From Sphaerolaimus hirsutus (taxonomy: Eukaryota; Nematoda; Chromadorea; Monhysterida; Sphaerolaimidae), in NCBI GenBank assembly GCA_964036195.1, contig OZ038450.1, positions 4,776,701 through 4,840,700 on the forward strand: a DNA stretch of 64,000 nucleotides, written 5' to 3'. The notes under the pieces were generated by a model. It did not search any database and had not been told where the DNA came from. It saw nothing but the letters and a program-made list of their open reading frames with translations. Every line of letters starts with the position of its first letter. Positions within the stretch are counted from its first letter, which is position 1. Shown piece by piece: positions 1-64,000 of the stretch. The position numbers and the translations under genes were made by a program.

Positions 1-78
1 AAACATTGTTATGATAAGTGGTACAGTGCTTTCCCGTCAATATGCGAACATTAAAATATGTGTTCTATTCAAAGGCGA

Positions 79-512
79 CAGGGACGTATCCAGGATTTTT
101 GAGCGGGGGGGGCTGCTTGTTTACGGAGGCCGGCGAGGGGGGGGGGCTCAGCCCCCCCCCCTAAAATTTTAGCTACATATTGGCGGAATGGCGCCATGGC
201 GCCGGCGCCATTAGTAGGCGCCACACCATGGCGCAATTGGCGTTGGCGTCAGCGCCATGGAATGCTGTATATGTATGTAAATATACATACAAAACAGCAA
301 AAAAACACAACATTGAATGTATTTATAATGATTTGTGGCCACATGGAGCAAATCCGATGATAATAGGTTATGTATGGTGAAGAATGCGCGCTTGCGCGCA
401 AAATTTTTTACGCTGACGTTGAAAAAGTCGCATTTTCCGGTCACTTTTTGGTCTCGCCCCGGGAGGGGGGGGGGCTGCAGCCCCCCCCGCCCCCCCCCTG
501 GATACGGCCCTG
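79..512. mobile_element. hAT-type non-autonomous element with 8-bp TSD AAAGGCGA
   Basis: Starts CAGGGACGTATCC and ends GGATACGGCCCTG, giving imperfect terminal inverted repeats. It is flanked by identical 8-bp copies of AAAGGCGA at 71-78 and 513-520. An 8-bp duplication plus CAGGG termini is typical of hAT elements. The interior has long G and C runs and GGCGCC palindromes and no transposase reading frame. It is inserted across the intron/exon junction of ZNF622. Related copies lie at 6100-6494 and 8007-8680. Confidence 0.9.
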
Positions 513-516
513 AAAG

Positions 517-2454
517 GCGAAAAAGTCGGCTGCGGTCGTTTCTGTATCTACTGCCTTCCGTCTAAAAAACGTCGCTTTGCTGATTTGAACGCTGTCAGAC
601 ATCACATGAAAGATCTGGCCCATTGCAAATTGCGGCGCGACGCTGAGAGTATGCTCGAGTTGGCAGATTTTTATGATTACAGGTGAAATTACTAGAAAAC
701 ATCCTACGTCGACATTTTTATATTTTGTGTCGATTATCGAGTTTCGAGCTCATGTCTACGTCGACATATTGTCGGAATTCCAGCTACCGTATTTCCTCGA
801 ATTACCACGGGGGATTATTGTTTCAGAGTGGAAAATTTGAGGGGGGTTATTTCGCCAGAAATTTTTGGAAACCACAGTACTAAATTGTTGCTTGTAACGT
901 ACACAGAAGTCGAAAAATGCAACAAAAACCGTCATGTATAAGACTCTATAGACTTATATAAGTACGTAGACGGTATAAACCCTATTCTAACCTAACACAG
1001 TCATTGTTTTTAACGTGTGTTTTGCGTTTCCCGGATCACAAACCACAGTTTTTGTCATTTACGTTCACTATACACTAAATTTGGGGGGGGGTATTTCGAG
1101 GGGGGTTATAAATTCATAGTGTCCATTTTGAGGGGGGGGGGGTATTTCAAGGAAGTTCGGTACTATTTATTTTGTCGCTTCCCCTAAAATTACTCGCTGG
1201 AAAAACGCCAATGCAGTTCGAGCTACCCGGACGCCACTGAAACGGACCCGGAATCGGACGCCCAGGTCGATGTGATGCTCGAACGGAATTGGCAACTCGT
1301 TTTACCTTCGGGCAAGTAGATTTTCTTTTTAGAATTGACATGTCAACTGTGGTGGGTTGGTGCCGTGACGCGATATATGCCTGTACAGTTTGATTGTGCT
1401 GTTGGTAGGGCGCTAGACATCTGATGTTTCTTTCACAATGGACATATGCGCATGGGCCTTTGAATAGCCCTACACAACTATTAGATAACTTACAAAATTA
1501 TAAAAATTCATAAATCAGCTTTGAACGCATTTAGGTATGAAATTTGTAATTCGCGGGTTTGCGCTCAAAATCGGCACTGGGAACAAGAATGCTGTGAAAT
1601 AAATATTTACCTACATTTTTCATTTTTACCTATATTTTCCATTTTGCCCTTCCAGTGGGGTTAGAATCTCACGCAAGAGCGCTTTTCTGAAAAAAAGTTT
1701 TCAGTTGAGAATTTGTTTGAACGGGACACGCCTCCCCCCACCGTAAACAATATTTACTTTTGCGGTCAATAGTTACGGTAAACTGCAAAATGATGTGAGA
1801 AAAAGTGGTTTTTATGACACCAATTGGGTATTTTGGGTAAATGTCAATGTTCGAAACCTCACAAATGCATACAGCAATATTTGCTGGAGCTTGGCAACCC
1901 AAAGTAACCCCTACCAATCCCCACCCCCAAAAATCACCCCTCCCTGAATAACCCCCCCCCCCCCCTCAGGCGCCGCCCTGGGCCACCGTTCATTGGCGCG
2001 CTATTTTCGTCAACGTTTGCGGCCGGACAGCGACAGCGATCGGCGGCGACGCGCCGTGCAGCGGGCGGGCAAAGTGAATGCACTGCTGGCTCAGTACAGG
2101 GCCATTGGCTGGACGCAGGGGGGTGACAGTATGTTGGGGGGTGCCCGATTGTGGGGGGGGGGGTTTCTGGCTGCGAGTTGTGTCATAGTTTCGGTTTGTG
2201 GGTTTGTTGGACTGTGTTGATAACCGAAAGGCAGTGTTCTTACCGAAAGGCAGTGTTCAGTAAATGGGAAAAATGTTACAAAATCACCACTCTATCACAC
2301 CACTTGATTTTTTTATAATTTGTTTTCAGAAGAGTTGGTGGCAAGCAAGGCGCGCGATATGGCATTTATGCGGAAGGCATTGGCAAAGCGCCAACATTTG
2401 ATAGATGGCCCCAAGGGCTCAAAATCGTTTGTGTTTACGGGGAGATCTGGATGA
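517..2454 (+). CDS. ZNF622: ZNF622/REI1-like 60S maturation zinc-finger protein, last four exons
   Basis: Exons 517-682, 1217-1311, 1970-2122 and 2330-2454 (stop TGA at 2452). Splice phases agree throughout. The first exon encodes a U1-type zinc finger: CIYC, then HHMKDLAH (C-x2-C, H-x5-H), then ELADFYDY, the family hallmark ahead of SSYPD. The second ends ERNWQLVLPSG. The third continues GHRSLARYFRQRL and LLAQYRAIGWTQ. These match the conserved C-terminal half of ZNF622/yeast Rei1, a cytoplasmic factor in late 60S subunit maturation. Exons for the N-terminal fingers lie left of the window. The intron after 1311 appears to be GC-AG (donor GCAAGT); with it the reading becomes LPSGAALGHRSL, as the family requires. 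The first listed exon uses an AAAG acceptor duplicated by a hAT insertion at 79-512. The C-terminal tail differs from the vertebrate one. Family assignment is from remembered family sequence. Confidence 0.92.
786..1161. mobile_element. CCGTATTTCCTCGAA-ended inverted-repeat element
   Basis: Left end ACCGTATTTCCTCGAA and right end close to TTTCAAGGAAGTTCGGTA (degenerate), with GGGGGGTTATTTCG blocks inside. It belongs to the commonest inverted-repeat family in this window, lies in a ZNF622 intron and has no reading frame of its own. Confidence 0.65.
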
Positions 2455-3306
2455 AGCTGTTTTTGTTGTGCTGTTTTTTTTGTTGCCTTTATTTCCCTCG
2501 TGGAGAAGTTTTTCGGCTCCTGTGATCATGGTTTTCAAAGATATGCCTACCGTGGGTTTAGTTTTAAGATCTATGATATTTTCAAATTTGTAAATAGATC
2601 TAATTGTGTTTTTTTTCCATCAACACTTCATTGTGATGGGAAATCGGTGATAGAATCAGAATGAATGATCCATTTTCACTCGTCATGTCTACTCTTTGTG
2701 TTTACATCTATTACACTATTAATTCATCTACTTAAACACCGGTCTATTTGTGTCATCCTGTCGTTCGTTTTATTTCCTTCATCCTTATCAAGTGGTCCCA
2801 ATTGGGCCCGTGCCTGTCCGAACTACTCACATTGGCCGGCTGCGGTGTCGTCGCGGCGGCATGTCGTCCACGGTCGCGCGCGTTGCCATCGTCACAGGTG
2901 CGGCTCGCAGTTCTGCCGTTGTGGTGTGGGTGGATCCGGTGTGAAGCGTAGTTTTTAAAGTGGGGTACCTTAGTTTTTAAAGCGTATTTACGTGAAATAC
3001 GGGTGGAGTACTGCGTATATTATACGTTTCCTCCAGAAATGATACCGGTGCTCACTCGCGCGCGCACTTTTTCAAAGTAAGCGAGTACAGAATACGCAAA
3101 TGAGAGAAAAATTGGGGTGCATAAAAGGCAAAAACCACTCGAACTAATCAGAATGGGCAGCAGAAATGATAGAAGTTGCGATGGGTAGGGAAAGCGACTC
3201 GCTTTCTATTCTTACGCTTGTTTAAACTTCACTGCAAATACTTTACATTTACTTTGAAAAATGTTCAGCACTTTCAACAACTCTGATTTGAATAAATGGG
3301 CTAGGT

Positions 3307-3794
3307 CAGGGGTCTCCTAGGGGGGGGGCTGCCCCCCCAAATCGGCCAGCTATCTATCCCGAGGCAAAATTTTTGGTTACTACCCCCAAATCGCTCAGCT
3401 ATCTATCTATCTGGAGTGGTTTTTGAGAAATTTTGCCCCAATTTTCGCTCAAAATCACTAATTTTCACACCTTTTTATAGTTTTTCACCTTCAAAATCGT
3501 GCTTTCCGGCTATATACATGGTTATATACCTATTTTTAGCCATTTTATACCTTCTTTTGGCTACTTTTAACTGATTATTAGCGATATTTTCCCCTTTCTG
3601 CCTTATTAACCATACATTGTCTAAGCCTAAGCCTTGCCTAAGCCTATACATTGTGCCCCCGTCAGCCCCCCAAGCCCCCCCCCCCAGCCCCCCCAAGCCC
3701 CCCCCCAGAAATTTTTTTAAGCTATCTATCTCTCCGGAGGAGCGATTTGCTATCTATCCAGCCCCCGCGAGGGCCAAAATCCTGAAGACCCCTG
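3307..3794. mobile_element. hAT-type element, 488 bp, TSD GGCTAGGT
   Basis: Ends CAGGGGTCTCC and GAAGACCCCTG, flanked by identical GGCTAGGT at 3299-3306 and 3795-3802. Inside are GCTATCTATC motifs near each end and G/C homopolymer runs. It lies in SDR1 intron 1. Fragments of the same family occur at about 6620-7025, 18829-19000, 35150-35280 and 38757-39015. Confidence 0.88.
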
Positions 3795-4112
3795 GGCTAG
3801 GTCATGGCTTTGTGGGTATACATGTCGCCTCTGGGTCGATAATAGCTGAGCGGGGTCAGGGCAAATTTGATGCCCCCGAGTAACCCCGTTGGAGGCCGGT
3901 GGTAGGGTCCTGATTGTCCGTTGAGCAATATCTCCCCCAATTATTTAAAAAAAGGTTTTTAATTGTCGTTGAAAACCGTTTTTATCCCTGATTTGCCGCT
4001 GGACTATGTTCAGGAACTGAGCATTTTATTCCTTCTAGACGACACCTACGTTTGAGTAACTTCATTCTATACAACTGCTACATTCAATGTTCAGTTGCAG
4101 CGACTGACACCC

Positions 4113-4211
4113 GAGATTACCGTTGTAAAAAGCGCCAAGACTTCGACGCCAAGAGCCATGGCGCTTTTCTGAACCCCAGCGCCAACCTCCAATAGCGCCA
4201 CGCTTTTACAT
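4113..4211. repeat. Small inverted repeat with TGTAAAAAGCGCC ends
   Basis: Begins TTGTAAAAAGCGCCAAGAC and ends GCGCCACGCTTTTACAT, with GGCGCT-type words inside. A related copy lies at 42057-42151 in SDR3 intron 4. Probably a miniature transposon; I found no clear target duplication. Confidence 0.5.
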
Positions 4212-4431
4212 CACCCCTCAAGATAATCCAATTTGATTCAGCTTTGCTGATTTTTATTTTTCTGCTGAAGACCACATTAATTAGTTTGCACAAGCTAATA
4301 ATACAACGTTTAATTATCCGAGAAAATAGGCTGAGAAGCAGCTCACACTGACCCAGGCTCCAGCAGCGGCATCGGCGCGGCGACGGCATTGGCGTTCAGT
4401 GCGGGCGGCAGTGCGCCCGGGGGGCTGGTGC

Positions 4432-4625
4432 CATAGACAAAATCGGGGGTGGCATTTTAGGGGGTCCACTGGATTTTCGTGTCGTCCCGCCATAGCCCCG
4501 ACCCGACTCCAAATTACAAGATACTCGAAGGGCGTCAAAATCGGCCAACGTACAACAGAATGGGACGACACGACAGTCTAGTGGACCCCCCCCCCCTAAA
4601 ATGCCACCCCCGATTTTTTTCTATG
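4432..4625. mobile_element. CATAGA-ended palindromic element inside SDR1 exon 2
   Basis: Ends CATAGACAAAATCGGGGG and CCCCCGATTTTTTTCTATG. Flanks are GCTGGTGC (4424-4431) and GCTGGTGG (4626-4633), an 8-bp duplication with one mismatch, as expected of hAT-like transposition. The interior is largely self-complementary. The sister copy in SDR4 (45410-45608) is at the same exon position. Confidence 0.88.
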
Positions 4626-4758
4626 GCTGGTGGTCACGGGCAGACACAATGACAGACTCGCTGCCGTCACGCAGCAGTGCACGCACGCGGGACAGAGCCC
4701 AGATAAGGTTCATATTACCTGTTTGTGGAATTTTGGTTACTAGCATCGGGGAGCTGAG

Positions 4759-5021
4759 TGTCGGTCCCGACCCCTGTAAAGTATAAGGTCAAGTGTCAAA
4801 TGTCATGTAAAATGTCAATCTAAACGAAAAGAGAACATTTTATAAATGAACTTTGCACGACAATTGACACTTTACCTGACACTGTACGACAATTTACACT
4901 GCTCCTGAGACACTTTGCATGACAATTGACAATTGAAATTTGGCACTTGACTTTGACACTTGACAAATTGTATGAAATTTGACACTTGATTCTACACTTT
5001 ACAGGGCTTGGGACTGCCACC
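4759..5021. mobile_element. Hairpin element (GTCCCAGACCCTG family), diverged copy
   Basis: Left end near GTCCCGACCCCTGTAAAG, right end CTTTACAGGGCTTGGGAC. The interior is TGTCAAATGTCATG and GACACTTTG-like words on both strands. It is in SDR1 intron 2, 67 bases before exon 3. It is longer and more degenerate than the copies at 30-36 kb and is the one that looks most like the satellite at 49-64 kb. Confidence 0.7.
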
Positions 5022-5930
5022 TATATCAAGTCGATGTTTCATTTCTTTGCAAGCTCTTGTGCCCCGAAATTTAGCGCCGCTGTCGCAGATTTTGTCAATG
5101 GTGGCCGACATCACGGCTGAAAACGATCGCAGGCGGCTCGTTGACGAAACTATCAAAAAATTCGGCCGCATCGATATTCTGGTGGAGTCTTTTGTGAATT
5201 TTTGTAATAAATTTTTTAATTTTTTTTTGTTGAATATTTTGTTTCAGGTGAACAATGCCGGGAGCGTTGTGCAAAATACGCCAGCGTCGCGTGCTGATTT
5301 GAAGCACTATGATTTTACTATGGATATCAATGTGCGCTCGTGAGTTTTACTGTGGATTATTTTTGTGCCGATTTGGTTGTCAAAAATAATTGATGGAAAA
5401 CTGAAAGAGTAAAAAAATTCTGCTGCTGGTAAGCGAAAAGGGTAAAAATGTCCACTTGATGGAAAATAGAAAAGGTTGAAATTTTCAGCTGCTGGGGCGC
5501 GGCGCGGCAAAAGTCTTTGATCGTGCCGCCGCACGTATTCATGCACAGGGTGCATGGATGCGCTGACAATAGAATAGAGTTACATGCGCTGAGAGTTTCC
5601 GTCATTCATTTTTTCTATCCCAAATTTTCAGGGTGGTTGCTCTGACGCAGCTGTGCGTGCCGCACCTCGAAAAGTCGGCCCCCTCGAATATTGTGAATGT
5701 GAGTAGCGTCGCTGCACTGTTGCCAAGATCCACGATGGCATACTACAGCATGTCCAAGGCAACTTTGGAAATGTATGCGAAGTGTCTGGCAGCCGAGCTG
5801 GGCCCTAGAGGAGTAAGAGTCAACAATGTTAAGTAAGTTTCATCAAAAGTGAATTACATAAAATCCACTTTCCGGGTGTCTGCTAGTTTCGGACAAAGGC
5901 CAAAAAGTAATGGCTTCGTCAACATAGGGC

Positions 5931-6022
5931 TAGGGATGGCCAAAATACGTTTTTTAACGACCCTGTTTTTTAAGAAAACAGAGATTTTTTTTAAATACTG
6001 TTAAAAACACCGGCCATCCCTA
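5931..6022. mobile_element. 92-bp hAT-type MITE with TAGGGATGGCC ends
   Basis: TAGGGATGGCC at the left and GGCCATCCCTA at the right are exact inverted repeats. Flanks CATAGGGC and CAGAGGGC match at 7 of 8 positions, a likely old 8-bp target duplication. It lies in SDR1 intron 5. Confidence 0.75.
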
Positions 6023-6099
6023 CAGAGGGCTGCTATATTTGACATAGATTTTTTGCGATGCTGTTCAGGAATCAGCAGCTGTGGACATTTGTGCTCAGT

Positions 6100-6494
6100 C
6101 AGGGACGTATACAGGATTTTTGAGCGGGGAGGGGGCTGCTTGTTTACGGAGGCCGGCGAACGGGGGGTGGTCAACCCCCCCCCCCTTAAAATTTTACTTA
6201 CAGAGTGGCGGAATGGCGCCATGGCGCTGGCGCCAGCGCCATGGAACGCTGTTTATATATGTAAATATATGTACATACAAATACAGCAAAAAGCACACCG
6301 TTGAGTATATTTACAACGATTTGCGGCCACAGGGAGCAAATCTGATGAAAATACCTCATGTCTGGTGAAAAATGAGCGGTTGCGCGCAAAAATGTTTTAC
6401 ACTGACGCTGAAAAAGTCGCATTTTCTGTCCACTTTCTGGTCTCACCCCGTGAAAGAGCTGCAGCCCCCCTGCCCCCCCCTGGATACTTCCCTG
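6100..6494. mobile_element. hAT-type element, 395 bp, TSD TGCTCAGT
   Basis: Starts CAGGGACGTATACAGG, ends CTGGATACTTCCCTG, and is flanked by identical TGCTCAGT at 6092-6099 and 6495-6502. It is the same family as 79-512, including the central GGCGCCATGG block and the TACAAATACAGCAAAAA stretch. It lies in SDR1 intron 5. Confidence 0.9.
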
Positions 6495-6619
6495 TGCTCA
6501 GTGAACATTTGTATTTACATGTGCAGTGAATATATTTGTGGGGCCCCGTCCCATTACACATGTAAAACCACCACGCATGTAGACCCGGCCCGGCATGTAA
6601 AACTATACCTGGCATGCTG

Positions 6620-7190
6620 AAAATAGGCAATAAAGCACATGACCTAGTGATTTTGAAGGTGAACATCTATAACAAGTATGAAAATTGAGATTTTGGGTTA
6701 AAATTAGTCTAATATTGCTCAAAAGCGCCCCAAATAGCAAGATAGTTAGGCAATTTGCGGGGCCATGTACCGGCAAGTTTACCTGGTGCACAAGTAACAA
6801 AAGTAGTAAAAGAGTGCCGTGACGCGGTGTATGTTGGGGCCTTCAAATGGCATCATTCCATCACTAATCATGTGTTTACTTTGGAGGGGGTTCGCAGGGG
6901 TTCAATCTATGAGGTTTTTCAGGATTTAGAAGGAAAAAATGTGCAAAAATCGCTAGATAGATATGTAGATAGCTGGAGCCTTTGGGGGTGAGGCCCCCCT
7001 CCAACCCAGCATACTGAACCCCTGCCATGTCCATGAAGACTCAGTGCTCAAATACAGGGGCCATACCTAAGCACCAGGTGTAGGGAGGTGTTCAGAGGAA
7101 TGTAGCCAAAAATTGCCTCTGGAGTAGATAGATAGTTGGCTAGGCTGTTTGGGGTGGGGTTACCCCCCTCCCCCCTTTTCACCCCTGCGG
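6620..7190 (-). mobile_element. Fragments of the CAGGGGTT hAT-type family
   Basis: Read on the minus strand, a copy begins CAGGGGTTCAGTATGC at about 7025 and contains GCTATCTACATATCTATC. A second end-like fragment with the same AGATAGATAG motif and a CACCCCTG end lies at about 7110-7180. Neither has a clear duplication; they look like decayed copies of the family at 3307-3794. Confidence 0.5.
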
Positions 7191-7409
7191 GTATAATGTG
7201 TCTAATGGGCCTATAGTGGGTCTACATGCTGTATGATGGGTTTACATGCGTGATGCGTTTACTCGCGTAATAGGCTTGACCGTATTTGTGGGCATGGCGC
7301 AGTGTATGCGCTGCAACTGTTTACTGAACACAATTGTCTGCTGAGCACAAATGTCCAGGGATTATTCGAATAGCCGCGGTTCAGTGGCGCAACAAATCCC
7401 ATGAAAATA

Positions 7410-7612
7410 GGTATACTCGGCGGACCGCAAAGTATGCGCCGAATCCTACCATAATTTAATGAAAACTATCTTGTGATAAAGTTCGTAATAAATTATTCCA
7501 TAAAGTAAAAACTGAATAATATGGTGAAAAACTGTATAATTTTTGGTTCGTTATTCAGATGGGTTATGGTAGGTTTTCATAAATACTAAGTATGATGTCC
7601 GCCGAGTATATT
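7410..7612. mobile_element. TATACTCGGCGGAC-ended inverted repeat
   Basis: TATACTCGGCGGAC near 7410 is repeated inverted as GTCCGCCGAGTATA near 7598-7611. The inner motif CCTACCATAA is likewise inverted. A TA duplication is possible. No coding potential; SDR1 intron 5. Confidence 0.6.
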
Positions 7613-8006
7613 GTCAACTTGTCCCACACTTTGAAGTAAAATTTACCATATTCCATCTGAAAATAGGACTTTTTTATCTCAGCACTTTGCTCTAAGTTTA
7701 CGGGAACTTGGTTACTGTTTTTTTACCTTACTTTGCTCCACAAAATACTGTAGCAGCGCTCTTTGTAAAGCTTGATATCGCAACAATATATCAACCACAG
7801 CATGCACCATCAATGTAAGCTCTTTGTGTGAGCACATTACATCCATATAACATTGGTCTGCATGCATTTCAGCCCGGCCATAATTGAAACTCCGATATTT
7901 GAGCGGTCCGGCGTAGATGCCCAGGGATACAACAAGGTGTGTGTAAAGGCAAGAACTCGATGCGCATGTGAACCCGGTGCACATGTAGACCCGGTGATCG
8001 GGGGAC

Positions 8007-8680
8007 CAGGGACATATCCATGATTTTTGAGCGGGGGCTGTTTGTTTACTGAGCCCGGTTAACAGGGGGTGGCTCAGCCCCCCTAACATTTTACTTGCGT
8101 GGTGATGGAATCGCGTCATTTTTAGCGCTGGCGCCAAAAATCGCCGATATTTATGTAAATATACATACCGTATTTCCTCGAAATACCCCCGGGGGGTTTA
8201 TTGTTTCAGAGTGAGAATTTTGAGGGGGGGTTAAACGAGGGGGGGGTATTTCGAGGGGGGGGGGGTTTATTATTTCGCCAGAAATTTTTTGAAATCCCAG
8301 TACTAAAATGTCGTCTGAAACGTACGCAGACGTCGAAAAATGCAACAAAAATCGCCATTTATAAGACTCTAAAGACATTTATAAGTGTGTAGATGTACAA
8401 ACACTGTTCTCACATAACAGAGTCATCGTTTTTAACGTGTGTTCTGCATTGTCGGGATGACAAACCGCAGCCTTTGTCATTTACGTTCTCTATACACTAA
8501 ATTTGGGGGGGGGGGTATTTCGAGGGGGGGGTTTATAAGTTCATAGTGTCCATTTTGAGGGGGGGTATTTCGAGGGGGGGGGGGTATTTCGAGGAAATAC
8601 GGTACATATAGAGCGACGGGCACGCCATTCAGTGTATTTTGTAAAGAATTGACAGTACGAGGACCGATATACTTATCTCC
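8007..8680. mobile_element. Old hAT-type copy with a younger element nested in it
   Basis: The outer element starts CAGGGACATATCC at 8007. It breaks near 8166 at the start of an ACCGTATTTCCTCGAA element (8167-8603) and resumes at about 8604 with ACGCCATTC-type sequence. The uninterrupted version of the junction can be read at about 13240-13430, which has GCCATTCGGAG directly after ATGTAAATATA. The nested element ends CGAGGAAATACGGT at 8603. SDR1 intron 6. Confidence 0.7.
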
Positions 8681-9116
8681 ACCTATACAATTGCGAAAGA
8701 ACTGCACGCTAAGCATGCTTCAATGCAAAAGATAGGAGGCACAATCACAGGCCTCATTGTGCCCGATTCGTGTGTGTTTTTGCACACAATGCAGTCACTA
8801 TTTATTAGTACAAATGCCCTTTACAAACACGATCCACAATCTTGACAAACAGGGTTAGTAGATGGCAAAGTTGCTTCCCAAGAATGCAATTGCACATGTA
8901 TAGGGGGTTGACTTGAGTTTTTAGGGGCTGAGTTTACAATTCAGGGTTGAGTTGCTGGGTGTTGATAAATTAGGGTTGAGTTGACAGAAGTTTAAAGATA
9001 AGGGGCTGTTGACACAAGTTTAAAAATTAGAGGCTGAGTTTATGGGAGTTGAGTTGATGGGTGTTTGCCAAATTAGGGGCTGAGTTTATGGGAGTTAACA
9101 ATAACATTACCATAAT

Positions 9117-11460
9117 CCTTAAGTGAGGCCCCCGGGGCTAAAAAATATAAATTGTGATATAATGCATTTGTGGGTTACTGATTACAATGATTTGAAATAT
9201 GCACTCCATTCTGACAGTACATTACGATAACCCTGAAATTGAACCCAAAATGGGGCCAAAATTATCAAATTGTGAAATGATGCATTGTGGGTTTCTAATT
9301 GCACTGATTTGATATATAATGCACTCCATTTTGACACTACATTACCATAACCCTGAAAATGAACCACTGGGGCCAAAAACTTTCAATTTGTGAAATGATG
9401 CATTTTTGGGTTTCTGGTTGCACTGACTTCAAATTTAGGTTTCTGATTGCACTGATTTGATATATGCACTCCATTGACACTACATTACCATAACCCGAAA
9501 AATGAACCCATGGGGCCAAATACTTTCAATTTGAGAAATGATGCATTTTCAGGTTTCTGATTGCACTCATTTGAAATATGCACTTCATTTTGACACTACA
9601 TTACCATAACCCTGAAAATGAACCACTGGGGCCAAAAAATTTCAATTTGTGAAATGATGCATTTTTGGTTTCTGATTGCACTGATTTCAAATTTGGGTTT
9701 CTGATTGCACTGATTTGATATATGCACTCCATTTTGACACTACATTACCATAACCCTCAAAATGGACCCATGGGGTTAAATACTTTCAATTTGAGAAATG
9801 ATGCATTTTCGGGTTTCTGATTGCACTCATCTGAAATATGCACTTCATTTTGACACTACATTACCATAACCCTAAAATGAACCCCCTGGGCCAAAAACTT
9901 TCAAATCATAAAATGATGGATTTGTGAGTTTCTGAGTGTAGTGATTTCAAATATGCCCAGGGCTTAAAAAATTAGAAATTGTGAAATGATTCAATGTGGG
10001 TTTCTAATTGCACTGATTTGAAATATGCACTCCGTTTTGACACTACATAACCCTGAAAACTACATAACCATAACCCTGAAAATGAACCTCTGGAGCCAAA
10101 AACTTTCAATTTGTGAAATCATTCATTTTTGGGTTTCTGATTGCACTGATTTCAAATTTGGGTCTATGATTGCACCAATTTGATATATGCACTCCATTTT
10201 GACACTACATTACCATAACCCTAAAAATGAACCCATGGGGCCAAATACTTTCAATTTGAGAAATGATTCATTTTCGGGTTTCTGATAGCACTCATTTGAA
10301 ATATGCACTTCATTTTGACACTACATTACCATAACCCTAAAAATGAACCCCCTGGGCCAAAAACTTTCAATTTGAGAAATGATGCATTTTCGGGTTTCTG
10401 ATAGCACTCATTTGAAATATGCACTTCATTTTGACACTACATTACCATAACCCTAAAAATGAACCCCCTGGGCCAAAAACTTTCAAACCATAAAATGATG
10501 GATTTGTGGGTTTCAGAGTGTAGCTATTTCAAATATGCCCAGGGCTTAAAAAATAAGAAATTGTGAAATGATTCGATGTGGGTTTCTAATTGCACTGATT
10601 TGATATATGCAATCCATTTTGACACTACATAACCCTGAAAACTACATAACCATAACCCTGAAAATGAACCTCTGGAGCCAAAAACTTTCAATTTGTGAAA
10701 TCATTCATTTTCAGGTTTCTGATTGCACTCATTTGAAATATGCACTTCATTTTGACACTACATTACCATAACCATAAAAATGAACCCCCTAAGCCAAAAA
10801 CTTTCAAATCATAAAATGATGCATTTGTGGGTTTCTGATTGTAGCGATTTCAAATATGCACTCCATTTTGACACTACATTACTAAATCTCTGAAATTGAA
10901 CCCCTAGACCCAAAAATTTCTAATTGTAAAATGATGCATTTTGCAGGTTTCTTATTGCACTGATTTGAAATGACTCAATTTCAACTCTACATTACTGTAA
11001 GCCTTAAATTGAACCCATGGGGCTAATAAATTAGAAATTGTGAAATGATGCATTTGTGGCTTTTTGATTGCCTTGATTTGAAATATGCACTTCATTTTGA
11101 CACTACATTACCATAACCCTGAAAATGAACCCCCAGGGTCAAAAATTTTCAAATCATAAAATGATGTGTTTGTGGGTTTCTGATTGTAGCGATTTCAAAT
11201 ATGCACTCCATTTTGACACCATTTGACTAAAACCCTGATAATGAACCCCTGGGCACAAAAACTTTCAATTTGTGAAATGATGCGTTTGTGGGTTTTTTAT
11301 TGCAGTGATTTGAGATGTGCACTCCATTTCTACTCTACATTACCATAACCTTTTAAGTCTAACCCTTGGGGCTAAAAAATTGAAAATTGTGAATTGATGC
11401 ATTTGTGGATTGATGATAGTGATTTTTTGAAATATTCATACCATTTTCACACTACATTAC
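9117..11460. repeat. Tandem array, about 118-140 bp units
   Basis: About 18 diverged units, each carrying CACTACATTACCATAACCC, AATGAACCC, AAATGATGCATTT and GATTGCACTGATTTGAAATATGCAC. Short and long unit forms alternate. Gene-free; the reading frames in it are fragments of the repeat. Confidence 0.85.
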
Positions 11461-11461
11461 C

Positions 11462-11880
11462 ATAAACCTGAAAATGAGTTTATGGGAGTTTCCAAATAAG
11501 GGGCTGAGTTTATGGGAGTTTCCAAATTAGGGGCTGATTTTAAGGGAGTTTCCAAATTAGGGGCTGAGTTTATGGGAGTTTCTAAATTAGGGGCTGAGTT
11601 TATTGGAGTATCCAAATTAGGGCTGAGTTTACAGCAGTTTCCAAATTATGGGTTGAGTTTACAGGAGTTTCCAAAATTGGGGGCTGAGTTTATGGGAGTT
11701 TTCAAATTAGAGGCTGAGTTTATGGGAGCTTACAAATAAGTGGCTGAGTTTATGGGAGTTTGCAAGTTAGGGGCTGAGTTTACGAGAGTTTGCAAGTTAG
11801 GGGCTGAGTTTATAGGAGTTTCCAAATTAGGGGCTGAGTTTACAGGAGTTTTCAAACTAGGGGCTGTGTTTACAGGATTT
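11462..11880. repeat. 30-bp minisatellite
   Basis: About 14 copies of a 30-bp unit with core GAGTTTATGGGAGTTTCC and AAATTAGGGGCT. Because 30 is a multiple of three, the array stays open in one frame as a 10-residue repeat (GVSKLGAEFM); this is not evidence of a protein. Diverged units also lie at 8930-9110. Confidence 0.85.
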
Positions 11881-12410
11881 AGAGGGGGTCCCCATGGGGT
11901 GCCATTTTTGGGGGGTCTCCACGGGGTGCCATTTTCTGGAGGTACATATGGGGGTGCCATTTCAAGGGGGTCCACATAGGGTGCCATTTTTTGGGTGGTC
12001 CCCAGGGGTGCCATTTTTTGGTGGTCCTCAGGGGGGTGCTATATTTTTTTTTGCAGGGGGGTCCTAAGGGGGTGCTATTTTGGGGTGGTCCCCAGGGGGT
12101 GCCATTTTTGGAGAGTCCCCAGGGGGAGCCAACTTTGGGTGGGTCCCCAGGGGGTGCCATTTTTGTGGGGGTTCCTAGGGGGTGCCATGTTTGGGGGGTC
12201 CCCAGGGGGTGCTATTTTGGGGGGTCCCAAGGGGGTGCCATTTTTGGGGGGTCCCTAAGGGGTGCCATTTTTCGGTGGTCCTCAGGGGGTGCCATATTTG
12301 TGGGGCCCTAGGGGGTCTCATTTTTGGGCGGTTCCCAGGGGGTGCCACTTTTGGGGGGTTCCCCGGGGGGTGCCATTTGGAGGGGGGCCCCCATTGGGGT
12401 GTCAGTTTTT
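11880..12410. repeat. GGTGCCATTTTTGGGGGGTCC minisatellite
   Basis: About 17 units of 28-31 bp built from GGGGTCC, CCAGGGGGTGCCA and TTTTTGG. It is extremely G-rich on the plus strand. It ends just before the inverted Helitron-like end at 12437. Confidence 0.8.
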
Positions 12411-12436
12411 GCAAGCCTCTGAGTAGTGGGTACCTA

Positions 12437-12909
12437 TAGCAGGATTCTCTCCAACCTTCAGTTGGGTTTTGTGGTTCTCTACAATTAATACCACAAGGAT
12501 TTACAAACACAAAAAGAACAGCAAAGCACAAATGTAACCAATTGAAGATTACAACAAAGTTTGACACCTTGCAAAAACCACACTATCATATCACAAAACC
12601 TATACCACACAGAATGCACACTGCACACCATCATACCAAATCGCAAACTGTCCACATTTTACTACCGAGTTTCATGCCCAACCATTTTACAGTTAACAGT
12701 TTTACATTTTACCAACCAAGTTTACAAAAATCCATTCTAAAACATTGCATCTTTGGTATTGGTCTTGTTATTGTTGCTACATTACATACTGCATTTCAAG
12801 ACACATGCCTAGCATGTGGGCAAACTTAACTAAAGTATCATATTTTCTCCAATGGTATTAATTGTAGAGAACCACAAAACCCGACCGAAGGTCGGAGAGA
12901 ATCCTGCTA
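12437..12909. repeat. Inverted pair of Helitron-like ends
   Basis: TAGCAGGATTCTCTCC at 12437 is repeated inverted as GGAGAGAATCCTGCTA, ending at 12909. The arms run about 57 bp each. The left arm has a diverged hairpin (CCAACCTTCAGTTGG), the right arm the perfect one. Confidence 0.75.
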
Positions 12910-12910
12910 G

Positions 12911-13520
12911 TAAAATATAAGTGTGATGGAAAAATGCGGGAAATTTGGCCTTCATGTGTACCAGGTTTACATGCGCACCGGCACAGCCCCCCCCCCCAAT
13001 CACCGGGTCTAGATGTGCACCGGGTTTACATGCGCACCGGGTTCTTGCGACATAGAAGTATGGTGTATATTCTGATGAAGAGCACTTTTCGATGTTTTCC
13101 ATCATTTTTTTTTGCTTTCTTATGGGGGGATTTTTGATGAAGTTTCAAATCCTTTTCGTCTTTTTCATCAGTGTAAATAGTTTTGTCAATGAAAAATGTC
13201 ATTTGAAATGGCAAGAACTCGGTGCGCATGTAAATCCGGTGCACGGTGAGCGGGGGGCTGTTTGTTTACTGAGCCCGGTTAACCGGTGGTGGCTCAGCAC
13301 CCTCCCCCGTAAAATTTTACCCATGTACATGGTGATGGAATAGCGTCATATTTAATAATAATCGCTGATATGTATGTAAATATAACGCCATTCGGAGTAT
13401 TTTATAGAGAATTGACTGTATGAGGAGGACCGATTTACTTATAAAATAAAAGTGTGATGGAAAAATGCAGGAAATAAGGCCTACATGTGCATCGGGTTTA
13501 CATGCGCACCGGCACAGACC
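12911..13520. repeat. Composite repeat with duplicated 75-bp block
   Basis: A block starting AAGTGTGATGGAAAAATGC and ending TGCGCACCGGCACAG occurs at 12918-12986 and again at 13449-13519. Between the copies are inverted GGTTTACATGCGCACCGG words and a relic of the CAGGGACG hAT family (about 13240-13400). Confidence 0.6.
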
Positions 13521-13956
13521 CCTTCTGTATCACCATTGGTGCCTGGCCGTGGGCCAAAAAAAATTTTTTTCACAAACATTAATACTTTGAGTACTATTGC
13601 AAAATGAGGTTATTCCATTGCGGTGCAGATAATGAACGCTGTAAAATTGAAGTATCCGCTGGGGCGGCCGGGGCAGGCGGAGGAGATCGCCCAGCTGATC
13701 GTGTTCATCGTGGGGGAGAAGGGCGCCACCTTCTGCACCGGGCACTCGTTCGTCGCTGACGGCGGGCTACTCTGCTCCGCCAGGTGATCTAGATCAATTT
13801 TAATAAGTATCATCATAGTGATTTATTTTCAATTGACATTGCTATTCTTATCCGATAACATTTTCATCGAAAAATTGCGTGATTTGAGTCTTATATACTG
13901 GCGAATGTATATTTTTGAAGATTGTATATTGCCGGAATATGTTAGAGAGTGTACAA

Positions 13957-13962
13957 AATAAA
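13957..13962 (+). promoter_or_regulatory. Candidate polyadenylation signal of SDR1
   Basis: AATAAA 170 nt after the SDR1 stop codon, followed by GTGCATGT-rich sequence. First such hexamer after the stop. Confidence 0.4.
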
Positions 13963-14289
13963 GTGCATGTCACAGTGACTGAGACTCTGCAAATAAACTT
14001 CAAACTACCCACTCTGCAAGTATGCACCCACCCAAGCGCTCGCTGCCTGCACATTCATGTGGGGTGAGCGAATGTCTACTTGTCAGTTGTCACAGTGAGG
14101 GTTACCCTCGCGGTGAGGGGGTAGGCATATTTATGGCAGTTTTTTCTTTGATGTTTTATCAAAAAATTGTCAAAACTCTGTCAACTAGATTTTTAAATTA
14201 TGTGCACTTGTCCCTGGGCGGAGTGCAGGCATTTGTCCTCGCGCATGCTTTTTTCTGAGCGATTTCATGGCATGGGAGTGTGTGATAAT

Positions 14290-15100
14290 GGCGCGACACG
14301 CTGGATGTCAACTGATTTCGTGTCAACTAAAATTTTGTGAATTATGTAATTTCAATATTCCTATCTGATAGAGCATTGTTAATTTTACATCATGACATTT
14401 AACTTCCATTGTTTCTGTTTAAGTGTGATGTTTTTGAATTTTTTGCGTTTTTTAGTTGACATTGAGTTGGCACGAATTTACGATGTCAACTAGCGTGTGC
14501 GGGCAGAATCCTGTGGTGCCTTCGAGGTTCAGCGCGCACTGGGCATCGTGGCTTTTTCGTGAAACCACCGCAAAAATGCAATTTGCATTCGTCAATAGGT
14601 ACATATTTTCGTGCAAATCGAAGTTTTGATTTCCAAAGCCATAGCAAATCGAAATTTCGCTCTGCAAGAAGAGCAAGTGCAAATGCACCCCCCCATGCCC
14701 GCGCATGTAGCACTAGACTTGGATGCATACCTATTTGTGCAGAGGGAGCGTACATACTTGCAAAGTGGTCATAAGACTACTTTCAGAGCGAGTTCATCTG
14801 CTGCACAGGGTTCGTAATTCACGTTCATAATCTGTCTTTTTTGTTCCTTTTTTGCGTGGGTGCTAAATGGGCCCACACACACTAGTTGACATCGCAAATT
14901 CGCGTCAACTCAGTGTCAATTGACTAAAACAAGAAGTTTGTAAAAAGCATCACACTTAACAGGGACAATGAAAATGAAGTGTCATGATGTAAAATTAACT
15001 ATGCTCTATCAGATAGATAAGTTGAAATCGCAGTATCACTTAAATTCAGTTGACATTTAGTTGACACGAAGACAGTTGACATCCAGTGTGTGGGGGCCCA
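14290..15100. mobile_element. Nested long inverted repeats upstream of SDR2
   Basis: Outer arms at about 14290-14440 and 14945-15100 share CTGGATGTCAACTG, AACTAAA and TCTGATAGAGCAT. Inner arms at about 14454-14505 and 14864-14937 carry GATGTCAACTAGCGTGTG. The right end lies about 190 bp before the SDR2 start codon, so it may supply or disturb the promoter. Related elements: 15350-15695, 21130-21350, 27888-28105. Confidence 0.65.
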
Positions 15101-15291
15101 ATTTCGCAACGTGCATGATTTACGTGCCGTATTTCTCACTTTCTGTGTGCTCAATTTGTATTTTTATTTTGCCAAAATTTTTATCAGTAGCTGGTTATTT
15201 ACTCGCATTCAGGCTGTATTTACAATTGGTTTGTATTTTCGTCTGCACTTTGACAAATCAAGACAAAATACGTTGAGCGGTATTCAACAAG

Positions 15292-18200
15292 ATGTCGTCT
15301 TCCGCTGCCGCCCGTGTGGCCATCATCACAGGTTGTGTTACGAAATTTTACCCCTACACACTAGTTTATGGCTGAAATTTCGAAAACTTCTAAACAATTT
15401 ATTTGGACTCCATCACATGGAAGCATCACAAACTCGTAACTCGGCTTTGAACGCATTTGAGTTTACTGGAATGAAATGCACGTTAACTGCTGTTGACGCA
15501 GATTGAAAATGATTCATTACGGTAAACTCAAATGGGTTCAAATTTGATTTTGAAGTACGAGTTTTAAATTTTTTTTAAAAATTTCGGTTGCGAAGTAGGG
15601 TTTGTGGGAATTTCGAAATGAATAAACCACCTTGATACGAAATTTTTCGTTGAAAACTTCACTTGAGCATATTGTGCCCCCACACGCTAGTTCTTCAAAG
15701 CTTGTTGGCGACTGGACAAACAGTCAACTGGAGTGTCAAAATTTCAGTAATAAAACGTTTTCACTTTGAAAAAGTCAACTAATCGCAGGTTCCAGCAGCG
15801 GGATCGGGGCGGCGACGGCGTTGGCGTTCAGCTCGGGCGGCTGCGCGGCGGGGGGGCTGGTGCTCACGGGCAGAGACAGCGACAAACTCGCCGCGGTGCA
15901 GCAGCGATGCACTGAGAAAGGGCAGGGCAAGGACAAGGTACCGTATTTCTCCGAGTATAAGGCCCCCCGATCGTAGTGCCCAGGCATTGTACACTGCTGA
16001 AAGTTCCATGCGTAGTGCCCGGGCACTACGCAATGCCGGAAGAAATTTGGCACTCAAATCGGATTACCGTATTACCTCGAATTATCCCCCCTTGCATTAA
16101 CCCCCCCTCGAATTAACCCCCCCTCAAATGGGCTGGGGAAATAACCCCCCCCCCCTCGAAATACCCCCCCCCTTCGGAATGATGTACGTCATGTACATAA
16201 TAAATATGTCATGTATGCAATGTACATGATGTATATTACTGTTAATTTGCATTGCAGCTACACATAGACTAGTTTGTGTAGCTATCTACGTTTTTATGTC
16301 CAAATATACCTATCCTGTTTGGACACATTTATTACCTGTTTTGGGTAAGCAAATGCCTACTATATACTACGATACTTATGAAAATTTCTGACGAAATAAT
16401 AAAAAACCCTCGAATAACCCCCACCCCCCTCGAATTAACCCCCCTCAAATTTTGCTGGCGAAATAATAAACCCCCATTGGGGTATTTCGAGGTAATACGG
16501 TAAGTCCCTCACACAAAAAAACTGAATTTTTACTTGTTGGCGCCTGTTACTGAAGGATGTAAAAATTCTCTGTTGCGGTGCGCATCTTGTGAACGCGTCT
16601 GGTCGAGTATTTTTGTTTTATGATATTTGATACGTAAGTATCAATAAATGCACACTGCTAAGTGAATTGCATAGTGCCTGGGCAAAAAAGTCTGGATAGT
16701 GTTTGAAAAAGCCCTCAAATTTGTATAGTGCCCGGGGCCTTATACTTGGAAAAATACGTTACGTCGTGCACTGGGTTTGCGTGGGTACAGTTGGCAAAAA
16801 AATAGCATTTTTGCAGCAGCGCCGTGAATTTGTCATGTCGTTTAATAAATATACCGTGTGTCCTCGAAATACGCCCCCCTCGAAATACCCGCCCCCCAAA
16901 TTGAGTGTAAAAAGAGCATAAATGACAAAAGCTTCGGTTTGTTATCCAGGCAATGCAGAACACAAGTTAAAACAATGACTGCGTTACATACGTGAGAACA
17001 GGGTTTATTTACATACCCACAAAAGTCTATAGACGCTTACATGGGGGCAGTTATTGTTGCCTTTTTCTACCTCTGCACACGTTACACCTAACAAATTAGT
17101 ACTGCGAGTTCATAAAATTTCTGGCAAAATAATAAACCCCCCTCAAAATACCCCCCGTCGTGCAACCCCCCCTCAAAATTTTCACTCTGAAAAAATTACC
17201 CCCGGGGGTAATTTGAGGAAATACGGTGGTAATATTCATTAGACAACTGATTATACCGATCCATAATCATTTACGAAAAGTTTTCACGCTGTCTTGATTC
17301 AAAATATAGCGCGTTTCTGTCAGATTTTGTCCGTGGTCGCCGACATCACAGTTGAGGACGATCGCAGGCGGCTCGTCGACGAAACGCTCAAAAAGTTCGG
17401 CCGCATCGATATTTTGGTGAATTGGTGGTTTCACTTTTCACAATCCTCTGATGACCTAAAAATATTGAAACTTATTTTATCAGGTGAACAATGCTGGCAT
17501 GGTCGTGAGAAACACGTTGGCTTCATGTGCGGATTTGAAGGACTATGATCGTACTATGGATGTAAATGTGCGCTCGTGAGTTTGTCCAGGGATAAATGTT
17601 GCGCCGCGGTCACCCTGTTCATATGCGATACCAGTTACCTGCGCAATTTTAATTGGGACAAAACGAACATATTCGCCAATAAAAATTACAAATGGATACC
17701 TATCTATAAACAACTCCTGTATACTTGTTTATAGTTGTAGTTTGTTTTTGGCACTTAAAGTTGGGATACATTTTGTGTTTGTGACAAGCTGGTAGCTGGC
17801 TCGGGTGTAAAGCCAAGGCTATCAGATTAGGGTTCAAACGGGACCAGTTTTTCGGACCGGGACCGGGACCAGAAATTTTCCAATGTCGGGACCGGGACCG
17901 GCGGACCCGGCTTTTTGCCGAACTATGCACCGGAACCGCGGTCCCGTTTGAACCCTATATCAGATATATTTGTATTGGCGGCTGGCAATTTTTGTATCAT
18001 ATTATGGAGTAGTACCTTTGACATAGATGTCAAAAAGCGACACGGCAGAAACAGTGCGCCAAAAGAATTTACCTAATGGAATGTGTCGATGAATTGCTGT
18101 GCTAGATTGAGTTCGAAAAACACCTAAAAACAAAACTGTTGTGAAATTAATGTAAATATGTTAATCTTTCTGAAAAATTTTCGCAGGGTCATGGCTCTGA

Positions 18201-19769
18201 CGCAGCTGTGCGTGCCGCACCTAAAAAAATCGGCACCCTCGAACATTGTGAATGTGAGTAGCGTCGCTGGCTTGTTGCCAAGACCTACACTTGCATACTA
18301 CTGCATGTCAAAGGCAACTCTGGAAATGTATGCGAAGTGCCTCGCAGCCGAGCTGGGCCCTAGTGGAGTCAGGGTGAACAATGTCAAGTGAGTAGCACTA
18401 AAAATGGATTTGGATTAGATAAATTCAAAGATAAATCATATGTACATATGTAATTTATTTGCATGTCAACAAAGTTGTCTGTTCCAAAAGTAAAATTCGC
18501 TGCACTCGAGCGCAGAGCTACATATTTACATTTATTTGAATTTTAAGTTTTATTAGAAATTTTGAAAAATCTGCTGTACTCATCAATCAGCTTTGAATGC
18601 ATTTGAGTTTAATAGAATGATCTGCCTTAGTTTCCATGGCCACAGGCACATGGTCCTGCACTGTGAACTGGTATATTTTTACCACATAATATACTATATT
18701 TCAAAAGTTACATACATATTTACACGTACTGTTCGCATTTCAGCCCGGCCGTAATCGAAACACCATTCTTTGAGCGCTCCGGTGTGGACGCCGAAGGATA
18801 CAACAAGGTATGTGCATACCAGGGTCTAGTACGGGGCTACACCCCGTCCCCAGATGCTCCAGGTATCTATTCATCCCGAAGCAAGTTTTTGCTACCTACC
18901 CTTGAACCCACCCACCCCCATATCGGCCAGCTATCTAGCTATCTTGGGTGATTTTCAAGAAATTTTACCCCAATTGTTGCTCAAAGCAAAGTTTGCATAT
19001 TAAATAAGGTAGAATCTGACAAATGCATGTAATGAGTGACATAGGCCTCCTATCTAATAGTCATGTAGACCTGCCAGTCATGTATTTCTACCCGCTAGTC
19101 ATGTAGACCCACTAGTCATGTATAGCGGGTGTACATGACTACCGGACAGGGTATCAGCGGCAGGCGTAAATGACTATACCCCCCACAGCCAGCAGCCACA
19201 TATTGTGCAATGTACACTTCGCAATGAGGGTCCGCCAAGCGGCACACATCAAGGACACTTGTGCCAATGGCAGCGCCATCAATGCCACTGCAGCCAGCAG
19301 CTGCTGCCATTGCCATATGTGCACTAGATGTGTGCCGTTTGGCGATGCAGCATCGTGAAGTGCACATCGCGCAACATGGCTATCGACTGTGGAGGGCAGG
19401 TGTAGTCATATTCGTATGCTGCTTATACCCTGCCCACTAGTCATGTACACCATCACGACTAGTGGTTCTACATGACTAGCGGGCAGAAATACTTGTCTGG
19501 CAGGTTCACATGACTACAAGCACAGGGTTGACCTACTAGTGTCGAGTATGAGCAAGATTGGTGAATGTGACACTTTTCGCGTGAATGTGACCTACTCCAT
19601 CGCGGCGCAGATAATGGATGACGTGAAATCAAACTATCCATTGGGGCGGGCGGGGAAGCCGGAGGAGATAGCCAACCTGATAATGTTCATTGTGGGGGCG
19701 AAGGGAGCCACTTTCTGCACTGGGCACTCGTTCGTCGCTGACGGTGGTGTCATGTGCTCGGCCAGGTGA
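15292..19769 (+). CDS. SDR2: intact classical short-chain dehydrogenase/reductase
   Basis: Exons 15292-15331, 15789-15937, 17324-17416, 17484-17575, 18187-18387, 18744-18807 and 19611-19769 total 798 nt (265 aa plus stop), all with GT-AG introns. Cofactor motif TGSSSGIG at residues 13-20, NNAG at 96-99, Asn122, catalytic Ser150 (NVSS), Tyr163 and Lys167 (YCMSK), and GHSFVADGG near the C-terminus. This is a complete classical SDR active-site set (N-S-Y-K), of the FabG/3-oxoacyl-ACP-reductase-like type common as tandem copies in invertebrates. It is an NAD(P)(H)-dependent oxidoreductase; the substrate cannot be told. There is no signal peptide or membrane segment, so it is probably cytosolic. 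It is the only copy here without an obvious lesion. The donor of exon 2 (GTACCG) runs straight into a transposon end. Confidence 0.93.
15350..15695. mobile_element. CACACTAGTT-ended inverted repeat in SDR2 intron 1
   Basis: Left end near CCCCTACACACTAGTTTATG, right end near GTGCCCCCACACGCTAGTTC. Inner words GAAATTTCG and GAACGCATTTGAGTTTAC occur in both orientations. It resembles the elements at 14290-15100 and 21130-21350. Confidence 0.5.
15940..16760. mobile_element. CCGTATTT-type element abutting the SDR2 exon 2 donor, with nested copy
   Basis: The outer element runs from ACCGTATTTCTCCGAGTATA to TATACTTGGAAAAATACGT and contains GTAGTGCCC words in both orientations. Inside, 16066-16501 is a second complete element (ACCGTATTACCTCGAA to TTCGAGGTAATACGGT). 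Both have TA at their edges. The outer left end begins two bases after the exon 2/intron border. Confidence 0.8.
16853..17227. mobile_element. CCGTATTT-type element in SDR2 intron 2
   Basis: Left end ACCGTGTGTCCTCGAAATAC, right end AATTTGAGGAAATACGGT, with C-rich blocks (CCCCCCTCGAAATACC) near the ends. No coding potential. Confidence 0.75.
17828..17957. mobile_element. 130-bp hAT-type MITE, TSD TATCAGAT
   Basis: TAGGGTTCAAACGGGACC at the left and GGTCCCGTTTGAACCCTA at the right are exact inverted repeats. They are flanked by identical TATCAGAT (17820-17827, 17958-17965). The interior is made of GGGACC words. An inverted copy is at 38373-38498. SDR2 intron 4. Confidence 0.92.
18829..19000. 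mobile_element. Fragment of the CAGGGGTC hAT-type family
   Basis: Contains CAGGGTCTAGTACGGGG, GGTATCTATTCATCCCGAAG, GCCAGCTATCTAGC and TTTTCAAGAAATTTTACCCC, matching the interior of 3307-3794. The right part is missing. SDR2 intron 6. Confidence 0.55.
19062..19520. repeat. Nested palindrome with TAGTCATGTA minisatellite arms
   Basis: Arms at 19062-19150 and 19430-19520 consist of ACTAGTCATGTA-type repeats in opposite orientation. An inner inverted pair (about 19195-19260 against 19315-19380) carries GGTCCGCCAAGCGGCACAC and its complement. SDR2 intron 6, ending about 90 bp before exon 7. Confidence 0.7.
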
Positions 19770-19893
19770 TAAACTTGAGGTACATTTACACGGTTCTGTT
19801 GCACCAGGGGCCAAATTCAAGTGACCTGACACCGCGCTACACCCAACAAATCTTGATTGTAGCATTCGATTACTTGAAAACTTTATGAGAAAA

Positions 19894-19899
19894 AATAAA
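19894..19899 (+). promoter_or_regulatory. Candidate polyadenylation signal of SDR2
   Basis: AATAAA in an A-rich run 125 nt after the SDR2 stop codon. Confidence 0.4.
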
Positions 19900-20328
19900 A
19901 AATTTAAATTTATTAATTTAAAATAAAAACTTAGGACGTTGACAATAAATAATGAAATCATTATTACCGCCTAAAATTTTTTGGAAAGCTTTCACAACAG
20001 AATGGGTAATGTTTAAAATTTTAAGTGCACATTTTATTTAAATATTTTATGAATTGGTGGTGGTCACGATGCAGGACTTCTTATGTATATGACTTATTAA
20101 CAGTTATTTTTATGTCATTGACGTTTTATCAATTCCGTTTATTCAAAGTTTTGTTAGTTTATTCAATTCCATTAAGTATGAAATATTACAATCAAACAAC
20201 AAACTGATCCACTTGAATATTTGATTTAACATCACATAAAAACGACCGAGCTAAAAAAAATGCAAAAAACGTCTCCGGTTTTTGTAACTGCGGAATTGAA
20301 TGCACTAGAATGGCGGGCTGAAACGCTC

Positions 20329-20435
20329 AGTGCACGTAAACTCCCAGTGCACGTTGACTCCCAGTGCACGTAAACTCTCAGTGCACGTAAACTCCCAGTG
20401 CACGTAAACTCTCCGTGCATGTAAACTCCCAGTGC
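20329..20435. repeat. 17-bp minisatellite AGTGCACGTAAACTCCC
   Basis: Six near-identical 17-bp units in a row in the gene-free spacer between SDR2 and the minus-strand gene. The rest of 20450-21120 is AT-rich with nothing recognisable. Confidence 0.85.
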
Positions 20436-21129
20436 GGGCTATAATCGTGAAGTAATGAATCCATTGTTTCCGGCCTCAATTTTAGGTAAAAGCTTTGACA
20501 ATTCAATATTGAAAATGTTTAAAAGCAGTTTGTTATCTTTTATGGCTTGGCCCCCTGTGCATGATTTTCTAGAAAGAAGTATTCTTAAAATTGTCATCGT
20601 TTTATTTTGTTTAGGACATTTCTCCTGATGATATAAATAGTTCTCTTTCACAATTTATTTTAGTCAGTAATATTATGAGTACCCAGTAACTATTTACATA
20701 ATTCACTTGCATATTTTTGTATAGCATTGAATAAAGCGATCGAAATGTCTAAAGACATGCTAAAAAAAGTGACCCGTGTTTGTAACCGCGGAAGTGAACA
20801 TACAAAAATGTGTACTAGAATGGCGCACGAATTGACTAAAAAAACTAGCAGAGACATACCATTAACGTCTAATTACAATTTGTTCAATGCACAATGCAAT
20901 GCAAATTATTTCAGTTGACGGTAATAATTTGGCGCGGAAATCAACTGTGAACTTGTCAATAATTATTTACATTTCAATAAAGTAAATATTTACATACGGC
21001 TTATCTTTTGGACTGTGTTGATAGCTTAAAAAGCCATAAATGCAATGGGGGTGAATAAATAGATATGAACGAATTCAATACCTTAATGTTCAATGAGTTT
21101 AAAAAATATTGATCGTCACCCTATGGCGC

Positions 21130-21350
21130 AATGGTGGCCGGCACACTAGTCGTCATTTGTGTGTCAACTGGTCTATCTGTGTCAACTCAGATTTCAGCTC
21201 TTCCAATGCTCTTTGCGTAATACCATTGTATTTATTTTTCAACAATGGCATGCGCATTTGGAGATCGCTCTGCGACGCGTGAGCTGAAATCTGAGTTGAC
21301 ATAAACCATTTGACACACAAATGTCAACTAGTGTGCGGGCCGCCAATGAA
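21130..21350. mobile_element. CACACTAGTTGACA-ended inverted repeat
   Basis: GGCCGGCACACTAGTCG at the left and CAACTAGTGTGCGGGCCGCC at the right. Inside, TGTCAACTCAGATTTCAGCT is repeated inverted. Same family as 14290-15100 and 27888-28105. Confidence 0.75.
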
Positions 21351-21680
21351 TCTACGTAACCTGTTCAAATATTCAGGTAGGAAGTGGGAGGTGATAGATT
21401 TATCATGGTGCGTCGGTTGATGTGAGTATTTAAATACTTAAATAACGCTGTATTAAACAGTGCTATTGACATGGGTTGGTATATTCGAAGTCTGGAAATC
21501 GAAAAATAAATGAAAATGCAATTCACACTGACAAATTCAGTAACTGAGCGACTGAAATTCAGTCCAATTTGTACTTGAAAGCTTCCATGCCGTGGCGCCA
21601 TTCCAGCACAGTTCAAAATCTGTCCGAACGAGCTTAAGCGCCCACGAAATGTGGTAGCCACCGTTCATGTATTTACGCAA

Positions 21681-24600
21681 TCACAAGTGCACCATGCTGG
21701 CGGCGTGTCTGCTGCAACTGCGCTCCCCCTGTGTCTCTCTGTGGACTGTGGCTGAGGCAGGTTCACTTCTGGGGGCAGTCCCAGACCCTGTAAGATGTCA
21801 AATGTCGTGCAAAGTGTCTAAACTAAAGTCATGGTCAATGCCCGGTAAAATGGCATTTGCCATTTTACCGGGCATTTTACATGACTTTCGACACTTTGCG
21901 CGACATTTGACATTTTACAGGGTCTGGGACTGGCACCTACTGCCCTCGGCCGGCCCCGAACAATCCCCCCGTCCAGTGGCGACGCCGGTCGACTCGCTGC
22001 CGAGGTCGTCGTACTCTGGCGGCTTGTGCAGTTGCGCCGCCGCGATCGCCTGCTCGTAGCTGGGCGGCGCGTTCGCAGTGTGGGCGGAGTTTAGGTGTTG
22101 GTGCGCGCCGGGCGTCGGAACCACCGTCCAGCCGGCGCTTGGCTGAGGGGGAAATGGAGTTTTGTGGATTGGATAAATTATACGCCGTTTGGGCATTTGT
22201 GTTTTTGATACCCATTGGTGTGGGTCTTTTCAATGCATTATCCCCTATTTATGGTAAATCATATCTGGGTTAGATGCGACTAAAACATTTTTGTAATTTT
22301 CCTCATTCCTTATTGCTTGCCCGACGATTTCCGGAAATTTCAGATTACATGTGAGAATAAACGTTCTTCGAATAAGACCCCCTTGAATGACTCCCTCTCT
22401 TGAATAACTCCCCCCCTGCTGGCCGAGTGAGGAATGAATACCCTCCACCCTGAAAAACTCCCCACTCAGCGATAGGTGGAAAAGATGTTTGGCCAATTTA
22501 AAAACAAAAAAAAATACACTAGACAGCAACCATGTAAAAGATAAACACCTTCCCGGTCACGTCCGGCACCCTATTTTTGATCGTACTTGTGACACCCTAT
22601 CTCCAGTTCTAGGGCGCGCCAGAAGCTGAAACTTGGGGGAGGTATTGGTGCAACCCCCCTCTACTTCTCATGAATTAGGGGGGTCGCGGCGACTCCTCTC
22701 AGGGTGGGTCGCCCTAAGTGCAAATTTTTTTTTGCTTTTTTGGTGTCCCACAGCAGGTCCGGCACCCGCTTATTTCTGAACTGTGGGAGCGGTATAAATC
22801 TAAAATTTTGGGGATGTGTTACAGACACCACTCCCCTACTATACACTATTCAATCATGTGAGATTAACATGAAAAATTTCTCAAAAATTCGCTTATTCTC
22901 CAAAAAACACCACTCCCCAATAGATCGATGACAAAAATTCACTTTTTGGAACTTTTTTATTAGACACTTGAAGAGATGGTTTACAATACTTTAAAGGGAA
23001 GGGTTTGATGTTTAAAGTTATGTAAAGAACCATACCTCTAAAATGCATGCATTGCAAAATTTACTTGGGGGGATTTTCAAAGTGTAAATTTTGCAAATTT
23101 TTGTTCCTGCAATGATGTCATTATGACGTCATAAAATTCGCCCTAAGTAAATTTTGCAATGCAGGCCTTTTTGAGGTATGGTTCTTTACATAACTTTAAA
23201 CATCAAACCCTTCCCTTTTAAGTATTGTAAACCATCTCTTCAAGTGTCTAATAAAAAAGTTCCAAAAAGTGAATTTTTTGTCATCGATCTATTGGGGAGT
23301 GGTGTTTTTTCAGAGAATATGAGAATTTTTGAGAAATTTTTCACGTTAATCTCACATTATTGAATAGTGTATAGTAGGGGAGTGGTGTTGGTAACACATT
23401 CCCAAAATTTTAGATTTATACTGCTCCCACAGCTCAGAAATTAGCGGTTGCCGGACCTGCTGTGGGACACCACAAAAGTCTAAAAAAATTTAAAAACCAA
23501 TACCTCCCCCAAGTTTCAGCCTCTGGGGCACCCTAGAACTGGGGATAGGATGTAAGAAGTAAAATCAAAAAATGGGTGCCGGACGTGACCGGGAAGGTGT
23601 TTACATGTAAGTACAAACCCGTCCAAAAGGCGTGCCGATCACGTAAATCGTCTGCGGCTGGGCGGCCGCGTGCGCGTGCGCCGGCGATCTGCGCAGCACG
23701 GCGCCGCTGTTGCGCGAGTGGTTCGAGCAGCTCTCCATGCAGCCGTACACGCAGCCGCACAGCATCAACGACAGCACGCTGGAGGGGGGGGGGGGGGTTG
23801 GATGGTTGGTGTCTACTGATTCGGGGTGTGGTTAAGTGATGGGATAAGTGCTAAGTGGTAAGTCCCAAATACTAAAGTGGGAGTTTTTGGAAGACACCCA
23901 ATTCTCCCCCCTCCCCCAGTTTTCGTTACAGTGTGGGATAAAAGTTCCCCAGCCTGGACTTTGGTATTATAAGTTGTTAAATCGGAGATAATTTTCCTCC
24001 AAATTTACGTAGTGGCTGACTTAAATGCCACTTACCGTATATCCTCGAATAAGACCCCAGGGGAGTTATTTTTTCGTCAGAGTTTTTGAGGGGGGAGTTA
24101 TTCAAGGGGGAGGAGTTATTCAAGGGAGGGAGTTATTTTTTCCTCAGAAAATTTGGACTAAATTCATTGTGTGAATGCATTCTGTCAACTCATGTAATCC
24201 AGCTAACAACAACAAAAAGCTGTGTATACACGTACAAACAGTGTGTACACGCTATGTATCTGCTGTCGCTGCCATACGTCAACATTATTTTGTATTTTCA
24301 TCGATCATTTTTGTAAAATATGTAGCATATTTTCCGCCCAGAGTGGGGAGTTTTTCAAGAGGGGGGAGTTATTCAAGGGAGGGAGTTATTTTTTCGTCAG
24401 AGTTTTTGAGGGGGGAGTTATTCAAGGGGGAGGAGGGGGGTCTTATTCAAGGATATACGGTAGATATTATCCATGCCAATGCCAATTTTCGAATCTTTTT
24501 GTGCAGTTTTTGAATTTTGTATAGTTTTTGAATCTTTGGATTTTCGAATTTTTTTGAAAGTGAATCGATGTTTAAGTGTTTTTTCCAGGGGTGAAATAAA

Positions 24601-27600
24601 AATTCGAAAATTACGAAAAAATTCTAACATTCGAAAACGTTTTGGAATTTTCGAATCTTTTTTTGCTATCGATAGGTATATCTACCTAACTTTATATGTC
24701 ACTCACTGGCAACCTCAAACATTTCGTTCCGAAATATTCATCCATCGTCATGTAATTACTTTCCATATTTTCACGGTCGTAATTAAGTTTGTTAATTGCA
24801 AATATTTTCGAATTTTTCACCAACGCTTTTTCAAATTCCAAATTGAAGTGTCATATGTTTTAATGGTGGTGAAATGACAGGATGGCGCTGACGCCATTTT
24901 TGAACTCGGCATTTTTTTTAAATGGGACATTTTTCGAAAACGGCATTGGGGCGCGGCCGTGTCGCACGATATTACACAGCGAATGATTTTCTGAGGGGAA
25001 CCCATTATTTAACCACAGCGACTCGTAACCCATCGACTGGTAAGCCAAAGTGTATCAAGATTTAAGCCAAAGTGCCTCGTCTCTAAAGCCGCAGTCAAAC
25101 TTTTGACTTGTCACCAAAAGTGTGTCAGTATTTAACCCTATTGTGTCATTATTTAAGCCATGCGTACATAGTGCATATTTTGTGTCATTATTTAAGCCAT
25201 TTTTGTATAATGACAGTGAATACATTAGCGCACTGCCGCAGCTGAAACTACACAAATAAATGTGTTTACACGGAGACATAATGATACTTGTAATTTAGTA
25301 TTGAACAATGGAAAAAATATAAATAGATCTAGGTAACTTGTGAATTTGAGAAATATATTGCACCAACTTTCAAATGCAAAATAGTGATGAATAAATATGT
25401 ACTGGAAATTTTTTTTAAATAACGAATAATAATTGCCCACCATTACATTTGAAGGGTGTGCTTCTAAAAGTACAGATCTACAAATTTTTCAAATTTGAGT
25501 TAGGACCATTTTTGGGGTCCCCATAAAAATGCGCTTCAAAAATATACATATGTTATCGCCCATTTTACTGTTACGTGTAATTACTATATGACGTTATTTA
25601 AGGGGGATTGGGGGGTCACTTAAAAAACCGTGAGCTCTCGTCCCCACCGCAAAGTTCGCATTTTGATATAGTTGTTATATTCTCAATGTGTTATCGACTA
25701 CGATGCCTGGGCTTTTTGGTGCTGAGTTACTGTGTTTTACGCGCTAGTGACTTATTTTTACTTTTTGGTATTACCCTTTTGACGCGCGCCGGCAGAGCGG
25801 TAATAAAGTTGATTTGATTTGATTTGATATACATAATATGTGGGGGGTGCAAAATGCAATTTTGAGATTTGGGGGGTCAAAAAAAGCAAAAAAATCGCAA
25901 AATACAGTTTTTGAAATTTTAAAAGTACTGATCTAAAAGCTTTTTCAGCTTTTGTGTCTTTAAAAGTACCGATCTACACACTTTTTTCACAATTGTTCTT
26001 TTAAATGTACCGATCTGCACATTATTTTGTTGTGCTTCTAAAAGTACCGATGTCAGATTGGTGTCCGGTTGCGCAAAAACTCATTTTGTGCTTTTTTATT
26101 ATGGGTAACAGTACCGATCTACAGCTTTCTGATTTTGTGCTTTAAAAAATACCGATCTACACACTATTACCAATTTGTTACTTTAAAATGTACTGTACTA
26201 CAAAAATACAATTCCCTAAATTTTATATAGCTAGTGTTATGTGTATAATCAATGATTATACCCATGTATGTGGATACCCAACAATATGGCCAAAATACCC
26301 TTACCCAAAATTCCCATACCTAATACCCATGTATGGGTATTGCATGCTCCAAACTTTCAATCACAATTATCTCAAAATCGATTTTTTGTAGATCGTTACT
26401 TTTAGAAGCACACCCTTCATTTGTACCATTACGAAATTTTCTACGATCGACTTCATTAGCCAACCAGAAATTGGCCACGTGTCCACGCACATGTACTATG
26501 CATCAATTTTGTATGTGACCGTTAAGTATTTACGTGTATTGCGGCTTACGAGTCGACACATTGGCTTTAATAATGACACATTTTTTCGTGATCATTTTGG
26601 CTTGAATGTCGCTATACTTTGGCTTACCTAGCGAGGTACTTTGGCTTTACAGTCGATGGGTTAAATCTCGGGTAGCTTAAATCTCGCTATACTCTCTGAT
26701 TTTCTCCACTATCGAAAATTACAAAATCCAAGTGCCACTCCCAGACGCTGTAAAATGTCAAATGTAATGCAAAGTGTCAAAGGTCATGTAAAATTCCCTG
26801 TAAAATGGAAGACGTACGAAACCCCTTTTACAGGGCATTTTATAGGGTCTGGGAGTGTCCCCTGGTACTTTCCCTATAAAAAATATGATCATGCAATGTT
26901 CAACAATCAAAACTCACAGCATAATCAGCCAAAATATCAATGACGAGTCAACCATGGCGGCAAATCCGTGCCCAATTGAGACTGCAATAAAAATAGATTA
27001 AATTATAGTCTAAATAGCCAGTCAAATGTTAAAATCGAAGTTTCTGACGACAAAAAGTGTCAACCTTCAAAACTGACAACCTTCGAATCACACTTAAATA
27101 TTCTAGTCGTCAATTATGTAGGTGTTATTTTGCGCCGCAAAGGGCGGCCCACGTCACGGCGGCTTATGCAGTCGGTGATAAGAAGGGAGCCGCGCGGCTG
27201 GAAGCTTCTGTGTGAACGGAACGGCCGCCTTTGATGTTTGATTCAATGGTGAAGTTGGTCTGTTCGGAAAGTGGTGGGACAGGGGACTTTGTCTGAACGG
27301 TCTAACGAGTTTAGGATTATCTCAAGTGAAAAGTAATGTACAACATGCTGCCACGATCTTAGAAGTGAGAAGTAAAAGTTAACAGCCAAGTAAATTTAAA
27401 AGTGAGCAGTGAAATGATAGTGAAAAGTCTAAAGCAAAGTAAATTTGGAAGTGAGAAGTTACGAGAAAAGTTAAAAGTTTACTTTGCTTTTAACTTTTAA
27501 CTTCTCATTCCTAAAATGTTTTTTTTGCTTGTCCACTTGTGGAAATGACCCACTAATTTCAGAACAAACCAATCTTACTCTCAAATGACATTTGATTTGC

Positions 27601-30600
27601 AGTGAGGATTGAATCATTTTATCAAAATCTGAGAAATTGTCCAGGCAACAAACATCCAAAGGTTGACACTTCCGTTATATTTAGTCAGGCACTGAAGTGT
27701 TGCTTTTTGCACTCTTTTCCCTGTGCAAACAAATATTTATTTAGACAAAAGTTGTAGTCTGTCTAAAGTTGTAGTCAGGAAAATTTGATGCGCACAGTTT
27801 TCTTGTTATATTTGTCTAAAAATGGCCAGTAATACGTCAGTTTCGCGCTAGTGACTAAATAACAAAATATACACCTAACTAAATGGCGGCGCGCACACTA
27901 GGTGACATGTGCGGGTCTGTGTCAACTCAGATTTCAACTCATGTGTACAAGAGCGATCTCCAAATGCACATGACGCAATGTTGAAAAATAAATATTACGG
28001 CAAGAGCATACTGCATTGGAAGATCGCTCTGCCCCACGTGAAGCCGAAATCTGAGTTGACACAGACCAGTTGACAAACGTGCGTCAAACGGTGTGTGGGC
28101 CGCAGTTGGCAATAAGTAGGTACATATTTACGTAAACATATGCAAGTTACATAGGTAAGTGAACTCGACGAAATTTTTAAGTTTCTTTATTTTTTCTCAT
28201 CATGATCGATTCTAGGCTACTTATTTTGAACCACAATAACGGAAATTAGAGGCCAGGTATGCGACGGCACGCATTCAATTCTAAAAGTGCTGTTTGGTGA
28301 CAAAAAACAGCGTGCGTACTTGACCCGGCGGCCAGTATTCCTGTACATTGATTTTGGGAGCGTTTTACGTTTTGAAGTGTCGTTACCAAGGGCAGCGGGT
28401 TTGCTAGCGCGCCGCCGCGCGGTTTGACTTCGTGTCAAATTAGTGGATGATGGGTGCGCGCCATTTTTTTGGCGCTGGTATGGCGCTACTAGAGATGGTT
28501 GGACAATTTTATGATGCTTCTACTTTTATTGGAGATAACTTTTTATGTAGGTATTTAAGTATTCTTGTATTCGTTGTAGGGTCGGTGTGAGTTTATGGCT
28601 GAGCTGCATATATTCAGCATACCGTATTTCTTCTAGTGAGATACCTCTTATAGAAGGGCACCAACAATAGAACAGCAGGTTTTGGCACTTTATTTACATT
28701 TGGTTTTGTTTGAATTGATGCTCTGTTTTCAAAATGATGCATATGTTTCATTAAAAAAGTAAATACCATGTTCCAATGAATAATGTATGAAAAACATTGG
28801 TGAAAAAATAGAACGGCACCTTCAAATAGAACAGCAGGTAACAAAGTTTACGAAAAAATAGAACGGCGTTTTTCTATCAGAAGAATATTTGATGAATATC
28901 ATTAGTTGGTTCCAGATTGGCGGCGGTGATTGGCGCAAAAACAACGCCAGTTCAGGGCATTTTTCAAACGCCAGAAACGCGACTATATGACAACACCGTA
29001 CGCCTAAAATTATACCAATACCGGCTGATTTTTGGCTTCAGCATGTAGATAAAAACCGTGTTTAGTGGGGGGAAATTTATGTGAAATAAGCACGCAAATT
29101 GGTTCCATGCATTTTGTGTCGGTTGCAAAAACTGCGGTTGTAAATAAATTCTGTATTTATTTACACGCAGTCAAACTGGCAGCGATGAAATTTATACTTA
29201 CGCCCAATACAGGTATTCATGCCGGTTAATATCCATCGAATAAGACGTGAAAAATCTTTTATGTTCCTAGACATGATGCACGATTTAAAATATGTAAAAT
29301 ACACAGTATTATACAAACACCAAAATGATTCCAAAACTTGAATAAAAAAGGTGTGTAAAAACAGAAAACGTGTTTTTAGTTGTACAAGCAACGAGTGCAC
29401 ACAAAAACGGGCAGAACAAAAAAACTATCTGTACAATTACACAAGCCACATTGATTCACAACTTTTTCATATTTACATCACTAACGATGAGAACAGAAAC
29501 TTGAAAATTCAAAAACATTTGTGCAATTTTCGAATGTTTAGGCTATTTTAGGTAATAAATACAAATTGGATGCCCTAGGATAATATTTGTAAAAATGAGT
29601 ACACGGAAGTATCTGCAAGAAAATACGGAAAGCTGTCCCACAGCATTAGAATGTTTCAAGTTCAAACCTTCAGAATTCAGTGAAGATAAACTGAACACAC
29701 AGATGAATGATATAAATACCATGTTTTGATGATAAACGTCGCGTAAAAAACTGCACAAAATTCACCCAATGTGATAAATATGATGAGAATCCGTAAATGT
29801 TTCCTTTTATCTATGGGATATGGTAGATTTCATTGTAATGACGCTGGAGTTTACAAAAACCCAAAAACTTTTACAAAAAATCAAGGCATTTGAGATTCAA
29901 GAACTATTTTACAGGAACATAGTATTTTGAAAATAAAAAACACTAATGTAAAAACACTTAAAAATTCAAACACTTTTTTCAAACACCCCGCCATCACACT
30001 AGGTAAACCCATCACACGCCAGCGCCGCCACTGGAAATCTCCCTGTCCCGATAACTGCTTTGTTGACTGCCAGGGGGCAGTCCCAGACCCTGTAAAATGC
30101 CCTGTAAAATGTCATGCAGTGTCTAAAGTCATGGAAAATGCCCTGCAAAATGGCAAATCGGTTGACATTTTGCAGGGCATTTTCCATGACTTTAGACACT
30201 TTGCATGACATTTTACATTTTACAATGCATTTTACAGGGTCTGGGACTGGCACCAGGCTGCTGTTCCTCGATCACAGTGGGCAAGGTGGCCGCACTTCTG
30301 GTGCTGATCTTTCTCACCGCCAATTCATATGGGGGTGGCGCCAGTGGTGAACCCCTGTTTTGGGGTGAATTTTGACTATGTGCCAACGATCTGTGTACTG
30401 ACGGTGAGTGTGACTGAAGTTGGTTGTAGCTGGGTGGGTGGTCGGAAAGTTGGGAATCACTGTTGTTCCGGCTGTTGTTGTTGTTTGGCAGACGGCACCA
30501 TGGTCCATTTATGGTGGTCTGGAAAGGGGGTAAAAACTTGACAAACGCTCAGTCAGATAAATAGTTCTCCTTCAGTGAGGACAAAAATAGTCCTTCACTC

Positions 30601-31993
30601 CTGAATAGTGACATTCATCAGAGTCAACTGTCATCTTAACAGCGCACCATCAAATCAGATTGAAATTGAAGTCCAAAATATGAAAATTACGAGTTAGGCC
30701 CGGAAACATCATCCGGGGCTACCCCTGCACATTTTTAATTTTTAAAATAAACTTTTTTACCTCACATGCCCCTATACGATAGTGTCAATTTTGACATTTT
30801 TGGGAAAAATGAAAAAAAATGGCAAGAAGTCGACAAGTCCACTTAGTTTCGGGCTAAAAGTCGACAAGTCCATCCTCCGCATCCTTTTTTGTTGGGGAAA
30901 AAGTAAGAAATGTGATAAGTCCACTATGGGCACCGATTTCTAAAAGTCGACAAGTCCATAAATTGTCCATAAGGCAGCTTCATCGTCGTCAGGAACAAAA
31001 ATGTTCTCGCGTGCAGTAGTCGACAAGTCCATTTCCCTCCCCAAAACAGTTTTACTTTGTTTGTCCAAATGGAATTTTATGGACACCCCATTTTTCACAT
31101 ATACGTTAAGAGCAGGGGCTAAAAATTTGACACTTAATTGTCAACATATGGAACTTAATGGTGGGCATGAGAGCCAAATTGGACACGCACCAGGGACCTG
31201 AAACTAAAAATGCGATTTACTTAAAATCGCACTTTGTGGACTTGTTAAACTTTTAGAATTAGACGCCTCAATTAAATCACTCAAAAAGCCCGGCTAACAG
31301 CTCTAATCCTCTCAGAATGGGTCCTAGGTATAACAAAAACAGTGCCGCTGGGCACCCCGACACTAGCCGCGGCGGACATCCGCCTTCTCTGATTTATCCG
31401 CTCGTAATAACTCAATCTGGGGCCAATCCCAGACCCTGTAAAATGACCTGTGAAATGTCAAATGTCATGTCAAGTGCCTAACGTCATGTAAAATGCCCTG
31501 TAAAAATGTCAAATGTCATGTAGTGTAAAAAGTTGAAAGTGAAATGCCCTGTAAATGGCGAACTTAAGTTCACTGCATGCGAAAGTGACTTGGCACTTTG
31601 CATGACATTTGACATTTTCCAGGGCATTTTACATGACTTTCGACACTTTGCATGATATTTGACCGTTTGCAGGTCATTCTGCATGACTTTCGACACTTAG
31701 CATGGCATATTACTCTTGCCATGATTTATATACGGCATGACATTAAAATTTTTACATAGTATTTACATGACTTTAGACATTTTACATGCCATTTGACATC
31801 TTCCAGGTCATTCTCCAAGGCCCGGGACTGGCACCTGGGCGCGTACGCGCTCGACGCGGGACTGGTGCGAGTCTGGTTGACCTGGCTCTGCGTATAGCTG
31901 GGGTATTGGTTGGCCGCGTCGGGCAGGAGCACGTGCATGCCCAGGCAGCACAGGGCGCACAGCACGCACAGGATGGCCACGATGGCCGCCATG
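21681..31993 (-). CDS. Candidate PPxY-tailed membrane protein (partial, tentative)
   Basis: Not assigned to a family. Four phase-compatible minus-strand exons: 31835-31993, 23619-23778, 21937-22142 and 21681-21768 (stop TGA at 21683-21681). The first encodes a hydrophobic helix (MAAIVAILCVLCALCCLG), then a hydrophilic stretch with an NQT sequon. The second starts VLSLMLCGCVYGCMESC, a short hydrophobic Cys-rich segment, and continues QPQTIYVIGTP. The third holds two PPxY motifs (PPSYEQAIA, PPEYDDL), which recruit WW domains of Nedd4-type ligases. The layout resembles WBP1/VOPP1, Shisa or four-helix PPxY adaptors. N-terminal exons were not found. Two of the introns start with the GTGCC end of a hairpin element. 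The last exon is weakest; GC-rich sequence at 30260-30330 could be another exon on either strand. Confidence 0.45.
21771..21937. mobile_element. Hairpin element (GTCCCAGACCCTG family)
   Basis: Starts GGGGGCAGTCCCAGACCCTG and ends CAGGGTCTGGGACTGGCACC. The two halves form a near-continuous hairpin through ATGTCAAATGTCGTGC-type words. On the minus strand it reads GTGCC...CCCCCAG exactly between two candidate exons of the PPxY gene, so it could be spliced as a GT-AG intron. Confidence 0.85.
22543..23602. mobile_element. 1.06-kb near-perfect palindrome
   Basis: AAACACCTTCCCGGTCACG at the left is repeated inverted as CGTGACCGGGAAGGTGTTT at the right. The arms stay complementary (GGTGTCCCACAGCAGGTCCGG and many others) to a centre near 23070. 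TA flanks both ends. No transposase frame. A third partial copy at 45724-45907 runs into the assembly gap. Confidence 0.9.
24034..24461. mobile_element. CCGTATATCC-ended inverted repeat, TA flanks
   Basis: ACCGTATATCCTCGAATAAG at the left and CTTATTCAAGGATATACGGT at the right, with repeated GGGAGTTATTCAAGGG blocks near each end. TA at both junctions. A relic of the same family (TTGAATAACTCCC) lies at about 22370-22470. Confidence 0.85.
25000..26700. repeat. Nested inverted repeats with an inner GAAGGGTGTGCTTC element
   Basis: Outer arms (about 25010-25200 and 26530-26690) share TAAGCCAAAGT, TAACCCATCGACTG and their complements. The inner element runs from GAAGGGTGTGCTTCTAAAAG (25452) to CTTTTAGAAGCACACCCTTC (about 26419) and contains repeated AAAAGTACCGATCTACA units. 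No gene. Confidence 0.7.
25670..25831 (+). mobile_element. Possible LINE 3' end
   Basis: GCGCGCCGGCAGAGCGGTAA followed by TAAAGTTGATTTGATTTGAT: a non-repetitive stretch closing on a short (TTGAT)n tail, as in 5'-truncated non-LTR retrotransposons. It sits inside the inner element of 25452-26419. No reverse-transcriptase sequence remains. Confidence 0.35.
26732..26862. mobile_element. Short hairpin element (GTCCCAGACCCTG family)
   Basis: TGCCACTCCCAGACGCTG at the left and AGGGTCTGGGAGTGTCCC at the right, with ATGTCAAATGTAATGC inside. The right flank is CCTGG; no clear left duplication. Confidence 0.75.
26945..27885. other. Gene-free spacer
   Basis: No exon that I can support. 27100-27250 is GC-richer than its surroundings but has no frame with recognisable protein. 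27300-27500 contains AAGTGAGAAGTAAAAGTT-like degenerate repeats whose complement (ACTTCTCA, ACTTTT) reappears at the left edge of the satellite near 49340. Confidence 0.5.
27888..28105. mobile_element. CACACTAGGTGACA-ended inverted repeat
   Basis: GGCGGCGCGCACACTAGGTG at the left and GGTGTGTGGGCCGC at the right. Inside, TGTCAACTCAGATTTC occurs in both orientations. Same family as 21130-21350. Confidence 0.75.
28621..28890. mobile_element. ACCGTATTTCTTCTAGT-type element
   Basis: Left end ACCGTATTTCTTCTAGTGAG; AATAGAACAGCAGGT words inside; right end near TTCTATCAGAAGAATATTTG. A shorter, cleaner relative is at 37051-37167. Confidence 0.55.
28900..30065. other. AT-rich gene-free spacer
   Basis: Low-GC sequence without splice-bounded frames or recognisable repeats, apart from scattered GGCGC words near 28920-28980. 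Confidence 0.45.
30075..30252. mobile_element. Hairpin element with CCAGG duplication
   Basis: Flanked by CCAGG at 30070-30074 and 30253-30257. The ends are GGGGCAGTCCCAGACCC and GGGTCTGGGACTGGCA. The arms GTCATGGAAAATGCCCTGC and GCAGGGCATTTTCCATGAC are exact complements around a short loop at about 30160. Confidence 0.88.
30690..31260. repeat. Scattered GTCGACAAGTCCA repeats
   Basis: GTCGACAAGTCCA occurs at about 30828, 30858, 30946 and 31019, with variants (GTGATAAGTCCAC). It is not a regular tandem array. No gene found in the interval. Confidence 0.5.
31421..31832. mobile_element. Expanded hairpin element, 412 bp
   Basis: Left end GGCCAATCCCAGACCCTG, right end GGCCCGGGACTGGCACC. The interior repeats GTCAAATGTCATGTAAAATG and complementary GCATGACATTTGACATTTTCC words more often than other copies, as if it were beginning to expand in tandem. 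It lies directly after a candidate minus-strand exon end at 31835 (CAG then GTGCCAG). Confidence 0.8.
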
Positions 31994-32045
31994 CTGCGGC
32001 GCGGTGGTAAGGCCGATTATGGCGAGAGTGGCGCTTGGCACCAGG

Positions 32046-32207
32046 TGCCAATCCCAGACCCTGTAAAATGTGAAATGTCATGCAAGGTGTAAAAAGTCAT
32101 GGAAAATGCTCTGCAAAATGGCAACCGAGCTGCCATTTTGCAGGACATTTTCCACGAATTTTGACACTATGTATGACATTTCACATTTTACAGGGTCTGG
32201 GACTGCC
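32046..32207. mobile_element. Hairpin element with CCAGG duplication, plus orientation
   Basis: CCAGG at 32041-32045 and 32208-32212. The ends are TGCCAATCCCAGACCC and GGGTCTGGGACTGC. Read on the plus strand it is CAG then GTGCC...CCCCAG then GG, i.e. GT-AG bounded between the two target copies. Confidence 0.88.
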
Positions 32208-32409
32208 CCAGGGGAGTTGTGCTGGGCTGATGCTAATTTCTCGACGTTTTTCACTACCACTAGGTAGGTTCGACATTGCCAGACAGATAGATTACAACCT
32301 TTTAAGATATGAATACGCTTTTGGCAGGTCAGACTCACATTATGAGAAGGATGGTTTCCACTTCCGAGACGGAATCCATTTTCGAAACTGGAAGCAGCAC
32401 GATTGGACA

Positions 32410-33170
32410 CGAATAGGTAATAAATTGTCTTATGAACGTTTCTTATAATACACGAAGCGTTCTTTTGTCAAGTAAAAACACGCTTTAACATGAATACTTT
32501 CTCACAGAACAGTGTCAAATCGGCACGTGAAGCGGGAGCGGGGTCACACAGCCGGTGATAAGCTGATAAGCACAATTGCAGTGCCACCATTCAGCATGTT
32601 TGCCCAAAATATTTTTTGTTCTAAGCGGACGATTTAATGACGTTTTAGTCACGCCCATATCAAGGCGTTATTTTCGCTAATTATTTGCATAAGCAGCGAA
32701 AACGCACATGGATGCGGCACAAAAATCGAACGCTTGTTGTTTTTGAAAAGTGCGCAGGTTTTCTTTTGGGGGCTAAATTAATTCCATCTGAGATCGTAAA
32801 AATGGCTTGTCTGTAACAACTTTACAGTCGAAAATAGGATGAAGTATTATAAGTTCAAGTTTACCTCACTACATTGACATGAAGATGAATGCTTTAACTT
32901 TTTCGGATCATTTGAAGTGGTAAACGATGAAAATCGGTAGAGGATTGCCGAAATATTCTCATGAGGCCGACAGAGGGGGAAATCAGGGGGAGGGGGCAAT
33001 TCAAGGAAGTCATAAAATGAACGCGCGAACGTGTCGTGTTATCTACACACTTTGTAGCTTGCGGTAATTTGGCTTAAAATTTGCACTGCCATTATAAAAT
33101 TTATCAATCGAGCAATGTTATGGTAGCACATCAACAACGTTAAGCACAACCTAGATTAGAAAATACCGTA
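32410..33170. other. Gene-free spacer
   Basis: No supported exon. An open stretch at about 32270-32415 (+) ends at a GTAATA donor-like site, but its protein (with HFRDGIHFRNWKQHDW) matches nothing I know and is compositionally odd. Confidence 0.4.
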
Positions 33171-33386
33171 TTTGCTTGAATAATTCCCCGGTTAGACGAG
33201 TGAGGACAAAATAATCCCTCCATTAGGTACAATTTGAACAAAAATGGCATGTCAATAAAAGCGTATTTTGCGAAATTAGTTGATAAAACATGCTAGAAAA
33301 ATTTGACGAAATTTTGACCCTCCCTTGACGAGTTTCCCCATCTGAAAACTTATTCCCCAGGGGAATTATCAAAGCAAATACGGAAA
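33171..33386. mobile_element. CCGTATTTGCTTGAA-type inverted repeat
   Basis: ACCGTATTTGCTTGAATAAT at the left and ATTATCAAAGCAAATACGG at the right, with CCCCGG/CCCCAGG next to them. Confidence 0.75.
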
Positions 33387-33450
33387 AACGTGTTCAGGGT
33401 TGTCTTAAAAGCAAATCTGTCGCTCAGCAGTAGGTTTTGAACATATAGGT

Positions 33451-33471
33451 GCATATATATATATATATATA
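33451..33471. repeat. (AT)n microsatellite
   Basis: About ten AT repeats, followed by TTTATACATATACAAGC. Confidence 0.9.
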
Positions 33472-33597
33472 TTTATACATATACAAGCACGGAAATATAC
33501 GTCGGATCACCCTTGGTTTTTTATTCAAATCACATGTACGTTCATCACGGCGAACACAAATCGTCATTCTCAAAAGAAAAATCACAAAAATTCAACC

Positions 33598-34271
33598 ACC
33601 GTATTTCCTCGAAATACCCCCAGGGGGTTTATTTTTTCGCCAGCAAATTTTGAGGGGGGTAATTCGAGAGAGGCTTGATCAAGGGGGGATTTCAATCAAT
33701 ATTTTATCCTCAACTCGCTCGGACCTGGTGGGTATTTCGTGGGGGGGGGGGGTATAATCAGAGGTACCGTATTTCTCTGTTTATAACACCCGGGGGTTAT
33801 ACAAGATTGGAGCAATTTTCAGCGAACTTTTTGAAAACTTGTATAACACCCGGGTGTAGGTCAATGGGGGTGCTATACATGGAAAAAAACTTCAATCATG
33901 GTATTCATGACTTCTAACGTTAACACGGTCACAATACGTTGTAGTTCTGTAATTGTAGTACATTCTACATTAACATCGTATTTATGACTAAATAAGAGCG
34001 TTAAAATTCCCGTGTTCTTTCATTTTTTAAATACCTACAAACGTCCCTACATATTTTTTTGTTACCAGGGCACAGTTAATTCAATGGAAAAAAATGTGCG
34101 TGCTTGCCGTGCCGCGGAATTACAATGAGTGGCGGCGCCACACACAATATTTAAACCATTCAAATCGAGCCATTTTTTGAAACCTAGCATAGCACCCCCG
34201 GGGTGCTATAAAACTATACAACACCCCGGGTGTTATGCACGGGGGGGGTGCTAAAAAAGGAGAAATACGGT
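33598..34271. mobile_element. Two CCGTATTT-type elements side by side
   Basis: A truncated copy begins ACCGTATTTCCTCGAAATAC (33598). A second runs from ACCGTATTTCTCTGTTTATA (33766) to AGGAGAAATACGGT (34271), with TATAACACCCGGGGG blocks in both orientations. They lie just 3' of the last ITFG2-like exon recovered. Confidence 0.75.
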
Positions 34272-34304
34272 AATACGGCAAATCTGTACTAACAAGCATA
34301 TCAC

Positions 34305-37300
34305 CGGTCGACCAACTGATCGATGTCGAAGCTGTACATGAATATCAGGTGGTCGTGCGTGGCCACCAGCACGGACACGCAGCGGCGGCGCAGCGCGCAC
34401 AGCGCCGTCGACATGTCCGCCCTGCGCGAGTTTCAGCGCTAAAGTGCGCATCCGCGGACACCAAAACACAGACGTACGCTCCGCGATTTTGGAATCGAAA
34501 ACTATAAAAGCGCGCGATATATCCGACTAAAATGTTAGGCACCACCTCTGCATCGATTGAGTACTTATAAATAACAGTCTGTTTTAAGACCCCGGGCCTA
34601 GCGCCCACCAACATTTTCACACGGGATTTAAGGAATTCTATCAGACGTTTTACAGGGTGCGGTACAGCACGGGTACGCTACTATATGCAAACAGTTAGAG
34701 ACTTTTCAAATACTTTACATTCTCACGCCAATTAATATATACCCCCCCCCAAGCAAACAACGGTACACTACCCCCCCCCCCAACAAAAAAACACCCCCAT
34801 CAGTCACCTTAGCCTAATTCTGGCGTCAGGAAGTCTGGCATGCCCCCCGCCAATTTTGCGCCCATCCGCAGCTTCGCTGAGGTCGGCCTCGTCGCGCAGC
34901 AAGTAAATGTAAGCGACGCCGCTCCAAACTCCGATCTGATATGTGTTCGGTTACAGGTGAGGGATTGAGGGCAACACAGTTGACGGGAGTGCGCTTGGGA
35001 ACTGGACCGGAGAATTACATACGCAGTGAGCAAATTGACAAATGATAAAAGTGCTGGAAAAAAACCTATGGGAATGATCAAGAGACAGGAATCAGATCTT
35101 GGAAACAATGACAACCTTTCAGCGCGTTATTCATAGTTTTTGGCATTTCGGCTCTTTGTCCCCACTTTTATATAAAATGGTTTAATTTTACTCCATTTTG
35201 TCAATTTTCACCTTCAAAATCGGTATTGTCGGCTATATACACGGTCATAAACCCAGTTTTAACCCGTATTGGCTACTTTTAACGTAAAAGAAAGCCGATT
35301 CAACTCTGACAAAGTACTCACAATGATGAGCGTGGCGTCTTTGGGCGCGCCGGGCTGCAGACTGGCGGAGAAGCGCTCGGCGTGCACGAAGCTGGCCATC
35401 GATTGGTCGTCGGGCCACCGCAACTGCACCGCGTCCGGCTGCGAGATCGCTCGCAATCGAATCGAGTGTGGAATTGAGTAATAGAGAATTACTGCTCTAT
35501 AATCGATCAGACGATCTCTATAATCGATCAGATTACTGATGTGCAGACGCTACTACGGCTGTGCAAAGCGGAGAACACGGTGTTTTCGCGAAAAATGACT
35601 GTAACCGGATAACTAGTCATTTTCGAGCAAAGCAACCCACCACTCACTACTATTGACCCGCCTATCATCTAAATCGACCCAGACTGATTCTGAACGCATA
35701 GGATCTAGACAACAGACCCAAAGATACGCAAACCTACCTGCACGATCACTTTCGAAGCGGCCACGCCGTTGCACAGGCAGGCGGCGCGCGCCCGTCTCGG
35801 CACAAACACGCAACAGTCTTCGTGGAAAATGCCGAATTCGTCCAGGGGGCAGTCCCAGACCCTGTAAAATTTCAAATGTCATGCAAAGTGTCAAAAGTCA
35901 TGGAAAATGCCCTGCAAAATGGCAACTCGGTTGCCATTTTGCAGGGCATTTTCCATGACTTTTGACACTTTCCATGACTTTTGACGCTTTGCATGACATT
36001 TGACTTTTTACAGGGTCTGGGAGTGGCACCAGGTGCTGCTCGTTGAGACGTTCCACGAAAAGGGACGCCTCGCTGGACGCGGCAGGTTTCTGGTGGTGGG
36101 AAAATTGTGGATACCTAATTAAATTACACTAGATAGGATATTGAAAATGGGCTGTTTCGGAATGTAAATATTTGGGCTTGTACGGAAATTCTGAGACACC
36201 TTTCTATGTGGGTAGTTTTTCAGTGAATGTGATTGAAAAACCAACAAATGATTCTTCGAGTTCACATTGCATTTGGTTACTTTATTCAACAAAATACGGT
36301 ACCAGTCTCTGACGGCATGCAGTCCGATCAGTGAACTTGTCACTTGACGTAACAGTCACCACTTTTCAATCACTCGATTCCTTTAGAACGCCCCCCCCCC
36401 CCCTAAGGTGCACGGTACAGTAAATTTCCAAAATTGCGGTAAAATTACGGTAATTTTCCAAATTCACGGTACGGTACAGTAAATTCTGCCATCCAAACCC
36501 CCTTCAACCTGTTCACTCTGCACTGCACCCTCAATCTCCTTGTGCGGCCACTGCAATCGAACGCACTGCGGCGACAGCTGAGACACTAGCAGGGCGCTGT
36601 GGGCGAGCGCGATGGCGGTCACGTGCTCGGGCAGCTCCCACTTGTTGGTCGGCACCAGCCAGCCCACCGAGGGCACCGAGCTGTTCGACGCGTCCACCTC
36701 GTAGCGATACGAGCGCACGATGCGGTCTGAGGTTGTTTTGGTGGGGGGGGGGGGTGACTAGGATTTACAGCTCGCTGATGGGGAGAAAAGCGCATTTTAG
36801 TGTTTTTCAGCTAGGGTTGGAAGAAAACGAAACTAGTTTTCAAGTGTGGATCAGTATTTTACAGGAAAACGACATATTTCAAATTAGTTTTAATTTGAAA
36901 TGTTATTTTGAAAAAATTGAATCGCCAATAAAGATTTGAATAGTCCTTTTCAATAATTCGCATTTTAACACACTTTGGAAGAATGATAATGCCGCTCCAC
37001 ACACAGCGATTTTTAAAACAAGTTCGAACGTTTTTCAGCAAAGTATGAATACCGTATTTCTTCTAATAGAAGAGCTCCGTTCTATTTTTTTCGTCAACCT
37101 TCAACAGAACGGCAGGTAAACAAGTGGCAAAAAAAGAACGGCGCTCTTCTATCAGAAGAAATATGGTATTCATACTTTGCTAAAAAAACGTTCGAACTTA
37201 TTTTTAAAATAGCTGTGTCGAGCACCAAATACCAGTTGACCGACGCCGCGTCGAAAGTGTGTAGCACATCAGCTAACATAAAAACATCAATTTAAAAACC

Positions 37301-39856
37301 AAATTCACATCAAACAAACCGCTTAATGCAACAAGAAGTTCGTTGCACCCATCTCCGTCCACATCCACAACCAGTGCGGAACAAATGTTAGCCACGAGTC
37401 TTTGTCTAAATCGTTGGCGACATGCCAAGGCCACGTTTCGTTTTCTGCCCCCGTCCGCTCCAGATAATGTGCACGCGTAGTCCGCAGTTAGACAGTACGC
37501 CGTCAGAGCTGAGAATATATAGGTAGTAGAAAACAATTGAACGGCCTCGGGCGTATTTAGATACGAAGCTTTCTATGAATCAGGGGTTCAGTGGGGGGGG
37601 GGTTGGGGGGTTACCCCCCCCCTAAACGCTCAAGCTATCTATCTATCCCGAGGCAATTGTTTGACTACCATCCCTCGAACCCCACTGCTATGAATGACAA
37701 TTGTTTTTCAACGGATCTTAATTAAAAATCTGATAAAGAGACAGAACACCACATGAACTTCTACATCGAACGCCAATATGTATCGATTTACTGAATCGTA
37801 TTTTGCAAAATTTCATCGCGGTTATAATGGGCCAGGCCTCCTACGCACAAATGCCTGGTACGCACAAACGCCCGGTACGCACAAAATTGTGCCCGCCACG
37901 CACATCTGCCCGGTACTTACATGGCTGATGATCTTTGCGTACCGGACAGATGGTCACTAATGTGATTGCACAGCTTTTTTCACTTCACTGATATCTGAAA
38001 ATCACTTGAAAAAGTGTCAAGTGAAAAAAACGGTCAAAAATGGCCATTATCCACTTGACACTTTTTCAAGTTATGTTCAAATATATGTGAAGTGACAAAA
38101 AGTTAACTAATGTCATTACACAACTTTTTTACACTTCACTCACAAGTGTGAAGTGAAAAACACGCTCAAAATGTAATGTAATGTTATTTCGTATAGGGTA
38201 GATGTGCGTGGCGGGCACATTTTTGTGCGTACCGGGCGTTTGTGCGTACCAGGCATTTGTGCGTACAAGTGCACCGCCGTTATAATCCCTTATTATTGGG
38301 GGTGTAAATTTTTTGTCCAACCCTAGTCCGGACCATAACGTCACGGCGCCGCAACATCAATGCAGCCAGCACTAGGGTTCAAACGGGCCCGCGGTATCGG
38401 TACATGGTTCGGCAAAAAGTCGGGGCTGGGGCGGTCCCGGTCCCGACATTGAAATATTTCTGGCCCCGGTCCGAAAAACTGGTCCCGTTTGAACCCTAGA
38501 CAGCACCCATAAAAACGACATCAACCCAAATCAATCCACCCACGCCGACGCACATCCATCGGCCGTGATAGCGACCAAAGTCGTGCAGCCGATAAAATCG
38601 CCGGCCGCGCGCACATCAGAGCAACCCGACTGCGGCAGCGGGTTATCATTGAACTAGGGACACTCCCAGACCCTGTAAAATGTCCTGGAAGATGGCAAAT
38701 GTTAAACAGGGTGTCAAAAGGAGCCTGTGCCTCTGCACGTTTACCCACTGTGCATGTCAGGGGTATTCTCCAGGGGGTTCGATAGATGGCTAATCGACCC
38801 TCTGGAGGGATATATAGCTGGAAAAAATTTTTTGGGAGGTTTGGGGGTTCGCGGGGGTTTTAATATATAGGCTTTTTCAAGATGTAGAAAAAAGGTAGAA
38901 AAATCGCTACTAGTAGGTGAAAAACTAGAAAAAATGGGTATATACGCACATATGCTACAAAAAAATAGCTGAAAATAGACAATGAAACACATGAGCTAGT
39001 GATTTTGAAGGTGAAAATCTATTTAAAAAAGTATGAAGTCTGGCTATCTTGAGTGAAATTTAGGGTCTACATGTGCACATTTACATGCACAGAAGGGCTC
39101 AGTCGTCAAAAGTACTATAAAATTCCCTGGATAATGGCAACAATTTCAACGGCACTTTCATCATTTTCGGCACTTTGCATGACACTTGACATTTTCCACG
39201 CTTCAAACACTTCGCATGACACTTGACACTTTCCAGGACACATTTCACAGGGTCAGTATGGGAGCGGCACCAGGTCACCGTCTGCCAGCGCGGCTACGAC
39301 GGCCGCGTCGCCGCTGGCGCTGGCGGAGGCCACGGGCATCACGGCGCAGCACTCCACGCTGGCCGGGCACATGGCCCACGGGGTGAAGCACTCTTTGAAC
39401 AGGATTAGGCGACCTGGGGGGGGGGGGGGGGTTGAGGGCGTGTTTGGGTTTTGTACGGTGGGATTGTTTAGAAGTCGTTTGACTAGAAACGTTCGACTCT
39501 AAATAGAACTACCCTTGCCATTTTGTAGGGCATTATCCATGACTTTAGACACTTTGCATGACATTTGACATTTTACAGGGCACTTTACAGTGTCTGGGAG
39601 TGGCACCTTAAATCTCACATGACATTAAACATGTCACCACAAAACCACAAAGCTCGGTCGCGCTCACCAGCCCTGGTTCCGACGGCGGCCACGCTGGGCC
39701 AGTGTTCCCCCCCGGCGCCAACGTCCTCCGCGAACCGGTGTAGCAGCGAGCGCACCAGCAGAATGGACTGGATGGCCGGGTGGGCGGAGTCGTGCGTGGC
39801 CGCGTAGGCGCCCGCGTCGCTGCACCCGCGCGCCACCGAACACAGCTCGAGCATGG
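34305..39856 (-). CDS. ITFG2: ITFG2-like beta-propeller protein (KICSTOR subunit type)
   Basis: Minus-strand exons in order: 39668-39856, 39271-39413, 38554-38629, 37320-37508, 36509-36726, 35738-36089 (contains a 182-bp insert), 35322-35438, 34808-34935, 34305-34421. Phases agree at every junction. Diagnostic parts: GRLILFKECFTPWAMC, LVAITADGSLTAY, the FG-GAP-type motif DVDGDGCNELLVALSD, then RIVRSYRYE and NKWELPEHV with SALLVSQ, matching human ITFG2 (DIDGDGC, DRVVRAFRWE) in order. ITFG2 is part of KICSTOR, which brings GATOR1 to lysosomes in amino-acid control of mTORC1. About 410 codons recovered against about 447 in human; the last exon is missing and the start (ATG at 39854-39852) is unproven. 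The exon 35738-36089 is 165 nt and in frame only if the hairpin element is removed, so this allele may be broken. Confidence 0.78.
35847..36028. mobile_element. Hairpin element inside an ITFG2-like exon, TSD CCAGG
   Basis: CCAGG at 35842-35846 and 36029-36033. The ends are GGGGCAGTCCCAGACCC and GGGTCTGGGAGTGGCA; the hairpin arms meet near 35930. Removing the element and one CCAGG (187 nt) restores a 55-codon exon joining NEQHL to DEFGIF. Confidence 0.9.
36379..36500. repeat. C-run and GGTACAGTAAATT inverted words
   Basis: A 14-C run, then GGTGCACGGTACAGTAAATTT and GGTAATTTTCC words repeated directly and inverted up to the end of the ITFG2-like exon at 36509. Confidence 0.5.
37019..37201. mobile_element. 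Palindrome around ACCGTATTTCTTCTAAT
   Basis: AAGTTCGAACGTTTTTCAGC with GCAAAGTATGAAT is repeated inverted at 37168-37201. Between lie ACCGTATTTCTTCTAATAGA and TCTATCAGAAGAAATATGGT. ITFG2-like intron. Confidence 0.75.
37581..37687. mobile_element. 107-bp hAT-type MITE, TSD CTATGAAT
   Basis: Ends CAGGGGTTCAGTGGGG and CCCTCGAACCCCACTG, flanked by identical CTATGAAT (37573-37580, 37688-37695). Retains only the end regions of the family at 3307-3794, including GCTATCTATCTATCCCGAGG. Confidence 0.93.
37818..38296. repeat. Long inverted repeat with GTGCGTACCGGGC arms
   Basis: GGTTATAATGGGCCAGGCC and repeated GGTACGCACAAA words at 37818-37925 are inverted at 38195-38296 (TTTGTGCGTACC ... GCCGTTATAATCC). 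The middle contains AAAAAGTGTCAAGTGAAAAA and its complement. ITFG2-like intron. Confidence 0.75.
38373..38498. mobile_element. 126-bp hAT-type MITE (TAGGGTTCAAACGGG family)
   Basis: Inverted copy of 17828-17957 with ends TAGGGTTCAAACGGGCCC and GGTCCCGTTTGAACCCTA. Flanks GCCAGCAC and GACAGCAC (7 of 8 match). Confidence 0.88.
38657..39270. mobile_element. Hairpin element interrupted by a hAT-family fragment
   Basis: Left part GGGACACTCCCAGACCCTG with ATGGCAAATGTTAAAC (38657-38720). The right part resumes at about 39110 and ends CAGGGTCAGTATGGGAGCGG. In between is CAGGGGTATTC... sequence of the 3307-3794 family (38757-39015). The minus-strand ITFG2-like exon 39271-39413 ends exactly at its GTGCCG end. 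Confidence 0.75.
39513..39608. mobile_element. Half hairpin element
   Basis: Only the right arm remains: GCATGACATTTGACATTTTAC through GTCTGGGAGTGGCACC. ITFG2-like intron. Confidence 0.75.
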
Positions 39857-42056
39857 CTGCAGGGGGTTTGCGATTACGACTTTTGGCACTGTGCCAAGGT
39901 GTGATTTCTGGTTTTGGGCGAGTTTTCACGGGAAAAGGAAAGTGTAAATGTTGGCGCAGAAATATGCGAAGGCAAATTGAATGATAGTGTACGAAAATTG
40001 CATTTCAGGAGAAAATTCTCGTAATTGACACATTTACAAAATTATGACGGGACACGGGCCGATTTCGTAACATTTTCTTCTAAAATGAACATTTGGATAC
40101 TATCACCAGTAAAAGTTATTACGCTATCAAAACAGATTGCTAAATTTTGCGCCCAGCCCGGTCAAATGCCCGCTTTGTAATCTTTACCAGCCGTATCGTT
40201 ATCAGTAGTTTCAGCGAATCACATCTTTAGTGGTGGTAAATAATATTTAGAAAGTGATGAGGCATCATTGACCAGGAAGTCTGGACGCGGCTCGCCAGTC
40301 ACTACAAAATTTTTTTTGATTTTGAGCAGTACTTTTTTGAACAATGTCGATCCAACGGGTAGCTATCATCACAGGTAATTTATTGTGGGTTGTTTATTTT
40401 GTATCCTGGGTGAAAATTTCTGAAAACTTGGAAATATCGTAGTGGAATATGAAGAATTGAGAAATGTGCTTTTTTGGAACGCCGACACAAAACATGCGAC
40501 TTGGCGCCGGCGTGGCGCCATTCCCAACTCATGTAAACATTTCCACTCAGAAATATCATTTCATCGTTGTAAAAGCTGGCGCCGGCTCCAAAAACCTGGC
40601 GCTTTTTCCATCACGTCATCAATACCACAATCTTTTAGATAAACTGGACAGACAGATCGCTACACAATGAATTATATCATATTTTGATGTAAATATAAGG
40701 TCACCCAAAGTGGTAGCAGTGTGACGATTGACGAATATGAATTGAAAAAATCAGAGTTGTTAGAATTACTGAACTTTTTTCGAAAGTATATGTAAGTATT
40801 TTATTTTTACTCATTACAAAGTATAGGAAATGTAAAATACTTTTTTCTCAAATACAAATAAATTGAAAAAGTGAGTACTTTTCCTCTGGAAAACGTATTT
40901 TTACACTAATTTTTACATGTGCGAGTGAGTTTTACACTGAAAGACACAATATGTCATTTTCTACAGATTATTTAGTATTTTTAGAAAAATTATATGATTT
41001 CTTCAAGGCTGTCTTATTTTAGCAACAGAAAATTGTGAGTTTAGCAACAAAAATACATTTTCTCTGTACGTGTGTACTTTTAAAATGTACATTAGAATGT
41101 ACAGTAAAAGTAAGTACCTACATTACTTTTTGAAAGAAGTATATGTAAATGTATTTACGGCGTACTTGCGTACGCGTATTTTTCGAGTAAATGTACGTAC
41201 ATTTTAACAACTGTGGGAAAAATCTAATGTTTGTTATTTTATTCAGATGGGATATGGTAGATTTCACTGCAAGGTGTAATGTGGCTGGAGTATACCGTCA
41301 AAACACCAAACCAACAATTCCCCACAGGCTCTAGCAGCGGCATCGGCCGCGCCACTGCACTAGCATTCTGCAGGGAAGGCATTTCCCCTGGCGGCTTGGT
41401 GCTGAATGGCAGGAATGCTGACAGGTTGAAATCTGTTGTGGATGAGTGTGCCGCGGCGGGCCAGAGAAGGGAGAATGTTGGTTTTGTGTTTCTAATGATC
41501 CAATTCTGTTGTTCTTTCACAGTGGTGGATGTAAATCAATACCTAGACATATTTTCTAACATACCTTATCTGTAGGTTTTAAACTAGAATTCAGTTAGAG
41601 CTTTTTGGCGCCGCGCCACTCATCACCAACTGAATATACATGGTAGAATATACCCGCGATGCCATTTACCCCTCATGTTGTGGCGTGAATTTGGCAGCTC
41701 CATAGCGAATTTGGCACGAAAATTCTCGCGTTTTAGAAAAATAAATTTTTCAGTCGTGCCAAAATAAATATGCAGATTTTATCCGTGGTGGCCGATGTTA
41801 GCAAAGCTGAGGACAGACAACGTTTGGTGGATGAAACGATCAAGATGTTCGGTCGCTTAGACATTCTAGTCAGTGTATTTTCATTCATTATCTATCAACT
41901 GATCATTTTTCAACGACATTCTTCATGCGAGCTCAACATGACCAGGTAAACAATGCGGGCACGTGTGCGAGATACATTTCCATCAACTGCTAGTCTGGAA
42001 CAATTTGATCACGCCATGAATGTGAATGTTCGCGCGTGAGTTGTTTTCAATACAGT

Positions 42057-42151
42057 GATGTGAAAAGCGCCAGGACTTTGGCGCCAAGCGCCAAAAGCGC
42101 CATGGTGCTTTTTCGACCCTCAGCGCCAAGCGCCAGCGCCGTGGCGCTTTT
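42057..42151. repeat. Small inverted repeat with GTGAAAAGCGCC ends
   Basis: Begins TGTGAAAAGCGCCAGGAC and ends CGTGGCGCTTTTACAT. Relative of 4113-4211. SDR3 intron 4. Confidence 0.5.
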
Positions 42152-42876
42152 ACATTACTATTTCAATATCAATATGCGTGAATCCGACACTGAACCGCGA
42201 ATTTGGCACTGTTCCAATGACACCTTTATGATGCTACTGCTACACCTGCAACTGCTACGAAATTGCAGGGTAGCAGCGCTGACACAGCTGTGCATTCCGC
42301 ATTTGAAGAAAGCCGCCCCTTCAAACATAGTCAATGTCAGCAGTGTGGCTAGCTTTTATCCCAGGCCATTTTTGGCATTCTATTGCATGTCAAAGGCGAC
42401 ACTTGACATGTATGCGAAATGCTTGGCTGCGGAAATGGGCCCATTTGGAGTGAGAGTGAATAATGTCAGGTTAAATAGTTGGGTTGTAGAGTGCTTACAT
42501 ACCCTATTTAGGTTATGGGAATGTTTGTCACAGGTTTTTTTTCGCGAGAATGAATCCCTTATCCGAGTGAAATAAATCCCTTATGCAAATGGAAGACATT
42601 TTATGAACCATGCAAATGTTAATTTTGAAACCAATAGTATTTATAAACTTCGGAATTTTTAGTATTGAACCACGCCATTGGGGGCCATTCAGGAAGACAG
42701 TATTTCTAAATTGCTCACGTTATTATTTATCATATTATATTTACTTTTTGCCACTGATACGTAGTCCTGCGATCGTTGACACGCCATTTGCCGAGAGGGC
42801 CGGTGCCACTACTGAACAGTGGAATGAGGTGTGTTTGATGATAATTAATATACCTAGGTAGGTACATGAATGGATA

Positions 42877-43502
42877 TCGTATGTCCTCGAAATACCCTCA
42901 GGGGGTTTATTTTTCCATAGTGCAAATTTTGAGGAGGAATAATCGAGGGAGGGGGTATTTCGAGGGGGTGTATTATATTGCCAGAATTTTCTAACGTAGA
43001 TAAATAAAATAAATATAGAAAAATAGAAAAAAGTCGCAGTTGCAGCATAAAGACTCACCTACCGTATTTCCTCGAGTTACCCCCGGGGGTTTATTTTTTC
43101 AGAGTGAAAATTTTGAGAGAAAAACGTGAAAAATGCAACAATAACCACCATTTATAAGTTTTTACAGCCTTATATAAGGATGTAGATGGTAAAAACGATG
43201 TTCTAACGTAACACAGTAAGTGTTTTGAACGTCCGTTATGCATTTCCAGGACCAGAAATTCATAGTGCCCATTTTGAGGGGGGGGGTATTTCGAGGAAAT
43301 ACGGTATATAAGTATGTAGATGGTAAAGGCCCCGTCCTAATGTAATTCAATCATTGTTTTTAATCTGTGTTCTGCATTCTTTGGCAATTACATTCCCTCT
43401 ACATAAATTTCGGGTGGCAGTATTCCGAGGGGGTCTATTTATTCATAGTGAACATTTTGAGGGGGGTTATTTGAGGATAGGGCATTCCCAGGAAATACGG
43501 TA
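42877..43502. mobile_element. Cluster of CCGTATTT-type elements
   Basis: A partial copy (42877-43000), one complete copy (43061-43305, ACCGTATTTCCTCGAGTTAC to CGAGGAAATACGGT) and a third that shares its right end at 43502. SDR3 intron 6. Confidence 0.7.
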
Positions 43503-43976
43503 TATAAAATCGCCACACATGCAAAATATGTAAATACATATTATAAATAAAATGGGCCCACTTTTGTATTTTAAAATACTCAGACAAACTGAAGTGAAAA
43601 ACATAACAACAGTTCACTTGATTATGCAAATTTCACACATGAATATGTTCTTCTCTCATATTTCACCCAAACAACTCTACATGGAACCAACTACCTACCC
43701 AAATCTGAACTCTAACCAATACACAAAGACAAAAACATTTTCCTCACCACCTAAATAACTTGAACTGCCAAACCACAGATGGTGGCAAATGTGCAAAAAT
43801 TGTATCCCATGGGCAGGATGGGGCAGCCAGAGGAAATTGCCAATATGATAGTGTTTATTGTTGGTGAAAAAGGTGCCACTTTCAGTACTGGACATTTGTT
43901 TATAGCTGATGGTGGATTGTTGTGTTCAGCTAAATAGGTTGAATATTTGAGGTTCTGTTATTAGAATGGTGATACT

Positions 43977-44416
43977 ACCGTATTACCTCGAAATACCCCC
44001 ATGGGGGTTTATTATTTCGCCAGCAAAATTTGAGGGGGGGTTAATTCGAGGGGGGGTTTATTCGAGGGGTTTTTTTATTATTCCGTCAGAAATTTTCGTA
44101 AGGATCGTAGTAAATAGTAGGCATTTGCATACCCAAAACAGGTAATAAATGTGTCCAAACAGGATATATTTGGACATAAAAATGTAGATAGCTACACAAA
44201 CTAGTCTATGTGTAGCTGCAATGCAAATTAACAGTAATATACGTCATGTACATTGCATACATGACGTATTTATTATGTACATGACGTACATCATTCCGAA
44301 GGGGGGGGGGTATTTCGAGGGGGGGGGGGTTATTTTTTCCGCAGCCCATTTTGAGGGGGGGTTAATTCGAGGGGGGGTTTATTCAAGGGGGGGGGGATAA
44401 TTCGAGGTAATACGGT
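43977..44416. mobile_element. CCGTATTACC-ended inverted repeat, TA flanks
   Basis: ACCGTATTACCTCGAAATAC to AATTCGAGGTAATACGGT, flanked by TA. The interior (TGTCCAAACAGGATATATTT, GACGTACATCATTCCGAAG) is the inverted equivalent of 16066-16501, so these are two copies of one subfamily. Confidence 0.88.
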
Positions 44417-44691
44417 ATATGGCTACCTATTTTATGTAGGTAGTCATTGATGTATTTGGAACCTATTGGATACTGTTTTCAATCTGCGGCATGAACATTT
44501 TTCACAGAACCATATTTCATTGCAATTGTGACATTTTTTGTCAATGGTATTAAGTTCATTGAATTCTTTAGTTCTATATTCGATTTGTTGTACCACAAAT
44601 AAATTCGAGTACTTTATTTTTTGTGAACTACACACTATTGTCCATTCCTTCCAATTCTTGCGTGACGTAAACTAGGTACTACTGCGGCTTT

Positions 44692-44771
44692 ACCGTATTC
44701 CCTCAAAATACCCCCTAAAAATTTTCACTCTGAAAAATAAACCCCCTGGGGGTATTTGGAGGAAATACGGT
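44692..44771. mobile_element. 80-bp CCGTATT MITE
   Basis: Just the two ends joined: ACCGTATTCCCTCAAAATAC and GTATTTGGAGGAAATACGGT, with TA flanks. The shortest member here. Confidence 0.88.
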
Positions 44772-44976
44772 AGTATCAACGAAATGGCGCCAGGGCGCTG
44801 GCGTGTATAATATTGGCTGCTGCTTGAAACTGATGACCATGTCGGGAAAAATTGCAAAAATTATCTTTGTTTAAACATCTTATCAGTGGAAGAATTTCGG
44901 TGAAAAGCCCGTAAGAAACGTCACATTTGCGTGTTTTTACCCGAATTTCTCGAAAGTTACTGATATTACAGCTGAG

Positions 44977-45690
44977 ATGGCAGACACAGCGGTAGCCAGA
45001 GTTGCAATAATTACAGGTGAAATCATCGCTTTGAATGCAGCCATGAATAAAATTTAACCACAAGGTGACGGTAGAAATGGGCCACGCACCGGGCAAAATA
45101 TTATTTACCTATGACTTTGATTAACTTTATGACGGATTTTTATGCAGATTACTTCAAAAGTTAAAAAAATTCGACACTTGAAAGAAGGGAAAGTGAAGTA
45201 CGAAAATTATGAAAAATGGTCAAAATTGACTAGAACCTTCCGTAAATGAGATTTATGGGCCACACACAATTTCGACAATTTTGGACTTTTCGACTTTTCA
45301 AAGTCGATCACTCAAATTTTACTCTATTTCCCAGGCTCTAGCAGCGGCATCGGCGCGGCGACTGCGGTGGCGTTCAGTGCGGGCGGCGGCGCGGCGGGGG
45401 GGCTGGTGGCATAGAAAAATCGGGGGTGGCATTTTAAGGGGTCCACTAGATTTTCGTGTCATCCCGAAACCACATAGCGTCTACCCCAAACCTCAACATA
45501 CTCGGAATGCATAAAAATCGGCCAAAGCCAACGTACAACAGAATGGGACGACACGAAAGTCTGGTGGACCCCCCTCCCCATAAAATGCCACCCCCGATTT
45601 TTTCTATGGCTGGTGGTAACGGGCAGACACAAGGACAGACTCGGTGCAGTCGCGCAGAGATGCACAGAGCAAGGGCTGAGCAAGAACAAG
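44977..45690 (+). pseudogene. SDR4: first two exons, exon 2 split by a transposon; rest missing
   Basis: Exon 1 44977-45016 (MADTAVARVAIITG) and exon 2 45335-45690, which contains a 199-bp element plus 8-bp duplication. Without these 207 nt the exon is 149 nt, the family length, and reads GSSSGIGAATAVAF ... GGLVVTGR. With the element, TAG follows GGLVA directly. Exons 3-7 are not found. 217 nt after exon 2 the sequence enters an assembly gap, and beyond it lies unrelated satellite, so the gene may be truncated or misassembled. Closest to SDR1, with which it shares the insertion site. Confidence 0.82.
45410..45608. mobile_element. CATAGA-ended palindromic element inside SDR4 exon 2
   Basis: CATAGAAAAATCGGGGGTGG to CCACCCCCGATTTTTTCTATG (exact inverted ends apart from one base of run length), flanked by identical GCTGGTGG (45402-45409, 45609-45616). 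Roughly 80% like the copy in SDR1. Confidence 0.92.
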
Positions 45691-45723
45691 GTTGGATGGA
45701 GGATTGGACGTTTTTACTACTTA

Positions 45724-45907
45724 TAAACACCTTCCCGGTCACGTCCGGCACCCATTTTTTGATTTTACTTCTCACATCCTATACCCAGCTCTAGGGTGCC
45801 GCAGAGGCTGAAACTTGGGGGAGATATTGGCGCAACCCCCCTCTACCTCGCATGAATTAGGGGGGTCGCGGCGACCCCTCTCAGGGTGGGTCGCCCTAAG
45901 TGCAAAA
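45724..45907. mobile_element. Left arm of the 1.06-kb palindrome, cut by the gap
   Basis: AAACACCTTCCCGGTCACG through GGGTGGGTCGCCCTAAGTGC matches 22543-22725. The sequence stops at the base where the other copy enters a T run. The opposite arm does not appear after the gap. Confidence 0.88.
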
Positions 45908-46107
45908 NNNNNNNNNNNNNNNNNNNNNNNNNNNNNNNNNNNNNNNNNNNNNNNNNNNNNNNNNNNNNNNNNNNNNNNNNNNNNNNNNNNNNNNNNNNNN
46001 NNNNNNNNNNNNNNNNNNNNNNNNNNNNNNNNNNNNNNNNNNNNNNNNNNNNNNNNNNNNNNNNNNNNNNNNNNNNNNNNNNNNNNNNNNNNNNNNNNNN
46101 NNNNNNN
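45908..46107. other. Assembly gap, 200 N
   Basis: Exactly 200 undefined bases. Sequence left of it is a palindromic transposon arm in SDR4 intron 2; sequence right of it is unrelated. The true distance and even the adjacency are unknown. Confidence 0.99.
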
Positions 46108-46387
46108 TTTTTATTCACAGTCTATTTGTATGCATTTTCATAATGACAATTTAATTCAAGAGTTCGCATAAATTTCTTGTATGGGAAATCTGCTGAAATA
46201 TACGTTTAATCTGGTACTAAAAACGATATCTCCATGTCATTCTGATCATTTTAAGTGTTCATTGGTGCAAATAGGCAGAGAAATGGCCGAGATATGGAGT
46301 TTTGAAGTTGCATGCATGTGGTTATTTATGTGGATGGGAGGGAAAAGTTTGAAGCGCTAAAACTTTTGATCGGAAAAAGATATCGAT

Positions 46388-47290
46388 CTCATTTTTGTTT
46401 CATTGAGTTTCTCGATCAGGAGTATACGATAGCATGTTCAACAAGAAAAATTTTCCGTAAATTTTGCATTTTGAAATCCGGCCAAATCGATATATACACA
46501 ATATTGTATCGCTTATTTGACCTCAGAAATGAACTTTCCAAGCATTTGTCATCATTTTAAAAGTGAAATTACTAAAATCGGCCCAGAAATAGTTGAGTTA
46601 TTGATGTTCAAAGTTTGCATGTTCTGAGCTTCGCAAATGACCATCTTTTTATAGACCCACTCTATCTCCGGTCTGGGGCATTTGGTCTCATTTTTGTTTC
46701 ATTGAGTTTCTCGATCAGGAGTATACGATAGCATGTTCAACAAGAAAAAATTTCCGTAAATTTCGCATTTCGAAATCCGGCCAAATCGATATATACACAA
46801 TATTGTATCGCTTATTTGACCTCAGAAATGAACTTTCCAAGCATTTGTCATCATTTTAAAAGTGAAATTACTAAAATCGGCCCAGAAATAGTTGAGTTAT
46901 TGATGTTCAAAGTTTGCATGTTCTGAGCTTCGCAAATGACCATCTTTTTATAGACCCACTCTATCTCCGGTCTGGGGCATCTGGTCTCATTTTTGTTTCA
47001 TTGAGTTTCTCGATCAGGAGTATACGATAGCATGTTCAACAAGAAAAAATTTCCGTAAATTTCGCATTTCGAAATCCGGCCAAATCGATATATACACAAT
47101 ATTGTATCGCCTATTTGACCTCAGAAATGAACTCTCCAAGCATTTGTCATCATTTGAAAAGTGAAATTACTAAAATCGGCCCAGAAATAGTCGAGTTATT
47201 GATGTTCAAAGTTTGCATGTTCTGAGCTACACGCAAAAATTTCGCAAATGATCATCTTTTTATCAACCGACTCTATCTCCGGTCTGGGGC
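46388..47290. repeat. 299-bp tandem repeat, three copies
   Basis: CTCATTTTTGTTTCATTGAG starts at 46388, 46687 and 46986 (spacing 299 each). Units share TCGATATATACACAATATTG and CTCTATCTCCGGTCTGGGGC and are more than 95% alike by eye, so recently amplified. 46108-46387 is a related flank. Confidence 0.93.
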
Positions 47291-47352
47291 ATCATAGCGA
47301 AATTTCCTCGGACTTGTAACTAGCCCCGACCTGAAACCATATTATATTAAAA

Positions 47353-47650
47353 CTAGCAGTCCTCGCGCCGACCTTCGGTCGGTCCCATCGTTTCATCATT
47401 TTAATTTTTGAGCCCTGGGGGTACTATTCAAGGGTTATGGTAATTTAGTGTCAAAATGGAGTGCATATTTGAAATCAGTGGCATCAACTAAACCCAAATG
47501 CATTATTTTTGATTTGAACTTTTTTGCTCTGGGGGTTCTATTCAAGTATTATTGCAATGCAGTATCTGCAAGTATTATTGCAATGGAGTGCTTAATTGAA
47601 ATCAGTGTCATCAAATCTATGTGTGTGTTTAAAACCAAAAAGCTCACGCT
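47353..47650 (-). mobile_element. Helitron-like 3' end with 118-bp repeat unit
   Basis: On the minus strand: hairpin CCGACC-GAA-GGTCGG (47368-47382), 11 nt, CTAG (47353-47356), then T. The following interior (47395-47500) is one to two units of the array at 9117-11460 (GGTTATGGTAATTTAGTGTC, GGAGTGCATATTTGAAATC). It places the two loci in one family. Confidence 0.6.
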
Positions 47651-48238
47651 GCTATGATAAACTTGAGTGAATTTTTTTCCTTTTTGTCTCAGATAGTTGA
47701 AGGGTGTGAAACTTTTTTTACATGGATGTGTACATCTAACACTGTAATCTGCCTTGGAAACTATTGAATAAATAAAAGTCTGGGTTCAATGTGAGACATT
47801 TCTCACAATGCAGATGTAATGATATATTGCATTGTGCATTTAACTGTCAATACATTTAACTCTTCTGATGTAATACAAATAGTTTCTTTATTCAGGTGGG
47901 ATATGTAACCACAGTAAACTGTGTTATCAGTGAAGTGTATGCCATTTTCAAAGCAATGATACATTTCTTTTGTGCATCCAATATATATTAATGTCCATTT
48001 GAGAGACACACTTCATGTCTATTTGCTGTGGAGGCAGCGTCCACTTTTTGTTTGGCTTTAGCCATTTTTTTACTGATATACTTCTTTTGTGTGGCCAGTG
48101 GCCCATGCTTCCCCGAATGACACCCAGAAGGTGTCTTGCTGAACAATATATATGCTGGCGAGTAGATGGCGCCACTACACAAAAATGGCGCCATTTTGGA
48201 GTAGATGGCGCTGCCATTTTGGAGTAGATGGCACCACT

Positions 48239-48841
48239 TAGGGTGTCAAATTTCCGTTTTCCGTTTCCGTTTTTCGCAGGCAAATTTTTTCCGTTTTTCG
48301 TTCTGTTTTCCGGCTGCTGAAATTTTTTTTCCATTTTCCATTCCGTTTTCCGGCAACTTTTTTTTCCGTTTCCGTTTTTCCGGCTCATTTTCCGTTGTAG
48401 GCTAAATTTTCAGTTTTTCCGTCTTTTCCATTTTCTGCCTCAATTTCTAGTTTTTCCGCCTCATTTTACCTTTTTCTGGCTCAACTTTCTGTTTTCTGAT
48501 CAGCCAAACTGGTAGAAATTCATGCAGATTGTCAATGATGTGAAAAATTTTCTGTTTCCAGCAAAATTACTGCAAATTTTTTCTACTACCAGCAAAATTT
48601 AAGCAAATTTTATCCGTTCTCCAGCAAAATTTTAGCAAGTTTTTCCATTTCTGTGCAAATTTGATATTTCCGTTTCCGTTTTTCCAGCCTCTTTTTCTGT
48701 TTTCCAGCCGCTGAATTTTTTTTCCATTTCTGTTTCCGTTTTCCGCCAAGTGCAATTTTTTTCCGTTTTCCGTTCCGTTTTCCGGGCGCTGAAAATTTTT
48801 TTCCGTTTCTGTTTTCTGTAAAAAATTTTTTTGACACCCTA
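48239..48841. mobile_element. hAT-type MITE with TTTCCG-repeat interior
   Basis: TAGGGTGTCAAATTT at the left and AATTTTTTTGACACCCTA at the right. Flanks GCACCACT (48231-48238) and GCGCCACT (48842-48849) match 7 of 8. The interior is degenerate TTTCCGTTTTCCG pyrimidine repeat. It is inserted in a GGAGTAGATGGCGCCACT minisatellite (48150-48240, 48842-48930). Confidence 0.8.
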
Positions 48842-49429
48842 GCGCCACTCCATGTAAATGATGCTGTTTTGGAGTAGTTGGCGCCACTCCATGAAAATGG
48901 CACCGTTTTGGAGTAGATGGCACCACTCCATAAAATTGCACAATTTGAAATCATAACCCTTGAAGACCCATATAGTGGCAGTATCACATCAAACAGCACT
49001 ATATTTTGATTAAAAATATGCGACCCATAACTTGGATGTGGGCCAAGTTTATATGTGACCGGGTGAATTTCATCCTACAAATATCAGCTGGCATGGTGCC
49101 AACCCGTGCCAACGATATTTGCATATGCTATGTGTTAAATGACATATCCAAAACTCATTGAGAAATGTCTCTTAAACAAAATTGGTCCGCCATTAAGCGT
49201 TAAGGAGTGTATCATGCTTCTATGTACAACTCATATTTGTGACAATAGCATGATGTGATTGTTCACAAAAAATAATTAACTATAAATATGGATCACAGTT
49301 CAGTATCCATTTATCAAAGTTTTTCAATTTAATTTTTTACTTGCCATTTCACTTCTCATCTGACTTTTGCCAATTTTCTTTGCAATTCACGTCTCACTTC
49401 TCTTTTTACATGCCATTTGACTTGACTTT

Positions 49430-52400
49430 AGACTTTGACATTTGACTTGATATTTGATCACTTGACATTATACTTGACATTTGACTTGACATTTACCATT
49501 TGAAATTTGACTTGACATATGACTTGTTATTTGACTTAACATGAAATTTGTCACTTGACATTTGACATGACATTTATCAGTTGACAGAAAACTTGACATT
49601 TGACTTGACATTTGACATGACATTTATCACTTGACATTAAACTTGACATTTCAATTTATCACTTGACATTAAACTTGACATTTGACATGACATTTATCAC
49701 TTGACATTTAGCTTGAACTTTAACTTGACATTTCACTTGAAATTTATTACTTGACATTTCACTTGACATTTCAATTGAAAGTTATCACTATATATTCACC
49801 TTACATTTATCACTTGACATTTGACTTGACTTGACTTTAGACTTGACATTTACAACTTGACATTTGACTTGACACTTATAAGTTGACATTTGACTTGATA
49901 TTTGATCACTTGACATTTGACTTGACATTTACCACTTGAAATTTGACTTGACATATGACTTGTTATTTGACTTAACAAGAAATTTGTCACTTGACATTTG
50001 ACATGACATTTATCAGTTGACAGAAAACTTGACATTTGACTTGACATTTGACATGACATTTATCACTTGACATTAAACTTGACATTTCAATTTATCACTT
50101 GACATTAAACTTGACATTTGACATGACATTTATCACTTGACATTTAGCTTGAACTTTAACTTGACATTTCACTTGAAATTTATCACTTGGCATTTCACTT
50201 GACATTTCAATTGAAAGTTATCACTATATATTCACCTTACATTTATCACTTGACATTTGACTTGACTTGACTTTAGACTTGACATTTACAACTTGACATT
50301 TGACTTGACACTTATAAGTTGACATTTGACTTGATATTTGATCACTTGACATTTAGCTTGACATTTGACTTGACATTTACCACTTGAAATTTGACTTGAC
50401 ATATGACTTGTTATTTGACTTGACTTGAAATTTGTCACTTGACATTTGACATGACACTTATCAGTTGACATTTGACTTGAAAGTTATCACTTGATATTTG
50501 ACTTGATATTTTATCACTTGATGTTTTATAACTTGACATCTATCACTTGACGTTTATCACTTGATATTTATCACTTGACATTTAACAATTGACATTTATC
50601 AATTGACATTTGTCTTGACATTCATCACGTGACATTTAACTTGAAATTTCACTTGAAATTTATCACTTGACATTTATCAGTTGACATCTATCACTTGACA
50701 TTTTTCACTTGACATTTCACTTGAAATCTACCACTTGACATTTATCACTTGATATTTGACTTGATATTTTATCACTTAATATTTTATCACTTGACATCTA
50801 TCACTTGACATTTATCACTTGACATTTGGCCTGACATTTATTGCTTGACATTTATCACTTAACATTTGACTGGACTTGACTTTAGACGTGACATTTACAA
50901 CTTGACATTTGACTTGACACTTATAAGTTGACATTTGACTTGATATGTGATCACTTGACATTTAGCTTGACATTTGACTTGACATTTACCACTTGAAATT
51001 TGACTTGACATATGACTTGTTATTTGACTTGACTTGAAATTTGTCACTTGACATTTGACATGACATTTATCAGTTGACATTTGACTTGAAAGTTATCACT
51101 TAATATTTGACTTGATATTTTATCACTTGATGTTTTATAACTTGACATCTATCACTTGACGTTTATCACTTGATATTTATCACTTGACATTTATCAATTG
51201 ACATTTATCAATTGACATTTGTCTTGACATTCATCACTTGACATTTAACTTGACATTTCACTTGAAATTTATCACTTGACATTTATCAGTTGACATCTAT
51301 CACTTGACATTTTTCACTTGACATTTCACTTGAAATCTACCACTTGACATTTATCACTTGATATTTGACTTGATATTTTATCACTTAATATTTTATCACT
51401 TGACATCTATCACTTGACATTTATCACTTGACATTTGGCATGACATTTATTGCTTGACATTTATCACTTAACATTTGACTGGACTTGACTTTAGATGTGA
51501 CATTTACAACTTGACATTTGACTTGACACTTATAAGTTGACATTTGACTTGATATGTGATCACTTGACATTTAGCTTGACATTTGACCTGACATTTACCA
51601 CTTGAAATTTGACTTGACATATGACTTGTTATTTGTCTTGACTTGAAATTTGTCACTTGACATTTGACATGACATTTATCAGTTGACATTTGACTTGAAA
51701 GTTATCACTTGATATTTGACTTGATATTTTATCACTTGATGTTTTATAACTTGACATCTATCACTTGACGTTTATCACTTGATATTTATCACTTGACATT
51801 TATCAATTGACATTTATCAATTGACATTTGTCTTGACATTCATCACTTGACATTTAACTTGACATTTCACTTGAAATTTATCACTTGACATTTATCAGTT
51901 GACATCTATCACTTGACATTTTTCACTTGACATTTCACTTGAAATCTACCACTTGACATTTATCACTTGATATTTGACTTGATATTTTATCACTTAATAT
52001 TTTATCACTTGACATCTATCACTTGACATTTGGCCTGACATTTATTGCTCGACATTTATCACTTAACATTTGACTGGACTTGACTTTAGACGTGACATTT
52101 ACAACTTGACATTTGACTTGACACTTATAAGTTGACATTTGACTTGATATGTGATCACTTGACATTTAGCTTGACATTTGACCTGACATTTACCACTTGA
52201 AATTTGACTTGACATATGACTTGTTATTTGACTTGACTTGAAATTTGTCACTTGACATTTGACATGACATTTATCAGTTGACATTTGACTTGAAAGTTAT
52301 CACTTGATATTTGACTTGATATTTTATCACTTGATGTTTTATAACTTGACATCTATCACTTGACGTTTATCACTTGATATTTATCACTTGACATTTATCA

Positions 52401-55400
52401 ATTGACATTTATCAATTGACATTTGTCTTGACATTCATCACTTGACATTTAACTTGACATTTCACTTGAAATTTATCACTTGACATTTATCAGTTGACAT
52501 CTATCACTTGACATTTTTCACTTGACATTTCACTTGAAATCTACCACTTGACATTTATCACTTGATATTTGACTTGATATTTTATCACTTAATATTTTAT
52601 CACTTGACATCTATCACTTGACATTTATCACTTGACATTTGGCCTGACATTTATTGCTTGACATTTATCACTTAACATTTGACTGGACTTGACTTTAGAC
52701 GTGACATTTACAACTTGACATTTGACTTGACACTTATAAGTTGACATTTGACTTGATATTTGATCACTTGACATTTAGCTTGACATTTGACTTGACATTT
52801 ACCACTTGACATTAAACTTGACATTTCAATTTATCACTTGACATTAAACTTGACATTTGACATGACATTTATCACTTGACATTTAGCTTGAACTTTAACT
52901 TGACATTTCACTTGAAATTTATTACTTGACATTTCACTTGAAATTTATCACTTGGCATTTCACTTGACATTTCAATTGAAAGTTATCACTATATATTCAC
53001 CTTACATTTATCACTTGACATTTGACTTGACTTGACTTTAGACTTGACATTTACAACTTGATATTTGATCACTTGACATTTAGCTTGACATTTGACTTGA
53101 CATTTACCACTTGAAATTTGACTTGACATATGACTTATTTGACTTTACTTGAAATTTGTCACTTGACATTTGACACGACATTTATCAGTTGACATTTGAC
53201 TTGAGAGTTATCACTTGATATTTGACTTGATATTTTATCACTTGATGTTTTATAACTTGACATCTATCACTTGACGTTTATCACTTGATATTTATCACTT
53301 GACATTTATCAATTGACATTTATCAATTGACATTTGTCTTGACATTCATCACTTGACATTTAACTTGACATTTCACTTGAAATTTATCACTTGACATTTA
53401 TCAGTTGACATCTATCACTTGACATTTTTCACTTGACATTTCACTTGAAATCTACCACTTGACATTTATCACTTGATATTTGACTTGATATTTTATCACT
53501 TAATATTTTATCACTTGACATCTATCACTTGACATTGATCACTTGACATTTGGCCTGACATTTATTGCTTGACATTTATCACTTAACATTTGACTGGACT
53601 TGACTTTAGACGTGACATTTACAACTTGACATTTGACTTGACACTTATAAGTTGACATTTGACTTGATATTTGATCACTTGACATTTAGCTTGACATTTG
53701 ACTTGACATTTACCACTTGAAATTTGACTTGACATATGACTTGTTATTTGACTTGACTTGAAAGTTGTCACTTCACATTTGACATGACATTTATCAGTTG
53801 ACATTAAACTTGACATTTGACTTGACATTTGACATGACATTTATCACTTGACATTAAACTTGACATTTCAGTTGAAATTTATCAGTTGACATTTGACTTG
53901 AAAGTTATCACTTGATATTTGACTTGATATTTTATCACTTGTTGTTTTATAACTTGACATCTATCACTTGACGTTTATCACTTGATGTTTATCACTTGAC
54001 ATTTGTCTTGACATTCATCACTTGACATTAAACTTGACATTTCACTTGAAATTTATCACTTGACATTTATCACTTGACATCTATCACTTGACATTTTTCA
54101 CTTGACATTTCACTTGAAATCTACCACTTGACATTTATCACTTGATATTTGACTTGATATTTTATCACTTAATATTTTATCACTTGACATCTATCACTTG
54201 ACATTTATCACTTGGCATTTGACTTGACATTTCAATTGAAAGTTATCACAATATATTCACCTTACATTTATCACTTGACATTTGACTTGATTTGACTTTA
54301 GACTTGACATTTACAACTTGAAATTTGACTTGACACTTATAAGTTGACATTTACTTGATATTTGTTCACTTGACATTTAGCTTGACATTTGACTTGACAT
54401 TTACCACTTGAAATTTGACTTGACATATGACTTATTTGACTTTACTTGAAATTTGTCACTTGACATTTGACATGACATTTATCAGTTGACATTTGACTTG
54501 AAAGTTATCACTTGATATTTGACTTGATATTTTATCACTTGATGTTTTATAACTTGACATCTATCACTTGACGTTTATCACTTGATATTTATCACTTGAC
54601 ATTTATCAATTGACATTTATCAATTGACATTTGTCTTGACATTCATCACTTGACATTTAACTTGACATTTCACTTGAAATTTATCACTTGACATTTATCA
54701 GTTGACATCTATCACTAAATTTTTCACTTGACATTTCACTTGAAATCTACCACTTGACATTTATCACTTGATATTTGACTTGATATTTTATCACTTAATA
54801 TTTTATCACTTGACATCTATCACTTGACATTGATCACTTGACATTTGGCCTGACATTTATTGCTTGACATTTATCACTTAACATTTGACTGGACTTGACT
54901 TTAGACGTGACATTTACAACTTGACATTTGACTTGACACTTATAAGTTGACATTTGACTTGATATTTGATCACTTGACATTTAGCTTGACATTTGACTTG
55001 ACATTTACCACTTGAAATTTGACTTGACATATGACTTGTTATTTGACTTGACTTGAAAGTTGTCACTTCACATTTGACATGACATTTATCAGTTGACATT
55101 AAACTTGACATTTGACTTGACATTTGACATGACATTTATCACTTGACATTAAACTTGACATTTCAGTTGAAATTTATCAGTTGACATTTGACTTGAAAGT
55201 TATCACTTGATATTTGACTTGATATTTTATCACTTGTTGTTTTATAACTTGACATCTATCACTTGACGTTTATCACTTGATGTTTATCACTTGACATTTG
55301 TCTTGACATTCATCACTTGACATTAAACTTGACATTTCACTTGAAATTTATCACTTGACATTTATCACTTGACATCTATCACTTGACATTTTTCACTTGA

Positions 55401-58400
55401 CATTTCACTTGAAATCTACCACTTGACATTTATCACTTGATATTTGACTTGATATTTTATCACTTAATATTTTATCACTTGACATCTATCACTTGACATT
55501 TATCACTTGGCATTTGACTTGACATTTCAATTGAAAGTTATCACAATATATTCACCTTACATTTATCACTTGACATTTGACTTGATTTGACTTTAGACTT
55601 GACATTTACAACTTGAAATTTGACTTGACACTTATAAGTTGACATTTACTTGATATTTGTTCACTTGACATTTAGCTTGACATTTGACTTGACATTTACC
55701 ACTTGAAATTTGACTTGACATATGACTTATTTGACTTTACTTGAAATTTGTCACTTGACATTTGACATGACATTTATCAGTTGACATTTGACTTGAAAGT
55801 TATCACTTGATATTTGACTTGATATTTTATCACTTGATGTTTTATAACTTGACATCTATCACTTGACGTTTATCACTTGATATTTATCACTTGACATTTA
55901 TCAATTGACATTTATCAATTGACATTTGTCTTGACATTCATCACTTGACATTTAACTTGACATTTCACTTGAAATTTATCACTTGACATTTATCAGTTGA
56001 CATCTATCACTTGACATTTTTCACTTGACATTTCACTTGAAATCTACCACTTGACATTTATCACTTGATATTTGACTTGATATTTTATCACTTAATATTT
56101 TATCACTTGACATCTATCACTTGACATTGATCACTTGACATTTGGCCTGACATTTATTGCTTGACATTTATCACTTAACATTTGACTGGACTTGACTTTA
56201 GACGTGACATTTACAACTTGACATTTGACTTGACACTTATAAGTTGACATTTGACTTGATATTTGATCACTTGACATTTAGCTTGACATTTGACTTGACA
56301 TTTACCACTTGAAATTTGACTTGACATATGACTTGTTATTTGACTTGACTTGAAATTTGTCACTTCACATTTGACATGGCATTTATCAGTTGACATTAAA
56401 CTTGACATTTGACTTGACATTTGACATGACATTTATCACTTGACATTAAACTTGACATTTCAGTTGAAATTTATCAGTTGACATTTGACTTGAAAGTTAT
56501 CACTTGATATTTGACTTGATATTTTATCACGTGTTGTTTTATAACTTGACATCTATCACTTGACGTTTATCACTTGATGTTTATCACTTGACATTTGTCT
56601 TGACATTCATCACTTGACATTAAACTTGACATTTCACTTGAAATTTATCATTTGACATTTATCACTTGACATCTATCACTTGACATTTTTCACTTGACAT
56701 TTCACTTGAAATCTACCACTTGACATTTATCACTTGATATTTGACTTGATATTTTATCACTTAATATTTTATCACTTGACATCTATCACTTGACATTTAT
56801 CACTTGGCATTTGACTTGACATTTCAATTGAAAGTTATCACAATATATTCACCTTACATTTATCACTTGACATTTGACTTGATTTGACTTTAGACTTGAC
56901 ATTTACAACTTGAAATTTGACTTGACACTTATAAGTTGACATTTACTTGATATTTGATCACTTGACATTTAGCTTGACATTTGACTTGACATTTACCACT
57001 TGAAATTTGACTTGACATATGACTTATTTGACTTTACTTGAAATTTGTCACTTGACATTTGACATGACATTTATCAGTTGACATTTGACTTGAAAGTTAT
57101 CACTTGATATTTGACTTGATATTTTATCACTTGATGTTTTATAACTTGACATCTATCACTTGACGTTTATCACTTGATATTTATCACTTGACATTTATCA
57201 ATTGACATTTATCAATTGACATTTGTCTTGACATTCATCACTTGACATTTAACTTGACATTTCACTTGAAATTTATCACTTGACATTTATCAGTTGACAT
57301 CTATCACTTGACATTTTTCACTTGACATTTCACTTGAAATCTACCACTTGACATTTATCACTTGATATTTGACTTGATATTTTATCACTTAATATTTTAT
57401 CACTTGACATCTATCACTTGACATTGATCACTTGACATTTGGCCTGACATTTATTGCTTGACATTTATCACTTAACATTTGACTGGACTTGACTTTAGAC
57501 GTGACATTTACAACTTGACATTTGACTTGACACTTATAAGTTGACATTTGACTTGATATTTGATCACTTGACATTTAGCTTGACATTTGACTTGACATTT
57601 ACCACTTGAAATTTGACTTGACATATGACTTGTTATTTGACTTGACTTGAAATTTGTCACTTCACATTTGACATGACATTTATCAGTTGACATTAAACTT
57701 GACATTTGACTTGACATTTGACATGACATTTATCACTTGACATTAAACTTGACATTTCAGTTGAAATTTATCAGTTGACATTTGACTTGAAAGTTATCAC
57801 TTGATATTTGACTTGATATTTTATCACTTGTTGTTTTATAACTTGACATCTATCACTTGACATTTATCACTTGATGTTTATCACTTGACATTTGTCTTGA
57901 CATTCATCACTTGACATTAAACTTGACATTTCACTTGAAATTTATCACTTGACATTTATCACTTGACATCTATCACTTGACATTTTTCACTTGACATTTC
58001 ACTTGAAATCTACCACTTGACATTTATCACTTGATATTTGACTTGATATTTTATCACTTAATATTTTATCACTTGACATCTATCACTTGACATTTATCAC
58101 TTGGCATTTGACTTGACATTTCAATTGAAAGTTATCACAATATATTCACCTTACATTTATCACTTGACATTTGACTTGATTTGACTTTAGACTTGACATT
58201 TACAACTTGAAATTTGACTTGACACTATTAAGTTGACATTTAGCTTGACATTTGACTTGACATTTACCACTTGAAATTTGACTTGACATATGACTTATTT
58301 GACTTTACTTGAAATTTGTCACTTGACATTTGACATGACATTTATCAGTTGACATTTGACTTGAAAGTTATCACTTGATATTTGACTTGATATTTTATCA

Positions 58401-61400
58401 CTTGATGTTTTATAACTTGACATCTATCACTTGACGTTTATCACTTGATATTTATCACTTGACATTTATCAATTGACATTTATCAATTGACATTTGTCTT
58501 GACATTCATCACTTGACATTTAACTTGACATTTCACTTGAAATTTATCACTTGACATTTATCAGTTGACATCTATCACTTGACATTTTTCACTTGACATT
58601 TCACTTGAAATCTACCACTTGACATTTATCACTTGATATTTGACTTGATATTTTATCACTTAATATTTTATCACTTGACATCTATCACTTGACATTGATC
58701 ACTTGACATTTGGCCTGACATTTATTGCTTGACATTTATCACTTAACATTTGACTGGACTTGACTTTAGATGTGACATTTACAACTTGACATTTGACTTG
58801 ACACTTATAAGTTGACATTTGACTTGATATTTGATCACTTGACATTTAGCTTGACATTTGACTTGACATTTACCACTTGAAATTTGACTTGACATATGAC
58901 TTGTTATTTGACTTGACTTGAAATTTGTCACTTCACATTTGACATGACATTTATCAGTTGACATTAAACTTGACATTTGACTTGACATTTGACATGACAT
59001 TTATCACTTGACATTAAACTTGACATTTCAGTTGAAATTTATCAGTTGACATTTGACTTGAAAGTTATCACTTGATATTTGACTTGATACTTTATCACTT
59101 GTTGTTTTATAACTTGACATCTATCACTTGACGTTTATCACTTGATGTTTATCACTTGACATTTGTCTTGACATTCATCACTTGACATTTAACTTGACAT
59201 TTCACTTGAAATTTATCACTTGACATTTATCACTTGACATCTATCACTTGACATTTTTCACTTGACATTTCACTTGAAATCTACCACTTGACATTTATCA
59301 CTTGATATTTGACTTGATATTTTATCACTTAATATTTTATCACTTGACATCTATCACTTGACATTTATCACTTGACTTGACATTTCAATTGAAAGTTATC
59401 ACAATATATTCACCTTACATTTATCACTTGACATTTGACTTGATTTGACTTTAGACTTGACATTTACAACTTGAAATTTGACTTGACACTTATAAGTTGA
59501 CATTTACTTGATATTTGATCACTTGACATTTAGCTTGACATTTGACTTGACATTTACCACTTGAAATTTGACTTGACATATGACTTGTTATTTGACTTGA
59601 CTTGAAATTTGTCACTTGACATTTGACATGACATTTATCAGTTGACATTAAACTTGACATTTCACTTGAAATTTATCACTTGACATTCAACTTGACATTT
59701 GACATGTCATTTATCACTTGACATTAAGCTTAACATTTAACTGGACATTTGACCTGACATTTCACTTGAAATTTATTATTTGACATTTCACTTGAAATTT
59801 ATCACTTGACTTGACATTTGACATGACATTTATCACTTGATATTAAACTTGATATTTTATCAGTTGACATTTGACTTGAAAGTTATCACTTGATATTTGA
59901 CTTGATATTTTATCACTTGATGTTTTATAACTTAATATCTATCACTTTGTGTTTATCACTTGATATTTATCACTTGACATTTATCAATTGACATTTATCA
60001 ATTGACATTTGTCTTGACATTAATCACTTGACATTAAACTTGACATTTCACTTGAAATTTATCACTTGACATTTATCACTTGACATCTATCACTTGACAT
60101 TTTTCACTTGACATTTCACTTGAAATCTACCACTTGACATTTATCACTTGATATTTGACTTGATATTTTATCACTTAATATTTTATCACTTGACATTTAT
60201 CACTTGACATTTGGCCTGACATTTATTGCTTGACATTTATCACTTAACATTTGACTTGACACTTATTAGTTTACATTTGACTTGATATTTGATCACTTGA
60301 CATTTAGCTTGACATTTGACTTGACATTTACCACTTGAAATTTGACTTGACATATGACTTGTTATTTGACTTGACTTGAAATTTGTCCCTTGACATTTGA
60401 CATGACATTTATCAGTTGACATTAAACTTGACATTTGACTTGACATTTGACATGACCTTTATCACTTGACATTAAACTTGACATTTCACTTGAAATTTAT
60501 CACTTGACATTAAACTTGACATTTGACATGTCATTTATCACTTGACATTAAGCTTAACATTTAACTGGACATTTGACTTGACATTTCACTTGAAATTTAT
60601 TACTTGACAATTAACTTGAAATTTATCACTTGACATTTGACTTGACATTTACCACTTGAAATTTGACTTGACATATGACTTGTTATTTGACTTGACTTGA
60701 AATTTGTCACTTGACATTTGACATGACATTTATCAGTTGACATTAAACTTGACATTTGACTTGACATTTGACATGACATTTATCACTTGACATTAAACTT
60801 GACATTTCAGTTGAAATTTATCAGTTGACATTTGACTTGAAAGTTATCACTTGATATTTGACTTGATATTTTATCACGTGTTGTTTTATAACTTGACATC
60901 TATCACTTGACGTTTATCACTTGATGTTTATCACTTGACATTTGTCTTGACATTCATCACTTGACATTAAACTTGACATTTCACTTGAAATTTATCATTT
61001 GACATTTATCACTTGACATCTATCACTTGACATTTTTCACTTGACATTTCACTTGAAATCTACCACTTGACATTTATCACTTGATATTTGACTTGATATT
61101 TTATCACTTAATATTTTATCACTTGACATCTATCACTTGACATTTATCACTTGGCATTTGACTTGACATTTCAATTGAAAGTTATCACAATATATTCACC
61201 TTACATTTATCACTTGACATTTGACTTGATTTGACTTTAGACTTGACATTTACAACTTGAAATTTGACTTGACACTTATAAGTTGACATTTACTTGATAT
61301 TTGATCACTTGACATTTAGCTTGACATTTGACTTGACATTTACCACTTGAAATTTGACTTGACATATGACTTATTTGACTTTACTTGAAATTTGTCACTT

Positions 61401-64000
61401 GACATTTGACATGACATTTATCAGTTGACATTTGACTTGAAAGTTATCACTTGATATTTGACTTGATATTTTATCACTTGATGTTTTATAACTTGACATC
61501 TATCACTTGACGTTTATCACTTGATATTTATCACTTGACATTTATCAATTGACATTTATCAATTGACATTTGTCTTGACATTCATCACTTGACATTTAAC
61601 TTGACATTTCACTTGAAATTTATCACTTGACATTTATCAGTTGACATCTATCACTTGACATTTTTCACTTGACATTTCACTTGAAATCTACCACTTGACA
61701 TTTATCACTTGATATTTGACTTGATATTTTATCACTTAATATTTTATCACTTGACATCTATCACTTGACATTGATCACTTGACATTTGGCCTGACATTTA
61801 TTGCTTGACATTTATCACTTAACATTTGACTGGACTTGACTTTAGACGTGACATTTACAACTTGACATTTGACTTGACACTTATAAGTTGACATTTGACT
61901 TGATATTTGATCACTTGACATTTAGCTTGACATTTGACTTGACATTTACCACTTGAAATTTGACTTGACATATGACTTGTTATTTGACTTGACTTGAAAT
62001 TTGTCACTTCACATTTGACATGACATTTATCAGTTGACATTAAACTTGACATTTGACTTGACATTTGACATGACATTTATCACTTGACATTAAACTTGAC
62101 ATTTCAGTTGAAATTTATCAGTTGACATTTGACTTGAAAGTTATCACTTGATATTTGACTTGATATTTTATCACTTGTTGTTTTATAACTTGACATCTAT
62201 CACTTGACATTTATCACTTGATGTTTATCACTTGACATTTGTCTTGACATTCATCACTTGACATTAAACTTGACATTTCACTTGAAATTTATCACTTGAC
62301 ATTTATCACTTGACATCTATCACTTGACATTTTTCACTTGACATTTCACTTGAAATCTACCACTTGACATTTATCACTTGATATTTGACTTGATATTTTA
62401 TCACTTAATATTTTATCACTTGACATCTATCACTTGACATTTATCACTTGGCATTTGACTTGACATTTCAATTGAAAGTTATCACAATATATTCACCTTA
62501 CATTTATCACTTGACATTTGACTTGATTTGACTTTAGACTTGACATTTACAAGTTGAAATTTGACTTGACACTATTAAGTTGACATTTAGCTTGACATTT
62601 GACTTGACATTTACCACTTGAAATTTGACTTGACATATGACTTATTTGACTTTACTTGAAATTTGTCACTTGACATTTGACATGACATTTATCAGTTGAC
62701 ATTTGACTTGAAAGTTATCACTTGATATTTGACTTGATATTTTATCACTTGATGTTTTATAACTTGACATCTATCACTTGACATTTATCACTTGATATTT
62801 ATCACTTGACATTTATCAATTGACATTTATCAATTGACATTTGTCTTGACATTCATCACTTGACATTTAACTTGACATTTCACTTGAAATTTATCACTTG
62901 ACATTTATCAGTTGACATCTATCACTTGACATTTTTCACTTGACATTTCACTTGAAATCTACCACTTGACATTTATCACTTGATATTTGACTTGATATTT
63001 TATCACTTAATATTTTATCACTTGACATCTATCACTTGACATTGATCACTTGACATTTGGCCTGACATTTATTGCTTGACATTTATCACTTAACATTTGA
63101 CTGGACTTGACTTTAGATGTGACATTTACAACTTGACATTTGACTTGACACTTATAAGTTGACATTTGACTTGATATTTGATCACTTGACATTTAGCTTG
63201 ACATTTGACTTGACATTTACCACTTGAAATTTGACTTGACATATGACTTGTTATTTGACTTGACTTGAAATTTGTCACTTCACATTTGACATGACATTTA
63301 TCAGTTGACATTAAACTTGACATTTGACTTGACATTTGACATGACATTTATCACTTGACATTAAACTTGACATTTCAGTTGAAATTTATCAGTTGACATT
63401 TGACTTGAAAGTTATCACTTGATATTTGACTTGATACTTTATCACTTGTTGTTTTATAACTTGACATCTATCACTTGACGTTTATCACTTGATGTTTATC
63501 ACTTGACATTTGTCTTGACATTCATCACTTGACATTTAACTTGACATTTCACTTGAAATTTATCACTTGACATTTATCACTTGACATCTATCACTTGACA
63601 TTTTTCACTTGACATTTCACTTGAAATCTACCACTTGACATTTATCACTTGATATTTGACTTGATATTTTATCACTTAATATTTTATCACTTGACATCTA
63701 TCACTTGACATTTATCACTTGACTTGACATTTCAATTGAAAGTTATCACAATATATTCACCTTACATTTATCACTTGACATTTGACTTGATTTGACTTTA
63801 GACTTGACATTTACAACTTGAAATTTGACTTGACACTTATAAGTTGACATTTACTTGATATTTGATCACTTGACATTTAGCTTGACATTTGACTTGACAT
63901 TTACCACTTGAAATTTGACTTGACATATGACTTGTTATTTGACTTGACTTGAAATTTGTCACTTGACATTTGACATGACATTTATCAGTTGACATTAAAC
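49430..64000. repeat. Satellite of TTGACATTT-type words with higher-order structure
   Basis: About 14.6 kb, continuing past the window. Basic words are CACTTGACATTTATC, GACTTGACATTTGAC and CACTTGAAATTT, about 14-22 bp each. Second level: units of about 609 bp (landmark GACTTGACACTTATAAGTTG at about 49868, 50305, 50914, 51523, 52118). Third level from 53.6 kb: 1295-1297-bp units made of two diverged halves (landmarks at 53619, 54914, 56211, 57508; one 1271 by deletion). Fourth: a segment of about 4.35 kb repeated (56.3-59.65 and 60.65-64.0 kb). A recurring minus-strand open frame of 61-73 codons is a by-product of the repeat. No gene is present. Confidence 0.95.

Follow-up and report, generated by a model that had tools for sequence, protein, structure and literature searches.

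A hairpin DNA transposon of Sphaerolaimus hirsutus that probably acts as an introner

Introners are non-autonomous repeats that are inserted in exons; many of them have inverted ends and a short duplication of the target, and they carry one splice site and co-opt the other from the duplication (PMC9860276, Gozashti et al. 2022). The origin of new introns is a long-standing question, and introners are rare in animals, the portion of the survey drawn on here reporting them from two animal groups only, with copepods named (PMC9860276). In the dinoflagellate Amoebophrya, introners form hairpins, have direct repeats of 3-5 nt at the exon borders and use noncanonical, highly variable splice sites, according to the sections cited (PMC7789003). 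Noncanonical GA and GG donors have been described in lineage-specific introns of a copepod (PMC5714493), and GT-TG introns are known from rare human cases, one of which is given in the cited excerpt as a tissue-dependent alternative (PMC4176328). Among DNA transposons, NuwaI of PHIS is described, in the cited part of its report, as having a CWG duplication and an inverted repeat that usually starts with GGG, and as occurring in animals that include one crustacean (PMC4482050).

The stretch analyzed here (the window) is 64,000 nt of the nematode Sphaerolaimus hirsutus (C1:4776701-4840700), and it holds several copies of a repeat that compares with each of these systems. Like the introner of Chrysochromulina, the repeat would carry the 5' site and co-opt the 3' site, and it differs from the introners covered in that part of the survey by its CWG target, its long near-perfect hairpin and its 3' TG insertions (PMC9860276). 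With the Amoebophrya introners, as excerpted, it shares a hairpin and short direct repeats over the exon borders, whereas its GT side is constant in the sampled copies, which were chosen by their GT end, and at its 3' side AG or TG predominates (PMC7789003). The CWG duplication is that of NuwaI and one end is GGGGC; unlike NuwaI, the second end starts with GTGCC, and the intron role that we propose is absent from the NuwaI description as far as the cited part extends (PMC4482050). As in the human GT-TG introns, a putative TG 3' splice site would be combined with an ordinary GT donor, but unlike the single human cases in that excerpt, TG would arise systematically from CTG targets (PMC4176328). 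No title among the literature matches listed, which were open-licence papers, pointed to an introner that targets CWG or belongs to the NuwaI type. Taking the evidence below together, we infer that the element is probably (at roughly 0.84) a non-autonomous DNA transposon, a NuwaI-type hairpin MITE in the PHIS/Harbinger superfamily, acting as an introner whose transcripts are spliced. An autonomous NuwaI partner is recognized by a DDE transposase and a Myb/SANT protein.

The element is mostly 140-200 bp long, forms a hairpin and has unlike ends, GTGCC at one and GGGGC at the other (GGGGCAGTC at one end, GTGCCAGTC at the other). Its terminal 20-mer has 13 matches in the window at ≤3 mismatches, as compared to a shuffle mean of 0.01, and a scan of the whole assembly (348,482,957 bp, ~348 Mb) with a 28-mer of the GTGCC end revealed at least 8,786 near-matches (4,452 + 4,334; ≤3 mismatches), with 0 for the reversed control. 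All 100 listed copies with an exact GTGCC end were fetched, of which 98 were distinct after L017 and L044 were dropped; this sample, from about 8,800, consists of young copies by virtue of the exact match, taken first in contig order from one assembly. The other end was recognizable within about 420 bp in 80/98, longer copies being missed, and the median length was 168 for the 73 copies with ≤3 mismatches at that end. Inverted ends and a target duplication, the marks of transposition, are present in the sampled copies, and the GC content of their flanks is about 0.52-0.53 versus 0.42 in nearby sequence. The RNA of one copy, E35, was folded, resulting in a near-perfect predicted hairpin (-129.7 kcal/mol, z -18) in which the internal CCTGTAAAA and TTTTACAGG are paired and both ends are left at the base. 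An Rfam search of the window at gathering scores gave no match.

The flanks of the 98 distinct copies show a target duplication of 3 bp, mostly CWG, inside a palindromic CCWGG preference, with C preceding CWG in 44/70 and G following it in 44/70. The initial annotation had taken the target to be 5 bp; a CCWGG duplication of that length was rejected, given that the duplication is confined to the inner 3 bp. When a shift of ≤2 bases was allowed, which favors agreement between the two target copies, 80 pairs were scored as CAG/CAG (38), CTG/CTG (15), CTG/CAG (6), CAG/CTG (2) and rarer combinations; without a shift the corresponding numbers were 28, 14, 6 and 2 (n = 73). Both copies are thus CAG, or both CTG, in 53/80 with the shift and 42/73 without it. 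The excess of CAG/CAG over CTG/CTG is significant in either case (38 to 15, p = 0.002; unshifted 28 to 14, p = 0.04), and the asymmetry among the discordant pairs (6 CTG/CAG versus 2 CAG/CTG, p = 0.29) is suggestive only. Exact 22-mers counted over the whole genome show a mild preference for CAG at the 5' side (686 versus 587 for CTG, p = 0.006), a count that is blurred by copies with two GTGCC ends; the 3'-side CAG count is 815. Two of the discordant copies in the sample, L037 (CCG/CAG) and L040 (CGG/CAG), have the same flanks and lie ~8.3 Mb apart on C2, a duplicated insertion, and are not independent.

Five copies in the window (E21, E30, E31, E35 and E38) each split an open frame of the minus strand in a three-frame reading, and GTGCC comes first in 5/5 of these candidate exons, at the ends that the initial annotation had named and that were confirmed on the minus strand (Table 1). 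Removal of the element together with one target copy restores a frame that runs on across the far side in 5/5. Two of the proteins predicted in the window have PPSY- or PPPY-type tails. A Pfam search of the joined window exons found no family near its cut-off, with two sub-threshold matches in one of them (E ≥ 0.89); therefore, their status as exons rests on frame, splice-like borders and the PPxY-type tails, and the evidence from conserved genes was drawn from copies elsewhere in the genome. Open frames cross E32 on both strands.

Table 1. Element copies and putative exons in the window (positions count from the first base of the window; sequences are given in the reading of the strand stated; a caret marks a putative exon border)
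Feature	Positions	Strand	GTGCC end	Remarks
Putative exon after E21	21681..21768	-		Terminates in TGA
E21	21772..21936	-	21932-21936	TAG^GTGCC...CAG; target copies 21937-21939 (TAG) and 21769-21771 (CAG), minus reading; GT..AG unit
Putative exon before E21	21937..22142	-		PPSYEQA and PPEY motifs; CCCTCAG ahead of 22142
E26	26732..26861	+		Flanks CAA and CTG; AT-rich surroundings, no recognized gene
Putative exon after E30	30012..30070	-		Terminates in TGA
E30	30074..30253	-	30249-30253	CTG^GTGCC...CTG, no AG; splits putative exon of PPSY/PPPY-tail protein
Putative exon before E30	30254..30518	-		PPSY and PPPY motifs; TTTCCAG ahead of 30518
E31	31420..31834	-	31830-31834	415 bp; CAG^GTGCC...CAG; GT..AG unit
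Putative exon before E31	31835..31992	-		ATG, then hydrophobic stretch
E32	32045..32208	+		CAG/CAG; GTGCC first on plus strand; no recognized gene or exon there
Putative exon after E35	35738..35842	-		CAG^GTAGGT at its end
E35	35846..36029	-	36025-36029	CTG^GTGCC...CTG, no AG; near-perfect hairpin
Putative exon before E35	36030..36089	-		Acceptor-like CCACCACCAG
Putative exon after E38	38540..38653	-		Frame shared with exon before E38
E38	38657..39270	-	39266-39270	614 bp; CTG^GTGCC...TAG; GT..AG unit
Putative exon before E38	39271..39413	-		Acceptor-like poly-C AG directly ahead
Half element	39518..39606	-		Single GTGCC end; inner limit approximate; lies within putative intron whose flanking exons end at ~39668 and start at 39413

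To place copies in conserved genes, a Pfam scan was carried out on 86 copies (52, then 34), on both strands, with every frame of ≥60 aa that crossed the rejoined site and E ≤ 0.01; a few of the 86 had no such frame, and the 3' ends of the first 52 were set less strictly, several being doubtful (e.g., L009, L011, L039, L049, L051). Eleven informative domains span the insertion point, and GTGCC is 5' in the sense of the gene in 11/11, for which the one-sided chance is 2^-11, or 2^-7 for the seven matches above the Pfam curated cut-off alone. These seven are L018 (permease), L026 (AMP-binding), L055 (GT92), L065 (Mon2), L073 (PDZ), and L098 and L106 (both 7tm_1); below the cut-off are L056 (polymerase alpha/epsilon subunit B, E 4.3e-6), L057 (DOMON, E 2.8e-6), L068 (DUF1679/EcKL, E 2.7e-5) and L071 (HNOBA, E 0.0019). 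L105, the paralogue of L106 and sampled on the antisense strand, was left out of the count because it has GTGCC at both ends. Outside the 11, sense frames picked by eye gave phmmer matches that span the junction for L067 (SND1) and L025 (NSUN6) and one that stops 9 residues short of it for L022 (SIRT6), and phmmer found no match for the sense frames of L031 and L053. Pfam matches on one side of the junction were in sense for L025 and L101 and antisense for L020 (GDT1, starting 26 residues past the junction), where the element possibly lies within an intron. A codon-usage model, for which 1,062 codons served as the training set, was set aside as too weak: at threshold 8 it called 16/87 sites (13 sense, 3 antisense) versus 4.7% of 360 random locus positions, its antisense calls being L090, L105, which has two GTGCC ends, and L026, which Pfam places in sense, and at threshold 5 it also placed L018 on the wrong strand.

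The initial annotation had raised the prospect of a bias in exons toward the CCAGG orientation of the sense strand. The strand of the element is indeed non-random, and the preference for CCAGG is unclear, with a 5' target copy of CAG in 6 and CTG in 5 of the 11 (CTG on both sides in 3). The orientation also bears on the proposal that these are ordinary MITE insertions disrupting or truncating the genes they enter, so that the exon borders would be mere insertion points and the copies deleterious or in pseudogenes. CTG/CTG copies that end without AG, and E30, for which the range searched yielded no in-frame GT-AG pair, are consistent with such damage, but the proposal predicts random orientation in exons as opposed to 11/11 in sense, and with the GPCR paralogues described below we regard it as very unlikely. 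PIF/Harbinger elements are capable of precise excision, and somatic removal from the DNA, rather than from RNA, would give the frame back and would take out CTG/CTG copies as readily as CAG/CAG copies. Excision of DNA is, however, blind to the sense strand and therefore leaves the 11/11 orientation and the CAG/CAG excess unexplained, which makes it the least probable of the explanations considered here. With ends that coincide with exon borders and an orientation compatible with splicing, the element appears to work like an introner in the tested set.

In CAG targets, the borders agree with the GT-AG unit that had been noted earlier, GTGCC...CCCCAG, in which GT comes from the element and AG from the target copy. 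Among the 11 exonic copies, the 3' side has AG in 7 (L026, L055, L056, L065, L071, L073, L098), and terminal AG is absent in 4, where the 3' side is CTG (L018, L057, L106) or CGG (L068). The two target copies read CTG (5') and CAG (3') in L026 and L065, and CTG and TAG in the window copy E38; in all three, it is as if the 3' target copy had been changed to AG. Two further features count against the introner model: GTGCC is a weak donor, and TTTTACAG is upstream of the terminal CAG, so that scanning from the branch point would reach it before the CAG.

The latter feature is relevant to an alternative in which splicing occurs through internal sites of the repeat, from GTAAAA to TTTTACAG, and leaves short extra coding pieces behind. 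Both sites are within the inverted repeat, and a search for GT-AG alternatives that reached 36 nt ahead of the junction and 45 nt past the element found other internal GT sites that, with TTTTACAG, are in frame and free of stops; they add 51 or 63 nt in each of L018, L057 and E35, or alternatively 75 nt in the first two. The consensus pair GTAAAA-TTTTACAG, however, leaves 37 nt and is out of frame, as counted on the sequence; the nearest in-frame pair at the two GPCR paralogues costs at least 16 exon nt and replaces conserved residues of TM6; and the search over this range found no in-frame GT-AG pair in E30. In addition, the alternative makes no prediction of a 3' CAG, and GTAAAA and TTTTACAG are base-paired in the predicted hairpin. 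Splicing through internal sites is, in our view, unlikely.

Under the introner reading, the 5' splice site would come from the GTGCC end (CWG^GTGCC) and, in CAG targets, AG from the target copy downstream (CCCCAG^G), such that the precursor mRNA would read CAG^GTGCC...GGGACTGCCCCCAG^G. With GT contributed by the element and AG by the second copy of the target, splicing would restore the original exon. A long RNA hairpin could bring the two ends together and bury the internal GTAAAA and TTTTACAG sites, and the better-looking internal sites would go unused because they are paired, as judged from the one copy that was folded. In CTG targets the unit would end in TG, and it could either be spliced as GT-TG or be tolerated, with weaker internal sites in use, until a mutation converts the 3' copy to AG; this change from CTG to AG would be a path from transposon to canonical intron. 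Because the CWG target is palindromic, half of the exon insertions are expected to end in CTG.

The fate of such CTG insertions can be followed in L105 and L106, tandem GPCR paralogues about 72 kb apart with a common CTG/CTG insertion in TM6. Their exons before the GTGAGT donor differ in 12 codons, 8 synonymous and 4 non-synonymous, and downstream of the insertion there are 4 synonymous and 0 non-synonymous differences; these ratios speak against gene breakage, with the proviso that the numbers are small and that a loss of function may not yet show in duplicates of recent origin. A functional GPCR needs the element to be removed because the read-through frame meets TAA inside it, and exact removal is limited to GT-TG, GG-CT, TG-CC, CT-AC or TG-GG along the repeated CTGG. 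The shared insertion with a conserved frame hints at GT-TG splicing, and the sense orientation of CTG copies argues that their GT is used. It is possible, if somewhat short of even odds, that the spliceosome removes CTG insertions as precise GT-TG introns, aided by the hairpin, and that selection then turns TG into AG. The element of L105 has GTGCC at both ends, so that end types are exchangeable, perhaps via conversion between the hairpin arms. The initial annotation had held insertions in the CCTGG orientation to be simply harmful, which does not agree with CTG/CTG copies in sense orientation in conserved domains and with the conserved frame of the GPCR pair. Its introner-like reading is supported for the orientation of the element and the GT-AG unit in CAG targets, and support is lacking for the 5-bp target and the necessary harm of CCTGG.

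Judging from these sequence features, the thousands of copies of the hairpin element look like a live source of new introns. Because young copies with readable targets are found in conserved animal genes, the birth of an intron, what it costs and how a proper 3' splice site is gained become measurable. If CTG insertions are indeed spliced as GT-TG, the AG requirement at the 3' splice site would be bent on a genomic scale, and GT-TG splicing followed by TG-to-AG change would constitute a visible pathway from transposons to canonical introns.

Other features of the window were recorded. Two short-chain dehydrogenase genes are on the plus strand (18128-19766 and 41300-43936), and the introns of the second look canonical GT-AG. 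The best solved matches of the SDR protein are three short-chain reductases of C. elegans. An array at 11899-12374 (plus) has GTGCC each 27-28 bases, or a multiple thereof, and is open in one frame. An N run at ~45905-46110 marks an assembly gap, and 48000-64000 is an AT-rich satellite in which a 14-bp spacing is nested with one of about 600 bp and the GC skew is strong (-0.17 to -0.215). Another, larger inverted-repeat set is located at 22542-23609, with a further copy at 45718-45830.
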